Part shown: positions 1 through 64,000 of the stretch, piece after piece
How the letters are laid out: every line of letters starts with the position of its first letter
How positions within the stretch are numbered: position 1 is the first letter of the stretch
Source: Pyropia yezoensis
Lineage: Eukaryota; Rhodophyta; Bangiophyceae; Bangiales; Bangiaceae
NCBI GenBank assembly: GCA_009829735.1
Contig: CM020618.1
Location: 198,655 to 262,654, forward strand
Length of the DNA: 64,000 bases
Direction of reading: 5' to 3'
The notes under the pieces: generated by a model
The model's input: the letters and a program-made list of their open reading frames with translations, nothing else
The model's database searches: none
What the model was told of the DNA's origin: nothing
Position numbers and translations under genes: made by a program

Positions 1-478
1 CGGTGGGCGAGTTGCCACAGCGTCCCACGTGAAGGTCGGCAAGTCGCCGGGACCCGGGATAGTTCCCCCGCGGTCCACCATGGCCTTGGCACGCTGAACG
101 TCCTCAACCTCCTCATCGTCCAGGAAGGCAAACTGGACCGTCCTGAAGCGGCAGGGAACCCGAACCTACGGGGATACTTCCCCGTAGGCGGTCCCATACC
201 CGGCCCATCGCTGCGCCAAGTCGGCCACAGCGAAGAACAGTCAGCCCCTCCTCATAGAGAGGCCAAGCGGGGTAAAACCACCGCCCCAAGGCCTCACGCG
301 GGACAACTTGTCCCGCCCCGGGGGAGACCCCGCCGTCAACCCAAAGCCGGGCGACGCGGGAGTCCCGTCCCCCGGAGCGATCGGGAGCCCCCGCCGGAAG
401 TCCCGGCGGGTGCTGCCCCGTAGGAGGTGTCCTCCATGCGCTCGTCAAGAGAGTCCGTCTCCACTCCGGAGTCGCCAT
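1..478 (-). CDS. Retroelement B gag-like ORF, partial, frameshifted copy
   Basis: This is the reverse-complement counterpart of the ORF starting at 62928 on the other side of the window. The presumed start ATG is at 478 on the minus strand, in the same context as the right-hand copy, and the reading runs off the left edge. The right copy starts MATPGVETDSLDER. The left copy has one G fewer in the following G run, which puts it out of frame within a few codons. The product is an unrecognised acidic, Pro/Gly-rich protein in the gag position next to an LTR. It is probably a dead or mis-sequenced copy. Confidence 0.5.
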
Positions 479-816
479 GGCTCTCCCCAAGTTGGGGAGA
501 GACGCTCTGGCTATCGCAGCACGAGACCCACCTCGAGTTGAGGGGGACTCGGATCGTGGGTATACGGGTGGCCTCCCAGCGTGGGCGGGCCCAGTGGAAG
601 GTGAAGGGGAGGTGGTGGTGATGGTGAAGTGTGAACTGAGGAGAGCAAGCTGCCGAGTGGGCAAGCTTGAGGAGAGGGGCGGTCAACGTGACCGCCTCCA
701 CATCCGCGTTACTTACTCAAGGGGGGACAGGCAAGTTCGCGCCCCCACGCCGAGACGTGCGTTTACGCACCCCCTTACAGGGCCGACCGGGTCGGTCGGA
801 ACTGAGGAGAGGGGAG

Positions 817-1280
817 TGTGGCAGTATTGACCCCTAGGTAGGGGGGCAACACGTGCCATGCAAGGGGCGGCAGGCCACTAGCCTGATCCGTTCCTCCCCT
901 GCATTTGGGTCCGTATTCCTAAGTTGGGATAGTTAGCTTAGTAGTAAATCCAACTTGGATTTGAGGGTTTTCTGCATTTATCGTCTTGAATTTTCGTGTG
1001 GCCCGGTGGGCAGGTGCTGGGGTGGGAGATTCTGAGTGGCGAGATTCTGAGTGGACCCTGGGGGGATAAGGGGAGGGACAGCGGGGCTTGGCCCTGCGTC
1101 CCCGTCCCGACCAAGAAACTGATGGACCACACACCATCCTTTGTTTGTCCGTTGGGGGTTTGCCCCACACAGGGACAGAGTGTGTGCGACTTGCACTTCT
1201 TCCGGTTCCCCCGACACGGGAGGCAGCCCTAGCACACCGCCCCAACTTGGGTGCCGTGTGTGCTAGTGGTTTTTGCCACA
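817..1280 (-). repeat. LTR of retroelement B, left copy
   Basis: The stretch aligns along its whole length with 62117-62585 in reverse orientation. On its own strand it starts TGTGGCAAAAACCAC and ends AATACTGCCACA, so it has TG..CA ends and a 7-bp terminal inverted repeat TGTGGCA/TGCCACA. Homology stops exactly at 1280. The flanking bases (minus strand GGTGCCAGC) differ from those of the right copy, as expected for independent insertions. Length is about 464 bp. Confidence 0.8.
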
Positions 1281-4108
1281 GCTGGCACCGCCGACTTGAT
1301 GGGCTACTTCATGGCGCACCCCCCGTATATAGTCGAATAATGACTGTATGGTACGTTGCACAAAAAAGATACATCGAGCATTATTTTCTTTCTTCTCCGG
1401 CGTTGTTCGGGCCACACCCTCGGCCAATCAGGTGCCTCGGGAATTTGCCCCGGTGTAATGGACTGGTCCTGCTTGATGGTGGGCNNNNNNNNNNNNNNNN
1501 NNNNNNNNNNNNNNNNNNNNNNNNNNNNNNNNNNNNNNNNNNNNNNNNNNNNNNNNNNNNNNNNNNNNNNNNNNNNNNNNNNNNNNNNNNNNNNNNNNNN
1601 NNNNNNNNNNNNNNNNNNNNNNNNNNNNNNNNNNNNNNNNNNNNNNNNNNNNNNNNNNNNNNNNNNNNNNNNNNNNNNNNNNNNNNNNNNNNNNNNNNNN
1701 NNNNNNNNNNNNNNNNNNNNNNNNNNNNNNNNNNNNNNNNNNNNNNNNNNNNNNNNNNNNNNNNNNNNNNNNNNNNNNNNNNNNNNNNNNNNNNNNNNNN
1801 NNNNNNNNNNNNNNNNNNNNNNNNNNNNNNNNNGAGAAAGGGGTCGTCCCCAGGGCCATCGACTGCTGGGACGTCCGCGACTGTCGACACGACGGTGGGG
1901 TTAAAATGGAGAAGGTCCGACCCGCCACGGCGGCGGTGTGAGTCACCACGCCGCTCGGCGCGGGCCGTTTGTGGAAGCTTCTGACCTCACCGAGGACACG
2001 TGCTCTGAGCTGTGCGAGGCCGCAACGGCGGCTGTTCGTACCGTTGTCACCTGCCTCCAGAGGAGCCTCTGGTGCCTCTCGGCGCCGCCACGGAGCTGAC
2101 AGTCTGGAGGTGGACATCGATCGCATTTGACAGCGGCGTGCCCTGGAAGAGTGTGGACCAGTGTTTTCAATCCTAAGACCAATACCCTTGCCAGCGGCCG
2201 CACGATGGCGGCGCGGGGAGGCAGCATAGAAAACGGCGGTGACAGTTGCACCCGCCAGGACTGAAGGCGTTGGCCGCGTGTCCTTGCGCCCCGCTGTACA
2301 CGGGGCCACGGCGGCGAGGCAACAATGAATATCTCTCTTGTGCGATTCATGTCGTGGTGGCGGATTGCAGCTCACATTGCACAACCTCCACTCAAGCCAA
2401 CGCAATGGAGGCGGTGGAATCCAAATCTCCGACTTCCACCACGCCGACAAGTTCTCCACGTGAGCGTCGACGCGACGGCGCGGGGGCCATCTTTTGATTT
2501 TCAGTGCCGTGTGACGTGGCGGCCCTTGCCCGAACTGGCGCACGCCTGGAGGGGAGGGGCGGCACGCGCCCTCCCCACTTTCTCACCCCCCCCAACCGGC
2601 CCTAGCCAAGCTAGAGGGCTGACCACGGCGCCGTCGGCCTGCTGCCGGAGACCCGTCCCGCTCCTGCCGCCGTGCAACGTGTCGATGCTTCCACGAGGGC
2701 CCAGAGGGGTTGGCCGCCCCGCCCCCCCAGCCCGTCGGCCAGCGCTGCGCAGCGTGCGCCAGGCCGGGCGCCACGGCTCGCTTGTGGGGCCCGTTGGCGT
2801 GGGCGACCGCGCGACATGCAATGCGGAGGGCCGCGTGCTGAATCACCCTGCAACAGCCGTCGTGGCCGACACGCTGCGGCGTAGTGAGCACAGCCAGCGA
2901 CGGCGGGGGGGGGGGGGCGGACGGGGAGGGTGCAGGACGTGACCCCAGTCACAGCCGTGCAGGCACCCTCGTACGGTGAGGACGTGCAACGGTGTCTTCC
3001 CCGGTCCGACTGGGAGCGTCGTACCACCCTGCTACCACCACACCACCTGGCTGTCGTTCGTCGTGTGCACGGCTTGCTGCGCTCACTGGCGCCTCGACTG
3101 TGCTGGAGCTGCAGCGCTCATCTTCAATCTTCAACTTGCGGCGCTCCCTTTCCTGGTGTTCTCGCGCTCAGCCGCCACCCCTCCCCACCCCCTGGGCACC
3201 CGCACTGTCCACACCTCTCCCCATCCTGCCCGTTGGGCCCACCGGACACGGTACGCTTGCGATTCTGCGGCGCTTTCCGTGGAACGGCCCGCGCTGAGGC
3301 TGGGTTGGTGGTCTGGCCGTGCCTGGACGGTCCCGTCCGCCCAGGCGGTGGGCAGCGGTACCTGCCAGTCGGTTGTGGCTTGGCACTGGCGCGACGTCGG
3401 CAGCTCATCCGTGTCGTGCGCGGCAACGACGCGCCGCGCGCAGCGGGTCTGGGGGTCGCGCTCGGCGAGCCCTACTGACGAGTAGTGCGTCTCGGTTGTC
3501 GTCATCCCCTCGGTTTGTGTTCGCGTCTGTATCTCGCTGGCCGGTGGCATTTGATACCCTGGTTGGCGTCGTGTTACGCTCGGACTGCCGCGTCTTTGCT
3601 GTGTACCAATCGTATTGTCCACCCATTGTGCAACTGCTGTGCGTGGCTGCGGTGCTGTTGCTCTGGGGTCTTGCCCGCTCTCCCACTGTCGGTGTGACGG
3701 CGTGCTTCACACCCTGCTTCTGACTGATCAGTCGACGAGCTCGGCGACCATGGCGTCGGTATCATTATCGCGCGCTGCCATGCGCAAGGTCGAGAACTGG
3801 CCGCTAATGCTGCCTCGGCGGCGGTGGGCCCCACCCTGCAGCAGCGCGGTGTTAACCGGGTCACTGCCACATGGGCGTCAGCGGGAACCCACTCTGGGGC
3901 TTTGCGGCGCGTGCCAGCGGCGCCAACTTCGTCATCTGCCGACTCACCCTTATCCTTTGCTGCTGCCGCTGCACCTCGAGTCATCCCATGGCCCGCCAGT
4001 CCGGGGATGGATGTGATCAAGATGGCGTGCGAGGCCCGCGCTGCGGGGCACGCTGCCGCGGCTGCACCGGCGGCATCTGCGCCCGGCTTGCGTCGCGTCC
4101 ACCATTAG
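1281..4108. other. Intergenic, no gene recognised
   Basis: This GC-rich stretch includes a 349-base N gap at 1485-1833. All six frames hold overlapping Arg/Pro/Ala-rich open stretches typical of GC-rich non-coding DNA. An ATG at 3750 (MASVSLSRAAM) followed by an Ala-rich open stretch near 3800-4108 could be a targeting-peptide-like N-terminus of the adenylate kinase gene downstream. It is in another frame and a stop at 4106 intervenes, so I leave it out of that gene. Confidence 0.4.
1485..1833. other. Assembly gap (349 N)
   Basis: This is a run of N. The non-round length suggests an estimated gap, whereas the other three gaps in the window are exactly 500 N. Confidence 0.99.
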
Positions 4109-5859
4109 CGCCCGGGGCCTCCGCCTGCGCAATGGTCTCGCGCGCGCTCGCAGTTGGCGGCGGCATCTCTTGGTCACGGCAACGACGTGAGGGTGCCGTC
4201 TGCCGCGGCTGCGTCGGCGTCTCAGTCAGTGGCAGCGGTGGCTGTCCCCAGGTCGCACCGGTCTGGGGGCGTCGTGTCCATCAGGGCGCCGACGGCCCCG
4301 CCGACAGTCGACGAGCGGGCGGACTCGCACACGCCGCTGGCCAGCAGGAGCTACTCTGCGCGGGCGGAAGTGGTGTTCCAGTCAGTGTGGTCGCGCATGG
4401 AAGCCGAGGGATGCGTCATGTCCTTCCCGACTGAGGGTTGTTTGGCTCAATGGCGCCCCAGGATCAGGCAAGGTACGTTGTTGCGGATGTTTGGGTGCGT
4501 TATTGTGTTGGGTGGTGGTGTCTACGGTTGTTGTGTTTTGGCGGTCCTTGTCAATAAGTGTGGACGCGCCCGACTAGGACCTGACGGTTACTGACTGACT
4601 TGATGTCGGTGCTGTCTGTCTCTTTTCTGACTGCCACATTCTCCTGGCCTTCGCGTGTGTTCCTGCACGGGCAGGGCACGAACCGAGTTCATCCTGAGGG
4701 CTCGCGGCATCAAAGCCGCTCCCATTGTCATGTCGGACCTGTTGCGGAAGGAAGCCGAAGGAAGTGCCGCGTCGGGTCTCGCTAGCGCCATGAGCAGCGG
4801 AGACATGATTGCCGACGATGTGGCGGTGGAAAAGCTATTTCGCGCGCTTCTGGCACCGTCGGCAGCAGCGGGTGTGCTCGTGGACGGCTTCCCGCGTACG
4901 CCGCTGCAAGTCGAGTGCCTGACGCTGCTTGCAGACAAGATGCGGGAGCTCCACGCCGAGCACTATTGCTCATCCTCCCCCAACACGGTGGCGCCTGACT
5001 TTTCGGAAGCGGTAGCTGTATCTACAGCCGCTCACCGGGCGGGGACGTCCCCTCCGCGCGTCCTCTTTCCGCCTCCCCGCTTTCTTGTGGCCATTTCTGT
5101 ATGTGTCGGAAGCCGAGTCCATTTCCCGCCAGTTGAACCGCGGTCGCGAGGCGGCGGCTCACAACGCGAAGGTCCGCGACACCGGTGTCGGCGAGTTGGT
5201 GGAGGAGCGGCCCACCGACGCGGACGCGGAGCTCGTGTCTCGCCGATACGGCATCTTTGTGCGGCACCGCAACACCCTGCTCGGTCTTGCGGACCGGTTC
5301 CCCTGCACGATCATAGACGCCAGTGACAGCGTGGCGGATGTACAGCGGCGTCTGGTCCTCGAGTTTGCGACGCAGGAGCTGTCGGCTCGCACCTACACCG
5401 CTGTCGCATCCATCCCCCGCGCCACCCGGGTGAGGGAACGTGCGCGGCCTGAACTAGTTGCCCGTCTGGACGAGTGGGAACGTACCCAGCGGCCGCTCTT
5501 TGCCTCGGCCGTGCGGATGATTAGCGAGCAGTTTATCCCGGCTTGTCGGCGCGCCGCTTTTGCAGGAGTTGCGGTGGTCAAGGTGAGCCCTACGTCCGAA
5601 GGGTGGAAGGAGCTCCAACAGCCACTGTGTGTGGACCTGGTGGTGGATATCCTGAGCGAGCGCGGCTACTCGGTGCGGCACGATGTGGTGAGCCAGCAGG
5701 TGCCGACGCGTGTGGACCTGGAGACAGGACTGATTGAGTGCGACGATGGACACCCACCGGTTCGTGGTGCAGTTCCCGTGCGCGCAGCTTAACCGCTCTG
5801 AGTCCCTCAAAGCGCTGCTGGGGCGTGAGGAGGAGGTGGACCGGGACTATGACCTCTGA
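4109..5859 (+). CDS. Adenylate kinase-like nucleoside monophosphate kinase, multi-exon, with apparent frame breaks
   Basis: Expected reaction: transfer of phosphate between ATP and AMP. The P-loop GAPGSGK (about 4452-4472) is directly followed by a GTACGT donor at 4473. The acceptor is at 4672-4674 (CAG), and the next exon reads GTN and then, after one extra base near 4687, FILRARGI. The NMP-binding part VSD/MSDLLRKEAEG, the DGFPRT..VECL motif (about 4888-4922) and the downstream ESISRQLNRG and RYGIF segments (5115-5250) complete the kinase fold. A second intron probably lies between about 4945 and 5070. A segment ending VWSRMEAEGC..FPTE precedes the P-loop in a frame offset by one G at 4435-4437. 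A further offset near 5740 moves the C-terminus into a frame that stops at 5859; without it the stop is at 5792. These three single-base offsets suggest homopolymer errors or a pseudogene. The true start is undetermined. Confidence 0.7.
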
Positions 5860-8800
5860 GGTGGCGGCAGCTGCTGAGTGGATCTTGGCTTGCGAGCTTG
5901 CCGACGTGGTTTTTGCAGCGATCGGTACCTCGGTTGCCACGGTCCCAGCTGTTGTGTCGTGCCATTTTCCATGCTCTCGACCACCTCGCGTGGTGCGTGA
6001 GCTGTGACGGCTGTTGAGCCAGCCGCTACACCCTCCCCCGGTCTTTACCAACCGTTTCCCTTGCCAACGCCGCGTCGTCTTCTCCCGCGTGCTTGGCTGT
6101 GGCTGACCCGGTGCCGCCCGGTGCCGTGCCCCCTGGGCACCTGAATTTTTTTTGAGGACGCCCCCGTCGTCGGCTGGCTTCCGAACCTTGTGCCCTCTCT
6201 GGCGGCCCACGGTGCGTATCACTGTGGCGCCGCCCCGCGCGCCGTGATGTGGGTTTGGGTGGCGACCACTTCCTTTTCCTCCCGCCGCCAACCCCTCCGT
6301 TTCTCTTTCTGTTGTTTTTCGCACGGTCAGCGCGGTGGATGTAGTCGCGGTTCCTCCTCCCCCCCCGGCCTCTTATTGCGCCGTGTGTGTACTCGTAGGT
6401 GTATAGTAGGTAGCTGCTGTGGTTTTCCTCGCTCATCGTCGTGTGCCCCGCGGGGGCGCTCCCCGCCGCGCTGCCGCCGCCACCGCTACTATCTACCGCC
6501 GGGCTAGAGTGTCCCAGGGCCCGGCGACGCCGGCAGTAAGCCGCCTGGGGGTGACCCCCCCCTCCGCCACCGCGGCGAGCAGCCGTAGTGTCCCTCGCGG
6601 CACCGCTGGGCGGCGGCCGCCCACCGTCACCCCCCGCCCCTGCCGGCAGTGCGTCTGCGGCGTGGGGCGACCGACGCGCGCGGGCTCGCGTGCCCCCGTC
6701 GACGCCGTGCGTCAGGGAGAGACGTGCGGCAGGGGGAGACGCCCACCGGCAGATCGCCCTCGCGGCCGAGTCTCCCCCGCGGGGACGCCGATTGGTGGGG
6801 GGGTCCTCCCCCCACCGCCTGGCGGCGGAGGCGTTGGGGCGACTGGCAGCGGCCACTGCGGCAGTAACGTGGTACGAAGGGGGGGGGGGGGGGCAGGGCG
6901 GGGAGGGAGCGCGTGCCCACAGCATGGGATCGCGTGACAGTTGCGCGCTGGGGCGCTGGGGGGGGTGGGGTGGGTGGGGGTCGGCACATCCGCGCCGCCC
7001 ACAGCCGGCAGCGAATGGCGTGATGTTCCTTCCGTCTATGGTGGTTGCGTCGCCGGCGGGGTGGGGGGGGGAGCTGTCGTCGCCGCTGCCGCCGCCGCTG
7101 CTGCTGCCGCTGCAGTCATTGCTGCCGCTGCTGTCGCTACGTTCGTCCTTGTCGCTGCTGTCGCTACGTCTGTCCCTGTCGCTGCTGCCGACGCGGCCGT
7201 GTCATGGGCAAGTGGGCTGTGTCAATAGTGTGCTGTCCCCCCTCCCTGCTCTGGCAGCGTGCAGCGGGCGATGGGTGCCGGTCGGGACACACAAGAGGGA
7301 AGGAAGCCTTGGTACTGGTAAAGTGGCGCCCGCGCCACCCCGCATCCCCCACACCCCGTCCTGCGGCTGCGACGGTGTGCCACGCCGTGCCCCGTCGCTC
7401 CCCCTACGCCCCCTGCTCCCCCATTCCGCCCCCTCCCCACCCCGTTCACCACCGCACCACCCGGCTGCGGGCGACGGCGGCGCTTGCCAATCAGCCGGGA
7501 CCGCCGTCGCCATTACCCGCAGCTCCGCCCGCCTGGAGGCGGGCGGCAGGCCTGCCTGCTCGCCAACGGATCTTCGTTGCCACCAGCCCGCCCCCCCACC
7601 GCGAGACTGGCATCGCGTCTAGGTAGACGCGTAGAGGGGGGGGGGGACGTGTCCGCGAGCGTGTGGGCCGCCCTTCCCCGCTTTTCCCGGCCTTCCCCAC
7701 CATCCTTGCCGCCAGCCGACCGCCCTGCGGCGTGCGCAGCAGCCATCCAAAGAGTAGAGGGTGGGGGGTTGGGCAAGGGGCGGCGATGCGGGCGGGGGGC
7801 GGGGGGTGGGGAGGGCGAAGAGGGGGAGGGGGCGAAAGGTTATGGGAGCGGGCGGGGGTTGGGAGGTAGGGTCCGGGGGTGGGGGGGAAGGAGACACGGC
7901 GCCAACGGCCGCGCCGTCGACGGGGCGGCGTGGCGTGGGCGGCGCGGCGCCGGCGTGTGGCGGCCCCCTCCGCGCCGCCCCCCCCGCTGCGGCTGGCCCG
8001 TTTGCGATCCGCGGCGGCCGCGCCGGGGCGCGCCCCGTCGGCATTCTCGCCCCGTCGGCGGCGGCGACGCCACGCCACGCGACGCGCTGTTGACCGTCAG
8101 CGCTGCTGCCGCCGCGTGGGTGGTGGGGGTGTGGGGGGGGGTGGGGGGGTGGAGGGGCGGGAGGGGGGGAGCGGGTGCCAAACGTGGGCGGATGTGAGAG
8201 AGAGAGAGGGGGGGGGGGGGGGCGGGGTAGCGGCGGTGCTGCCGGGGACGGCTGCTGCTGTATGGACCCCGCCGCCGCACGGCCGGCAGGAGCGGGTGCC
8301 GGCGGGAGCGCCGGTGGCCACCACCGACGGCGGCCGACGGGGCGGTGGGAGGCGGCCGGCGGCTGGCAGGGGGGGGGCAGGGGAGAAGGCTCCCCCGGGG
8401 TGGAGGGCGTGTATAAAGGCATGTCCCGCCGCAGGCAAGGGGGGGTCGGCCGGCCACAGCGAGGGTACCCTCACTCCCGCGCACCGCCCCCCCCCCAGCC
8501 CCCTCTCTCCTCCACCGCGGCTGCCGCGCCAGCCGCTGCGTCACAGTGCCGAGGGCGGATTCCGCTCCCCCTTCCCACTCCCCCTCTGTTGCCGTCCACA
8601 GTCCAAGGGGTCACCATGGCGCGGGGCGGGTCGGCTGAGCGGCGTCGTCGCGGCAGTGGCGGTGGTGGTCGCGGCGGCTGCCGTAGGCGCCGCGGTCGCA
8701 ACGTCGGCCGCGGCCGCCGCGGTCGCCGGCGCCAAGGGCACCGGGGGGGGCGGGGAGCTATGCCAAGCAGGTATGGCAGGGGGGGAATGTCGCGGGGCGT

Positions 8801-9375
8801 GTCGGCGGCGGACAAGCCCTCTGCGGACGAAGAGGGGAGAGGGGAAAGGGGAAGCAGATAGAGTCAGGGGTCGGCGGGGGAGGGGGCGCGGCGGCCGTGG
8901 ACGACGCCGGTGCCACGAGGCCCCCGCTAAACGCAGTTCCCACCCTCATTTAGCTTTTGAGGTACTATTTCGCTGTGGGTGTCCTCCCCGGGTCGTCGTC
9001 CCCCCCCTTGCTCCTCCGCCCCTTTGGTTCCTGTCTCCCCCTGGCGCTGTCCCTACTGTACTACCCCACCCACCAACCCCCGACCACTCCCCCCTCCCCC
9101 CCCCCCCCCCAGACGGCGGCGCTGCTGCTGCCGGCCATCAACGCCGCGCGGTCCGCACAGGGGCGACACGCCCGCCGCGGGTTACCTCCACGACATCACC
9201 CGCGGCGGGCTTTCACGACGCCCTGCCCCCGCCGTGGCGGCGCTGCGCCGCCTGGTGGCCGGCCACGCGGCGGCCATGGCCGCCGCCGGCGCGGCGGCGC
9301 CGCCCGCCGCCGCCAGTGGCGGCCGGCACCGTTGCCACCGGCTGCGGGTGACGGTCAGCTCTTTCCCGCTGACCG
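5860..9375. other. Intergenic, extremely G/C-homopolymer-rich, no gene recognised
   Basis: Long runs of G or C (for example near 6880, 8210, 9095) and GGN/CCN-rich stretches give long, meaningless Arg/Pro/Gly-rich ORFs on both strands. Purine/pyrimidine strand asymmetry switches several times. I see no domain signature, tRNA or convincing exon here. Confidence 0.5.
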
Positions 9376-9613
9376 GCCACAGCTGAGTGCGGATCTCTCC
9401 TTCGGTCATCCCCCGCGTGTGGACGTTGAGGTACAGACGGCCATCCGCCGCCCTGATCAGGCCCTCGGGCGTCAGATCCACGGTCACATTCCCGTGCCCC
9501 GCCGTGCCGCCCTGTGTCAGGGTGGTGAGGGGAAGAGGTCTACAACAATGGCCGGGTTGTTCATCCCCGCAGAGGCCGAGTGCACGTGGATGCCCTCGAC
9601 GGAATCCACGGCG
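9376..9613 (-). CDS. CHRD-domain protein fragment (exons incomplete)
   Basis: On the minus strand two adjacent coding blocks in different frames match a CHRD (chordin) domain. Block one is GIHVHSASAGMNNPAIVVDL (about 9600-9535). Block two is NVTVDLTPEGLIRAADG followed by LYLNVHTRGMTEGEIRTQL (about 9510-9380). The 'H.HSA..G.N.P.VV.L' start and 'YLNVHT....GEIR.QL' end are the family's typical signatures. In bacteria and algae such domains occur in secreted or surface proteins of unknown role. The blocks are separated by a CACAG acceptor-like site near 9515 or by an indel. Further exons probably lie upstream on the minus strand (to about 10.5 kb) but cannot be delimited. Confidence 0.5.
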
Positions 9614-10712
9614 TGGCCAGCCGCGCAAACGACCACCGAAGATGGAGGGTGCGCCCCCACACCATCCCCACCGCCTAGCTGTGGCGGCGTAGTACCTACG
9701 CATCGAAAACAAAAAATACATTGCCTGGGCTCAAGGGGGCACAACAGGGGCAACGGCGCCGCAACGGGCGCTGCCGCTGCCTCCAAGGGGGCCAGCCCGT
9801 CCCCTTCCCCCCCCCCCCCTCCCCCCCCACCCCACCCGCCCGCTGAAGGGCCGATCGCGCGCCTCCCGGCGGCGGCCGGGAGCGGCACCCGTCAATGGCG
9901 ACCGATGCCCGCCGGGATGGGCACCCGCACGACGCTGAGGCCGTCGGTCTCATGCGTCGTCGGCGGCCACGTGCCCGCAAAAGCTGCGCGCTGCGGCGGC
10001 GGCGGTGGGCGGGCGGCGGCGGGAGCCACCTGCTCAGCAGGCGGGCGCGGATGCGGTCGCGCCCGCCTCTCGCCCGTACCACCCCCCCGCCCCTCCTGCA
10101 CCGGGCGCAGCAGCACCAGCCGGGGGTGCACGGTGGCGGTGAGCGACAGCGCCGCGGCAGCCGTTCGTGACCGCCGCGCCACCGCCGCGACGGCGCCGGG
10201 GAGGCACCCCCCCAGCCCCTTCGGGGGGAACAGGGCGCCACTTCACCGCCCCCACGGGGCCCCGCAGGGTGCCCGAGCGGCCTTCCAGGCCGGTGGGGAG
10301 CCCCCGCTCCGTTGCCGTCGCGTCGCCCAGCTCCCACTTCGACCCGTCGGCCCAGGTGGTGAGGCGCATTTCGAGGGTGGCGCCGCAGGGAGGCACCACC
10401 GCTTGGTGCCACGCCCAGGCGGCCTTGGCAACGGGCGGGGGTGAGGCGGGGGCGCCGCCCACCCCCCCCCCCCCTCTCCCCACCCGCCACCGCCACACCC
10501 GTCGCTGCCGCCGCTGCCGCGCCCCCTCCCCCCCCCCCGCTCCCTCTGGTCGTCACGGATTGTGGGTTGGGGAGGGTGGTAGGGGAATGGAGGAGTGGGC
10601 GGGCGGGGGGTGGGGGCGGGGGAGGGGGGGGCAGCAGCCCTCTCTGACCCGCCTTTTGGTGGGTAGGAGTTTGGCGGCGTTTGGCGGCGGCGGGGGTGGG
10701 GGTGGATAGGGT

Positions 10713-10856
10713 GGGCCAATACCGCGCCTCGCGGGCGCTCCCATTGGGCAGGGCAGCGCGCTGCCCTGCCCAATAACCGCGCCTCGCGGGCGCTCCCATT
10801 GGGCAGGGCAGCGCGCTGCCCTGCCCAATACCGCGCCCCGCGGGCGCTCCCATTCG
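10713..10856. repeat. Tandem array with 30-bp perfect palindromes
   Basis: Three units of 54-55 bp start at about 10716, 10770 and 10825 (CCAATACCGCGCC...). Each junction carries a perfect 30-bp palindrome at 10744-10773 and 10799-10828, with half-site TTGGGCAGGGCAGCG and its exact reverse complement. The array can form strong hairpins. Confidence 0.85.
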
Positions 10857-12440
10857 CGGCTGCAGCCGCGGGCGGTGGCAAGCCAGCAGGAAGGACGACG
10901 ACGGTCGGCGGGAGGACGGGGGTGCCCCATATTGTCGACAAGCGCGAATAACACAAGGCAGGGGTTTAGCCCGGGGAAGGGGAGGGCGTAGGAGAAACAC
11001 AAAACCACTACAGCGATCAAAGCGGGAAAGAGGGTACGCCAAGCAGATGTAGCAGGGGAGCAGACTAGGGAGTAGGTACGCCCAACACTTTCCTCCCCAC
11101 CCATAATGCCAAGACCGGACCACCTCCGCCGACCCCTTCTTATCCAACATCAATCGGCGGCCGCGGCCGTCGCGCTGCGACCGCCGCGGCCACGCCACAG
11201 GTGGCATCGGTGCGCGAGCCGCGACGGCAGCCCCCGCCGTCCCGCCGTAGAGCCTCCGACACGTCGGACCGGGGCGGGGAACGAGGGTGGGCGGAGACAC
11301 CCCCTTCTTCCCCCATTACCGTGCGATGCCCGCTGCGCACGAGCCGCGAGCAGCGTCAGGGGGGGGCAGGCGGGGCGGCGGCGCTGCCGCGACTGGGGCC
11401 CGCCGCAGGCCGTGACCGCCACCGCCAGTGCGACTGGGGAATGCCACGGGCAAGACGTCGAGCCACGCCGTCCAAAGGAGAGGAGGGAAGGGGGGGGGGG
11501 AGCAGATGGGCCGCGGTGGCGCGGCTCACGTACATACGCTGGGGCGGGATGGGTGACGTACAGAGGGCGGGAGGGGGGAGGGGTGAGAAAAAAAATGGAA
11601 CGCCCCCTCTGCGGAGAGATGACCATCCAGTGGCGGGCGTGTCGCGGAGCGGGTTTTCCTCGGCGCCGCTAAAGGTGCCCAGCAGGAGGGTCCACGGGGG
11701 GGGGCCGATAGGGGCTCCACCAGGGGGCCCTACAAAAAAAAAGCGTCCCAAAATCTAGGTTTCTGAGACGTCCCGGAAACCTGGATATCGAGGTCTGGAG
11801 AACCGGGATATCGGGTTCTGGAAACCTCGATATCCAGTTCCTGGGAACCTCGACATCGAGGCTGAAGCGCCCTACAGGATGCCACAGCCCTAAGGGAACA
11901 GAACCGGAAGAAAACCGGGATTTCTGTCATAGCCAATGAAGCGCTCGGAGGGAAGAGAACCGGAGAAAACCGGGATCGGCTGGACTTTGGTTGGCTCACA
12001 ATCGCCCATGAAGGAGCCGACATACATAATATCCAGCCTTACAGACAAGAGCATTACAGCTGTTCCTCAGGCGTTCTTTCTTGCTGTTATTTCCTGTTGT
12101 ATCTGTTTCTGCTCATTTCCGTACATGATTCCATTTGTTGCTCATCCCGCCTACCTCTCACTCCAGCTGGTTGAGAAAATCCAGCTGCTCCTGCGCCAGG
12201 CGCTGCTCCTCCGTCACATCCGCGGGCGGTACCTCGCTGTCCCCCTCCGTGGTGCCACTGCCGCCACCCGCCTCGGTGCGGCCGCCGTTCACAGCTGCGG
12301 TGCTTGCCGCCCCATCACGCGCTCGTGCGCGGACGCGCCGCGGCCGACGCGGCCGGCGGTGCATCAGCCCCCTCGATAAATGAGCACAGGCACCCCAGCT
12401 GAACTCGCACACGGCGAGGCGTGGCTTCCGCTCCTCTAGG
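10857..12440. other. Intergenic, no gene recognised
   Basis: This is GC-rich DNA without a recognisable product. At 11760-11870 there is a short imperfect repeat of GGATATCGAGG/CTCGATATCC-like words. Around 11900-12130 the base composition becomes ordinary but no gene is evident. Confidence 0.35.
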
Positions 12441-12567
12441 TGTGGCAGTATTGACCCCCAGGTAGGGGGCAACACGTGCCATGCAAGGGCGCGGCAGGCC
12501 ACTAGCCTGATCCGTTCCTCCCCCTGCATTTGGTCCATATTCCCTAAGTTTGGGATAGTTAGCTTAG
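12441..12567 (-). repeat. Truncated LTR of retroelement B (third copy)
   Basis: This stretch is nearly identical to 817-945 and to the reverse complement of the end of the right LTR. It starts at the LTR terminus (TGTGGCAGTATTGACC) and continues into the 500-N gap. The sequence to its left is not the element's internal region, so 12441 is an outer boundary. Either this is a solo LTR or the rest of an element lies in the gap. Confidence 0.8.
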
Positions 12568-13067
12568 NNNNNNNNNNNNNNNNNNNNNNNNNNNNNNNNN
12601 NNNNNNNNNNNNNNNNNNNNNNNNNNNNNNNNNNNNNNNNNNNNNNNNNNNNNNNNNNNNNNNNNNNNNNNNNNNNNNNNNNNNNNNNNNNNNNNNNNNN
12701 NNNNNNNNNNNNNNNNNNNNNNNNNNNNNNNNNNNNNNNNNNNNNNNNNNNNNNNNNNNNNNNNNNNNNNNNNNNNNNNNNNNNNNNNNNNNNNNNNNNN
12801 NNNNNNNNNNNNNNNNNNNNNNNNNNNNNNNNNNNNNNNNNNNNNNNNNNNNNNNNNNNNNNNNNNNNNNNNNNNNNNNNNNNNNNNNNNNNNNNNNNNN
12901 NNNNNNNNNNNNNNNNNNNNNNNNNNNNNNNNNNNNNNNNNNNNNNNNNNNNNNNNNNNNNNNNNNNNNNNNNNNNNNNNNNNNNNNNNNNNNNNNNNNN
13001 NNNNNNNNNNNNNNNNNNNNNNNNNNNNNNNNNNNNNNNNNNNNNNNNNNNNNNNNNNNNNNNNNNN
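12568..13067. other. Assembly gap (500 N)
   Basis: A round 500-N placeholder of unknown real length. It hides the rest of an LTR and probably the 5' part of the PRP18 gene. Confidence 0.99.
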
Positions 13068-14119
13068 CCATGCTGCCATGCCGCCGCCCCCGCCGCTGCA
13101 GCCGCCGACGGCGCGGAGCTGTTGCTGGCAGACGTGCCGTCAGCGCGCTGCCGGCAGCCCCGCCCAAGCGGCCTCGGCCCGACGCTGCGAGCGCGGGTAG
13201 TGGCGCCGCGTCAGCGTATGCGCCGTCGGGGGAGGTCAGCGCGCATAGCGAGCCGCTCGCCGGCGCCGCGCTGGCCACCGCTTTGGACGGCGCCCCGGGG
13301 GCCACGCCCCCCATCCTAGACGGCGCGGCGGCTGCAAGCGTCCCCCTGCGGGGGCGACCGCTCCCGCCGTGTCTGGCAGCCGCCTGGAAGGTGGCAGCAC
13401 CCCCGCCGGGGGTACTTCGGATGGCGACGCTCTCGTGGCTTCCGCAACCGCCCCACCCGCGGCCCTGGGCGAGGCAGCGGCAGACGCTAGCGCCGCGTCG
13501 ACCGCTGTCATCAATGGGGCTGCAGACACCCCGGTGGCGCGGTGAAGGCTCCACCGCCGGCCGGTGAGGACGGCGGCGAGGTCCTCCCCGCCGACCCGGC
13601 GGCGGCGCGGGCGGTGTGACCGCCCCCCCCCCGGCCGCCGACACCACGCCGGAGGAGCGGGTGCGGTCGACCATCAAGGCCCTCCTTAACCGGTGGGCGG
13701 CAGAGCTCGCCGCCCTCCCCGAGTCGGACCGCCGCACGTACAAGGTGCGCGCCGAATACGCCACCTGCGAGCAGACGGTGGACCACCTGCGCCCGCTGCT
13801 GCGGCAGCTGCGCAAGCGGACGGTTGCGCGCAACATTTTGCGTGCGCTCGAGGAAATCTTTGACCACGTTGCTGCGCGGGAGTACGTGCGTGCCAACGAC
13901 CGCTACTTGCGGCTTGCCATTGGCAACGCACCGTGGCCGATGGGCGCGACCATGGTTGGTATCCACGCGCGGTCGGCGCGGGAGAAAATTGGCGAGGGCA
14001 AGGTTGCCCACGTGATGAACGACGAGGAGACCCGAAAGTATATCACGGCGATCAAGCGGCTGGTGACGCTCGCACAAAAGTACCACCCGACAGTGCCATC
14101 AAAAATGATGTCCTCGTGA
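13068..14119 (+). CDS. PRP18: Pre-mRNA splicing factor Prp18 (5' end in gap)
   Basis: The C-terminal Prp18 domain is clear from about 13650 to 14119. It begins with a helix-rich stretch (RSTIKALLNRWAAEL), then REYVRANDRYLRLAIGNAPW, GATMVGIHARSAREKI, KVAHVMNDEETRKYI and a final IKRLVTLAQKYHP. Prp18 acts in the second transesterification step of splicing with Slu7. The IGNAPWP..TMVGIH core and the VAHV.NDE..RKYI loop are the family's most conserved parts. Upstream (13068-13615) are Ala/Pro/Ser-rich segments in changing frames that look like a linker with one or two indels. Any N-terminal PRP4-like motif would lie in the gap. The stop at 14119 is 190 bp from the convergent signal peptide peptidase gene. 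Confidence 0.87.
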
Positions 14120-14310
14120 TCGCTGAATATGATGAGCGGTATCGCGCTGTGACGAGCTCATGGAGGAGGCAAAGGGAGGGAATGGTGGCTGGTGTGTCTC
14201 ATGCTCTTTTGAGATGGTCTTTCAGCGCGTCCTGGACGTGAACGCAATCTGGTTCCGTGCTTGCCGGGCATTTACAGAAAAACGATATAGGGCGCCCCCC
14301 CCCGGGAAAC

Positions 14311-15598
14311 CTACCTACTCACAAGTCCTTTTTGTTCTCCCCGCTGGCTGGTGGCCCACCGCGTTCGCCTCCTTTTCCTTCTCTTCCTCTTCTTCCTCCT
14401 CCTCTTCGTGTAGGCCCATAGCTCCCGCATCTCACCGCGGTAGAGCGCCAGCCCAACCGACGCGAGCAGGCAGGCGGGCACAATGTACAGCAGTGCCGGC
14501 TGGGCAGCGTCGAACACGTTGAGCGCCACCAGCGTAACAACAAGTCCCACCGTGTAGCCAACGAGGACGGTGTGGTAATAGGGGCGGGACCCACCAGCGT
14601 CGGCGGCGCTGCCTCTTCACCCTCGGCCGGGGCTGGCGCCACCGGCGTGTGGCGCATATCCCACCGCAGTAAAAGGGCCACAAACAGTCCCGGGATCACA
14701 ATGTCTCCCAGGCCAAGCATGGAAAACTCCCGAGTCGGCAGCGACCGCACCGCCGCCGCCCAGCGGAAACCCTGGGCCTTAGGGAACAGCAGCTTGATAG
14801 GGCCATCAAACTTCTTCGCCACCGTCACCATCACATTGGCGCCAAACACTCGCTTGGAACCAAACACCCAGAAGATGTCGTAAAAGAACAGGCCGCTGAG
14901 CAACACTGCCCCCGACTTGAAGTCACCCAACGCCAGCATCTCAATTGCTGACAGCGCCAACGAAACAGCCAGAATGTTGTTAGCCAGCCACAGCTTGGTC
15001 CGTGCGTACAGTACGGCCACGGGGACGGCCAACACGAGGCCGCCCACATCCACAGCGGACACCTCCACGAAGTCGTTGAAAAACGAGTGGGTGGCGCGCG
15101 CCCAGTCAGGCATTCCGGGCACGGCCGCCAGGATGGGAAGACAGCACACTGCTGAGCGCGAGAGAGCCCAGCGAAAGCCCGTAAATGCCAATCAGCACCG
15201 CTACCACCGACGCGGGCAGATACTTGAAGGCGAGGAACAGGCCCAACAGCGCGCACGACGCCATGACGGGGAATCGATAGGCCGCGGCGCCGCTAATGAC
15301 ATCGCGCTCCTCCTTATCGGTCGAAGGGTCTGCCTGCCGCGCCAGCAGAGATACGGCCGCCCGCTCGCTAGCAATGTGGATGACAAGCAGCGCCAGCACC
15401 AGCATCTGTGCCGGAACGGTATAGGGAGCAAGACGGGGGACACCACCAAGCCGTCAGTAGCGCGACATTCCGCAGCGCTGTCGCATCTGCCGCGGAGGTT
15501 GGTGCCAGCGGAGCTGATAAGACTCCTTCTGCATCATCGGCAACCGCAGCAGAGGTCGACGACGCAGCGGCCGGCGCCAGCTCCGCGGCCGTCGCCAT
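14311..15598 (-). CDS. SPP: Signal peptide peptidase-like aspartyl protease (GxGD type)
   Basis: Intramembrane protease that cleaves remnant signal peptides and related type II membrane segments. Catalytic motifs are all present on the minus strand: FFYDIFW (YD, about 14877-14882), LGLGDIVIPG (GxGD, Asp codon near 14703-14705) and QPALLYIVP (PAL, about 14490). The multi-pass pattern is visible in LVLALLVIHIASERA, VLIGIYGLSLGSLAL, VGGLVLAVPVAVLY and GLVVTLVALNVFD. The C-terminus ends in a very basic tail (KRRRKKRKRRKRRR). I place the start at the ATG at 15598 (MATAAELAPAAASS). Three single-base frame changes are needed: near 15450, near 15135 and near 14590. No extra sequence accompanies them, so they look like indels, not introns. 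Active if these are sequencing errors. Confidence 0.85.
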
Positions 15599-16347
15599 GG
15601 CAGAGATGCTGCAGAGCAGACGACGACGAGGACAGAGACCGGGTCAGAAGATACTGTTTGACGGGGTAGCCGCCGCGAGCAGCCGCGGAGCGGGATTGAC
15701 GCGCCGGGAAGAAGACGTGTCGTCGACGTCGTGGAATGGAGGGATTGTGGCACCGGCGCCGTCAACCCATGCACACTCCCTGGCACAGCGCATCACAGTT
15801 TCTGACTGGATTGAACGCGTCGCAGGGTCGACTGATGCTGACACTGACGCCATCAAGCCAATTCTTACACTGTAATGGACATTGCGTGAGACAAATAGAA
15901 CAGACAGCCTTTTCCCCGAAAACCACGCTGGTAGCAACAGGTCGCTGTCATCTCGGTCGTTTCCAGCCACATGGGACTGAGTTGAGGGAATGAAGATACA
16001 CAGAGAACGAGCAGCCCAGATCTGTGCATATTAAGTCTCATACACACAGGCGGTGACCGTCGCTTCTGTATCGCCTTCGCGGGACACAGCACACATGTTC
16101 TAGAGTCCTCATAGGGTGCGAACCTCATCCCTGTGCAACCCTACCGACCAGACCCAGTTCCGACCACAGGGTCGCCTCCTCACATAGCTAGTCGGTAGCG
16201 CCCCGTCCCCATGAAAGACCCTTCCCCCAAAACAGGGCCAGCATGACCTAAGCAAACAAAACTGTCAGACGCGATACAGCAAGCACATGGCGTCGCTACC
16301 ATGATGTTGCCTGAAGTCGGCGGTACAGAGCGACAACGCCGCGCGTC
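15599..16347. other. Intergenic, no gene recognised
   Basis: This stretch separates the divergently placed start of the signal peptide peptidase gene from the 3' end of the costars gene. No domain signature or RNA gene was seen. Confidence 0.4.
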
Positions 16348-17045
16348 TCAGCCCACGAGCGACACTGCGACGTCATCGTGTACACCCTGGAAGAGCATCT
16401 CGCCTTCAAAGTCAATGACCTTGCGGCGCTTGGCTGCCCGGAGGGTGCCCATCAGGGCCTCAAAAAGGTTGGCGCACTTGTCGTCACGAAAGAGCACACC
16501 AAAGGGAACGCTGCAGTGAAAATGGACGCACACCCACAACCAGTCGGAAGAAAGAACCAAGCAGAGGCACCAATCAAACACAGGTGCATACACAACGAGG
16601 CGAGTAGTCAGCAGACGCGGGGCAATAAGACAAACAAACAAGGACGAGGTAGCCAAAGGGTCAGCATCACTTGTACAGAAGACCACCCCTCGGAAGGAGC
16701 AGTGCTGCCCGTGTAGCGTCTAAGGGTAAGCCACAGCCTATCCAACCTGCCTATCGCCCCGCACACACTGAATGCTGTGTCGACCTCCACTGCCCTGGTC
16801 CTACCCATCCAGGCCTTCAGGCGGCCGCAGTCATGCACATTGGCGCTCCAAAGAACCAGCCTCTGCTCCCACACCTGTGCTCCCCCCATAGCGTGCCCGC
16901 CCACCCATCCCGTCCACCACTCCCCCCGCACACAGCCTCGTTCCAGACAGCTTCACCATCCATACCTGGTGACGCCCTTGTCGTCCTTGGTGCCAAGGCG
17001 CATGATCTCTTCCCGCAGCAGCTTCACCTCGTGATCGACGTCCAT
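16348..17045 (-). CDS. Costars/ABRACL-family protein, two exons
   Basis: Small cytosolic protein; family members (Dictyostelium costars, animal ABRACL) modulate actin dynamics and cell motility. Exon 1 runs 17045-16966 on the minus strand (MDVDHEVKLLREEIMRLGTK) and ends at a GTATGG donor. Exon 2 runs 16510-16348 after a pyrimidine-rich CTGCAG acceptor and reads VPFGVLFRDDKCANLFEAL, LRAAKRRKVIDFEGEML and FQGVHDDVAV. Both exons join in phase (AG|C). The sum is 243 nt, giving 80 residues, the usual length of the family. The intron is about 455 nt. No frame break is seen. Confidence 0.9.
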
Positions 17046-17882
17046 GATGGTCGGCAGGCAGGGGGAGACCAGCGGGTAGGGGGGCAAAAGGGAAGCGAGG
17101 AAGGGGGGAGTCGCCCAGGAGTAACCCAATGGGAAGACGAGAACCAATGCAGGCTCGCAAGGTACCGCCTGACGGGTAATGGCGCTCGGGCACCGTGCAC
17201 GACCAGTACACAGAATACACACACGGACGGGCTTTTGAACCCCTCACTCAGCAGGCCTCTCCCTCCCACCGCCAGAGCGGCACAGGCGCAGAGCGGGACG
17301 AGAGGCACTTGCAGGGGCCACAGAGGCTATCGTTGACGCGCCGCGAGGCCCGCTGCCAAAAGTGTGGGTCGCTGCCCTGCCGGGTCTGTCAGCATTGAGA
17401 GGGAGTGCCACACGTGGCTGGTGGGCCTCTCCCGAGAAGACGGCTTGTGAAGGCAGGCCTGTCGTGCAGGCCACATCAAGTCGTTTATACATTTGTAATT
17501 ATTATCTACATATTGGCAGTTTTTGGCGCCTTTCACAATTGGCTCGCCTCACACTCCGCAAAAGCCAGCTTGAAAAACACGGGCGGGTGGAAGCGCCAGC
17601 CGCGGGTTTTTTGATGGAGCCACCTCGATGGACTGCTCATGACCCCTTGAGCGCTCAAGCTCACGCCGGCGCTGGGCGTCAGGGACGGGCGAGCATAAAA
17701 GGGCGGCTGCGGTGCCGTTGAGGATCGGCAGTGTGGGGTGATCCTGCCAGTGCCCTCTCTTCCCCTACCCCCACACACACGCCTCGTGTGCTGGTTCGCT
17801 TGTCGCCCCCACATCCCGAGACTTTCGCTTTCCCCCTCCGTCTTCCCATCCCACCTTCGCGCCCTCCCTGAGCCGACTCGCC
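17046..17882. promoter_or_regulatory. Intergenic region with a TATA-like box for the first USP gene
   Basis: No gene is seen. A CATAAAAGGG element at about 17693-17702 lies about 190 bp upstream of the ATG at 17883, followed by a pyrimidine-rich leader. This is a plausible core promoter for the universal stress protein gene. Confidence 0.4.
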
Positions 17883-18628
17883 ATGACTCGCAAGGTTGTT
17901 ATCGCCGTAGACGGGGACACCCCGGAGGCGGTGTCGCTCCTTGAGTGGGCGGCCCGCAATCTCTCCCTCCGCACGCAAGCCAAGACAGCTCCCGCTGAGG
18001 ACGCAGCCCGTGCCACCTCCCCGATGCCCGACGCGCAGGTGATTATCCTGTTCGTGTCTCGCCCACAACAGCTGCCGGACTGGGGCCCGTACCCGCTCAA
18101 GGCCGATGACAAGCTCTGGAAGGGTGCGTGCTAGCGAGAACTGTGGGGCACCTTGGGATGTTTTCCTGTCTCTACCCTCCGTTTCATTGTTGGTGTGGCC
18201 TGTCTGACGATGATGAACTGTCTACTGACGCTGGCCGCACGGCTGGTGACGTTTCGATCTCTCTCTTTCACTCGTCCTGACGTCCCGCTGTACCGCCTCG
18301 CCCAACCCTTCTGTTTTTTTCCTGCGTCTATCTGACGGCCCCTCACAGATATCCTTGCGGAGGATGAGCGGCGGGTGGAGGCGGCAACGGCGGCTCTGAG
18401 AGAGCGCGCCGATCGCCTGCACATGCCTGCGACGGTGGTGACTCTTCCCGGAGACCCACGGACGGTGGTGGCCGATTACGCCCTCGCCAATGGGGCCGAC
18501 CTGCTCGTGGTGGGCAGCCGTGGCTTATCGGGGCGACCCAGGCGCTGCTCGGCTCCGTATCTTCCTACCTCGTTGCCCACGCGGCGTGTCCTGTGGTGGT
18601 CTACCGGGCGCTCGCAGAGGGGGCTTGA
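17883..18628 (+). CDS. Universal stress protein (USP) 1, two exons
   Basis: Single-domain UspA-fold protein, expected to bind ATP. Exon 1 (17883-18123) starts MTRKVVIAVDGDTPEA and ends DDKLWK before a GTGCGTG donor. The intron runs 18124-18348 with acceptor CTCACAG. Exon 2 reads DILAEDERRVEAATAAL, TLPGDPRTVVADYA and ADLLVVGSRGLSG. The ATP-binding motif G-x2-G-x9-G(S) then needs one frame change at about 18531, where a run of four G would restore the family sequence (LLGSVSSYLVAHAAC) if it held five. The frame thus restored ends at 18628. The intron phase and position match the other two USP genes. Confidence 0.85.
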
Positions 18629-19198
18629 CGAGGGGCACCTCGATGGGTGCTGCAGGATGACCAAGCCGACTATGTTCTGTTCGTGAGATTGCTGCTTTCT
18701 TCTTCCCCTCTTTGGTACGTGCTGTATGACGGGGACCCCTGCAAAGTAGATTTCTGGTAATTAAAATCGAGCACATCTCGTGTGCTTCCCGCAGAATAGT
18801 TGATCTCCGTGCTTGCTGCAGCCCTGTACTAAGGGGATCACGAGACGGACGATTGGTCAAAGCAGAGACCCTTCTTCCTACAGATGGGATGATACGTCAA
18901 ATGCTCACACCGCCATCGTCAGTGCTCGTCTCGCTGGGGATCACCCCCGAGCTCGTGGGCGCGCGTACATACATATGACAGACTATTCTTGGTGGAACAA
19001 GTCACCCGTCCTACCTCAGCGCCCAAGGGCAGGCTCATAATGGACTCTGACGTCGTGGTGGGACCGGCATCTGGAGTGCCCTGCCCGACCTTGTCCCACC
19101 TCCGCTTCTCTCCGCCTTCGCCCACCACGCACCCTCTGCCGTTCTTGGCTCCCCCATCTCCCCTCCCCGCCGACGTTCCCCTCGGACGCCGCTGCACC
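18629..19198. other. Intergenic between USP 1 and USP 2
   Basis: No gene is seen. The 60 bases before 19199 are a pyrimidine-rich leader ending in GCACC just before the ATG, closely resembling the leader of USP 1, so the duplication probably included the promoter-proximal part. Confidence 0.35.
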
Positions 19199-20148
19199 AT
19201 GACGCGCAAGGTTGTCGTGGCAGTTGACGGGGACACCCCCCAAGCGGTGGCGCTCCTCGGACTGGGTGTCGAAAACCTCACCCTCTGTGGCGTGGCGGCG
19301 CCCGTCAAAGACGAGGACGCCCGGTACGTCGTCGCAGATGCTGAAGCTGGCGACACGGTGACGCCCGCCGGCGACTCGGACGCCAGTCACGCCGATGCAG
19401 ATGCTGAAGCTGGCGACGGCGGCGGTGCCGCCCCCGCGCCGTCTGACGTGGTTGTCTCCATCCTGCATGCAATGCTGCCGTCACAGGTTCCCGACTGGGG
19501 CTTTTACCCGCTCTATCAAGCTGACAAGCTGTGGGCAGGTGCGTGCCACAGGGGAGGTGGCTGTTCACTGCTAGAGTCTCATAGAGTGAGCGTTTTCTAT
19601 TCTTCCTCGCTTCTTTCGCTTCCTTCTTCTCCCTGGTACTCTGCTGCTCTTCTCAGGTGGCCTCGCCCAATTTTGAGCTCTCTACTGACGCTGTCGTCCC
19701 TGCCCCTCGTGTCCTCGTCCCTTTACCTGTGAATCGCGTGGTGTTTGCTGCCGCGTGTCCCCCGTCCACCCCGCATCCTCTCTCCTCCCCCGCACTGATG
19801 GCCCGCGCAGCTATTCACGCCGAGGACCAACGGCGCGCGGCAGCGGCAGCAGGGGCACTGCGGGAACACGCCGCCCGCCTCCACTTGCCGGCCAAGGTGA
19901 TTACCCTCCCTGGGGACCCGCGGTCCGTGGTGGCCGACTTTGTGGACGCTGCGCGCGCAGACTTGCTCGTCGTCGGCAGCCGCGGCCTGTCTGGCATGCG
20001 CAAGCTGCTTCTCGGGTCCGTGTCGTCGTACCTGGTATCCCACGTGGGGTGCTCGGTGGTGGTCTACCGGCAGGCCAAGGAGGAGGGTGCGGACGGGGTG
20101 GGTGGCGTCGCTCGTGGGGGGATGGGGGGGGAGTTCCTGTGCCCGTGA
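19199..20148 (+). CDS. Universal stress protein (USP) 2, two exons
   Basis: Paralogue of USP 1. Exon 1 (19199-19538) starts MTRKVVVAVDGDTPQAV and contains an inserted acidic Ala/Asp/Gly-rich segment with a repeated DADAEAGD-like unit, then VVVSILHAMLPSQVPDWGF. Donor GTGCGTG at 19539, acceptor GCGCAG at 19808-19810. Exon 2 reads AIHAEDQRRAAAAAGAL, LPGDPRSVVADFVDAAR and LLVVGSRGLSGMRKLLLGS, giving an intact G-x2-G-x9-GS nucleotide-binding motif. A Gly-rich C-terminal tail ends at 20148. No frame break is needed. Confidence 0.9.
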
Positions 20149-21214
20149 CAACGGCGGATAGTAGTTTCTCTTTGCAGCCCACACTCTTGCGCAAGTGCGA
20201 TATTGGCGGCGGCCCCTCCCCAGGGACGGGTGCGGCGCCCCTTTGCGGTCGGGTTGTTTGCAATAAAGCGGGCGCGACGTTGGGGCTGCCCGCGCACCCC
20301 CTCTCCTCCCTCCCCCACCGACTCGCAAAATGTATTGTGGGGCTCAACACACCTCCCGGCCGGGCACCGTGGTGCTCTTGAAGCGGGGGGGGGCTGGAAG
20401 GGTACCACCGCCATGGGCCGGGCGTAGCGAGCAGCGGCCCACCAGCCCCTGCCAGTCGCCGCGGGCGAAACCCAGTCACGTCTGCTCGACCCCTGTCCAC
20501 ACCTTCCCCCTTTGTAGTTCCGCGGCACCAGCGTCGCCCACCCGGCTCTGTGGCTCGCTCTGTTGGACGACAAGGGCGGTCTGCCGCCCGCTCGATGGGG
20601 ACCAAGCGGGGAGTGGGGGAGGCGGAGGGGAACGCGTCCCACCAAGAGCCCGTATGTGCCGGTGCCCAACAGTTCAGTTGCCATATTCTGTGCTGCCTCC
20701 CTTGTTTCTCCATCGTCGCACCTGTACGTACGTCGACTGACTGCCTCCTCTCCATGCGTGTCCAGATGGTGAACCACCACTGCCGCCGCGGAGGAGGCGG
20801 TGGTGCCTGGCGGCTGCGTTGGCAATGGCTGGCGGCTGCGTTGGCAGTGGCTGGTGGCGGCGATGGACGGCAATGGTTGGCAGTGGCTGACGGCAGTGGT
20901 GGCCGGCGGCAAGCGCAAGAGGAGGGTGGCAGGGGTTTGGTGGCGCGTGTGCGTCGCACGCATGCGTGTAAGCATGCGTGCGACGTCAAAGCCAAATGAG
21001 TGAGGGAGGAGAGGCGGGGCCCCTTCCCCACGCCCATCCCCACGCAACGTTTTATTGCACTCACCCCACTCACAGTGGGGACTCGTCGAGGAGCGCCCAC
21101 CGATGTCATACCCACTACACGTACTACAAGGGAGATTTGCCGAGAACGCTGCTATCCGTCGTTGCTGCGGGCACGGGGACCCGCCTTCCCGCCCCAGCCA
21201 TGCCGCCCACGCCG
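20149..21214. other. Intergenic between USP 2 and USP 3
   Basis: No gene is recognised. At about 20800-20880 there is a short imperfect repeat of TGGCGGCTGCGTTGGCA-like units. USP 2 and USP 3 converge on this interval. Confidence 0.35.
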
Positions 21215-22330
21215 TCACGCGTCGTCCTCCTTGGCCGGTCGGTAGACCACCACCGGGCAGGCAACGTTGGCAACGAGGTAGGACGAAACGGATCCCAGGA
21301 GGAGCTTGCTCAGCCCCGACAGTCCGCGGGAGCCCACCACCAGCAGGTCCGCGCCGGCCTTGGCAATGTACTCGGGGACCACCTCACGCGGATCCCCCGG
21401 GCGTGTGACTACCTGCGCGGGCAGGTGCAGGCGGCCGGCGTGGGCGCGCAGCGAGGCCGCCGCCGCTAGCGAACGCCTCCGGTCTTCCGCAAGAATTTCT
21501 GCTGGGCGGGGGGGGGTGGGGGAGGGGATGGGAGGGGAGGGCGGGGGGCGGCAGGCAGAGATCGTAGGGTCAGAGCATGGGCGGAAGGAGGGGTGAGAGC
21601 GGGGGGGCATGGGCAGAGAAGCAGGAAGGGGCTCCCACCGTTGGTTGCAAAGACGCCCACACACAAGCGTCGGAGGGCAGAGGTGCAGCCATGTCAGCAG
21701 CGGTGAGCTTCCCCTCCATCCCTCGTGTCCCCCAGCACAGCGGAAACAGGATTGAGCAAACATCAGAAGGAGGCGGTCGGTTTGCCCGCACCAAACCAAG
21801 CAAGGCCATCGCTCCTATCCCCCTCACACGTACCTGAGAGCAGTGCGTCAGACGTGAACAGCGGGTCTGGCCCCCAGATAGGCAGGAACGGCGGCAGCGT
21901 CGCGTGCAGGATGGTGACGACGACGCGTCCTCGGCCGCCGACGCTGCAGGCGCCCCCTCGGCGGGCGCCACAGGCGCCTCTGCTGGCCCCTCTGGGGGGG
22001 CACCCGCGTCTGCCTCTGCCTCTGCCCCCGCCTTGGCCCCCGCCTCTGTCCCTGCCGGGCCGCCCGCCTTGACGCCCGCCTTGCCACCCGCCTCCGCGCC
22101 CGCGTCCGCCCCGCCACCCGCGTCGGCGTCGGCAGCCGCGGCGGCGGCGGCGGCGGCGGCGGGCGCCGAGCCCCCTTCCACAGGCGCCGCGGCGTCGGCG
22201 CCGCTGGTGGTGGCGGCGGCGCGGCGGCGACCGCGCTGGCGACCGCCGAGACGTTGACGGCGGTCCAGCGCAGGAGCGCCACCGCGTCGGGGGTATCCCC
22301 ATCGACGGCGACGACGACCCGACGTGGCAT
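21215..22330 (-). CDS. Universal stress protein (USP) 3, two exons, Ala-rich insertion
   Basis: Third USP paralogue, inverted relative to the other two. Start ATG at 22330 (MPRRVVVAVDGDTPDAV, then LLRWTAVNVSAVA). Exon 1 holds a long Ala/Gly/Glu-rich insertion (about 22210-21930) read through at least two frame changes, then VVVTILHATLPPFLPIWG and a GTACGTG donor at 21833. Exon 2 starts at 21498 after a CAGCAG acceptor: EILAEDRRRSLAAAASL, TRPGDPREVVPEYIAKAG and VVGSRGLSGLSKLLLGS (intact ATP motif), ending YRPAKEDDA at 21215. The intron position is the same as in USP 1 and 2. Confidence 0.85.
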
Positions 22331-24171
22331 GGTGTGGGGCTGGGGGGATGCGGTGAACGAGGGGGGGGGGGGTGCTGCGCCTGGTCGGCCGCGCCGGGGG
22401 GCGGGAGGGGGAGCCGCGCCGGGAAGGGGGGTGGCGGAGACGGGGCGGGGGCCGGGGGGGCAGGGGAGGGGGGGAAGGGCGGTGGGAAGGCCCGCCGGCT
22501 GTGCACGTACGTATGGATGTAGTGTACTCTGCGAGACTGTTACCGGTCACACGGGTCGAGGTTTGTATAGCTACACCCCACTTTGGTGCGGCGACTTCGG
22601 TGCGGCGACGACCACCGCCGCCGCCTGCGATGGTCGTGGCCCCGCAGGCGCCGCCGCCCCGCTTCCACCCCCCAACAAAAAAATGCGGGAGCACCCCACC
22701 CCGCCCACCCCTCTCACACCCCCATCGCCTCAGGGCAGGAGAGGAGGGCGGCCGTAGGAGGGGATGCACCGTATGGATAGAGGCACAGCGGGGCGCGCGG
22801 CTGCCGTGCGACGGCTTCCACCCAGATTGCGTGGGATCCCGGCGTGGTAGAGCCGAGCGGGCGGTCGCCGTCGACTTTTCTTTTGCTTTTTCCGCGCCGG
22901 AGGGCGGCCCCGCACAGCGGGGCTAAGAGTCTTAGCCAGGGCTGTCATATTTCAAAAAATCATCGATCGTTACTAAAAGTGCGAAAATGATAAAAAACCA
23001 GATGATAATTATCGCAACGCTTCATGACACGTGTTCCAAATCGAAGCGCAGGCTGACTGGAGATGGCTGACATTGTCCGTCGTGACGAGGATGAGCCGGT
23101 GAGCTAATCGTGAATTGCAGAGGTGGCAGATGATTTTAATTTGATTATAGTCACGTTGATTTCAATGACTATAGTCATTATCATCATGGCGCTTTTAATC
23201 ATAATCACTTGGCACTCGGCCGTAACTACGATCGGAGTACTTTCGCAGAGCAAGGGGGCACCTAAAGGTGGATTCCACGCAGCTAGGCCGGTCAGAAAAG
23301 TGGCATAAATTCGTCGCTAATGATCGTATCGAGCTGAAACTGTTTCTCAGTATGGTGCTTTTCCAAAAAATGGCCACATCGGTGTGGAATGCAACCTTTG
23401 ACGGGACCTCGACACCGCCCCTGGATGGTCTTCCAGGCGTGTCACACGTCCGCCAGACTTTCGGGGAGCTCAATTGTGTTCGTAAGTAGTGCTGGTTGTG
23501 GGGGTCACGTGCTCGGCGATGGCCAGTTTGCGGGCTTCCGGGGACCACTGCGCAAACCGTGTCACAGGTTGCCGTGGGTTGCTGTGGACCGGTGAAATGG
23601 GCGGGGTGGTTCCAGTCTGGTGTGCTAATGCGGGCCTCGGGTTGTTAACTATATGGCCTCACGACCCCCTCAGGCCTTCATGGTTATTGGCCGTTTGAAT
23701 CTCAGAGGCGGACCCAAGTCGTTCCGTGAAACCAGGCCGGGTCTTCCAGTACGGGTTGCGGCCTGCGAGAGCTGGTTGCGGACGCTTCCGGCAACCTGCG
23801 AAAACGTGTCGAGCATGCGACTGGTCAATGTAATCACGAGGCTTGTCTTGCAACGTGTGCTGATTTGATTGCTCAGCATGCGTGGGCAGATGGCCCAAAT
23901 GACGTGCCCAACCGTCACATTCTCTGGAGGTACATGCATCTCAGCCTGTGGCCGGTGCGATCTGCGCGGTCCGTGCCCTACTATTGGCTGCACGTAATGT
24001 GGACCAGTCCGCGATCAAGTGGGCCAGATACTGTTGCTGTTTGCATCGAAGGTTGCGTTCCCACACCGAGGTGGCCATTTCTGGGAAAAGCACCATACTC
24101 CTTGGTGTGTCTCGGGACGGTGCCGTTGCGGGCGGCTCGTCAATCTAGCATGCAGCATTGATGGCAGACGT

Positions 24172-24632
24172 ATTGCAGTTCTCCCAATTTTGGCCGATCC
24201 GGACAAGAACAAGAACAACAGTCCACTGACCAATGACATGCCTTACAAGATACCTCTCTGACCAATGAGAGCTCCGAATCAGCCTCCATTGCTGTGCAAA
24301 CAGTAAGATCTGCGACTTTCCCGGGACTCCGAGCACATGGAGGGGAGAACCCGAGTGGAACAGACACCAAAGACAAGCTGCACAACTGTTCCGGAGAGAA
24401 ACGAGTCGATGTGGGGGGAATCTTCGGCGATCTCAGCGAGAGAACAACAGTGTTTCGACCAATCAGCGATTGGTAAGAGGCCCACTGTGGCTGCAGCCAA
24501 TCATCTGCTCAGGGCGATCGGGCCCCTAGAGCAGGCTATTAGCTCGCCCTCACCTGCCAGCACCCGATTGGCTCACAGTTGTTCATGCAGTGTTGTTCTT
24601 GTCTGGATCGGCAAAATTGGAGAAACAGCAAT
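24172..24632. repeat. Long imperfect inverted repeat
   Basis: The left arm near 24172-24222 (ATTGCAGTTCTCCCAATTTT, then GGCCGATCCGGACAAGAAC) pairs with the right arm near 24586-24632 (GTTGTTCTTGTCTGGATC, then GGCAAAATTGGAGAAACAG, then CAAT). The arms differ by a few substitutions and small indels. The loop is about 370 bp and contains no recognisable gene. Confidence 0.65.
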
Positions 24633-24898
24633 ATTGCGCGTCGTATTTATTGTGTGTCCCGCAAAAAGTGGACGTGCACGGGTCGTGCAGTGTGCGTTTA
24701 ATTGGTCCAGTGAGGGCCCATCTTCACGGCAGCGCCCGGAAGTGTTTCAGACACAAAGCACTGGCAGGGAGCCCTCCCATTGGTCTGACCCACAGGCGTG
24801 CCGGGAGCACACCTCGGAAGCACGTTTTGGGGCACAACAAAATTATCCAGACACAAACGAATTGAATGGAGTTGCAGACACACGCAGACACGCCTGGG

Positions 24899-24933
24899 AG
24901 TGGTCGGAAAAACACTGTGTTTTTCCGACCACT
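24899..24933. repeat. Perfect 17-bp-arm inverted repeat
   Basis: The arm AGTGGTCGGAAAAACAC is followed by a single T and then its exact reverse complement. It could form a cruciform or an RNA hairpin. Confidence 0.9.
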
Positions 24934-25432
24934 CTCGAACACGCCAGTGCACCCGAACAGAGAGGAAGAGAGCAATCTCCAGGTATTTTTTGCACACACG
25001 TTCCAGCGACGACGGTCCAACGTGGGGCCTTTAACACCTCTATTGATGCAGACCGCACACGCGAGCGAACCGCCCCCCTGTGACCCCGCCGCAGATCGCT
25101 ACCGCTGCAGGCGGCCAGGTGCGAGCGCGGCCGCAGTCCGCCACTGCCGCCGCCCAGGGCGCCGGCAGCTTTGCCCTCCGCGTTTGCGCGCGTCTCTCCG
25201 CCCCTGTGGCCGCTATCCAAGCGCCTCCCCCGCACCCCCGCCTTTCTTTCCATCCTGCCCCATCCACCCGTCGGACGAGCTATGGAACGAGGAGGCACGT
25301 CTGACCGAGAGCTGCATTCGGGCAGCTCTCGGCCCCGGCCGACCCCCCTCCTCTTCATGCCCCGGCCAGCCCCCCACTTCTTTCAGCCCCGCCAACTCCC
25401 CCACTCCTACCTACCGCTTCCTCCTCCTCTAG

Positions 25433-26921
25433 TCATCCTGGGCCTTTCTCTCTTTTTGAACGTGGGAGCGACAGCCAAGATGCTGCTACGTCACCGCGTG
25501 CGTCTCCCGCTCGGGGTCCTTGGAATGGAGCGAGCGCCGAGCCCCTCGTCGCCGGTGGGGCCATCTGGTCACACTGGCTTTGACCTCGCCCTGGCTGAGC
25601 TCTACCTCGGGCGTCGGTCATCCATGGAGCTCCGCCTGGTCCTGCGTGTGCTGGGCATCAAGGGTAAGATGCGGGCCCCTGTGAAGGATAAGCGCGCGCT
25701 CGCACTGCAGGCCATGCAGCAACAAAACCTCGAGACGCGGACCTGGAGATCATGGTTGACGACGCGGCGATGAGGCCAGGCAAAGGGGGCGCAACGCTCA
25801 TGGAGGGCTCGCTGAGACGTGTGCTCCATGCCGTTCCAGGCGGCTCATCATCCGCCCCCCAATCTAAGAATTGACGATGGCTCCCTCGGCTCTGGTGTCC
25901 TACCAGGCAGACCAGCTAGGCCTGACCGCTCAACTCCCCACCAGGCAAGGCATCGATGCATCGGGAAGCACGGCGCGGGAGCGGGGTATGGGGCCACCAA
26001 TCGGGTGATTGCGCAATGGCGGACGCACCGCGCGGCTCCACCGAGGCTTCCGGTGAAGGAGGTTCTGGCCCGGGCGAGGGTGCCACGCAGGATCCAATCC
26101 CATTGGCCACGCCCCCGCAGCCGCACAGCACTGGCGCGAGGGGGCTGACTTTTTCCGCCAATGATGTGGCGCGGCTGTTTCATGTCTTGTCTGACCCAGC
26201 GAACGGAGACGCTCTGCGACGGGCGTACCAACCTTTGCCACGGACCGAGCTCGACAAGGAGCGTGTGAGCCTGTGGACGTCCGTCGTCGGCCCAATGTTC
26301 AACCGGGCCTCGTACCGCCCGACGCCCCCGGCGCTGATTGACGGCATTATGGAGACGGACCTGCGGGTCATCGATCCGAATCGGCACTCGGGTGCGCGAC
26401 TACGATCCAAGCTGGAGGGGCACTTCCGGACGTTACGCTTGTTGTATACCGTGGCGGTAGCGAACTACGCAAGGTCGGGCTAGAACGAGCTACTTTCAGA
26501 GGCTTTGCTCAGGGAGATCATCGCCTACTTTACATTCACTGCCTATTGAAGGGAAGTGATGCCGTTGACTTTGTGCTACGGACCATTCCAGTAGGGGCCC
26601 AGAGCGAGGTTGGTCTACCGGGCAGCGGCCGCGTGGGCGGCACACCTCCGAAGCCCCCCAAGCGCGCCAAGGTGGCGCAGGTGGTCATCAACGGCATGGA
26701 CGGGTTGACAAGCGCGCTTTCCCGGTGTGGCGCGGGCAATGGCTCCGGCAAGCTCGACGGCTACAGACGCCTCCAATTTTTACGACAATGCGGAAGCCAT
26801 CGGGGCCGTGACCAAACAGCTACGTGCAGCACGCGAAGACCTGACGGCAGATCCCGATGATCGTATTGCGGCGCGTGTTGTCCACCACTTGGAGTCGCAG
26901 CTGGCCAAGCTTCTCGGGTGA
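25433..26921 (+). pseudogene. Hypothetical protein gene(s), fragmented reading frame
   Basis: A chain of coding-like blocks shifts frame several times. Block one is GPSGHTGFDLALAELYLGRR, RLVLRVLGIKGKMRAP (25560-25760), continued in another frame by DLEIMVDDAAMRPGKGG (to about 25876). Block two starts at ATG 25876 (MAPSALVSYQADQLGLTAQ). Block three starts at ATG 26016 (MADAPRGSTEASGEG) and reads LTFSANDVARLFHVL, RTELDKERVSLWTSVVGPMF and ends at 26483. Block four is GSDAVDFVLRTIPVGAQ and ends in a helical stretch KQLRAAREDLTADPDDRI..HHLESQLAKLL at 26921. I do not recognise the family. The pattern fits a decayed transposon-associated gene. Confidence 0.45.
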
Positions 26922-28481
26922 GCTCACGTGGGGGGAGTTTGATAGGTTCTACCGTAGGCCATTGTGACGCCGTGCTTTCCCCACTCTCCAGGCCGTGCCT
27001 CGCGTCCGGCTGTCGACCCCGCCAGCGGGTGTGGACATAGTACACGGCATTGGCTGGCGGCCGCCAGCCCACCTCCCCTCGCCCTTCCCCCGCCGCCTGC
27101 CTCCCCCTCACTCCTCCCGACGCGGCGCGCTCCGGGTGCTTGGCCCGGCCGCGGCCGCGACCGCCGCCACTAAGGCTGGTCTGGCGGCCGCCTTGTAGCA
27201 GTACTCCCAAGCACCAACCCGAGTCAGGGAAGGAAGAGGAGTATTTGCCGATATCCCAACTTGGGACACCGGAAGCAAGCACCTCCACACAGCCGAACAC
27301 GGAACTTGCGTGTGGTGAGCGGGTCCACTCACCAAGGCACGAACAAGATGTGTCGGAGCCAGACGGTGTTTTCTTGCTTGGCCAGCCAAGGTGGGCCCTC
27401 CCCGCCTTGCTGTCCTCCTTATCAACCCTCCTCACACGCTCACGCAACCCCTCAAAACACTCAGAAAATGAACCCTCAAACAAACCAATCATATCACTCC
27501 ACATGCAAAGAACTCAAAGCGTAGAAATCCGTCTGGCTCCCGTGCAAAAATCCCAAGAAACAAATACCAGCAGCATTACCCTGCTTTAGTATGTCGGAAG
27601 TCCTAGTCGAATTTCCGTCCAGAAGTCAGAAGTTTCACCATCGTGGGTCGGGTGAATTTCGACTTCCGGTCAGGTCCACTTGACCGAATCTTCAAAGTAT
27701 TGGTACCGAATTCCGGCCCAATCTCCCACATTTCCCCCTTCTCAAAAGTCCAGCCGTCCCGGTGGACGTCCAATCAGCGGCGAGTCGCAGTGACCGGGAG
27801 AGGAGGATGCAATTCCCGAGTTGAGATGCAAAGTACGGTGCATCGCTGGCGTCTAGCGTGCACCAGGGTTACGCCGGGGTTGCACTCGCGTCCGGCGGGG
27901 CCCTCCGGAGAGGCAGTCCCTCTCTCCGTGGGGTGCGCTCTCTGCCCTGACACTGGGAGGAGCCCCCTCCACGCGAAACAGGTGTGGGGGAAAGTCGTCC
28001 CCCACCTGGTCAGGGTGCTCCACGGGTGGACTCACGTGTGGGTGAGCCCCCTAATCTGGGTGTCGGCGTACCTCCGCCACACCCCCTGCCCCTCAACTGG
28101 AGGAGTAGGGCGTCGACGTTCTCACTCGGAACGTCGACCTGCACCTGCCCCTTCAGTTGGGGTACGTTGCTCTCGGGGGGTCGGGGTTGTGTCCCCCCTT
28201 CAGCTCGATCCCCCCCCAGCTGGCTCTCTGCGGGGTGTTCCTCACTCCTTCCCCCCCTTTCTAGTCAGGGTTGAGGGGTGTGTGCGCACCCCGAGTTGGG
28301 GGTGTTGCACTCGGTCGCCGGCGGTGGGACTCGGCCGCCGGTGCGGGGTCTTCTCTCCCCTTCGTGTGTGCGGGCGGGTGTGTGCCTCCCCGCCGCTGCT
28401 CCCTCGCGTCGGCGGGTCTGTCTCTTCCCGCCGTGCGGTTGGTGTCGTTGGTTGGGGTGGTGTCTTCCCCCTTCCGCCCCT
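26922..28481. other. Intergenic, no gene recognised
   Basis: No coding domain is evident. 27640-28480 contains a G/C-rich open stretch with repeated CTCCACG/GGGTGTG-like words, possibly part of an unidentified repeat. The left end of the large element described below may lie in the adjacent gap. Confidence 0.35.
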
Positions 28482-28981
28482 NNNNNNNNNNNNNNNNNNN
28501 NNNNNNNNNNNNNNNNNNNNNNNNNNNNNNNNNNNNNNNNNNNNNNNNNNNNNNNNNNNNNNNNNNNNNNNNNNNNNNNNNNNNNNNNNNNNNNNNNNNN
28601 NNNNNNNNNNNNNNNNNNNNNNNNNNNNNNNNNNNNNNNNNNNNNNNNNNNNNNNNNNNNNNNNNNNNNNNNNNNNNNNNNNNNNNNNNNNNNNNNNNNN
28701 NNNNNNNNNNNNNNNNNNNNNNNNNNNNNNNNNNNNNNNNNNNNNNNNNNNNNNNNNNNNNNNNNNNNNNNNNNNNNNNNNNNNNNNNNNNNNNNNNNNN
28801 NNNNNNNNNNNNNNNNNNNNNNNNNNNNNNNNNNNNNNNNNNNNNNNNNNNNNNNNNNNNNNNNNNNNNNNNNNNNNNNNNNNNNNNNNNNNNNNNNNNN
28901 NNNNNNNNNNNNNNNNNNNNNNNNNNNNNNNNNNNNNNNNNNNNNNNNNNNNNNNNNNNNNNNNNNNNNNNNNNNNNNNNN
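28482..28981. other. Assembly gap (500 N)
   Basis: A placeholder gap directly beside the methyltransferase stop codon. It may hide the left boundary of the large element. Confidence 0.99.
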
Positions 28982-29010
28982 AAAAATGCCGAGACCACCT
29001 GCGCCCCCGT

Positions 29011-31010
29011 TTACAGAGGGGGGGCGACGGCAACGCCGAGGCTGGCAGCTTCGGCACACCTCATCGCGTCAAGGTCCTCCACCATGAGACGGCACCGCAG
29101 CTCCAGCGGCCAGCGGTCGACGGCAACACCTCGGAGAGCCAAAATCTGAGGCATTGACACGCGCTCGCCGTCCGACACCATGCCGGCGTGCGGCACTGCC
29201 CACCTGGAGGCGAGCCAGGAAATGAGAACGTCGGGCAGAGCACAGTGTGCAGGCTGGCCGGCCGGGACCTGCATGTCGAGTTGGTACGCCACCGGCCGGG
29301 GGAGACTGGGAAACGGCGCCGTGTAGGACGACCCATACGCGTACGCCGACTGAGACAGGTATTGAATGCCTGACGCAATGTCCTCCCGCAAGGAAGCCTC
29401 CGCCAGAACCCGACAAGCCCGAACGATCCGGCCGTCGACATGCTCCGCCAGACCACCTTGCAGCACGGCGCTGACAAATGCGCGGAGGAGCCGTCCTCGA
29501 GAGGCAGCAATGCACGCCGCGTCAGAGTCACCCACAAGGGCCCGTCGATATTGGCCCGCGCGCATGGTCAGGGCCGCGACTGCAACGGATAGAGTACCAC
29601 AAAAGGGGTCCGCCACCAAGTCCAGCGGGTGGGAGAAGCGAGCGATCAACTCTTGCAGCAGCGCCAACCCCTTTTGCTCGGGTCTCAGGAAGCCGCCGGA
29701 CCGGGCCGAAGGATTTCGCAGCACCACTTCTGCTCGGGGAAGACTGCGAACATTGTTGACGATGTTGGTCGAGGCGGCGTAGTCGGACGCAACGTAGCCA
29801 AATCCCCGGTAAGACACCCGCGCATGCGCTTCACTGGGGGAGAGCCCACGGCGGGTGGCGTGCACAACAATCTCTGCCTTGCTCGTCAGCACCACAGAGC
29901 TGAACGTCTGACCAAAAGAAAAGGAATGAGGATCCTTGATCACGAGCAGGGGCACGCCGTCCACAATGAAAGCGGGCGACTGAGACTTGGGCGCGCCGGC
30001 AGCGGAACCCCCCCCATCCCTTGACCGCTTCGAGCCCCGCCGGGCGCCGTGTTCGCCTGCATCTTGCCAATCATCTTGGCATGCCCGCAGCGCATCCACC
30101 CACAAAGACCATTGCTGGAAGGAGCAAAAGATGAGGACATGGCCGCCTGGGCGAACAAGGTCGCGAAAGAGCCGCACAGAGAAAGTGTAGTCCTCTGCTC
30201 CCATGACATCGTACTCAGAGTGCTTGGCGTTCTGCTCCCGGCGTGTGTTGTACGGAGGGTCGGTCAGTACAAGCTGCACCTGTCCCACGATGCCCTTGTG
30301 CTCAGCTTCAGATGCACTGCCGCCCCGATGCGCCTCATGCGCTTTCAGGAAGTCTTTGTAGTCCCCGCTGTGCGTCCACACCACCTTGCTGAGAGCAGCG
30401 CTGACGACACCTTGCGCCTCCGCCACTGACAGGCCTTCCTGAGCAGAACGCACCAAAGAAGACGACGCAGCAGCCTTCTTAGACGATGGGGTAGGAGAGG
30501 TAGACCGAGCCAGAGGAGAACCGACAGGGGCAGCCCCGCCCGCTGCGGCCGTGCGACGACCGACACTCCCGCCGCTGCCGCCAGCTGCAGACAGCATAAC
30601 ACCGCCCAGAGCAGGAAGGAAGCCCCGACGACGGGCGGGGATCAGAGGGTGCACCGATGCCAAAGGCACAACAGGACCTGCAGCAGCAAGCACGCTCCCT
30701 GCGTACGCAGTGTCAATGCCACTCCCCGGTTGCCGCCTATATCCAACCCCTTCCGCTGACGAACACGACGCATACAGATCCGATATGACCGCCGATAATG
30801 AGATTCTTCGAAGCGGCGAGTCGGGCACAACCTGACCCGCCGGGGAGGTACCGCCGCTACTCCACGTGCGGTCGCTCCTGCTGCCGCCGCCACTCGACGA
30901 ACTGCTGCCGCTGCCGCTGCTGCGCGTCCTGCTGCTGTCACCGAGAACGCTTTGCCAGTCCTCTACTGTTTCCCCTTGGCTTGAACGAGTGCCGCCCCCC
31001 CCAGAGCTCC

Positions 31011-31046
<36 letters not shown>

Positions 31047-32658
31047 TGCTGCGGTCGTCACTTTTGCTGCTGTCGCTTCCATCGCTGACCTCGCTGCTGC
31101 TGCTGCTGTCCCAAAACGGGAGCTTCCCCCCGTCCTCAGCAGCGTCCTCGGGCGGAGCGAGGGCATTCAGGCCAGCAGAAATAGCCGCCAGAATCGGGGG
31201 AACTCCATCTGCACAGCACAAAGAGCGCGGCAAGCGGTAGTGCGCCAAAGACAGACACGCAGCTTGCGGATGTGCTGGGAGCGCACTTCCGCTACTGCTT
31301 CCAGCAACTCGACCGCGCCGCCGCGTGTTGGCGTGCAGAGACTTCAACCGGTACCGCGGCTCTGTCGAAGGGTGCAAGGCAAAGCCCAAGATGTCGACAC
31401 GAGATGTGACAGTCTCCAAGTGGGATAGAAAAAGCTTGGACGCCAGACGAAGCTGCTCATCCGCAACTGGCGAACGCCCCAGCGCTTCTGGATCCACACT
31501 GCCGCGAACAGCACTCGGAACAAGGCCGTGAAAAAGATCTCGACTCTGAGCAAGGGGCGCCAGCCGCCCAATACCCCCCTCCACGAGCGCCTCGTACTTG
31601 AGACGCGAAGGAGACCACAGAATGTACGGACCCAGCATCTCCTCCGCAGACGAGAAGCGCGCGCGACGCGCAAGCGCGTCCCAAGCCCGCACTAGACTCC
31701 GAACAGCACGTGCAACAACCTCCGAGATGGCGTGCGCACGTACGAGCGCCGAAGAAGTACCCCCCGACGTGTCCTGGACTCCTTGATGGCGCGGTGGCTG
31801 CCTACTTTGTCGACCATGCAGCTCCCGCAGCTGCTCTTGGCGCGCCGTCGTGTGCTGCATCGGCGTCCCGCCGGTCAGCTCAATCACGCGAGATAGCCAA
31901 AGCACCTGCTCAAAGGGCGTGAGGGAAGAAGCACGATGCCGCCTTGCCCCGACGCGCCGACGCGCCGAACGATGCACGGAAGGTAGAGCGGGTGCCAGCA
32001 CGTCGCCAAGCCATGATTGCCCGACATCAGCGTCGAACCGCATGCCAGACATGGACTCCATGGCACAGATCACAGCGGTCGCACCCGGAGAGCGCCCGGT
32101 CAGCGGTAAGCAGCCACGGCTACGGCTGACGGCATCTTCGAGATCCGCAAGTTGTTGCCACCGACCGGTCCAAGCGAGCAGCAGCTGCCAAACGCGATAG
32201 TCGGCCGCCGGCGGAGGCCACGAGAGGTACGCATAGCCTGCATCTACCACATCGGTTGATAAAACGCCAGCAACGCGCTTTGCAACCTCTTCCACGTCTC
32301 GCGAACGGTAGTGCATGAGCGCGCAGACGGCTGCCGATAAATCGGCCACGAAGGGGAGCTCCAGCAACGCGACGTCATCATCGGGTTCGCCGCCAGAGGC
32401 AGCCGCATCGCGAGCCCAAGCGCACACCGCATCCCAAGAGCAACGCACAGCCCCAGCACGCTGACCGACCGAACCCACTGCACGACCCGTCTGCAGCAAA
32501 GTCGACAGGTACGCGTCACGTACGTCACCAACAGCGAACAACAAGGAAACCTGCAGCTCGACCCCAGACTCCACATCGTTCGGAGACAAGCTGAACCGCC
32601 TCGCGCACGCTGCCACTGCCTGCACGGCCCGAGACGTGCGATCCGACGGAGAAGCCAT
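29011..32658 (-). CDS. Large beta-class DNA amino-methyltransferase (N6-adenine or N4-cytosine)
   Basis: A 1,215-residue protein expected to transfer methyl from S-adenosylmethionine to the exocyclic amine of adenine or cytosine in DNA. The catalytic motif IV is VLTDPPYNTRR (Asp about residue 800). It is followed by LFRDLVRPGGHVLIFCSFQQ, and the AdoMet-binding motif I LVADPFCGTLSVAVAAL comes later (Asp about 1017). The order IV before I defines the beta class, common in bacterial restriction-modification and CcrM-type enzymes and rare in eukaryotes. The N-terminal 530 residues are unrecognised and helix-rich. Residues 530-650 are Ser/Asp/Arg-rich low complexity. I chose the ATG at 32658 (MASPSDRTSRAV); the frame is open to 32775 but that extension is hydrophobic and Cys-rich without a better signal. 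The frame is intact. It lies downstream of the ParB-dioxygenase gene with an intergenic gap of about 1.6 kb. Confidence 0.85.
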
Positions 32659-33654
32659 GATGGATGTACAAAGCGACAGGAACAGACAACACCACAAGAA
32701 GCACCGGGAATCAAAGATCCACTGCAGCCGCCGCGGGCACATACAACGCGGCAGAAAAAGCCAGAGCGCGCACAAACAACACTGTAAACATCCGACCGCG
32801 GTGAGCGATACACCACGACCGATTTCACGTCATAAAAACAAGCCAGTTCAACGCCCAAAGTACTTGCAACTATGAACCTACCATTACGGAACTCAATATG
32901 CGTTCTAAAATGGAATGCAACTTGTGAGTCGACAAAAAAGTCCAAAAACGAAGTGGTGGAGTGAACAAGATAAGACAACCAGGCTTCCTCGGCTGAGAAA
33001 CCAACACAATAAGGCATCCATTCCGGGGATGACAGGGACTCTTTGCAAACAACTGAATCGCAGGTCAGGCAGATGGCGCAAATCACTGAGAAGTAGGTGA
33101 TTATAGTACTATAAACACTCACATTCAAGGAATTGACAAGCGTGATAAATACAAAACACAAATTCGAAACACTTTACAAGGTCCATATGGAGTCTGACTG
33201 TCTGTTCCCCGCCAATCCTAGCCGACCAATCGCTTTTGGTACTGCAAGCACTCACTGGGTCAGCCAAGGGGACATCCGGACATTTGACATGATGGCGATG
33301 GTGCGGTCAGAGGTAAACGATTGCTGTGAGGGAACGAAGGTGCGTGTGTTGGTTGTCCTGTAGACCTTCATCCGCTCGCAGGCAGACTAAACGTAGGCTG
33401 ATGAAACCGCGCGATGTGTGCACACAACGCCAAGTACACTCACGCAGCCAACCGCCAAACCAAACAAGAATCATGTCAAGCAAATCGAAAGCAAAGATCA
33501 CAAATACCAGAAAACCAAGTACACTCATAGCGTTGTGAGCTACAAGATTTTGCACAAGAGGCGTATGGGTAACATAACCACCTTAAGAAACACGCGTGTA
33601 GGCGTCGTCGTGGGTTTGATCCCCAGTGGATTCTCTTTCGCCCGTCCCGTGCCT
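32659..33654. other. Intergenic inside the large element
   Basis: AT-richer than the flanking genes and holding no gene. It contains one degenerate copy of the palindrome at about 33097-33122 and presumably the promoter of the methyltransferase gene. Confidence 0.5.
33097..33122. repeat. Degenerate copy of the 26-bp palindrome
   Basis: The core TTATAGTACTATAA and the right half (ATAAACACTC) match the copies at 33714-34066. The left half has diverged. The following ACTCAC-TTCAAG bases also match the flank of the array copies. Confidence 0.8.
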
Positions 33655-34066
33655 TGATCCGCGTGGCTCACGTGGATCTGAGCACCTTGGTCGTCTACAG
33701 GCCTGACCCAAGTGAGTGTTTATAGTACTATAAACACTCACTCAAGATTGCCACGTGTTGCCTTGATCCACGTGGCTCACGTGGATCTCAGCACCTTGGT
33801 CGTTTACAGGCCTGACCCAAGTGAGTGTTTATAGTACTATAAACACTCACTCAAGATTGCCACGTGTTGCCTTGATCCACGTGGCTCACGTGGATCTCAG
33901 CACCTTGGTCGTCTACAGGCCTGACCCAGGTGAGTGTTTATAGTACTATAAACACTCACTCAAGACTGCCACGTGTTGCCTTGATCCACGTGGCTCACGT
34001 GGATCTGAGCACCTCGGTCGTCTACAGGCCTTACCCAAGTGAGTGTTTATAGTACTATAAACACTG
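33655..34066. repeat. 109-bp tandem array, two palindromes per unit
   Basis: Four units repeat with an exact 109-bp period. Each has a 23-bp inverted repeat (GATCCACGTG-GCT-CACGTGGATC; copies at 33765, 33874, 33983, and a slightly diverged one at 33656) and a 26-bp perfect palindrome with half-site GAGTGTTTATAGT and its reverse complement (33714-33739, 33823-33848, 33932-33957; the copy at 34041-34066 differs in the last base). The array lies just downstream of the ParB-dioxygenase gene. Confidence 0.95.
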
Positions 34067-34261
34067 ACTTGGTCGACCTGGGTGATGTCGTTCCATTTGG
34101 TATGTCTGACTCGCTACGTCCAAGTGCATTTTGGTCAATGCAACAGTCACCGACAGAGCGCTCGAGAATCCTGCAACAATGCCATCATCATGCAAAGCAG
34201 ATACGCATACATGCCCAAGGCTCATTGTGCCCCACAATCTCTTACTCGCGCATCTTCCTCT

Positions 34262-37200
34262 TCACTCTTCGATCACCATTCCTCCAGAATTCACTCTAGT
34301 TGACCCGGCAGCCTCCGTGGCTTCGCCACCACCCCGCGCCGGCGGAAGAAAGGTAAAGACGTCGGGCGCCGGATAGATGGCGTCCTGAATGGTGTCACCA
34401 ACTTTCCGCACGTACATGTGTGCACGGATGTTGCGCCGGTAGTAACTACGAACCTTCTTGACGCCGCAGAGACCATGCCGGTAGTGATCGTCGACATCAG
34501 CAGCACCAGCGTGCACCAGGTCACCACGGACAATCAGGACCGAGTAGGGAGGAATTTGCAGCAGACGAGCCGGAGGCGGAACCGACTTGCCCGCCATGCC
34601 ATCACGAAGTCGACAAGCATGGTTATGGCTGTCCGGCCACACCCAAAGTGGAAACCCGTCTTCCGCCGACGCCATGACAAAGTACGACGGTGCCGCATGA
34701 GATCCTGCATCCCGGCTGGACGAAGCAGGTGATTGGTTTTCAAACGACGCCGCAAGATGCTGCGCCGCCAAGTGCTCAGGAACTTGTGTCAGCGGAGGAG
34801 TACCTGCCCCAACTTCAACAGGACGAAGCTCTTCCGCCACATCAGGTCCGTACGCGCCGTCAGGAATAGGAGTGTCGGTGTGCGGCCGCTGACGTTCAGC
34901 GCCCTTGGTCGTCACAAGAAGACGGGACCCGGTGCGAGGGATGCACATAGGACCAATGCGCCGGTTGTTGCGCTGGATCCCGCCATGAAGAGTCCTCCAA
35001 ACAATCGCAGCAAGGAAGAGGTCGACGTTCTGCTTACTCATGTATACCTCGCGACTGGCGCGTTGCAGCTCGCTGGCGAGGTACTGCGCCGTTGTCATCA
35101 GCCGCCCTTCGCCACGGCTTGCAATCGCGGGATCGTCGACGGCCACCCTGTTGTGGATGAAGCAAAACTCCGTGGCGTCGAGGACGTCGGCCTCATGACG
35201 TTCCCGCAAGGTGGCCTCGTCTGGTAAAGCCTGGTGGAAGTGACGCAGGTATGAACGAAGGTGAAACCGAGTCCGCGATGGTGTCCCCGTCCGCAGCGCG
35301 TTCGTGTAGATCGTGTAGCCCCGCTCGTGAAGTTCCTCGTGCCCTACCGTGTACAGCAGCCGCGCGTGGACCTCCGCCGCCGTCACGTGGCGCTCAATCT
35401 CGGACGGGGCGTCGTTAATATTCCACATGTAGGGCTGCTCCGAAGCGATGCCGTGAGTGACCTCCCAGCGCCCATAAAGCGTGACGTGCTGGTCAATGGC
35501 AATGAAGTCCTCGGTGTCGACAACGCCACGAGCCGGGTGGTCATCTGGTAGAAGCTCGGCAAAGCGAGGCAGGTCTGACGTCTTCCGGGTCGCCATTCTC
35601 TGCCGGTCGGCTCGCGACATCTGCGCGGGCGTGTCTGGCATGTCGGGCGGCGGTTGCGGGAACGCATCGGCACCCGTGGAACCACCGTCCCCTTCCACTC
35701 CACGTGAGGATGGTGCATTCTCCGCAGAGCCCGCTGCTTTGTCACCGCCACCGCCGTCGGATGACCCTACCGCCCGCGACCGTTTGCTCGCCCCATCTGG
35801 ACAATCCGAGCCGCCATCAGGTGCCGGCCGCTTTGTGCCACCACCTTCCGTCGTGGGCGTCGTTTCCGCCCGACCCGTGTCGACGCGGGCGACCGCAGCA
35901 GCTGCTGGCATCGCCGACGGATGCCCCCCCCCAGGCGTTGTAGGCGCGGTGCCCGCCCGACACGGCTCTACAGGGGCGACGGCAGCAGCCGCTGTTGCGG
36001 GAGCCGGCGGTTGTCCTCCACCGGGCGTTGAGGGCGCCGTGGCCGCCCGACCTGGCTCGATAGAGCCGACGGCGGCGGCGGGTGTAGGCGTTGGCGGTTG
36101 TTCATGACCAGGCGTCATGCCCGCCGCCTCGCTCGTGGCGGGCTCGGGGGGCCGCTCTGCAGATGGCTGAGGACCTCCAGGAGCACCGCCAGTCGCCGAG
36201 TTCGTACTGGTTGGCGGGCGCAAAGGAGAAATCTCGTCTCGAGCGTCACCGCTGACTCCACCTGGGCCTTCCTCTCCGCCACCACCCACCGAGGGTCCGG
36301 CGGGCACGATTACGGCGTCATGTTCTTTCTGGACCGCCGCGGGATCGACGTTGTCGGAAGGCCCTCTTGGACCGGCTTGCTCGGCTGCCGGGACAGCAGA
36401 AGAAGGCGGGCCGCCATCACTCCCAGCTTGGCCCGACGGTGAAGACACCTTTCCAGGGCCGCCCGCCCCATCGTCGGCACCCTTTTTGCCACCGCTACCA
36501 CCGTCGGCGTCGACAGCGTCACCTCCGCTTCGGGTTGCGGCACCACCAGTTCCGGCGTCAACTTGATTGGGTGCCGCAGCGTCGCCTTCGGTGTTGCCGC
36601 CTGTGCCACTCACATTGACGCCGCCACCGCCGGCGAGGGCACGACGTGCGGGCAACGGCGTCGGTGGGGTGGGATCTTGCGGCATCGTCGGCCGCACCCA
36701 TTCCGCGATCAAGGCACACCAGTCACCCCAGTGCTTCTGGAAAAATCCATGGGCGCGGGCCGCCTCGACGCCAACAGACTCGGTGGCGCCGCGCTTCACG
36801 CCGAGGGCCTTGGCTTTCTTGCCCTTGCGCTGGCCTTTGCCCTTGCCTGCAGGCCGACCCGATGACTGGCGCTTGCCCTTGCTCTTACGCCCGCCCGGGT
36901 CCGCCTCCTCCTCGTCTTCATCCAGCTCCTCTTGTTCGTCGTCGTCCGAGGCCTCTACGTCGGATGCGGACTCGACCTGAGTGCCCCCACCTTCTACGTC
37001 GTTCACGTCGTACTCCATAAAGAGGGCAGTCAGGTGCGCTGTCATTGTCTCGCCGCCAAGGAAGGGGTGCACAAGGCCCCACATGTTGGCCACATCAAAG
37101 TCCGGGCCAACCTCGTAGGAGCCATGGACAAGAAAGTCACGAGCACCTTCATCCTCCTGCGACGACTCAGAGTCGCTGGCTATGCTGCCCGTCTCCTTGT

Positions 37201-39325
37201 TCATAGCGCTCATGAGCCGCAGGATCTTGACTTGATACCCCGCCGGCTGCTTCTGCTGCAACTTGTCAATCCTCTTCTGCCGGGGGGCGTTGCGCGCTGT
37301 GATGCGCCGCTCACGACGACGTGCGTCCCGCTCGGCCGGGGACTCGATGTTGTCAATGGCGCGCTTGCGCTCAATCACTTTTTCAACGTACTGCTTGCGC
37401 GCCGCCAGAGTGCTCGCCACCTGCTGCGCCGACGCGCCTTCCAGCTGACGCTTGGCCACCCGCACTGCGACACGCAGGTGGTTGAGGAAGACCAAGAGGA
37501 CAGTAAAGAACATACTGTCGCACCCTTGCTTGAGCCGGTTCGGCGGCACACCAGCAGGCTTGGCCACCCCCGTCCACAACCACGCAATCTCGAGCATCTT
37601 GTCGCGCACAATGTCTGCATCCTCACGGGGCGTTCCAGGACAAAAGATGAACGCCGGGGAGACCAGCCCCTCGCAGGCCAGGGAGCTTTCCCCCGCTTGA
37701 GGCGCAGGCCGGTCCTTTTTCTTCTTGATCGCCCGCACCATCATTCGGTCGGCTTCCAGGATGGTCAGGTAGCGCATCAGGCGCTTCTGGGTGAGCGGAC
37801 TCACCGCCAGCATGATACCGATCGTCACGAACCGCTTGAGGGACTGCAGCTGCACAGGGACACCCTTGTTGGAGCTCGGCACGTTGCCGCTCTTGAGCAG
37901 CTGCTCTGCCGTTTTTCCCACGTTCACATTGCCCGGCGCCAGCTGCAAGTTCTGCGTCCTCGCCATGGCCCCCATGATGTGGGTGGACCACTGCAGCTGA
38001 TGGCCGGTGGACATAGGCAGAGGCGTGAGGGCCCCCGCATTGGCGGCTCCTGCCTCGAGGAGAATCTCCACGTCTGTCATGGGCTTGCCGTCCTTAAGCT
38101 CCTTGACTGCCATTTCCACAGCGGAAGCCGGCGCGCTGCCAAACTGGTCTTTGAGCTTACGCTCAAGGATGATGCACAGCGCCGTCAGCCGGTGGGCCCC
38201 GTCGACAAGGATGTACCGCCCAGGCTTCTTTGGGTTGGGCGTCACTTGAATGACGCCATTCGTAGGGATGTAGCCAAAGCTGGTAAACTTTCGAATGAAG
38301 TTCTTGACCCACTTGTCGGAGATCTCGCGCGCCGTGTTCTCGAGGAAGTCGACCTTGTCCAGCTGGATGACCTCGGAGCGAACCTTGTACAGCTGTGACT
38401 TGGGCTTCAGCGTCATCTTGGGGACGATCTTGTCATCGTTTGGGAGCTCTCGAAACGCATCGCTGCCAGCGTCCACGTTGCCTTCATTAATGTCGCTAAC
38501 GAACGTGGCGTCGATGGTGTCGACGTTATCGCCGCCCGAGCGCTGCCTCGAAACATCGCCTTCCTCTTCCGCTTCGTCAATGTCCGACGCTAAGCGACCC
38601 GCCTCGGCCGAGGGTTCCGATTCCGCAAGACGTACCGCCCGGCGCTTGGCATGTTGGTCCTCCGTTGGGCCACCGCCGGATCGCGCAGCCCGAGTGTGAG
38701 TACGACGCGTCACCCGGTCAAGGTCACCGGATGATGCCGAAGAACTCTCGTTGGCGCGGTCCGCTCGACCGTCAGCAGAACCGGCGGCACTGCGGCGCGG
38801 CTCCCGGTCAGCAGAAGATGAAGAGCCTCCTCCCGTGCCGGAGGAGCCCCGCACAGGTCCAATGGCACCAGCGATTGACGCCTCACCGCCACGATCGCCT
38901 CCGCGGCCGCCTCCCACGCGGCCGCCGCCACGGCCACCACCACCGCCACGACCGCCACGTCCAGGGCGCTGGCTACCGTCCACAGCCCCAGCAGCTTGGT
39001 CCTCACCACCGCTTGAAACCCCGCCGCCGCCACGGTCTCCGCCGCGGCCTTTAGAACCCGCAGAGGTCAGGCCGACACCCTGCATTACTGCCTCGGCAGC
39101 GCCACCGCCACCGCCCACGGCAGCCTCACCAACAGCTGAAGGGGCGTTGCCGCCATGGCCGCGATCATCGTCACCAGGAGACGAAGCACGGGCGGCAACA
39201 ATATCCCCAAAGCTTCCACCCGCGCCCACTTCCGCTGCGACCGCCGCCCCGCGGTCCTGACCACGCCCACGACCGCCGCGACCGCGCGTTCCACGACCGG
39301 ATCCGGTCGAACGCTTGCGCGCCAT
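34262..39325 (-). CDS. ParB/sulfiredoxin-like domain fused to 2-oxoglutarate/Fe(II) dioxygenase-like domain
   Basis: A 1,687-residue protein. Residues 1-160 are RGG/GRG repeats (RNA/DNA-binding type). The ParB/Srx-like fold is signalled by GRYILVDGAHRLTALCII (Asp about 375) within about residues 340-480. Residues 785-812 are strongly acidic (DDDEQEELDEDEEEADP), followed by a Lys-rich stretch and a long Gly/Pro/Ala-rich linker (about 900-1250). The C-terminal domain has RPHTDTPIPDGAYG (His 1482, Asp 1484), FPLWVWPDSHNHACR and VLIVRGDLVHAGAADVDDHY (His 1605), the HxD...H iron triad of a double-stranded beta-helix dioxygenase, with Arg residues after it that could bind 2-oxoglutarate. A DNA-base oxidising role like TET/JBP enzymes is an inference from its methyltransferase neighbour. 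A phytanoyl-CoA-dioxygenase-like fold acting on another substrate is the alternative. ATG at 39325 chosen (MARKRSTGSGRG). Frame intact. Confidence 0.75.
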   Translation of the reverse strand: MARKRSTGSGRGTRGRGGRGRGQDRGAAVAAEVGAGGSFGDIVAARASSPGDDDRGHGGNAPSAVGEAAVGGGGGAAEAVMQGVGLTSAGSKGRGGDRGGGGVSSGGEDQAAGAVDGSQRPGRGGRGGGGGRGGGRVGGGRGGDRGGEASIAGAIGPVRGSSGTGGGSSSSADREPRRSAAGSADGRADRANESSSASSGDLDRVTRRTHTRAARSGGGPTEDQHAKRRAVRLAESEPSAEAGRLASDIDEAEEEGDVSRQRSGGDNVDTIDATFVSDINEGNVDAGSDAFRELPNDDKIVPKMTLKPKSQLYKVRSEVIQLDKVDFLENTAREISDKWVKNFIRKFTSFGYIPTNGVIQVTPNPKKPGRYILVDGAHRLTALCIILERKLKDQFGSAPASAVEMAVKELKDGKPMTDVEILLEAGAANAGALTPLPMSTGHQLQWSTHIMGAMARTQNLQLAPGNVNVGKTAEQLLKSGNVPSSNKGVPVQLQSLKRFVTIGIMLAVSPLTQKRLMRYLTILEADRMMVRAIKKKKDRPAPQAGESSLACEGLVSPAFIFCPGTPREDADIVRDKMLEIAWLWTGVAKPAGVPPNRLKQGCDSMFFTVLLVFLNHLRVAVRVAKRQLEGASAQQVASTLAARKQYVEKVIERKRAIDNIESPAERDARRRERRITARNAPRQKRIDKLQQKQPAGYQVKILRLMSAMNKETGSIASDSESSQEDEGARDFLVHGSYEVGPDFDVANMWGLVHPFLGGETMTAHLTALFMEYDVNDVEGGGTQVESASDVEASDDDEQEELDEDEEEADPGGRKSKGKRQSSGRPAGKGKGQRKGKKAKALGVKRGATESVGVEAARAHGFFQKHWGDWCALIAEWVRPTMPQDPTPPTPLPARRALAGGGGVNVSGTGGNTEGDAAAPNQVDAGTGGAATRSGGDAVDADGGSGGKKGADDGAGGPGKVSSPSGQAGSDGGPPSSAVPAAEQAGPRGPSDNVDPAAVQKEHDAVIVPAGPSVGGGGEEGPGGVSGDARDEISPLRPPTSTNSATGGAPGGPQPSAERPPEPATSEAAGMTPGHEQPPTPTPAAAVGSIEPGRAATAPSTPGGGQPPAPATAAAAVAPVEPCRAGTAPTTPGGGHPSAMPAAAAVARVDTGRAETTPTTEGGGTKRPAPDGGSDCPDGASKRSRAVGSSDGGGGDKAAGSAENAPSSRGVEGDGGSTGADAFPQPPPDMPDTPAQMSRADRQRMATRKTSDLPRFAELLPDDHPARGVVDTEDFIAIDQHVTLYGRWEVTHGIASEQPYMWNINDAPSEIERHVTAAEVHARLLYTVGHEELHERGYTIYTNALRTGTPSRTRFHLRSYLRHFHQALPDEATLRERHEADVLDATEFCFIHNRVAVDDPAIASRGEGRLMTTAQYLASELQRASREVYMSKQNVDLFLAAIVWRTLHGGIQRNNRRIGPMCIPRTGSRLLVTTKGAERQRPHTDTPIPDGAYGPDVAEELRPVEVGAGTPPLTQVPEHLAAQHLAASFENQSPASSSRDAGSHAAPSYFVMASAEDGFPLWVWPDSHNHACRLRDGMAGKSVPPPARLLQIPPYSVLIVRGDLVHAGAADVDDHYRHGLCGVKKVRSYYRRNIRAHMYVRKVGDTIQDAIYPAPDVFTFLPPARGGGEATEAAGSTRVNSGGMVIEE

Positions 39326-39564
39326 CGGCGCAGAGAGAGTCTGCCGCGCGCGCGCGGCGCGAATTCGGCAAGAGCAGCCGCGATCTCCCACCAAACCGGC
39401 TCCCCAGCGTTCGCCGCCCACCCTGCAGCCAGCCTGGCTCGCGCAAAAAAGGGCACAACCACTCGGGCGCTGCGCCCTATCGCGGACGCCAGCCACCTCC
39501 ACGCCCAACTACAGCAGGCCTCGTCACCGCAAAGTACGCCCAAAGGCACCCACCACCAACACGC

Positions 39565-40055
39565 CCGGCGGACCCACACGGCTGCCTGCGATGCCACCTG
39601 CAACCCCACAGCAGTACCACCCACGCCCCCGCCGAGCTGCACCGCTGCACTCGGCCCCGCGAGGCAGACGGCCAAGCACCACCCTCAGGCCGCAGACGCA
39701 GGCACGGACCCACCGCCACCTGGCGGGCGTCAGAGCCACCTACGCCCAAACACACACCTCTCACCCACACGCACAACAGACACACGGCTGCCAGCGATGC
39801 CCCCAGGCACCGCACAGCAGCACCACACAGGCCCCCGCCGAGCTGCACCGCTGCACTCGGCCCCGCGAGGCAGACGGCCAAGCACCACCCTGAGGCCGCA
39901 GACGCAAGCACGGACCCACCGCCACCTGGCGGGCGTCAGAGCCACCTACGCCCAAACACACAGCTCTCACCCACACGAGCAACAGACGCACGGCTGCCAG
40001 CGATGCCCCCAGGCACCGCTCAGCAGCACCACTCACGCCCGCGCCGCGAGCGAAC
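39565..40055. repeat. 206-bp minisatellite, about 2.3 copies
   Basis: The sequence starting GCCGAGCTGCACCGCTGCAC at 39631 recurs at 39837, a period of 206 bp. Partial copies occur on both sides (from about 39565 and to about 40055). It lies upstream of the ParB-dioxygenase start. Confidence 0.85.
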
Positions 40056-40695
40056 ACACAGAAGCGCACACACCAGCCGCACAGAGATCGCGGGGTGAAA
40101 CAGCTGCAGAGGGGACAAACGCATGCACGACAGCATGCAACGCAGACTCCAAGACGGCAGAGCACGGGGGCACCACGCGACTCATCGCCGAAGGAAAAAG
40201 AGTCAAGGCAGTTTCCAGTACTGTAAACGTTCCGTCGGCGACTGACCCCCCCCAAGAAGATTTGTTCGTAATTTCATACAATCGAAACCATTCACAAGGA
40301 ACAAATGGACGACACAGCATACCAAATGGCGCGTACAGCCACATACCACACCCCTCCTCACGCGGCTCTGGATAATCGCAGCTCAGAGAGGCCGCCTCAA
40401 TGTCGTCACGAGTATGCCCTGGGCAGAAAAAGGAGCGTTCCGCTGACCAAAGTCTGGAAATTTGCTGCGCATTTGACACTTGAGACCTGAATACTACCAA
40501 TTCGAAATCTTGGTACAACAAGTACGATTAAATATATTTTCGAACTGAATCGACTGTCAGGACTCGGACGCCGACCCGAGTGAGCGTTTATAGTACTATA
40601 AACACTCACTTGAGATGCCCATCCTGGGTCCACCTGTGTGCATGCCCCAGGTACCGATGATACATTGCGGCGACATTCTTTAACGTGCACGAACA
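40056..40695. other. Intergenic inside the large element
   Basis: No gene is seen. It contains a half-like palindrome (TTCCAGTACTGTAAAC, about 40213-40228) and the degenerate repeat copy at 40582-40607. Composition is AT-richer than the neighbouring genes. Confidence 0.5.
40582..40607. repeat. 26-bp palindrome, one mismatch, second intergenic gap
   Basis: This is the same sequence as the array palindromes except for a C in the left half (GAGCGTTTATAGT). The flanks GACCC-GAGTG before and CACTTGAGATGCC after also resemble the 109-bp unit, so a longer unit was shared. Confidence 0.9.
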
Positions 40696-43600
40696 CTAGA
40701 GAGGCAACACGCCCAAAGCCTTTGCAAGCACTGGCGCGAAGAGCACAACATTTGGCAACGTCGTGCCAGACGTCAACCATTGAGCAAACGCTCTTGAAGA
40801 CACACCGTCAAGAGAGTCGCCCCAGTCGAGGATGTTCCGTGGAGGGAGACGTACGCAGCGCCTGACCGCGTCTTCTGCCCCCAGCGCCTCCTCTGGCCAC
40901 GTCCAAGCAGTATGGCATCGCTGCTGAAGAGCAACAGAAAAGAGCGGCCGTTGCATTGCCATGCCCGTACGAGCACGCGCCATTTGAAGCATTGCCACGC
41001 GGATGGTGAACGCCCATGGGCACTTGAGATTGCCGCGTTGTCCTTGAGCGTGTAGACCGAAAACCCCAACAGATGGGATGACCACACTCGGTGGGAGCCC
41101 ACAACCCGTACACGATCCTTCAGGCTCGCCTTCCTCTGGGTACACAGGAATCCACGGTGGTGGCACGTTCCTGCACTCGGCACTGGGCGTAGAGCACACG
41201 TTTTCCAATGGCCGCTCCGCCGATGCCGCCGACACGTACCGAGACGTCCGCAAGCACGAGCAGCAAATGTTCTTGAAACAGGCGGCGGGCGTATGCCGCC
41301 GGGCAGGAACCGAAGGAACGCGAAGAGCGCAGCATGCTGCACAAGGCCGAACACGATCCGCCTGGCGGCTGTCCATAATCGCCGTAGCGGCCCTCCTACC
41401 AAACTCCAACGCTTGCACGGTAGCATCCCGTACTTGCAAATTGGCAACATGCAGTGTGCCCAGGGTGCCCGGAGCAACAGCCGCCACGGACGGCCTAGTC
41501 GCCAAAGCCGGTGCACCAAGACTGGGGCGGGGCCCGTTGCTGTGGCGGGCACCTATGCCAACGACGGGTGGTCGTTCAACGACGAGGCGCCCCTGCACCA
41601 GTTGAGTCTGCACCAACGCACTATGCTCCGGCCCAGCCATCGTTCCGCCTGCCGACGTAGCTCGCCCACTGCTGTGCGCCAGTGTCACAGCCTGCCGACC
41701 ACCGCTCGACTCAGGCGGAGGCGCCTGCCCACGCCCGGTCGTCGCCGACCATGACGCAGCACCCATTCGTTGACGCACTTGGCGGGGAGGGGTTTGAAGC
41801 TGTCCCGAGTACGTTAACCCCCGCTTCTCTGGGGTTGGGGCTGCCTCTTGTACGCGCCACAAAGAGGATTCTGGCAGACTTCCGGCAGCGTCGGCAGCAG
41901 GTGAAAGGGGGGAAGAAGTGACATGAGATGGTGGAACGGTCCGATAAGCCGCAGCTCCCGGAGGAGACGCGTGCGAGTTTCGGGAGCGTTGTACGACTTT
42001 CGCTACGGTCGCAGTAGCCAAGCCGGCCAGAGGCCTGTTGCACGCGTGTGTACACACGTCACAGAGCGCAAAGCCGCCTTGAATGCAAGACACGGCGTCC
42101 GCTGCTTGCACACCGTCCATCACCTCGTCGAGGTACACGCGGCGACATGGCAACGGGCCGCTATCCACCTCCAGGGCCGCCCAGCGGTCAAAGTCACCCA
42201 GCTGATCCAGCCCAATGACGGCCTCTCGGGCGTCGTGCTCGTGCAGCATGTCAGAGTACCCGTCGGGGTTCCACACAACGGCAGTGCCCCCTTCGCGGGG
42301 GCTCCGCGAGAGACGCCCTGACGCTTGTACCAGCGTCATGAGGTTTCGAGCCCCAAGGAAGAAGCCCCAACTCATGTTGGTAAAGTCAGTGCCCGTTGAA
42401 ATACCAGGGGAACCGACAACGACAATGACGCCGACACCGCCGCGCTTGCGTTGAAGCTCAGCCACAATCCACGGCGGTGACCCACTGCCTGCCGCATCGC
42501 CAGGCCCCAAGGAACCGGCCTCGGCTCGGCGACTGTCCCTCCCACCTCTGAAAGTCGACACGGACGACGCGGCTTGGACAACGTGGACAGTAGAAATGTC
42601 GCCATTGACAATCTCAGGACGTGCAGGCGCTTGCCGCTCAAGGGACTCGTGGGCTGCTCCACGAGCTGTCGCTGCCGCGACGGAGCCAACGTCGTTCTCC
42701 GCGATGCGTGCCTCCGCACTTGATCCAGGCGCGCCACCAACCACCAACTGGGCGCCGTCCACTCGAGAATGAAAGCGCAACACGTCCACATCCTGCAACT
42801 CGGGACCATCGGCCATTGCAAGTGCAATGGAGAGCGCGTCAGAGATGCCCTCCACATCCAAGACAGTCTCGAGAAATACGCCCACAACGGCACACCGGCT
42901 GTGCAGGTCCCCGCTGGGCGCACGCATGGTGCTTATCTGCTCGAGGACGCGGTCAGCAACGGCCATGTGGAGGGGCGATACCTCATAGGGCGTCGAAGAC
43001 GTCCCTCCGCCACGCTTTCTAAAGGGCACCGGAGCCGGCTCAACACAGTAGCGCAGGTTGGCCCGCCGCGTTGACGGAGGTCGTAGAATTGCCACAGGGC
43101 GGGTGGGAGTCCAACCGGTGGCGGCAAGCAGCGGCTGAACCCACCGCACAGGAGCGGTGGCGGTCAGGAGTATGAGAGGACACGGCAGGGTGGCCAATAC
43201 GTCCTTGACAAACACCAAAAGGTGCCGAAACGAGCCCCACAGACCGAGAAGGTGCACCTCATCAATCACCACTCGCCCCAACCGACCTTGCGCGTCGAGC
43301 CCGCGGATGAGAGCCACAAACTGTGCTCGGTTACGCACAATGACGGCGGCATCGGCCACCACGACCGCCACGTCTGGCGCCAAGCGCTGCGCCCATGACC
43401 CGGCGCGGACGGGCATGCGGGCGGCAGCGTCGAGGATTGTGGCGCTGACCGCTCGCGTGGTTGTCAAGACAATCGTCACGGTGGGACACCACAAGGAAGC
43501 CCGTCGGGAAAAGGCAACTGCGGCTGCCGCCCCGCGGCTACCAATCGAGGACGCGGTGGCACCACCAGCACCAGCTCCTGCACGACCGCAAAAGTCAGAG

Positions 43601-46600
43601 CTTCCGCCGTTGAAATGGTCTGCTGCCCCTACCGACCGCCGGTGCTGCTCGTACTGATACAGCTCGTACTGCTGCTTGGCGGCTTCGTGCTGGTGCTCGG
43701 CTTGTACAGCAGCGTTTGCTGCCGCTGCGGCCTCAATGTACGCGACGAGCAGAAAGGTGGCACTCTTGCCGCCCCCCGTCGGAAGAACCGTCAGCTGCGT
43801 CACAGCGTCACGGGCGCACAATGTACGAACTGTCGCTAGGCGCTGCGTGGGGGACTTGAAGCCACCAGGCCCGTATACCTGCCTGGCTGCAGCATCCACG
43901 GCAGCCTCGGCTACCGACAAGGACATACGGAATGCGCGGCAGCCCAACGTAGGGGCCGAAGCCACAGCACAGGCGGGTGCGACGGCCAGTGTGGCGGCAC
44001 TCGATACTGCGCCGCCAACGCCACCTGCTGGGACGGCACCACCCCCGTCTGCTGTGCCAGATGCTCCACCAAGGGATGACGGGAGATGGCCATTGTCAGT
44101 GGCGGCGGCGGCGGAGGCGTGTTGGGCTGCGCGGCCCAATGGTGGGGGCGGTGGCCTGAATACCGGCGACAGTCCAGAATCCTTTGACGGATGAAGCGGG
44201 TGTCGCAGACCGTCCTGATAATGGCGTGACTCGACGCCCATAGAGGTGTGCCACCACGAGCTAGCTCGACGAAACCAGAAAACGCTTGCCGCCGTCAGCT
44301 CATTGACCGCCAGGTCCTCCAGGCCAGCATACCGCTGCGTGGCGGTTGTGGATGTGTGGCCTGCCTGAGCGTCGAGCACTCTCCCAATGTCGGCGACAAC
44401 GCCATCCGTGCCGCCTCCTGGCCCGTCCGCACCAATGTCGTGGCTCAGGATGTCGTAGCCGGTTGCCATCTTGGTTATGCCTGCGAGAAACTGTCGCAAG
44501 ACTCGGACGCCCACATACGAGCCCGACTGCTCCCGAAGACCGTGCAGCAAGCCCGACTCTAGCGCCTTGTTCAGCACATAGGGGGACAGCTGCACACCAC
44601 GGGCGTCACGAAAGAGGAGAGCCCGGTCCACCTCCTCCGCGTGACCGCAGGCACTGCTCACGACGCCCCTGACGGCGGCGGCGGATGCGCCGCCAAGCCC
44701 GCCCAGGCTGTCGCCGTTGTTAGAGACTCGGGTGGCGCGAGACACGTAGGCTTGCAGGGGGTCCAGAAACACGACGACCAGCAAAATAAGGGAGGAAGTC
44801 TTGGCGGCCATCCAGCGAAGTACGGGGCGGCCCCTGCCTTCAGCACGGGCCTGACCCTTGCTGTACGTCAGCACCGTGAATACGCTCCCAGCGTGGACAA
44901 AAAGGCTTCTACGGGCACGCGCGGTAGAGGCGACCACCTTGAGCGCCGCGTCCTCGGTTTGACGGCCCGGCGAGCCGCCGGCGACGTGCATGGCAGCCCA
45001 CAATAGGGCGCGCAGCCGCTCAGCCTTTGCTTCCCAGCGCGCAATGGCGCCGCGCGCCACCTCTGCGGGCGGCGGCGCGGTGGCGCCGGAGCTGGCTGCA
45101 GGACCCTGCACGGGCCGCACCGGGCAGGCAGCCGACTCGAGAGCGCCAGATGCCACAAAGTGCGACAGCCACCGCCGTACAAGCTGCCGGTTTTGGGGCA
45201 GCTGAAGAAAGCCTACGCCCGGCGCGTGCGCCGATGGGCGGTCCACCAGGCGGATGGCGTCCGCCCAAAAGCCACTCCCCGCAGGGTCGTACCCGCCAGT
45301 GAGCTCCCGGAAGAGGGAAAAGATATCGGCGTGAAGGCTCTCTAGGCGGCGGCCGAGCTCCCGGGTGCTCATGTGCAGCTGCGCTCCCAACAGGGTGCCG
45401 CAAACGGGGCGCCCTTGAGCCGGTGACCCCACCGTGACAGGCGGCGCATGCGACGGGTCGTCACACGGGAGAAAGACGGGCGCCATTGTTTCGCTCCGCC
45501 CAATGGCCTCGGCCATGCCCGACAGGTGGACAACGTAGGCGGCCGCCGTGACCCGGGAGGGGTCAGACTTGCGCGCAATCGCGGCAAACAATTCGTCAGA
45601 CGACGCCTCGCTATGTGCCATGTAGTAGAGGGTGTTGGTGATCTTGATGGAGAAGAGCAACGCAGCAGTCAGGCGCTGCGCGTTGCCGGCGTCGGCGTAC
45701 CGGGCGGGGTCGGTGCGGCCAAGACCGAGGGAGCCGTACACCACCGCGAGAAAAGGCATCACCAGCTCGACGTCCGACTGGCCTTTGCAGGCTGGGTCGC
45801 CCCGCCGGGCACGGGGGTCGTACTCCTCGTGAAAGAGGGCGAGCAAAAGGGCCTGAAAGAGAGGCTCCGTGTCCGCGGCGGGGGAGGCCAAAGGGGAACC
45901 CAGCAAAGGCCCTTGGGCACCTTGACCTCTGTTACCGCCGCCAGCGGAGGCCACCTCTTGAGCGTCGAGCGCCACGGTGAGAGCGTCAGCGGCCGAGATA
46001 GATGAGGCCGATAACGTGGGGAGACGCCGGTCGTCTGCGACAATGTCTGCGGCGCAGCGGTGGCCGAGGCGCACAATGTCCATGACCACCAAGAGCAGGA
46101 TGGACGTGTCCCGAACGTACCGCTGAACAGTGCCGGGCCGGAGGTTGACGTGGAAGGCTCGGCCGCTGTCGTCGCCGGCCGACGACAGACGCATTTTACG
46201 CGACAGCACCGAGGCGCTGCGGCTACGAAGAAACGCAATGGCAGCGTCCGTCGCACGCTGGATGCCGGCGCGGAGCGCCACGTACATGGGACGGTCGCAA
46301 TGTTGACGACCCTCTGGGCCTTCCACATCGAGCAGCGAAAAGTGGTCCGCCACGGCAGCGGCGGTCCAGCCAAGGTCCTTGAGAGAGACGTCGTACCGCT
46401 CCATGTGCAGGAGGCCCCCCGCCTCGGTGTCATTGGTTGCCTCGGATGAGGGCAGCCGTTCCAGCGGGGAGCCGAGAGTCGAAGACGCGCCAAGAAATGC
46501 ATCCAAACACACACGCTGGTTGACTGAGGGGGCGGCACCTGCGGTGTGTCGTCGACTCCAGAGGCGGCAGCGGCAGCGGCGGCGGCGTCGGCGGCGGCGT

Positions 46601-47677
46601 GGGGAGCAGGGGGCACGGGAGCGCCAAGGGCGGTGGGGAGCAGAGCACCTGCCGCGACTCGGACGTGCACCGCACCTGAGGCCGCTTGGGATGGCACCCC
46701 GCAAGAGACAGGGAAGAAGCACGTTTTGTTGCCCCGCTTGAGCGTCTGACCAGACACAATGTAAAAGCGCTTGTTGCCGCACGCGTCGGTAGGGTCACTC
46801 GCGGATGCAGGCGACGCAGAGGACGGCCGCGGAGTTCCCGACGCCCTGCGGGTAACCGTCTTGTGCACGCCCTGTGCGCTCGGCGCCATCGAGCGGCAGG
46901 TGTAGCACGCGTGGAGCCCCGTACAAATGGAAAGGGCAGGAACCGCTGGTAGGTGAGCGGCGGCGGGGCCAGCGGGCCAGGCACGGAGGGAGTAGCGCTC
47001 TCTGAGCCCAACTTGGCCGCCAGTCGGCTCGACAGCCAGGGCTGCACGCGCGGCGGCAATGCCCACCGTCTGAACACTGGCCAGGCGGGCGGCCACGCCG
47101 CTGTCCTCAGAACCAGTCGCCTGGGCGTCGGCGCAGCCCATCTTTTCCACAGCTGCCTTGTGCGGCCCACCGCGGACATGGTGACCAAGCAGGGCGCCGT
47201 CCAAAAACGTAGTGTCACACGGGATGCACACCACACTGTGGGCATCAGACCAAATGTAAAAAAAATTTCCGTGTCCGCGAGGTTGTAGGGGGCGTCGTAC
47301 GCAGTGGACGTAGGAACACGCGTCGAGCCATCCTCCTCAGCATCAACGGGAGCACGAATAGGGGCGGCCGCCGTGGCAGGGCCACCACCGTCGGCGGTCA
47401 GCGCGGAGACAGGGACAGGGTCAGTGGCGACCACATCGGCTGCAGCTGAGGCAGGGGCACGGACAGTGGCCAGAGCGCCGACAGAGGTGGCACCCAGAGG
47501 ACGCGCAAGAGAAAGGGCGACAGCCTGGGCTGAGACAGGCACAGCGCGCGGCGAGACAGGCGGAGGAGCGGAACGAAGTACAGCAACAGAAGAGGGGGCC
47601 GCCGCAGGGGCAGCCAGAGAAGCGACAGGCGAGCTGCCTTCCTCAGGGTCGGTGGAGTTCGGGACGGCTGTAGACAT
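40696..47677 (-). CDS. OrsD-like zinc finger, tyrosine-recombinase-like and RecQ-like helicase fusion protein
   Basis: About 2,300 residues in three frames. The ATG at 47677 (MSTAVPNSTDPEEG) opens a low-complexity N-terminus. A run of eight T on the coding strand (about 47262-47269) breaks the frame before CIPCDTTFLDGALLGHH (first C2H2 finger) and VPALSICTGLHACYTC (second), both typical of the OrsD family. The frame changes again near 46500. Then follow an alpha-helical region and the recombinase-like core: Arg in VGVRVLRQFLAG (about 44494), His in AGHTSTTATQRYAGL (44356-44358) and the Tyr of the same motif (44329-44331). The helicase has Walker A LPTGGGKS (about 43763-43790), DEVH (43251-43264), LTATAPVRW and motif VI QASGRLSRSPREGG (about 42300). 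A Cys-rich tail follows. Fungal subtelomeric RecQ/OrsD helicases have a related architecture. Expected role: excision and integration plus unwinding for the element. Confidence 0.75.
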
Positions 47678-48736
47678 GGTGGGTTGGTTGTGATGAAAGC
47701 TCCAGGGCGGGGGGACCGATGCCGGTTAAAGGGGTCGTCAAGGCCACTGTCGCGGAGGGTGCTTCACCGGAGGAGAAAGATACAGAGGGCGATACGCACA
47801 GCAGGAGATTAGGCAAGCGCCGAGAGGAAGACGTGTGAGAGACTGGGCTGTGGTGGAGTGGGGGTGGGGGTGGGCGGCAGGTTCCGTTTTTCGGGCGCGA
47901 AACTGGGCGCCCAATGTAACGGTCAACGGCGGTGCGCGACTGACCTGTAGGCGGGCACATCGCAGCTTCCGTTCGTGGCGCGAAACTGAGCCGTTCTGTC
48001 ACCGATAACGGCAGCTGATGCTTCGGAGGCGAGTTGATCCCGTTGGTCTTGTCGAGCTGCGCGCCGGCACGAGAGAGCCGTTTTTCTTGGAGGTCGAATG
48101 GGGGCCCCGCGCGGGAGGCGTTCACTCTTTCCGAGGATGAACGCCACCGGGCAGCCAATCAGATGTCTTGAATCGCAGCGTTCATCGTTGAAAAGGATGG
48201 GCGCGGCGGGCGTCCATCGTTGAAAAGGATGAACAGGGGTCTACTTGTCGTACTGTAAATAAGCCATGCGGTGCGGGACCAACTGCAGATGGGCGGGCGG
48301 GGGAAAAGGAGCTCCGAGGGAGGGACGTTACAGTGCGGTAAAGTGTGGGGCCGCGCGGGGCCGCCCTCACGAGGGGGTCTGGCAGTTGTGGGTGGCAAGG
48401 GCAGGGTGGAGAGGGGGGGAGGGGAATGAGGAGGTGAATGTGGGACGGGGTGGAGAATCAGGATGAGGTGGTCGGACTGGGGATCGGTGGTAGGGGAGTG
48501 CCGCGAAAGTGCGAGGGGGCGACTGAATCATGTACTATCGATGAGTGCGTGAGGCGAGCGGGAGGAAGGGAGGTCGGGGGGACAAGTTGGGGGTCGGAAA
48601 AGGCCAGGGTCTGCTAGAGTTTGGGTAGAGGCGTCTGTAAAGGGGGGGGAAGATAGTGGTAGAGGACTGGAGGGGTGCGTGTGGAGGAAGGGAAGTCAGG
48701 TTCTCGCGGGAGTGGGGGGGGAGCGGGGCAGCGGGG
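47678..48736. other. Upstream region of the recombinase-helicase gene, no gene recognised
   Basis: Contains E2F-like sites (separate entry) and a direct repeat: CATCGTTGAAAAGGATG occurs at 48183-48199 and 48215-48231. Beyond 48250 the sequence is G-rich on the plus strand and runs into the gap. The right border of the large element may be within it. Confidence 0.45.
47895..47985 (-). promoter_or_regulatory. Two E2F-consensus-like sites upstream of the recombinase-helicase gene
   Basis: TTTCGCGC occurs on the minus strand at 47895-47902 and 47978-47985, 218 and 301 bp upstream of the ATG, both within a shared context GGCGCGAAACTG on the plus strand. The E2F consensus TTTSSCGC drives S-phase genes in plants, algae and animals. 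S-phase expression is an inference. Confidence 0.4.
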
Positions 48737-49236
48737 NNNNNNNNNNNNNNNNNNNNNNNNNNNNNNNNNNNNNNNNNNNNNNNNNNNNNNNNNNNNNNNN
48801 NNNNNNNNNNNNNNNNNNNNNNNNNNNNNNNNNNNNNNNNNNNNNNNNNNNNNNNNNNNNNNNNNNNNNNNNNNNNNNNNNNNNNNNNNNNNNNNNNNNN
48901 NNNNNNNNNNNNNNNNNNNNNNNNNNNNNNNNNNNNNNNNNNNNNNNNNNNNNNNNNNNNNNNNNNNNNNNNNNNNNNNNNNNNNNNNNNNNNNNNNNNN
49001 NNNNNNNNNNNNNNNNNNNNNNNNNNNNNNNNNNNNNNNNNNNNNNNNNNNNNNNNNNNNNNNNNNNNNNNNNNNNNNNNNNNNNNNNNNNNNNNNNNNN
49101 NNNNNNNNNNNNNNNNNNNNNNNNNNNNNNNNNNNNNNNNNNNNNNNNNNNNNNNNNNNNNNNNNNNNNNNNNNNNNNNNNNNNNNNNNNNNNNNNNNNN
49201 NNNNNNNNNNNNNNNNNNNNNNNNNNNNNNNNNNNN
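48737..49236. other. Assembly gap (500 N)
   Basis: A placeholder gap that hides the left part of the older Gypsy copy and perhaps the right border of the large element. Confidence 0.99.
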
Positions 49237-50527
49237 CGGAGGCCCGAACGGACGTCCGCGGGCAGTCATTGGCTTCTTGACAGCTTCAAGGCAGCCGCAG
49301 ACAAGGAACTCGACAACGAGGGGTTAGCCCTGGAGATCCTCCCGTTCTTTGTTGATGAACGGGTACGAGGCATTCTTCGCCAGGCATCCCCGATGCCGGA
49401 ATGAGAGTCGCAGCCACTCCCATGGACTTCCGTGGGATTCTCAAGGAGCTGCTGAGCAGCTAACGCAGTGCGGACAAGTGCGAAGACCACTATTGGGCTC
49501 CTCGCCCCGCCACCACCCAGTCCTGGGAGGATGAGAAGATGTTCGGACGCCGGATCCAAGAGCTCGACTACGAGCTCGGGAAACTCCTAGGAGAAGAGGA
49601 GCTACGGAGAAGGGGAGCTACGGGCCATCTTGTTTGCGGGAGAACCCAACTACGTGCGGATATCCGCACGAGGAGCCAATACGGCACGGACGAACTTCAG
49701 TCGCCTGATGCACATGTGCAAGTCACTGGGGACGCCTACCGCGTGCTTCACCCGGAGTGTGCCCTTGCCCCGAATCCCAAGGGTGAAGGGAGCATGCTGA
49801 GTCTTACCCCGGTACCGAAGAAAAACAAAGCGGATCGTCAAGCTGCATCAGAACTGGTGGCGACTGGGTATCCCCCCTTGGCGAGGAGGAACCCCTGGTC
49901 GATGAACAGGTCCACCTGTTGCTACCGGCTACGCCTGTGATTGCTGAGCAGGGTACGGTGGCGTACATCGCCTCTTCTTGGACCCAGTTCCAGGTCAACG
50001 AGTTCGCCGGACGGCGCGTCCCGTATGTACGGACTACAGGGTACTCCCCGATTACGGGGAATCCCCATCAACCCATGCCAACGTGCGCGGTACGCACGGA
50101 GGCACCTCCGCAGATAGCGGGCAGGCCCAACCGGTTGGGGGAGTCCATGTTCCGCTTCACCCAAGGACCCAAGGCCTACCGAAGAGCAGGCACCCGGGCG
50201 CCCAATGCAGTCACCCGGAGCTATGGAGCCACGCCGACGCGGACACCCGGCACGGCCGGTACATCCGGATGTATGTTGTGCGGAGACCCCCAGCAATGGG
50301 TGTCCCCATGCCCACTCATCCCGGAGGAGTCTCGACGGGCAGCAGCGCAACGCAAGGCAGCCAATAGGGGTTATCCCGCCAGAGCACCAGGACCAGCACA
50401 AGGCAGGCAGAAACCCCCCGGAGGAGTACTGGCTGTTGAGGAGGCACCTCCACCGGATACCACGGAAGCAGCGACCCAGCCAAGTGCGGGAAACGAGTAA
50501 GAGGAAGGGTAACACGGAGTCGCGGGG
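49237..50527 (+). pseudogene. Older Gypsy copy, decayed gag (left part)
   Basis: Closely related to 52057-53304 of the young element, from CGGAGGCCCGAACGGACG onward, but with several indels (for example near 49400, 49460, 49610 and 49880) that break the frame. The zinc knuckle reads CMLCGDPQQWVSPC, so the His of CCHC is replaced by Gln. The end of gag (AGNE and stop at 50500) is kept. The young element is inserted 27 bp later, and the old copy continues at 61361. Confidence 0.9.
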
Positions 50528-50532
50528 GCAAC

Positions 50533-50895
50533 TGTAGCAATATGGTTGTCCGTATTGTGACCCTAATATCAGGGGGGCTACTTCTAACCCTTAACTTTCA
50601 ATTTGATAGTTCGTACTGGTCACGGTATCTATAAGTTACGTATGACCAGAGGGACTTGCATCTTGGGGTGGAGGGTAGTTAGTAGTGTCTCCGAGGGTTT
50701 ATAACGAGGGGGCCGGTGGCGAATCCACCGCCGGCCAAGGTAGAACAACAAACCCCTCCCATTTGGGCTCCCATCTTGGTCCCGTGGCTTGCGCTCCAAG
50801 GACAGCAACCTTGGCCTCCCGGTGACGTTGGTGCCGATCCCCCTTGGTGAGTGTTCCCTGAGAGTGGACGTGCGACGGATTCCTATTGTGCTACA
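50533..50895 (+). repeat. 5' LTR of the young Gypsy element
   Basis: It starts TGTAGCAATATGG and ends TTGTGCTACA, with a 5-bp terminal inverted repeat TGTAG/CTACA. A TATA-like GGTTTATAACG at about 50696-50706 could be the core promoter. Confidence 0.96.
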
Positions 50896-50915
50896 TTGGT
50901 GGAGCAGCAGGGGAC
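50896..50915 (+). promoter_or_regulatory. Primer-binding site
   Basis: TGGTGGAGCAGCAGGGGAC begins one base after the LTR. The TGG start and 18-19-nt length fit complementarity to a tRNA 3' end (…CUGCUCCACCA). I cannot name the tRNA by eye. It is not the common initiator-Met site TGGTATCAGAGC. Confidence 0.75.
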
Positions 50916-51120
50916 GGGTTTCCGTCACCCTTGTGGTGACGCCGTCTTCGGCCCTGGCACACGGATAGGGATCTGGTCCTTTTCTTGTACTCGTGGTGTT
51001 GCGACCTGATCGATTGTGTTGAGATTTTACCTGTGACTGTGATCTACTGTTACTCTCCCCAATCTACCCCCTCGCTCTCTTGTTCGTGGTGATTGATACG
51101 TCGGTTGACTGATTGTGACC

Positions 51121-53304
51121 ATGTCTACCCAAGAGACGGGGAACGTTCAAGATGACGGATCGGCGTCGACGCCGACCCCGGAGGTGACTACGGGAACCGG
51201 GATCGGGAACCCGATCGATAACATTGAGACGCCAATGCTTTCCGGTGCCGGATCGACGTTTGGCACGGCTCGGACGGCAGGAGGCGGGGGCCCGCCTCAA
51301 CTGTCGTCGACCGACCTCACTCCGCCGCCTCCTTCACCAGGGGATTCCCTGATGGCATCATTGGCCCGCATCGAGGCCCGGTTTTCCGGGCTCGACGCCC
51401 GTCAAGATCGGACGGAGGACGCAATGGCAGTGTTGATGTCAACACGGCACACGACGGGACCCCGTCGTGTTCCTCCCACACCGGTACGGTTCGAACCGGC
51501 CGGACTACTTTCGGAGTCCACCAGGGTCAACCCCGGTGTTGCTACTCCTGGACAACCCCCGGACACAATGGGGTATGGGTCCGACTCGTCGGCAGAGTTG
51601 GAACGGAGTCACACGGAGCGATACGCTCGGAGCACCCGAAGCGGACTCCGCGGACACGACCCGGCGGATACGTACGCCGGGGGAGAGTCGGTTATTGGGG
51701 GAGGAGGTACCCTCTCGCAGTACCCCCACGACGAAGGAGGCCAGGCAACTCGGGTTCCCGAGGTGCCGACGCCTGAAGTACCATCTTCAGTGGTGGAAGC
51801 TATGACCGCGCAGGTAACTGCGAGCCTACTGAAGCGGATGGAGTCCGATGAGTTCGCTCATCAACTGGCTAAGCGACTGGATATCCAGGACGCTGACACG
51901 GAGATCGTCAACGAGGTCTTCCGGTCGGTTCTTACTCCGGAACGTTATCGTTTGGAGGACCGCTCTACCACCGTATCGGAATCGATGCGTAATACGTCGC
52001 ATCGGGCGATCCGCTCTATGCAGACCCTTATGAAGGGAGTCCCTATGTTCGGGGGGCCGAACGGACGCCCGTTGGCAGTCATCGGCTTCTTGACTAGCTT
52101 CAAGGCAGCCGCAGACAAGGCGCTCGTTAACGAGGGGCTGGCTCTGGAGATCCTCCCGTTCTTTGTTGATGAACGGGTGCGAGGCATTCTTCGCCAGGCA
52201 TCCCCGATGCCGGGAATGAGGGTCGCGGCCACCCCCATGGATTACCGTGGGATATTGAAGGAGCTGCTGAGCAGCTACCTCAGTGAGGACAAGTGCGAGG
52301 ACCACTATCGGGCCCTTCGCACTGCCACCGCCCAGTCCTGGGAGGATGAGGAGATGTTTGGACGCCGGATCCAAGAGCTCGACTACGAGCTGGGGAAGCT
52401 CCTCGGAGAAGGGGAGCTACGGGCCATCCTGTTCGCAGGAGTACCCAACTACGTGCGGATATCCGCACGGGGCGCCAACACGGCACGGACGAACTTCAGT
52501 CGACTGATGCATATGTGCAAGTCCCTAGGGGACGCCTACCGGGTTCTACACCCGGAGTGTGCCTTGGCCCCGAAGCCCAAGGGTGAGGGAGGCAAGCCCA
52601 GTCTTACCCCGGTACCGAGGCAAGAGAAGGTGGAACGTAAGGCCGCACCAGTACTGGTGGCGACCGAACATACCCCTATTGGTGAGGATGACCCTCTAGT
52701 CGACCAACAGGGCCACCTGTTGCTACCGGCGACGCCGGTGATTGATGAACATGGTACGGTAGCGTACATCGCCCCGGCTGGAACCCAGTTCCAGGTCAAC
52801 GAAGGCACGGGACGGCGCGTCCCGTATGTGCGGACTACGGGGTACTCCCCGGTGACGGGTAACCCTCACCAACCCTTGCCAACATGGGCGGTGCGCACGG
52901 AGGCACCTCCGCAGATTGCGGGCCGACCCAACCGGTTGGGGGAATCCATGTTCCGGTTGACCCAAGGACCCAAGGCCTACCAGGGAGCAGGCACTCGGGC
53001 GCCCGAGGGAGGCAACCGTAGCTACGGGGCTACCCCGATGCGAACTCAAGGGGGGACCGGCACGTCCGGGTGTATGTTGTGTGGGGATCCCCAGCACTGG
53101 GTGTCTTCCTGCCCACTCATCCCCGAGGAGTCTCGGCGGGCAGCGGCGCAACGCAAGGCATCTACTGGGGGATATCCCGCCCGAGCACCCGGACCCGCAC
53201 CGGGTAGGCAGCCAGCTCCAGGTGGAGTACTGGCCGTCGAGGGGGCACCTCCTCAGCCGGATGTCCCGGCGGACAGCACCCTACCAAGGGCGGGAAACGA
53301 GTAA
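51121..53304 (+). CDS. gag: Gag polyprotein of the young Gypsy element
   Basis: 727 residues forming the virus-like particle. The ATG at 51121 (MSTQETGNVQDDG) is the first in frame. The N-terminal third is Pro/Gly/Thr-rich. The capsid-like helical region is about residues 240-480 (LEILPFFVDERVRGIL, EEMFGRRIQELDYELGKLL, FAGVPNYVRISARG). The CCHC zinc knuckle CMLCGDPQHWVSSC has Cys 651, Cys 654, His 659 and Cys 664. It ends at 53304, 8 nt before the pol ATG, which is in the -1 frame, so pol could be made by reinitiation or frameshifting. Confidence 0.93.
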   Translation: MSTQETGNVQDDGSASTPTPEVTTGTGIGNPIDNIETPMLSGAGSTFGTARTAGGGGPPQLSSTDLTPPPPSPGDSLMASLARIEARFSGLDARQDRTEDAMAVLMSTRHTTGPRRVPPTPVRFEPAGLLSESTRVNPGVATPGQPPDTMGYGSDSSAELERSHTERYARSTRSGLRGHDPADTYAGGESVIGGGGTLSQYPHDEGGQATRVPEVPTPEVPSSVVEAMTAQVTASLLKRMESDEFAHQLAKRLDIQDADTEIVNEVFRSVLTPERYRLEDRSTTVSESMRNTSHRAIRSMQTLMKGVPMFGGPNGRPLAVIGFLTSFKAAADKALVNEGLALEILPFFVDERVRGILRQASPMPGMRVAATPMDYRGILKELLSSYLSEDKCEDHYRALRTATAQSWEDEEMFGRRIQELDYELGKLLGEGELRAILFAGVPNYVRISARGANTARTNFSRLMHMCKSLGDAYRVLHPECALAPKPKGEGGKPSLTPVPRQEKVERKAAPVLVATEHTPIGEDDPLVDQQGHLLLPATPVIDEHGTVAYIAPAGTQFQVNEGTGRRVPYVRTTGYSPVTGNPHQPLPTWAVRTEAPPQIAGRPNRLGESMFRLTQGPKAYQGAGTRAPEGGNRSYGATPMRTQGGTGTSGCMLCGDPQHWVSSCPLIPEESRRAAAQRKASTGGYPARAPGPAPGRQPAPGGVLAVEGAPPQPDVPADSTLPRAGNE

Positions 53305-53312
53305 GAGGAAGG

Positions 53313-56300
53313 ATGACCGGGGGGCGCTGGGGTTACCCAAGCAAGCCACCCCGGAGTACCGCGGGGAAAGCCCCACGGAGAGCGCGGTTGAGCCGACGCC
53401 GCATCAACCCCCGGGTACACCTTCCGGCCCCGACGACACGGCGTCAGGGGATTGATGACCAACCTCCAAGGTTGGGAGGAGAGGACGGGAAGCCCCGTCA
53501 CGTTGAACCAGACAAGGGCCCTGTTCAGGATGCCCGAGCTACACCGGATATCGGTGTAGGACATGTGTTGTTTACCTTGGAGAACTTCAAGGTATCAGCC
53601 ACCCTGGGGGTTGACCCCCAGTCGACACGATCGTACTACCCTGTACTGGACACAGGGGCTGGACCCAACCTTATCCGGAAGGATACCCTCCCGGACAAGT
53701 GGCTTCCACGAGTCAGAGTGACTCGGGGACCCACCATCAAGGACGCGAATGGTCGACTCATTCGTACGACCGCAGCGATGTCGCTGCAGGTTACCATCGG
53801 GGATCTCACCACGGAAGTTGACTTCCTGGTATGTGAAACGCTATCGGTGCCCTGCATACTGGGGTGCACCTTCATCAACGTTCACGTTGATGCAATCCGG
53901 CCAGGCCGGAGGACCGTCGAGCTTCAAGAAGCCGACGGGACGAAGCGAGGACACACGGCTATCGTCAGGGACCTGACGCTACAAGGAAGCCACGTTAACG
54001 TGGCTGAGGTGTACGCAAGCGTCGAGCCGAAGACACTTCGGTTGGCCAAGCGAACTCGCTTTGAGCCGTTGTCAGAGACAGTCCTCCCGGTTAACTGCGA
54101 CCTCGCAGGCATCTGCAGAGTCCAGTCCAACCTACGGACGTACAAGCGCCATGGGTTGACCATGGCCAACGGTCTCATAGACCTCCCAGCAGGAGGGTCG
54201 TCCCTCCTAGTGATGGCGAACTACCGCCGTAAGGCAGTCACCCTCCCGAAGGGAACTATCCTCGGGATTGCCGAACTCTACGAAGGAGATATCCTTACCC
54301 CTGATAAGGAAGGTCAAGTGGAACCACTTGAAGTACTGGCGGTCGCCGAGACCACCGAGCGACAGCAACCCGATGACGGGAAGCCTAACCCATCGGCGGC
54401 GCCGGCGGACCTGCCGCCAAAGGACCAAGAGGCCTTGAAGGCACTGGCCGAGGCTGACCTCGACCACCTTCACCCTTCGGTAGCCGAAGGGGTACGACGG
54501 ATGCTAAGAAAGCATGACGTTATGTGGACAGGCGGGGCCTTGGGGACCATTGGGGCAACCCAACATCGTATAGACCTGGTACCAGGCGCACGACCCGCCC
54601 GCTCACAACCGCACCGAGCGGGACCTATGCAACGAGAGATCGTTGATGGAGAAGTGAAGAGGATGAGTGAAGCTAAGGTGATCCGACCTTCGATGTCGGA
54701 ATGGGGTGCCCCAGTCGTTATTGTGCCGAAGAAGGATCAAACCCCTCGGTTTTGCATCGATTATCGACGCCTCAACTTGGTTACCAAGAAGGACTCATAC
54801 CCTTTACCAAGGATGGATGAATGCATCGACTCCCTGGGGGAGGCTACGGTGTTTACCACCATCGACTGCAACGCCGGATACTGGCAGATCCCGGTGGCGG
54901 ACGAGGATATCCCCAAGACGGCATTCGTCTGTCACAGTGGAGTGTACGAGTTCCTAAGGATGCCCTTCGGATTGTCCAACGCCCCCGCTACATTCCAGCG
55001 GGCTATCGACATCATACTGTCGGGGGTGAAGTGGCGTAACTGCCTAGTGTACCTCGATGACGTCATCGTCTTCTCGCGTAACATGGATGACCATGTACAA
55101 CATGTTGACGAGGTACTCACCCTCTTGAGGAACGCCGGGGTAACCCTGCGTCTGAAGAAGTGCGCCTTCTTCCAACAGACGGTCGAATATCTGGGCCACC
55201 AGATAACCCCTGGTAAACTAGGGGTACTCGAAGCCAATACCCGGGCACTCCGGGATGCCCGGTTCCCTAACACCCAGACGCAGCTCAAGAGCTTCCTGGG
55301 AATGTGCAATGTATACCGACGGTTCGTCAAGGACTTCGCTCGGATAGCTAAACCGTTAACGGTTCTTACGAGCAGTACCTTACCCAAGGTACTCCAACCC
55401 CCTTCGCCTAGCGAAGAGGAGGCATTCGAGTCGCTGAAGCGAGCCCTACTGCCCCACCCGTCCTTGCGTTACCGCATAGACGGGGTACCTTCGTCATCGA
55501 TGTCGATGCGTGTGATACACAAGTGGGATGCACCCTGTTACAGGGAGAGACGTTGATAGGTACCGACAACGTTATCCCGGACCTACGTCCGGTAGGGTAC
55601 TTCAGCCGGACACTCAACCCGGCTGAGCGGAACTATAGTGCCACCGAGCGTGAATGCCTCGGAGTTATATGGGCAGTGCAACTGCTCCGTCCATACCTGG
55701 AGGGCTCCAGGTTCATCGTGAGGTCCGACCACGAACCCCTACGATGGCTCCTCAACCTTGGTGACAAGGATTCCGATAGCCATGGGAGGCTAGCCCGATG
55801 GAGGCTGAAGATGGCCGAGCACGACTACCGCACGGTGTATAAGGCTGGGTCAACCCACCACCTCGGAGACGCGTTGTCTCGACTCGACACCCCGAGCGGG
55901 GATACCCGCCCGGTGGACGAGGACATCCCGGTGGTACCGGTGTGCATGGTGGGTAATGCTACCCAGGGTATGGCTGACCATACCATGGCACACCTTGCGT
56001 GCCCATTGACCCTCGCGGACTTCCGCGAGGCACAGGCCAACGACGATGACTGTAGACGTCATCGTGCTAACCTCCTGGCCGGTACGGCCGGCATCTTCTC
56101 CGAGAACGAAGACGGACTCATATACCGGCGGGCACCCGCCGATGGACGACATCAAGTCGTGGTTCCCGTGTCCTTACGGCAAGCCGTCATGGAACGAGAA
56201 CATGAGAACCCTACAGCCGGACACCCGGGGGGTTCACGTATGTTCGCAGCAATGCGAAGGTTCTTCTACTGGCCAGCAATGGCCGTCGACGTGGTCGACC

Positions 56301-57478
56301 ACGTAAGGGGATGCCACCCCTGTGCGCGTAACCGCATGAGTCTACATAGGCAGGCGTCTGCCATGAAGCTATTCCCACCCGATGGGCCCAACGAGCAAGT
56401 CGCTATCGACATACTCGGGCCACTTCCGGTAACGGAAGAAGGGAACAGGTACATCCTGGTCATGTCTGACCGATTCACCAAGCTGTCACGAGCGGCAGCC
56501 ATCCCGAATGATACGGCATACACGATTATGAACGCAGTGGTTGACCACTGGATCAGTGCATACGGAGTCATGAAGCAACTCCTCTCCGATAACGGAGCAA
56601 ACCTTACGTCGGCATTCTGCACTAAGGTCCTGGGCATGTTCGGTATCGAACCACGTCGGGCATCCGACTACCACCCGCAGTCCAACGGGCAGGTGGAGCG
56701 GTTCAACCGCACCATCGTCAAGATGCTACAGTGCTACGTGGCAGAGCACACGAACACTTGGGACAGGCTTCTGTCCGTACTCACCCTGGCATACAATGCC
56801 AGGCCACATCGGAGTACCAACATCGCCCCACTGGAATGGGTCATGCCACTAGGCGTCGGTAACCTGACGCTGCCGCCAGGCAGGTGCACTCGGTATGATA
56901 CACCGAAGGGCCGACCCGCCGAACGCATCCACCTAGCTTGGTTGGCCAAGCTATCGTGGATGATTCCTAAGCTCAAGGGTGCCCTTGACAGAACACAACT
57001 TCGATACAAGAAGAACTTCGACGCCCGACTACGGGTGCGCAACGCAACCCTGGTAACAGGTGACTGGGTCTATATCAGACACCAGAAGTTCCGAGGGAAC
57101 AAGCTTATGCAACCGGTCAAGGGACCGTACCAGATCCTCCACAGAGATAACCACTCTGTTATCTTACACTCCGATACGGAGATTCAACGCATCAGCATGA
57201 ATGACGTCACACCTGCTCCGATGCCGGAACAGCCTCAGCCGGTACCGGCTGGGTTGCTACATGAAGCTCTTACAACCCACCGGTCAGATGACCCGGTGGG
57301 ACCGGATGGGATTCCATACCAAGTAGAGAGCGTGGTCGGACACACCGACCCGGACCTACCAGGACCCTGGTACGTCAAGGTTATGTGGGTCGGATACGAC
57401 TCACCCACCTGGGAACAGGCGGCAAATATACCCCGCCAACTACTCATGCCTTACATGAGGCGACGACGCCTACTGTAA
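53313..57478 (+). CDS. pol: Pol polyprotein with chromodomain, one internal frame break
   Basis: Order: aspartic protease (YPVLDTGAGPNLI, Asp about 113), reverse transcriptase (FCIDYRRLN, TTIDCNAGYWQIP, MPFGLSNAPATFQ, YLDD at about residues 580-583, codon 55050), RNase H (DVDACDTQVGCTLLQ, RSDHEPLRWLL), integrase zinc finger (AGHPGG and RGCHPCARN), the catalytic DDE residues (AIDILGPL, LLSDNGANLT, HPQSNGQVERFNR) and a C-terminal chromodomain (YQVESVVGH, WYVKVMWVGYDSPTWEQA). The Pol order RT-RH-IN is Ty3/Gypsy, and the chromodomain marks the chromovirus clade. Near 55480-55490 the frame changes by one base between reverse transcriptase and RNase H, producing a stop at 55556 in the first frame. 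This is either a recent inactivating mutation or a sequence error. Confidence 0.93.
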
Positions 57479-57956
57479 CAACCCAACCGACACCGACTTC
57501 GGCTGTTGGGGGGTGAGGCTTATACCTACTAAGTAGGGTGTGACATGGTTAAAGCAGACTTAGGTTTCTAAGTCAAATCAGACTTAGGTTTCTAAGTCGA
57601 ACCAAGCTTAGGTAACTAAGTAGAGCTAAGCTTAGGTAACTAAGTAAAACCTGAACCTTAATAAGGTAACTTAAAGGTAAAGGCTAACTCCGATAATATC
57701 GAAGTAACTAGGGGCTTACACGGGAGGATGACCTCCCAAAGCCAAGACACAAAGTGAGGGAGGATAACCTCCCCAAGCATGAACCAACCGGAAGAAGTTG
57801 GACGGGAGGCAAGGCACCACTGAGCCAGAAGGGGTACTCCCCAGGGCAGCAAACAGAGGCAAGCAATGCCCCCAGCGGGGGATGAGTTTATACTCACTAC
57901 TACCCGGCTACCATAAGGGTTGCCGGGGCCCTCTCCCGCACAAACAATAGCACTCC
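57479..57956. repeat. Cluster of short inverted repeats between pol and the antisense ORFs
   Basis: Two copies of GACTTAGGTTTCTAAGTC (57557-57574, 57581-57598) and two of CTTAGGTAACTAAG (57607-57620 and about 57631-57644) each form a 5-7-bp-arm hairpin. They sit where sense pol and antisense transcripts would converge. The rest of the interval shows no gene. Confidence 0.75.
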
Positions 57957-59138
57957 TCAGTGGGTAGACCCACTGCCCGAGGGAGGCCACTCACGCGTAA
58001 GCGCGTAGACCTCCGTGCTCCACCGGTCGGCAACGTCACGACGGTCGACCACCCGAGTTACCTCGGTGCATAGCTGGACGAGGGTGCTGCGGCCAGCCTC
58101 CACGTCCTCCAGAGCTTTCTGGAGGCGGTCCAGCACGCCACCGAAGCAACGCGCTGACCCAACCAGCGCAGCACCTGGGGGGATATCCCCCCAGCTAACA
58201 GAGAGACCCCCACGCATTGCGCGGGTAACAAGGGCGTCAACGCCTTCATACCAGAGACGGGGACCCCCGTCATGTAGGACAGGGGCGGGAGGTGACACTG
58301 GCGCAGCCAGAGGAGCCACAGGAGCCGACACGGCTACCACCGGAGCCGGTGGCACCTGATACGAGGCCCGGTAGGACCCTACCGAAGGGGCTCCACCGTA
58401 ACCACGGCGGTACTCCGCCCGACGACGGGACACCTCACGCTCCCCACCCACAGAGCCCCACTCTCGGGGACGACGGCCTACCGCCGCCGGCATCGGGTTA
58501 CCGAACCACGGAGCAAGGACCTGAAGAGGGTCATGGATAACCATGGGAATACCCAGGTCAGCAACAGCCTCGGTGGATGCCCACCCATGGCAACTGGGCT
58601 CACCCGGCTGAGTACGCCGGACACGCAACGAGTGACGAGGCAAGGGGGAAGCCCCAGCCTGCGGGTCCCGGTACGGGGGAAGGTCCAACACCCCAGCCCA
58701 GTTCACGGCATCGTGAACAGCCAGCAGGGCTTCGAACTCCCGGGCCAACCCGGTCTTGGCGGCTATCAGATCCACGCCCAACTGCGCGATGTGCCGACGG
58801 ACACCCGTCGGAAGATGAAACAGACGACCCTGCCGGCGGACGGACAGCAAGAAGGATGAAGCCTGCCCGAGGGTAACCTCAAGGGTGAAGGTACCCTGCA
58901 ACGGGTGGACCGGTCGCGAGGCCAACACACTCCCGAAGTAGCGAAGGCAGGAGCCGGTGTCAAACCGGAAAGCAGGGGCGGGTTCCCACCCCTCCTGCCA
59001 TAGCGGCGGGCGCACGGGAGTGTATACCGGAGCACGACCGTTGCCGGTCTGCAACGCACACGTTATATCCGTGCGGAACGCATCGGCCATGACACCATGG
59101 TTACGTCGCCAACTCGACGCCGACTTCAACCCCGCCAT
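57957..59138 (-). CDS. Antisense ORF 2 of the Gypsy element
   Basis: 393 residues from the ATG at 59138 (MAGLKSASSWRRN). No recognised domain. It begins inside the last 38 nt of antisense ORF 1 in another frame, so the two may be translated by coupling or one may be a frameshifted continuation of the other. The protein has ordinary composition (TFTLEVTLGQASSFLLSV, LGVDLIAAKTGLAREFEALL), a Pro/Ala/Val-rich stretch and a helical C-terminus (LDRLQKALEDVEAGRSTL), which argues for real coding. Additional antisense ORFs between pol and 3' LTR are known from some plant Gypsy families. Confidence 0.55.
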   Translation of the reverse strand: MAGLKSASSWRRNHGVMADAFRTDITCALQTGNGRAPVYTPVRPPLWQEGWEPAPAFRFDTGSCLRYFGSVLASRPVHPLQGTFTLEVTLGQASSFLLSVRRQGRLFHLPTGVRRHIAQLGVDLIAAKTGLAREFEALLAVHDAVNWAGVLDLPPYRDPQAGASPLPRHSLRVRRTQPGEPSCHGWASTEAVADLGIPMVIHDPLQVLAPWFGNPMPAAVGRRPREWGSVGGEREVSRRRAEYRRGYGGAPSVGSYRASYQVPPAPVVAVSAPVAPLAAPVSPPAPVLHDGGPRLWYEGVDALVTRAMRGGLSVSWGDIPPGAALVGSARCFGGVLDRLQKALEDVEAGRSTLVQLCTEVTRVVDRRDVADRWSTEVYALTREWPPSGSGSTH

Positions 59139-60405
59139 GGGCGGGTAGGGAGCCGTCAACGACAGATACGGGGGTATCCCCCGGGTAGTAGTCAAAGTCG
59201 GGATACCGACCGGTACGGCTCACCGTCTCCCCAAACGCAACCGGCTCCGCCGCCGCCGCAATCCCCCGAGCACTAGCCGGGTAGTCAATCTCCCGCGGCA
59301 ACGCGGGGGCAATCAAGTCGCAGACCCCGAAGTTGGGGTCGAGGTAGACCTCACCCCGTCCCACCCGGGTGCGCCAGAGCTGCGCATGCCGGTCGTCCGG
59401 CTGACTCAGGATCCAATGGTGTTCCACCCGGACCGCGTTCGGCTGGTTGACCAGCCGCACCAACTCCCGCTCCCAGCACGGGTCCACCTTGACGCGCCGG
59501 GAGGATTCTCCACGGGGATGCACCAGGTGGAAGTCCACCCGCATACGCCCATCGGACTCCATCGACTCTTGCACCGTGAGGCCTCGAACCCGAGCCACCA
59601 AGTCGGACACCGACATGGCGGGTTGACCCGCCGCCACGGCGACGCCGCCACCCAACGGGGCAACCCGGGCAGGACCAGGAAGAATCGGGGGCGCCGGGGG
59701 ACGCACCACCGGCAGAGGGGCCGACGTCGGAGATGGACGAGGCCGAGGAGGAAGAAGAAGGGCGGGCGCCCGCCCGGAGTAACTCCCGGTGTCAACCGCC
59801 ATGGGAGAAGGAGCGTCTTGACCGCTCGACACCCGCGGCACCGCAGGTATGGTACCGGCGCCGGCACCACCCGTCGGCGTAGCCCCCGCCTCGGAAGTGG
59901 AAGGCACTTGGACAGCCTCCGGAGCCGGAGCCCCGGCCGTGCGGACACCCGCACCGTCTTGACCCACCGCACCGGGTGTCGCACCGCCACCACCACCCGC
60001 GTCAACGTCGGGACCGCCTCGAGGAGTCACCGCCCGGACCCCCGGACCACCTTGACCAGCCGGAGTCGGCTGCGGGTCGCCACCTCCGCCGCAGGGCGGA
60101 CCATCTTGAGGTACCTGCGGTGAGCCGGCACCGGCACCAGGCTCCATCCGGGCAGCCGGCAGAGAGGGGGTAGAAGCCGCCACGCGCGGTTGACCGCCGG
60201 GTTGACCTCCGGCCGACGGCACCGTCGTGCCGCTGCACACGGACGACAGTCCTCCGGCCGACAGACGGACGGACACCGCAGGCCCGTCGTCGTCAGACGA
60301 GCTCACCCCGTAACGCGCGGCGTCGGGACCGACAGGCGCGTCGTCCTCCATCTCCTCCCCGATCAGGAGGTCTTCCTCCTCTTCAAGCACCTGGGGATAG
60401 GACAT
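59101..60405 (-). CDS. Antisense ORF 1 of the Gypsy element
   Basis: 434 residues from the ATG at 60405 (MSYPQVLEEEEDLLIGEEME). The frame is open further upstream to 60687 without an ATG. The first part is acidic, then a long Gly/Pro/Ala-rich linker, then an ordered-looking part SDLVARVRGLTVQESMES, RMRVDFHLVHPRGESSRR, VEHHWILSQPDDRHAQLW and DPNFGVCDLIAPALPREIDY. No family recognised. Its promoter would lie in 60690-60980, just inside the 3' LTR. Confidence 0.6.
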   Translation of the reverse strand: MSYPQVLEEEEDLLIGEEMEDDAPVGPDAARYGVSSSDDDGPAVSVRLSAGGLSSVCSGTTVPSAGGQPGGQPRVAASTPSLPAARMEPGAGAGSPQVPQDGPPCGGGGDPQPTPAGQGGPGVRAVTPRGGPDVDAGGGGGATPGAVGQDGAGVRTAGAPAPEAVQVPSTSEAGATPTGGAGAGTIPAVPRVSSGQDAPSPMAVDTGSYSGRAPALLLPPRPRPSPTSAPLPVVRPPAPPILPGPARVAPLGGGVAVAAGQPAMSVSDLVARVRGLTVQESMESDGRMRVDFHLVHPRGESSRRVKVDPCWERELVRLVNQPNAVRVEHHWILSQPDDRHAQLWRTRVGRGEVYLDPNFGVCDLIAPALPREIDYPASARGIAAAAEPVAFGETVSRTGRYPDFDYYPGDTPVSVVDGSLPAHGGVEVGVELAT

Positions 60406-60980
60406 GATAACGGGTGCGGAGTCCCCCGCGCCCACAAGCCGTCGACGGCTACAACCCGGTACGGTGGGATAACCGGGACGAGCCAGGGAAGCGCGGACAC
60501 CCGCGCTTATGACCACAAACGGCCACGAGAAGCGCCGCAGGCACGCGGGTCGACCCGCGCCCCACGGGGCTACGACCGCGCTCCACCCAGGCACCTGGGC
60601 GGGACGGGGCCACACCCACACACGGGGTAAGTAAGGGGGGTCACCCCCAACCGCCCCCACGCAACGCGGGCAGCCCCCGCCCCCCACTCAATCGTCCACA
60701 CGAGAGGGGCCCCCCTACCACCAGGCACCTGGTGGCGGATCCGCTTGCACCACCCCTCGGAAAGGGGGGGCGTGAACAGCAACCCGCATCGGGAATTTAA
60801 CGGTCCGGAAAACGGATCGTGTGTGTGTACCACGCAAAGGGGGGCACCCCCCTGAGACAACCTCGAAAAGGGGTGTCTGTCGCGACGGGGCGCAAAGCCC
60901 CACCCGACGGGTAAACGGTCACGCGACCCACTTACATTCGGTACCCCGAATGCAACTCGACCCGAGGACGGGCCGAATCT

Positions 60981-60990
60981 AAGGGGGGGA
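60981..60990 (+). promoter_or_regulatory. Polypurine tract
   Basis: AAGGGGGGGA lies two bases before the 3' LTR at 60993, the expected place for plus-strand priming. Confidence 0.85.
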
Positions 60991-60992
60991 TA

Positions 60993-61355
60993 TGTAGCAA
61001 TATGGTTGTCCGTATTGTGACCCTAATATCAGGGGGGCTACTTCTAACCCTTAACTTTCAATTTGATAGTTCGTACTGGTCACGGTATCTATAAGTTACG
61101 TATGACCAGAGGGACTTGCATCTTGGGGTGGAGGGTAGTTAGTAGTGTCTCCGAGGGTTTATAACGAGGGGGCCGGTGGCGAATCCACCGCCGGCCAAGG
61201 TAGAACAACAAACCCCTCCCATTTGGGCTCCCATCTTGGTCCCGTGGCTTGCGCTCCAAGGACAGCAACCTTGGCCTCCCGGTGACGTTGGTGCCGATCC
61301 CCCTTGGTGAGTGTTCCCTGAGAGTGGACGTGCGACGGATTCCTATTGTGCTACA
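60993..61355 (+). repeat. 3' LTR of the young Gypsy element
   Basis: I saw no difference from the 5' LTR over 363 bp. It is followed by the GCAAC target duplication at 61356-61360. Confidence 0.96.
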
Positions 61356-61360
61356 GCAAC

Positions 61361-61681
61361 CCGAGCGCACTTTCCCGTACGGCCGCGGGGAAAGCTCCAC
61401 GGAGAGCACGGCCGAGCCGACGCCGCATCGATCCCCGGGTACACCTTCGTACCCCTACGACACGGCATCAGGCGAGCGAGTACCGACCTCCACGAAGACG
61501 GGGAGGTAGGCACGGGAAGACCCGTCACTTGGAACCAGCCAAGGCCCTGTACAGGGCGCCCGAGGTACACCGGATATCGGTGTAGGCCATGTGCTGTTGA
61601 TCTTGGAGAACTTCAAGGTATCGGCCACACTGGGGGTTGGCCCCAGTCGACGCGATCATACTACCCCGTACTGGATACGGG
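61361..61681 (+). pseudogene. Older Gypsy copy, start of pol (right part)
   Basis: Resumes the older element interrupted by the young one. It aligns with 53340-53655 of the young element (CGCGGGGAAAGC, GCCGACGCCGCATC, CACCGGATATCGGTGTAGG) with many substitutions and small indels. The similarity ends at the protease active site (GTACTGGATACGGGG), so the rest of pol is lost. Confidence 0.88.
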
Positions 61682-62116
61682 GTGTAGTGGTTTGAAGGTA
61701 TAGGCGTCTGGCACCCAGATAAATCAGAGAACTTTACCGTGGAGAAACACAGGGAGACCGGTGAGATGTGGAGACCCCAACCGTCTGGCTGTCCAAGACG
61801 TGGCGAGCACGCACCACAGCGGCAGTATTCACGCACACACAAGTCTGCCTTTACGAAGGGGACAAGCAACGAGCACCCCCATGCGCACATATACCCCTCA
61901 CACCCCGCACCCAGCGACCCTACACCCCGGGCCACGTGCGGGCCAATCATATTCCAGGCCAGCGGTGCCAGCAGGAAGCTCTCCGCCCTCCTCCCACGGA
62001 TCATCCCAGCCAGCGGGGGACTGGCCCCAAAGCAAATACAACAACAAATCCCTGAACAATGCAGAAATTCAAGAACAGAGTAGCCCCCTCAAATGGGGGT
62101 AAAAGCCTTACATTAG
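61682..62116. other. Junction region between older Gypsy copy and retroelement B, no gene recognised
   Basis: This unrelated sequence of ordinary composition fills the space between the truncated Gypsy protease region and the LTR of element B. The bases next to the LTR are CATTAG. Confidence 0.4.
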
Positions 62117-62585
62117 TGTGGCAAAAACCACTTGCACACACGACACCCAAGTTGGGGCGGTGTACAAGGGCTGCCTCCGTGTCGGGGGAACCGGAAAAAG
62201 TGCAAGTCCCACACACACGCTGTCCCTGTTGTGGGGCAAACCCCCACGGACAAACAAGAGGATGGTGTGTGGTCCAACAGTTTCTTGGTCGGGACGGGGA
62301 CGCAGGGCCAAGCCCCGCTGTCCCTCCCCTTATCCCCCCAGGGTCCACTCAGAATCTCGCCACTCAGAATCTCCCACCCCAGCACCTGCCCACCGGGCCA
62401 CACGAAAATTCAAGACGATAAATGCAGAAAACCCTCAAATCCAAGTTGGATTTACTACTAAGCTAACTATCCCAAACTTAGGGAATATGGACCCACATGC
62501 AGGGGGAGGAACGGACCAGGCTAGTGGCCTGCCGCCCCTTGCATGGCGCGTGTTGCCCCCCTACCTGGGGGTCAATACTGCCACA
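62117..62585 (+). repeat. LTR of retroelement B, right copy
   Basis: 469 bp, TG..CA ends with inverted repeat TGTGGCA/TGCCACA. It matches 817-1280 in opposite orientation. The bases after the LTR (CTCCCCTCTCCTCAG) do not start with the usual TGG of a tRNA primer site. Confidence 0.82.
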
Positions 62586-62927
62586 CTCCCCTCTCCTCAG
62601 TTCCGACCGACCCGGTCGGCCCTGTGAGGGGGTGCGTAAACGCACGTCTCGGCGTTGGGGGGGCGCGACTTGCTGTCCCCCCCTTGAGTACGTAACGCGG
62701 ATGTGGAGGCGGTCACGTTGACCGCCCCTCTCCTCAAGCTTGCCCACTCGGCAGCTTGCTCTCCTCGGTTCACACTTCACCATCACCACCACCTCCCCTT
62801 CACCTTCCACGGGGCCGCCCCACGCTGGAGAGGCCACCCGTCTACCCCCCGATCCGAGTCCCCCTCAACTCGAGGCGGGTCTCGTGCCGCTGTAGCCAGG
62901 GCGTCTCTCCCAAACTTGGGGAGAGCA

Positions 62928-64000
62928 ATGGCGACCCCGGGAGTGGAGACGGACTCTCTTGACGAGCGTATGGAGGACACCTCCTACGGTGCAGCACCCG
63001 CCGGGACTTCCGGCGGGGGCTCCGCGATCGCTCCGGGGGATGGGACTCCCGCGTCACCCAGCTTTGGGTTGACGGCGGGATCTCCCCCGGAGGCGGGACA
63101 AGTTGTCCCGCGTGAGGCCTTGGGGCGGTGGTTTTACCCCGCTTGGCCTCTCTATGAGGAGGGGTTGACTGTTCTTCGCTGTGGCCGACTTGGCGCAGCG
63201 ATGGGTCGGGTATGGGACCGCCTACGGGAGAAGTATCCCCGTAGGGTCGGGTTCCCTGCCGGCTTCAGGACGGACCAGTTTGCCTTCCTGGACGACGAGG
63301 AGGTCGAAGATGTACAGCGTGCCAAGGCCATGGTGGACCGCGGGGGAACTATCCCGGGTCCCGGCGACTTGCCGACCTTTACTTGGGACGCGGTGGCAAC
63401 TCGCCCCCCGTACCTTCACGAGGCCGATCCGCACACTCATCACTTTGATGAGCGGATGGAGAAGGACTTCCGGCGAGGTCCCTACTTGGTGACCTCGGCT
63501 CAACTTGAGTTCCCTCAGCAGTCTGCTGCCAGTAAGGAGCAATACTATCCGAAGAAGCCCGAGTGGTGGCCTCAAGTTGAGGTCCCCTACGGGTTCCCGG
63601 CGTTGCTGCCACGGTTGTTTGACCACTTCGGCTCCGTCATGTTGACGGCTGGCCCTGATCACCTGGTGTGGGCCATGTTGGCCACCCAGTGGCTCCTCGA
63701 GGTCATGTCGACCTGGGTGTCTTGTGTTCAGCGGCGGGGGATGCTCTGGCATCTCCCCTCCGGCTTATCCAAGGTTTGGAACAGCTCCCCCCTCAGCTAG
63801 TTGCTGAGGGGTGCTCATCAGGACAACTCACTCTACTTGAGGAGATGCTCCGCCTCCACAAGTTTATCGAGTGGGAGAGCATTGAGCACAGGTTGCGCCG
63901 CCCCACTCGTGGGCCAAGGACGATGGCGCACTTCGCCAGTTCGTGTGGGTCGCTCGTGAACTTCACGACGGCCGTGTGGTCCTACGCGAGGGGTTGGGCA
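62928..64000 (+). CDS. Retroelement B gag-like ORF, partial at window end
   Basis: The ATG at 62928 (MATPGVETDSLDERME) starts a protein of unknown family: LGRWFYPAWPLYEEGL, EVEDVQRAKAMVDRGG, HHFDERMEKDFRRGPYL and QVEVPYGFPALLPRLFDHF. This frame stops at 63800. The neighbouring frame continues coding-like from about 63710 (CSAAGDALASPLRLIQGLE, TLLEEMLRLHKFIEWESI) to the window edge, so a single-base break near 63700 is likely. Position after an LTR suggests gag. Confidence 0.55.

Follow-up and report, generated by a model that had tools for sequence, protein, structure and literature searches.

A trio of giant genes in the red alga Pyropia yezoensis as a candidate core of a large self-labelling mobile element

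Among the described elements and proteins closest to the locus analysed here, Harbinger and MuDR transposons are DDE-type, Starships are giant fungal YR elements with a DUF3435 captain, and fungal proteins of the OrsD/recombinase/RecQ type combine a zinc-finger region, a recombinase-like region with QAGH...Y, and a RecQ-like helicase. Some fungal DNA transposons carry a TET/JBP dioxygenase, and HarbingerS and MuDR elements carry SET (PMC12730594). Cryptons are DNA transposons that use a tyrosine recombinase, and PMC3212892 gives their ends as short (4- or 6-bp) direct repeats that lack TIRs. In algae, proteins that join ParB to a methyltransferase have been reported in transposons of brown, green and red lineages, and self-targeted marking by the transposon has been suggested for them (PMC12477816). 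We analysed a trio of genes that looks like a DNA-cutting-and-unwinding enzyme together with two DNA- or chromatin-marking proteins, and that, judged from its predicted domains, is possibly the core of a large self-labelling jumping element. In our estimation, there is about an even chance that the contig holding the trio is the internal part of a large non-DDE red-algal mobile element, with gene 3 serving mobility and genes 1 and 2 forming a self-marking kit. Because algal ParB–methyltransferase proteins are already reported in transposons (PMC12477816), a mobile-element context is more plausible, and this part of the locus is also less novel. A literature survey covering few subscription papers, some sources only in part, found no recombinase-helicase element with the same gene set.

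The window, the whole 64,000-nucleotide stretch that was analysed, comes from P. yezoensis (nori), and its gene 1 matches I4F81_005271 at 100% identity. Three giant open reading frames lie on the minus strand (29014-32829, 1272 codons; 34265-39508, 1748 codons; 40699-46794, 2032 codons), confirming the original prediction of three giant co-oriented genes (Table 1). Since the trio contig is bounded by 500-N gaps, nothing can be seen of borders, terminal repeats (TIRs) or an empty site; target duplications were not seen either, and tblastn with relatives showed no further copy of the trio in the window. The positions 29011 and 47985, previously put forward as end points of an element, cannot serve as borders, as the contig ends in gaps on both sides and gene 1 enters the left one. 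The neighbouring retrotransposon is on a different contig. Gene 3 runs past 46794 to about 47767, with the relative P0008 matching frames -1, -3 and -2 in succession. The two apparent frame breaks in gene 3 and the one in gene 1 are read as assembly error or decay because each sits at or beside a homopolymer (8 bases at 47258-47265 and 5 at 46528-46532 in gene 3; 7 at 29018-29024 in gene 1). Separately, a 1298-bp inverted repeat (1-1280 and 62117-63410, 94.6%) was considered as the terminal repeats of a 61-kb element. This candidate was rejected because four N runs lie between the arms, a third fragment of the repeat lies at 12440-12567, and the right part holds an unrelated complete LTR retrotransposon; a dispersed repeat is the simpler explanation.

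Table 1. Features of the trio contig, in window positions
Feature	Position	Strand	Basis or detail
Assembly contig with whole gene trio	28982..48736	.	19,755 bp; 500-N gaps 28482-28981 and 48737-49236 (N-run listing)
First residues of possible SET segment, shifted frame, cut by assembly gap	28982..29024	-	aligns with the beginning of the C-terminal part of P0013 to P0017
Gene 1, DNA methyltransferase protein	29014..32658	-	annotated start 32658, frame open to 32829; P0012 (I4F81_005271) 100% over 1213 aa
N6_N4 methyltransferase core	29563..30279	-	DPPY 30244-30264, motif-I-like DPFCGT 29587-29610
Single imperfect palindrome copy upstream of gene 1	33092..33122	.	repeat search
109-bp tandem repeat, 3.9 copies	33650..34069	.	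four 24-32-bp perfect palindromes and three GATCCACGTG-N3-CACGTGGATC inverted repeats
Gene 2, ParB-like domain and 2OG-dioxygenase-like C-terminus	34265..39325	-	first ATG 39325, frame open to 39508; uninterrupted
2OG-dioxygenase-like motif HxD ... GDLVHAG ... R	34412..34885	-	motif only
ParB-like domain	38168..38404	-	VDGAHRLTAL 38177-38206; phrog_1033 5.5e-4, phrog_3264 0.0052
206-bp tandem repeat, 2.3 copies, upstream of gene 2	39575..40046	.	repeat search
Single palindrome copy just downstream of gene 3 stop	40584..40605	.	repeat search
Gene 3, recombinase-like and helicase protein	40699..47767	-	frames 40699-46530, 46524-47267, 47228-47767 (tblastn, P0008 and P0009)
Cysteine-rich C-terminal region of gene 3	40699..41343	-	sequence and its match in P0009
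RecQ-like SF2 helicase core	42304..43785	-	GGGKS, DEVH, ASGRLSR
Tyrosine-recombinase-like catalytic region	44323..44973	-	R611, K646, R767, H813, Y822 (P0003 numbering)

Gene 1 carries the DNA methyltransferase domain that had been predicted, matching Pfam N6_N4_Mtase (1.3e-10) and a PHROG DNA methyltransferase (2.8e-18), and a profile from 8 relatives matches the adenine methyltransferase 5hek (1.8e-12). The enzyme is firmly predicted to be beta-class and adenine-type. The gene is conserved in relatives, which were drawn from a search that scored the 7994 candidates sharing most words with it. Some of these relatives have a SET domain at the C-terminus (Pfam 1.4e-06 in P0017, weak at 0.0044 in P0013, no Pfam SET match at E 1 in P0016), and a C-terminal SET in the window copy would fall inside the assembly gap. 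Among bacterial relatives retrieved with the methyltransferase alignment, five of seven are ParB_N and N6_N4_Mtase proteins (four exceed the ParB_N cut-off and L005 is just below it). A further relative, P0018, has ParB-like and methyltransferase parts in a single chain, and its N-terminus matches the same PHROG family as the ParB-like segment of gene 2 (3.4e-5). Compared with the algal accessory proteins exemplified by Sola1-1_Ec32 of Ectocarpus (PMC12477816), the methyltransferase and the putative ParB-like domain are here on two neighbouring genes instead of one chain, SET occurs in some methyltransferase relatives, gene 2 combines its ParB-like domain with a dioxygenase-like part, and the neighbour is a recombinase-like helicase rather than a Sola transposase.

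The predicted ParB-like domain found support in gene 2, where hits in three libraries weakly suggest one and the same segment; the PHROG ParB-like match (5.5e-4) is accompanied by a GmrSD_N match (0.0064) that is below that profile's cut-off. A DNA dioxygenase, likened to the TET/JBP type, had been predicted in the trio. At the C-terminus of gene 2, a 2OG-dioxygenase is plausible at the level of the HxD...H...R motif, but the assignment to TET/JBP in particular found no Pfam match at E 10, and the region has no matches in PDB, PHROGs, Pfam or NCBIfam. AlphaFold models of this region and of the recombinase-like region of gene 3 were too poor to be of use (pLDDT 31.0 and 28.7 for the pair). The protein search with gene 2 used residues 1420-1730 only, with relatives of the ParB region outside the query, and one relative from another source, P0011, is 96.9% identical over 1483 aa. 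Like the transposons described in PMC12730594, the trio carries DNA- or histone-marking enzymes; those transposons are DDE-type or other DNA transposons, whereas the dioxygenase-like region here lacks a TET/JBP profile match.

Gene 3 matches RecQ5 (5.2e-06), in agreement with the predicted helicase, and is firmly assigned a RecQ-like helicase from its sequence. The helicase core also matches DpdF (1.1e-17 for P0009, 9.8e-09 for the window), far below the curated DpdF cut-off. The proposed tyrosine recombinase is plausible from a catalytic pattern, R-K-xxxR-H-9-Y, that is invariant in four aligned sequences from two lineages 38-40% identical. XerD and Cre show the same H-to-Y spacing of 9, and the best hhalign alignment pairs the catalytic H and Y of gene 3 with those of lambda Int. 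However, the profile tests were not significant: against 9 phage integrases the recombinase region scored 16.9, with 3 of 60 column shuffles higher, and among the controls (shuffles, reversed alignment, slices of gene 3) a gene 3 slice that overlaps this region reached 19.2 across 20 columns. Integrase-type matches to the region were absent in PHROGs, Pfam, NCBIfam and PDB. With respect to the Crypton tetrad R-H-R-Y, both R, the later H and the Y are invariant, while R or Q stands in place of the HxxR His. The trio is like Cryptons (PMC3212892) in having a possible tyrosine recombinase and no DDE transposase seen, and differs in its fused RecQ-like helicase, its giant size, its extra marking genes and the R-H-R-Y His that is not kept. 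Pfam scans of the trio (E 0.1) and of the recombinase piece (E 10, with filters that drop most matches above about 0.1) gave no match to the DUF3435 domain of Starships. The label OrsD-type is unsupported by the Pfam scans made of the trio, P0008 and P0009, since neither whole P0009 (E 1) nor the N-terminal parts taken from P0008, P0009 and the window (E 10) matched OrsD; the order of parts in gene 3 appears to be that of fungal OrsD/recombinase/RecQ-type proteins. Gene 3 is conserved in relatives (its search scored the 7988 candidates sharing most words), with none in prokaryote genomes and no matches in plasmids. Cluster sizes for P0008, P0009 and P0012 (14, 11 and 9 members) were not taken as proof of multiple copies, each cluster being listed with one contig.

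Both gaps between the genes contain a 22-bp palindrome core, GTGTTTATAGTACTATAAACAC. Its six copies (four exact, two with one mismatch, in a search that allowed up to three) all lie in these gaps, five at 33097-34064 and one at 40584-40605, and 100 shuffles of the sequence yielded none. The perfect palindromes measure 32, 32, 30, 24 and 18 bp, in addition to one imperfect copy, and four of the six copies are in the 109-bp tandem repeat. Elsewhere in the window, other long perfect palindromes, 32 bp each, occur in a tandem array at 10743 and 10798; the claim that the palindrome is in both intergenic gaps and nowhere else holds for the core GTGTTTATAGTACTATAAACAC and not for 32-bp array palindromes at large. 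Compatible with any other reading of the locus, and possible though somewhat doubtful, is a role of the palindromes as hairpins at transcript 3' ends or in transcription termination, with no link to recombination or ParB binding. Genes 3 and 2 have them after their stops, at distances of 96 and about 200 bases respectively, and RNA folding is strong in three of four pieces (z -6.67, -3.42 and -3.63). However, any perfect palindrome folds, a four-fold tandem array is unexpected for a terminator, and so is the copy located 433 bases before gene 1 starts, whose piece folds no better than shuffles (z 0.04).

If the contig is the interior of a non-DDE mobile element, gene 3 would encode the mobility protein, with the tyrosine recombinase cutting and joining DNA via a covalent tyrosine link and the fused RecQ-like helicase opening or processing the element ends or an excision intermediate. 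The palindrome cluster may be the target by which the ParB-like protein of gene 2 recognizes the element. The methyltransferase, most likely acting on adenine N6, would together with its SET domain label the DNA and histones of the element, and a base mark would be edited or removed by the dioxygenase-like domain of gene 2. Such labels could let the element stay expressed or evade silencing by the host. We tentatively propose, as a conjecture that may well prove wrong, a new class of giant element in which a recombinase–RecQ-like fusion moves the DNA and the ParB-like protein guides the adenine methyltransferase/SET and the oxygenase to the palindrome array against silencing.

An alternative that we consider unlikely, yet deserving of weight, is that another giant transposon (e.g. 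EnSpm, KDZ or Sola) carries the trio as accessory cargo and has its DDE transposase gene outside the contig, which ends in gaps on both sides, with gene 3 an accessory gene or a nested remnant. The Ectocarpus Sola1 element has a ParB and methyltransferase protein as an accessory gene, and giant red-algal EnSpm elements with several accessory genes have been reported (PMC12477816; red-algal source Petroll 2025). Against this, a Pfam scan of the three genes alone found no match to a KDZ, EnSpm or Sola DDE/DDD transposase domain, and gene 3 itself has the recombinase-like catalytic pattern. Less probable still is a cluster of three host genes, or a long-domesticated element, that marks chromatin or DNA and no longer moves. 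While the absence of a second copy within the window, the intact frame of gene 2 and its 97% identical relative from another source are consistent with such a cluster, a giant co-oriented trio that shares palindromes and includes both a recombinase-like region and a ParB/methyltransferase pairing of the transposon type would be unusual for host genes, and repeats make up 48% of the P. yezoensis genome (PMC7423979). That the locus is a piece of a large endogenous DNA virus or of a Polinton-like virus is highly improbable: such viruses do carry methyltransferase, helicase and recombinase genes, but the three genes have no Pfam matches to capsid, polymerase (including protein-primed) or packaging domains, viral contigs contained neither the palindrome nor any relative found with P0003, P0016, P0009 or P0002 singly or with the gene 3 alignment, and the methyltransferase alignment found there 4 loci with short frames of 247-312 codons.

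To the idea of self-marking by algal transposons, the locus contributes a concrete candidate for the bound sequence, the palindrome of 30-32 bp found in the 109-bp array next to the genes, together with a connection to SET in relatives and a partner resembling a dioxygenase. P. yezoensis is a farmed seaweed with a sequenced genome, and self-marking can therefore be put to a direct test through methylation calling and protein-DNA binding. Should gene 3 prove to be a functional recombinase-helicase, the locus would represent an unusual kind of giant eukaryotic element.

The original prediction described three giant co-oriented genes, and long minus-strand reading frames were found for all three; the gene trio is real. 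The trio lies on a single contig of 19,755 bases (28982-48736), bounded by 500-base runs of N at 28482-28981 and 48737-49236.

Long reading frames of the trio, in window coordinates
Feature	Position	Strand	Type
Gene 1	29014-32829	minus	long reading frame
Gene 2	34265-39508	minus	long reading frame
Gene 3	40699-46794, with an upstream continuation in two other frames to about 47767	minus	long reading frame

Gene 1 matches I4F81_005271 of Pyropia yezoensis at 100% identity; its frame is broken at seven consecutive C (minus strand, 29018-29024) and then enters the left gap. The frame breaks in gene 3 adjoin homopolymer runs of eight (47258-47265) and five (46528-46532). Because two relatives of gene 3, P0008 and P0009, each have one unbroken reading frame across the broken parts, assembly error and decay of the window copy are both possible. 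The available text on the published P. yezoensis assembly describes PacBio RSII reads with SSPACE, BioNano and Hi-C scaffolding, a repeat content of 48.0% and a 43.6-Mb scaffold S3 (PMC7423979).

Other repeats occupy the window. A complete Ty3/gypsy-type LTR retrotransposon (50524-61355) has 372-bp LTRs of 99.2% identity, TG...CA ends and a 5-bp target duplication, GCAAC, and apparently sits in a related copy that has diverged (49237-50528 and 61383-61682). Between its pol and 3' LTR are two minus-strand open frames of 420 and 528 codons (57960-60687), neither with a Pfam match at cut-off. A 1298-bp inverted repeat of 94.6% identity (1-1280 and 62117-63410; fragment at 12440-12567) is probably a dispersed repeat and may continue past the window start.

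The predicted repeat signature in both intergenic gaps was confirmed as the 22-bp palindrome core GTGTTTATAGTACTATAAACAC, present six times in the window (five copies between genes 1 and 2, one between genes 2 and 3) and absent from 100 shuffles. These palindromes are real and specific. Four of the six copies lie inside a 109-base tandem repeat, together with three occurrences of a further inverted repeat, GATCCACGTG-N3-CACGTGGATC. Perfect 32-base palindromes also occur at 10743 and 10798, so palindromes as such are not peculiar to the trio. The 55-bp tandem repeat at 10716-10854, which contains a 32-bp perfect palindrome twice, is unrelated in sequence to the trio palindrome; a 37-bp inverted repeat with perfect 18-bp arms and a 1-base centre lies at 24898-24934. 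The trio palindrome can be drawn as 11-13-base arms flanking a 6-8-base core, which agrees with how recombinase sites are described in general terms in PMC3212892. Judged by its symmetry, it would fit a recombinase site, a ParB site or a hairpin alike.

The helicase and DNA methyltransferase originally proposed were both recovered by profile searches. Gene 3 matches RecQ5 (5.2e-06), DEAD (1e-06) and DpdF (9.8e-09), and its relative P0009 matches DEAD (4.9e-10) and DpdF (1.1e-17). DpdF, a helicase in a bacterial 7-deazaguanine DNA-modification system, is the top NCBIfam match of the helicase core (41995-43947), with a score far under cut-off in both the window and P0009. Gene 1 matches Pfam N6_N4_Mtase (1.3e-10) and NCBIfam adenine-methyltransferase models (6.3e-05, and 0.0013 for CcrM), while a profile of eight gene 1 relatives matches the adenine methyltransferase 5hek in PDB at 1.8e-12 and SETD8 chains weakly (0.0045 to 0.0087).

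Gene 1 shares 33-42% identity with its relatives P0013 to P0016 over 92-95% of the searched region, and 30-31% with P0017 to P0019 over 59-60%. A common C-terminal stretch aligns across P0013 to P0017. Of these, P0013, P0016 and P0017 were scanned for Pfam SET: P0017 exceeds the cut-off (1.4e-06), P0013 falls under it (0.0044) and P0016 has no match at E 1. P0018 and P0019 do not have this stretch and start N-terminally with a DGAHR/DGSHR segment; ParB-like phrog_1033 matches P0018 at 3.4e-5, with no ParB match in P0019 at 0.01 and none in P0017. The methyltransferase-SET protein P0017 (source label ena; matching 29014-30492) has 1104 aa, the stated length of the Ectocarpus Sola1-1 ParB-methyltransferase protein.

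The other proposed activities were upheld in part. For the tyrosine recombinase, R611, K646, R767, H813 and Y822 of gene 3 are unchanged across P0003 (the window protein), P0008, P0009 and P0010. P0003 and P0008 are 85% identical, P0009 and P0010 91%, and the pairs 38-40%; the four sequences are therefore in effect two lineages. The H-to-Y spacing in P0003 is 9. However, PHROGs, Pfam, NCBIfam and PDB gave no integrase-type match for this region, and the HxxR His is substituted (one of the alignment displays covers three of the four sequences). In hhalign, the region scored 16.9 against nine phage integrases, with shuffles reaching 17.75 (3 of 60 higher) and controls giving 14.0 (reversed alignment) and 19.2 (an overlapping gene 3 slice). 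Drawing partly on fungal recombinase-RecQ proteins as background, we consider a tyrosine recombinase the rather likely identity of this region.

For the ParB domain, the gene 2 N-terminal piece matches ParB-like phrog_1033 (5.5e-4) and phrog_3264 (0.0052), GmrSD_N (0.0064) and SerK (0.018), its top match being phrog_18017, of unknown function (2.3e-4). Though weak, these matches fall on one common segment; PDB gave nothing relevant. BLAST aligned VDGAHRLTAL of this piece to LDGAHRVRAL of P0018 without significance (E 0.093). For the dioxygenase, the C-terminal piece carries HxD...GDLVHAG...R, which we take to be a 2OG-Fe(II) oxygenase pattern, but has no match in PDB, PHROGs, Pfam or NCBIfam. 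A single relative (P0011, 98%) was found with residues 1420-1730, and conservation here is therefore little informative.

Five of seven prokaryotic loci found with the methyltransferase alignment combine ParB_N and N6_N4_Mtase (one, L005, slightly under the ParB_N cut-off), and two have the methyltransferase alone. Proteins that combine ParB and a methyltransferase are also reported from transposons of brown, green and red algae (PMC12477816), so ParB with methyltransferase is a widespread pairing. In the trio the pairing is tentative, since the evidence for ParB is weak. Fungal transposons with TET/JBP are described in PMC12730594, as are HarbingerS and MuDR with SET, and a term search of PMC12695648 gave no mention of red algae. 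What looks new is the arrangement, with ParB-like and oxygenase-like regions on one gene, the methyltransferase on another and a recombinase-like helicase adjoining. Read from its gene content, the trio would be a mobile element.
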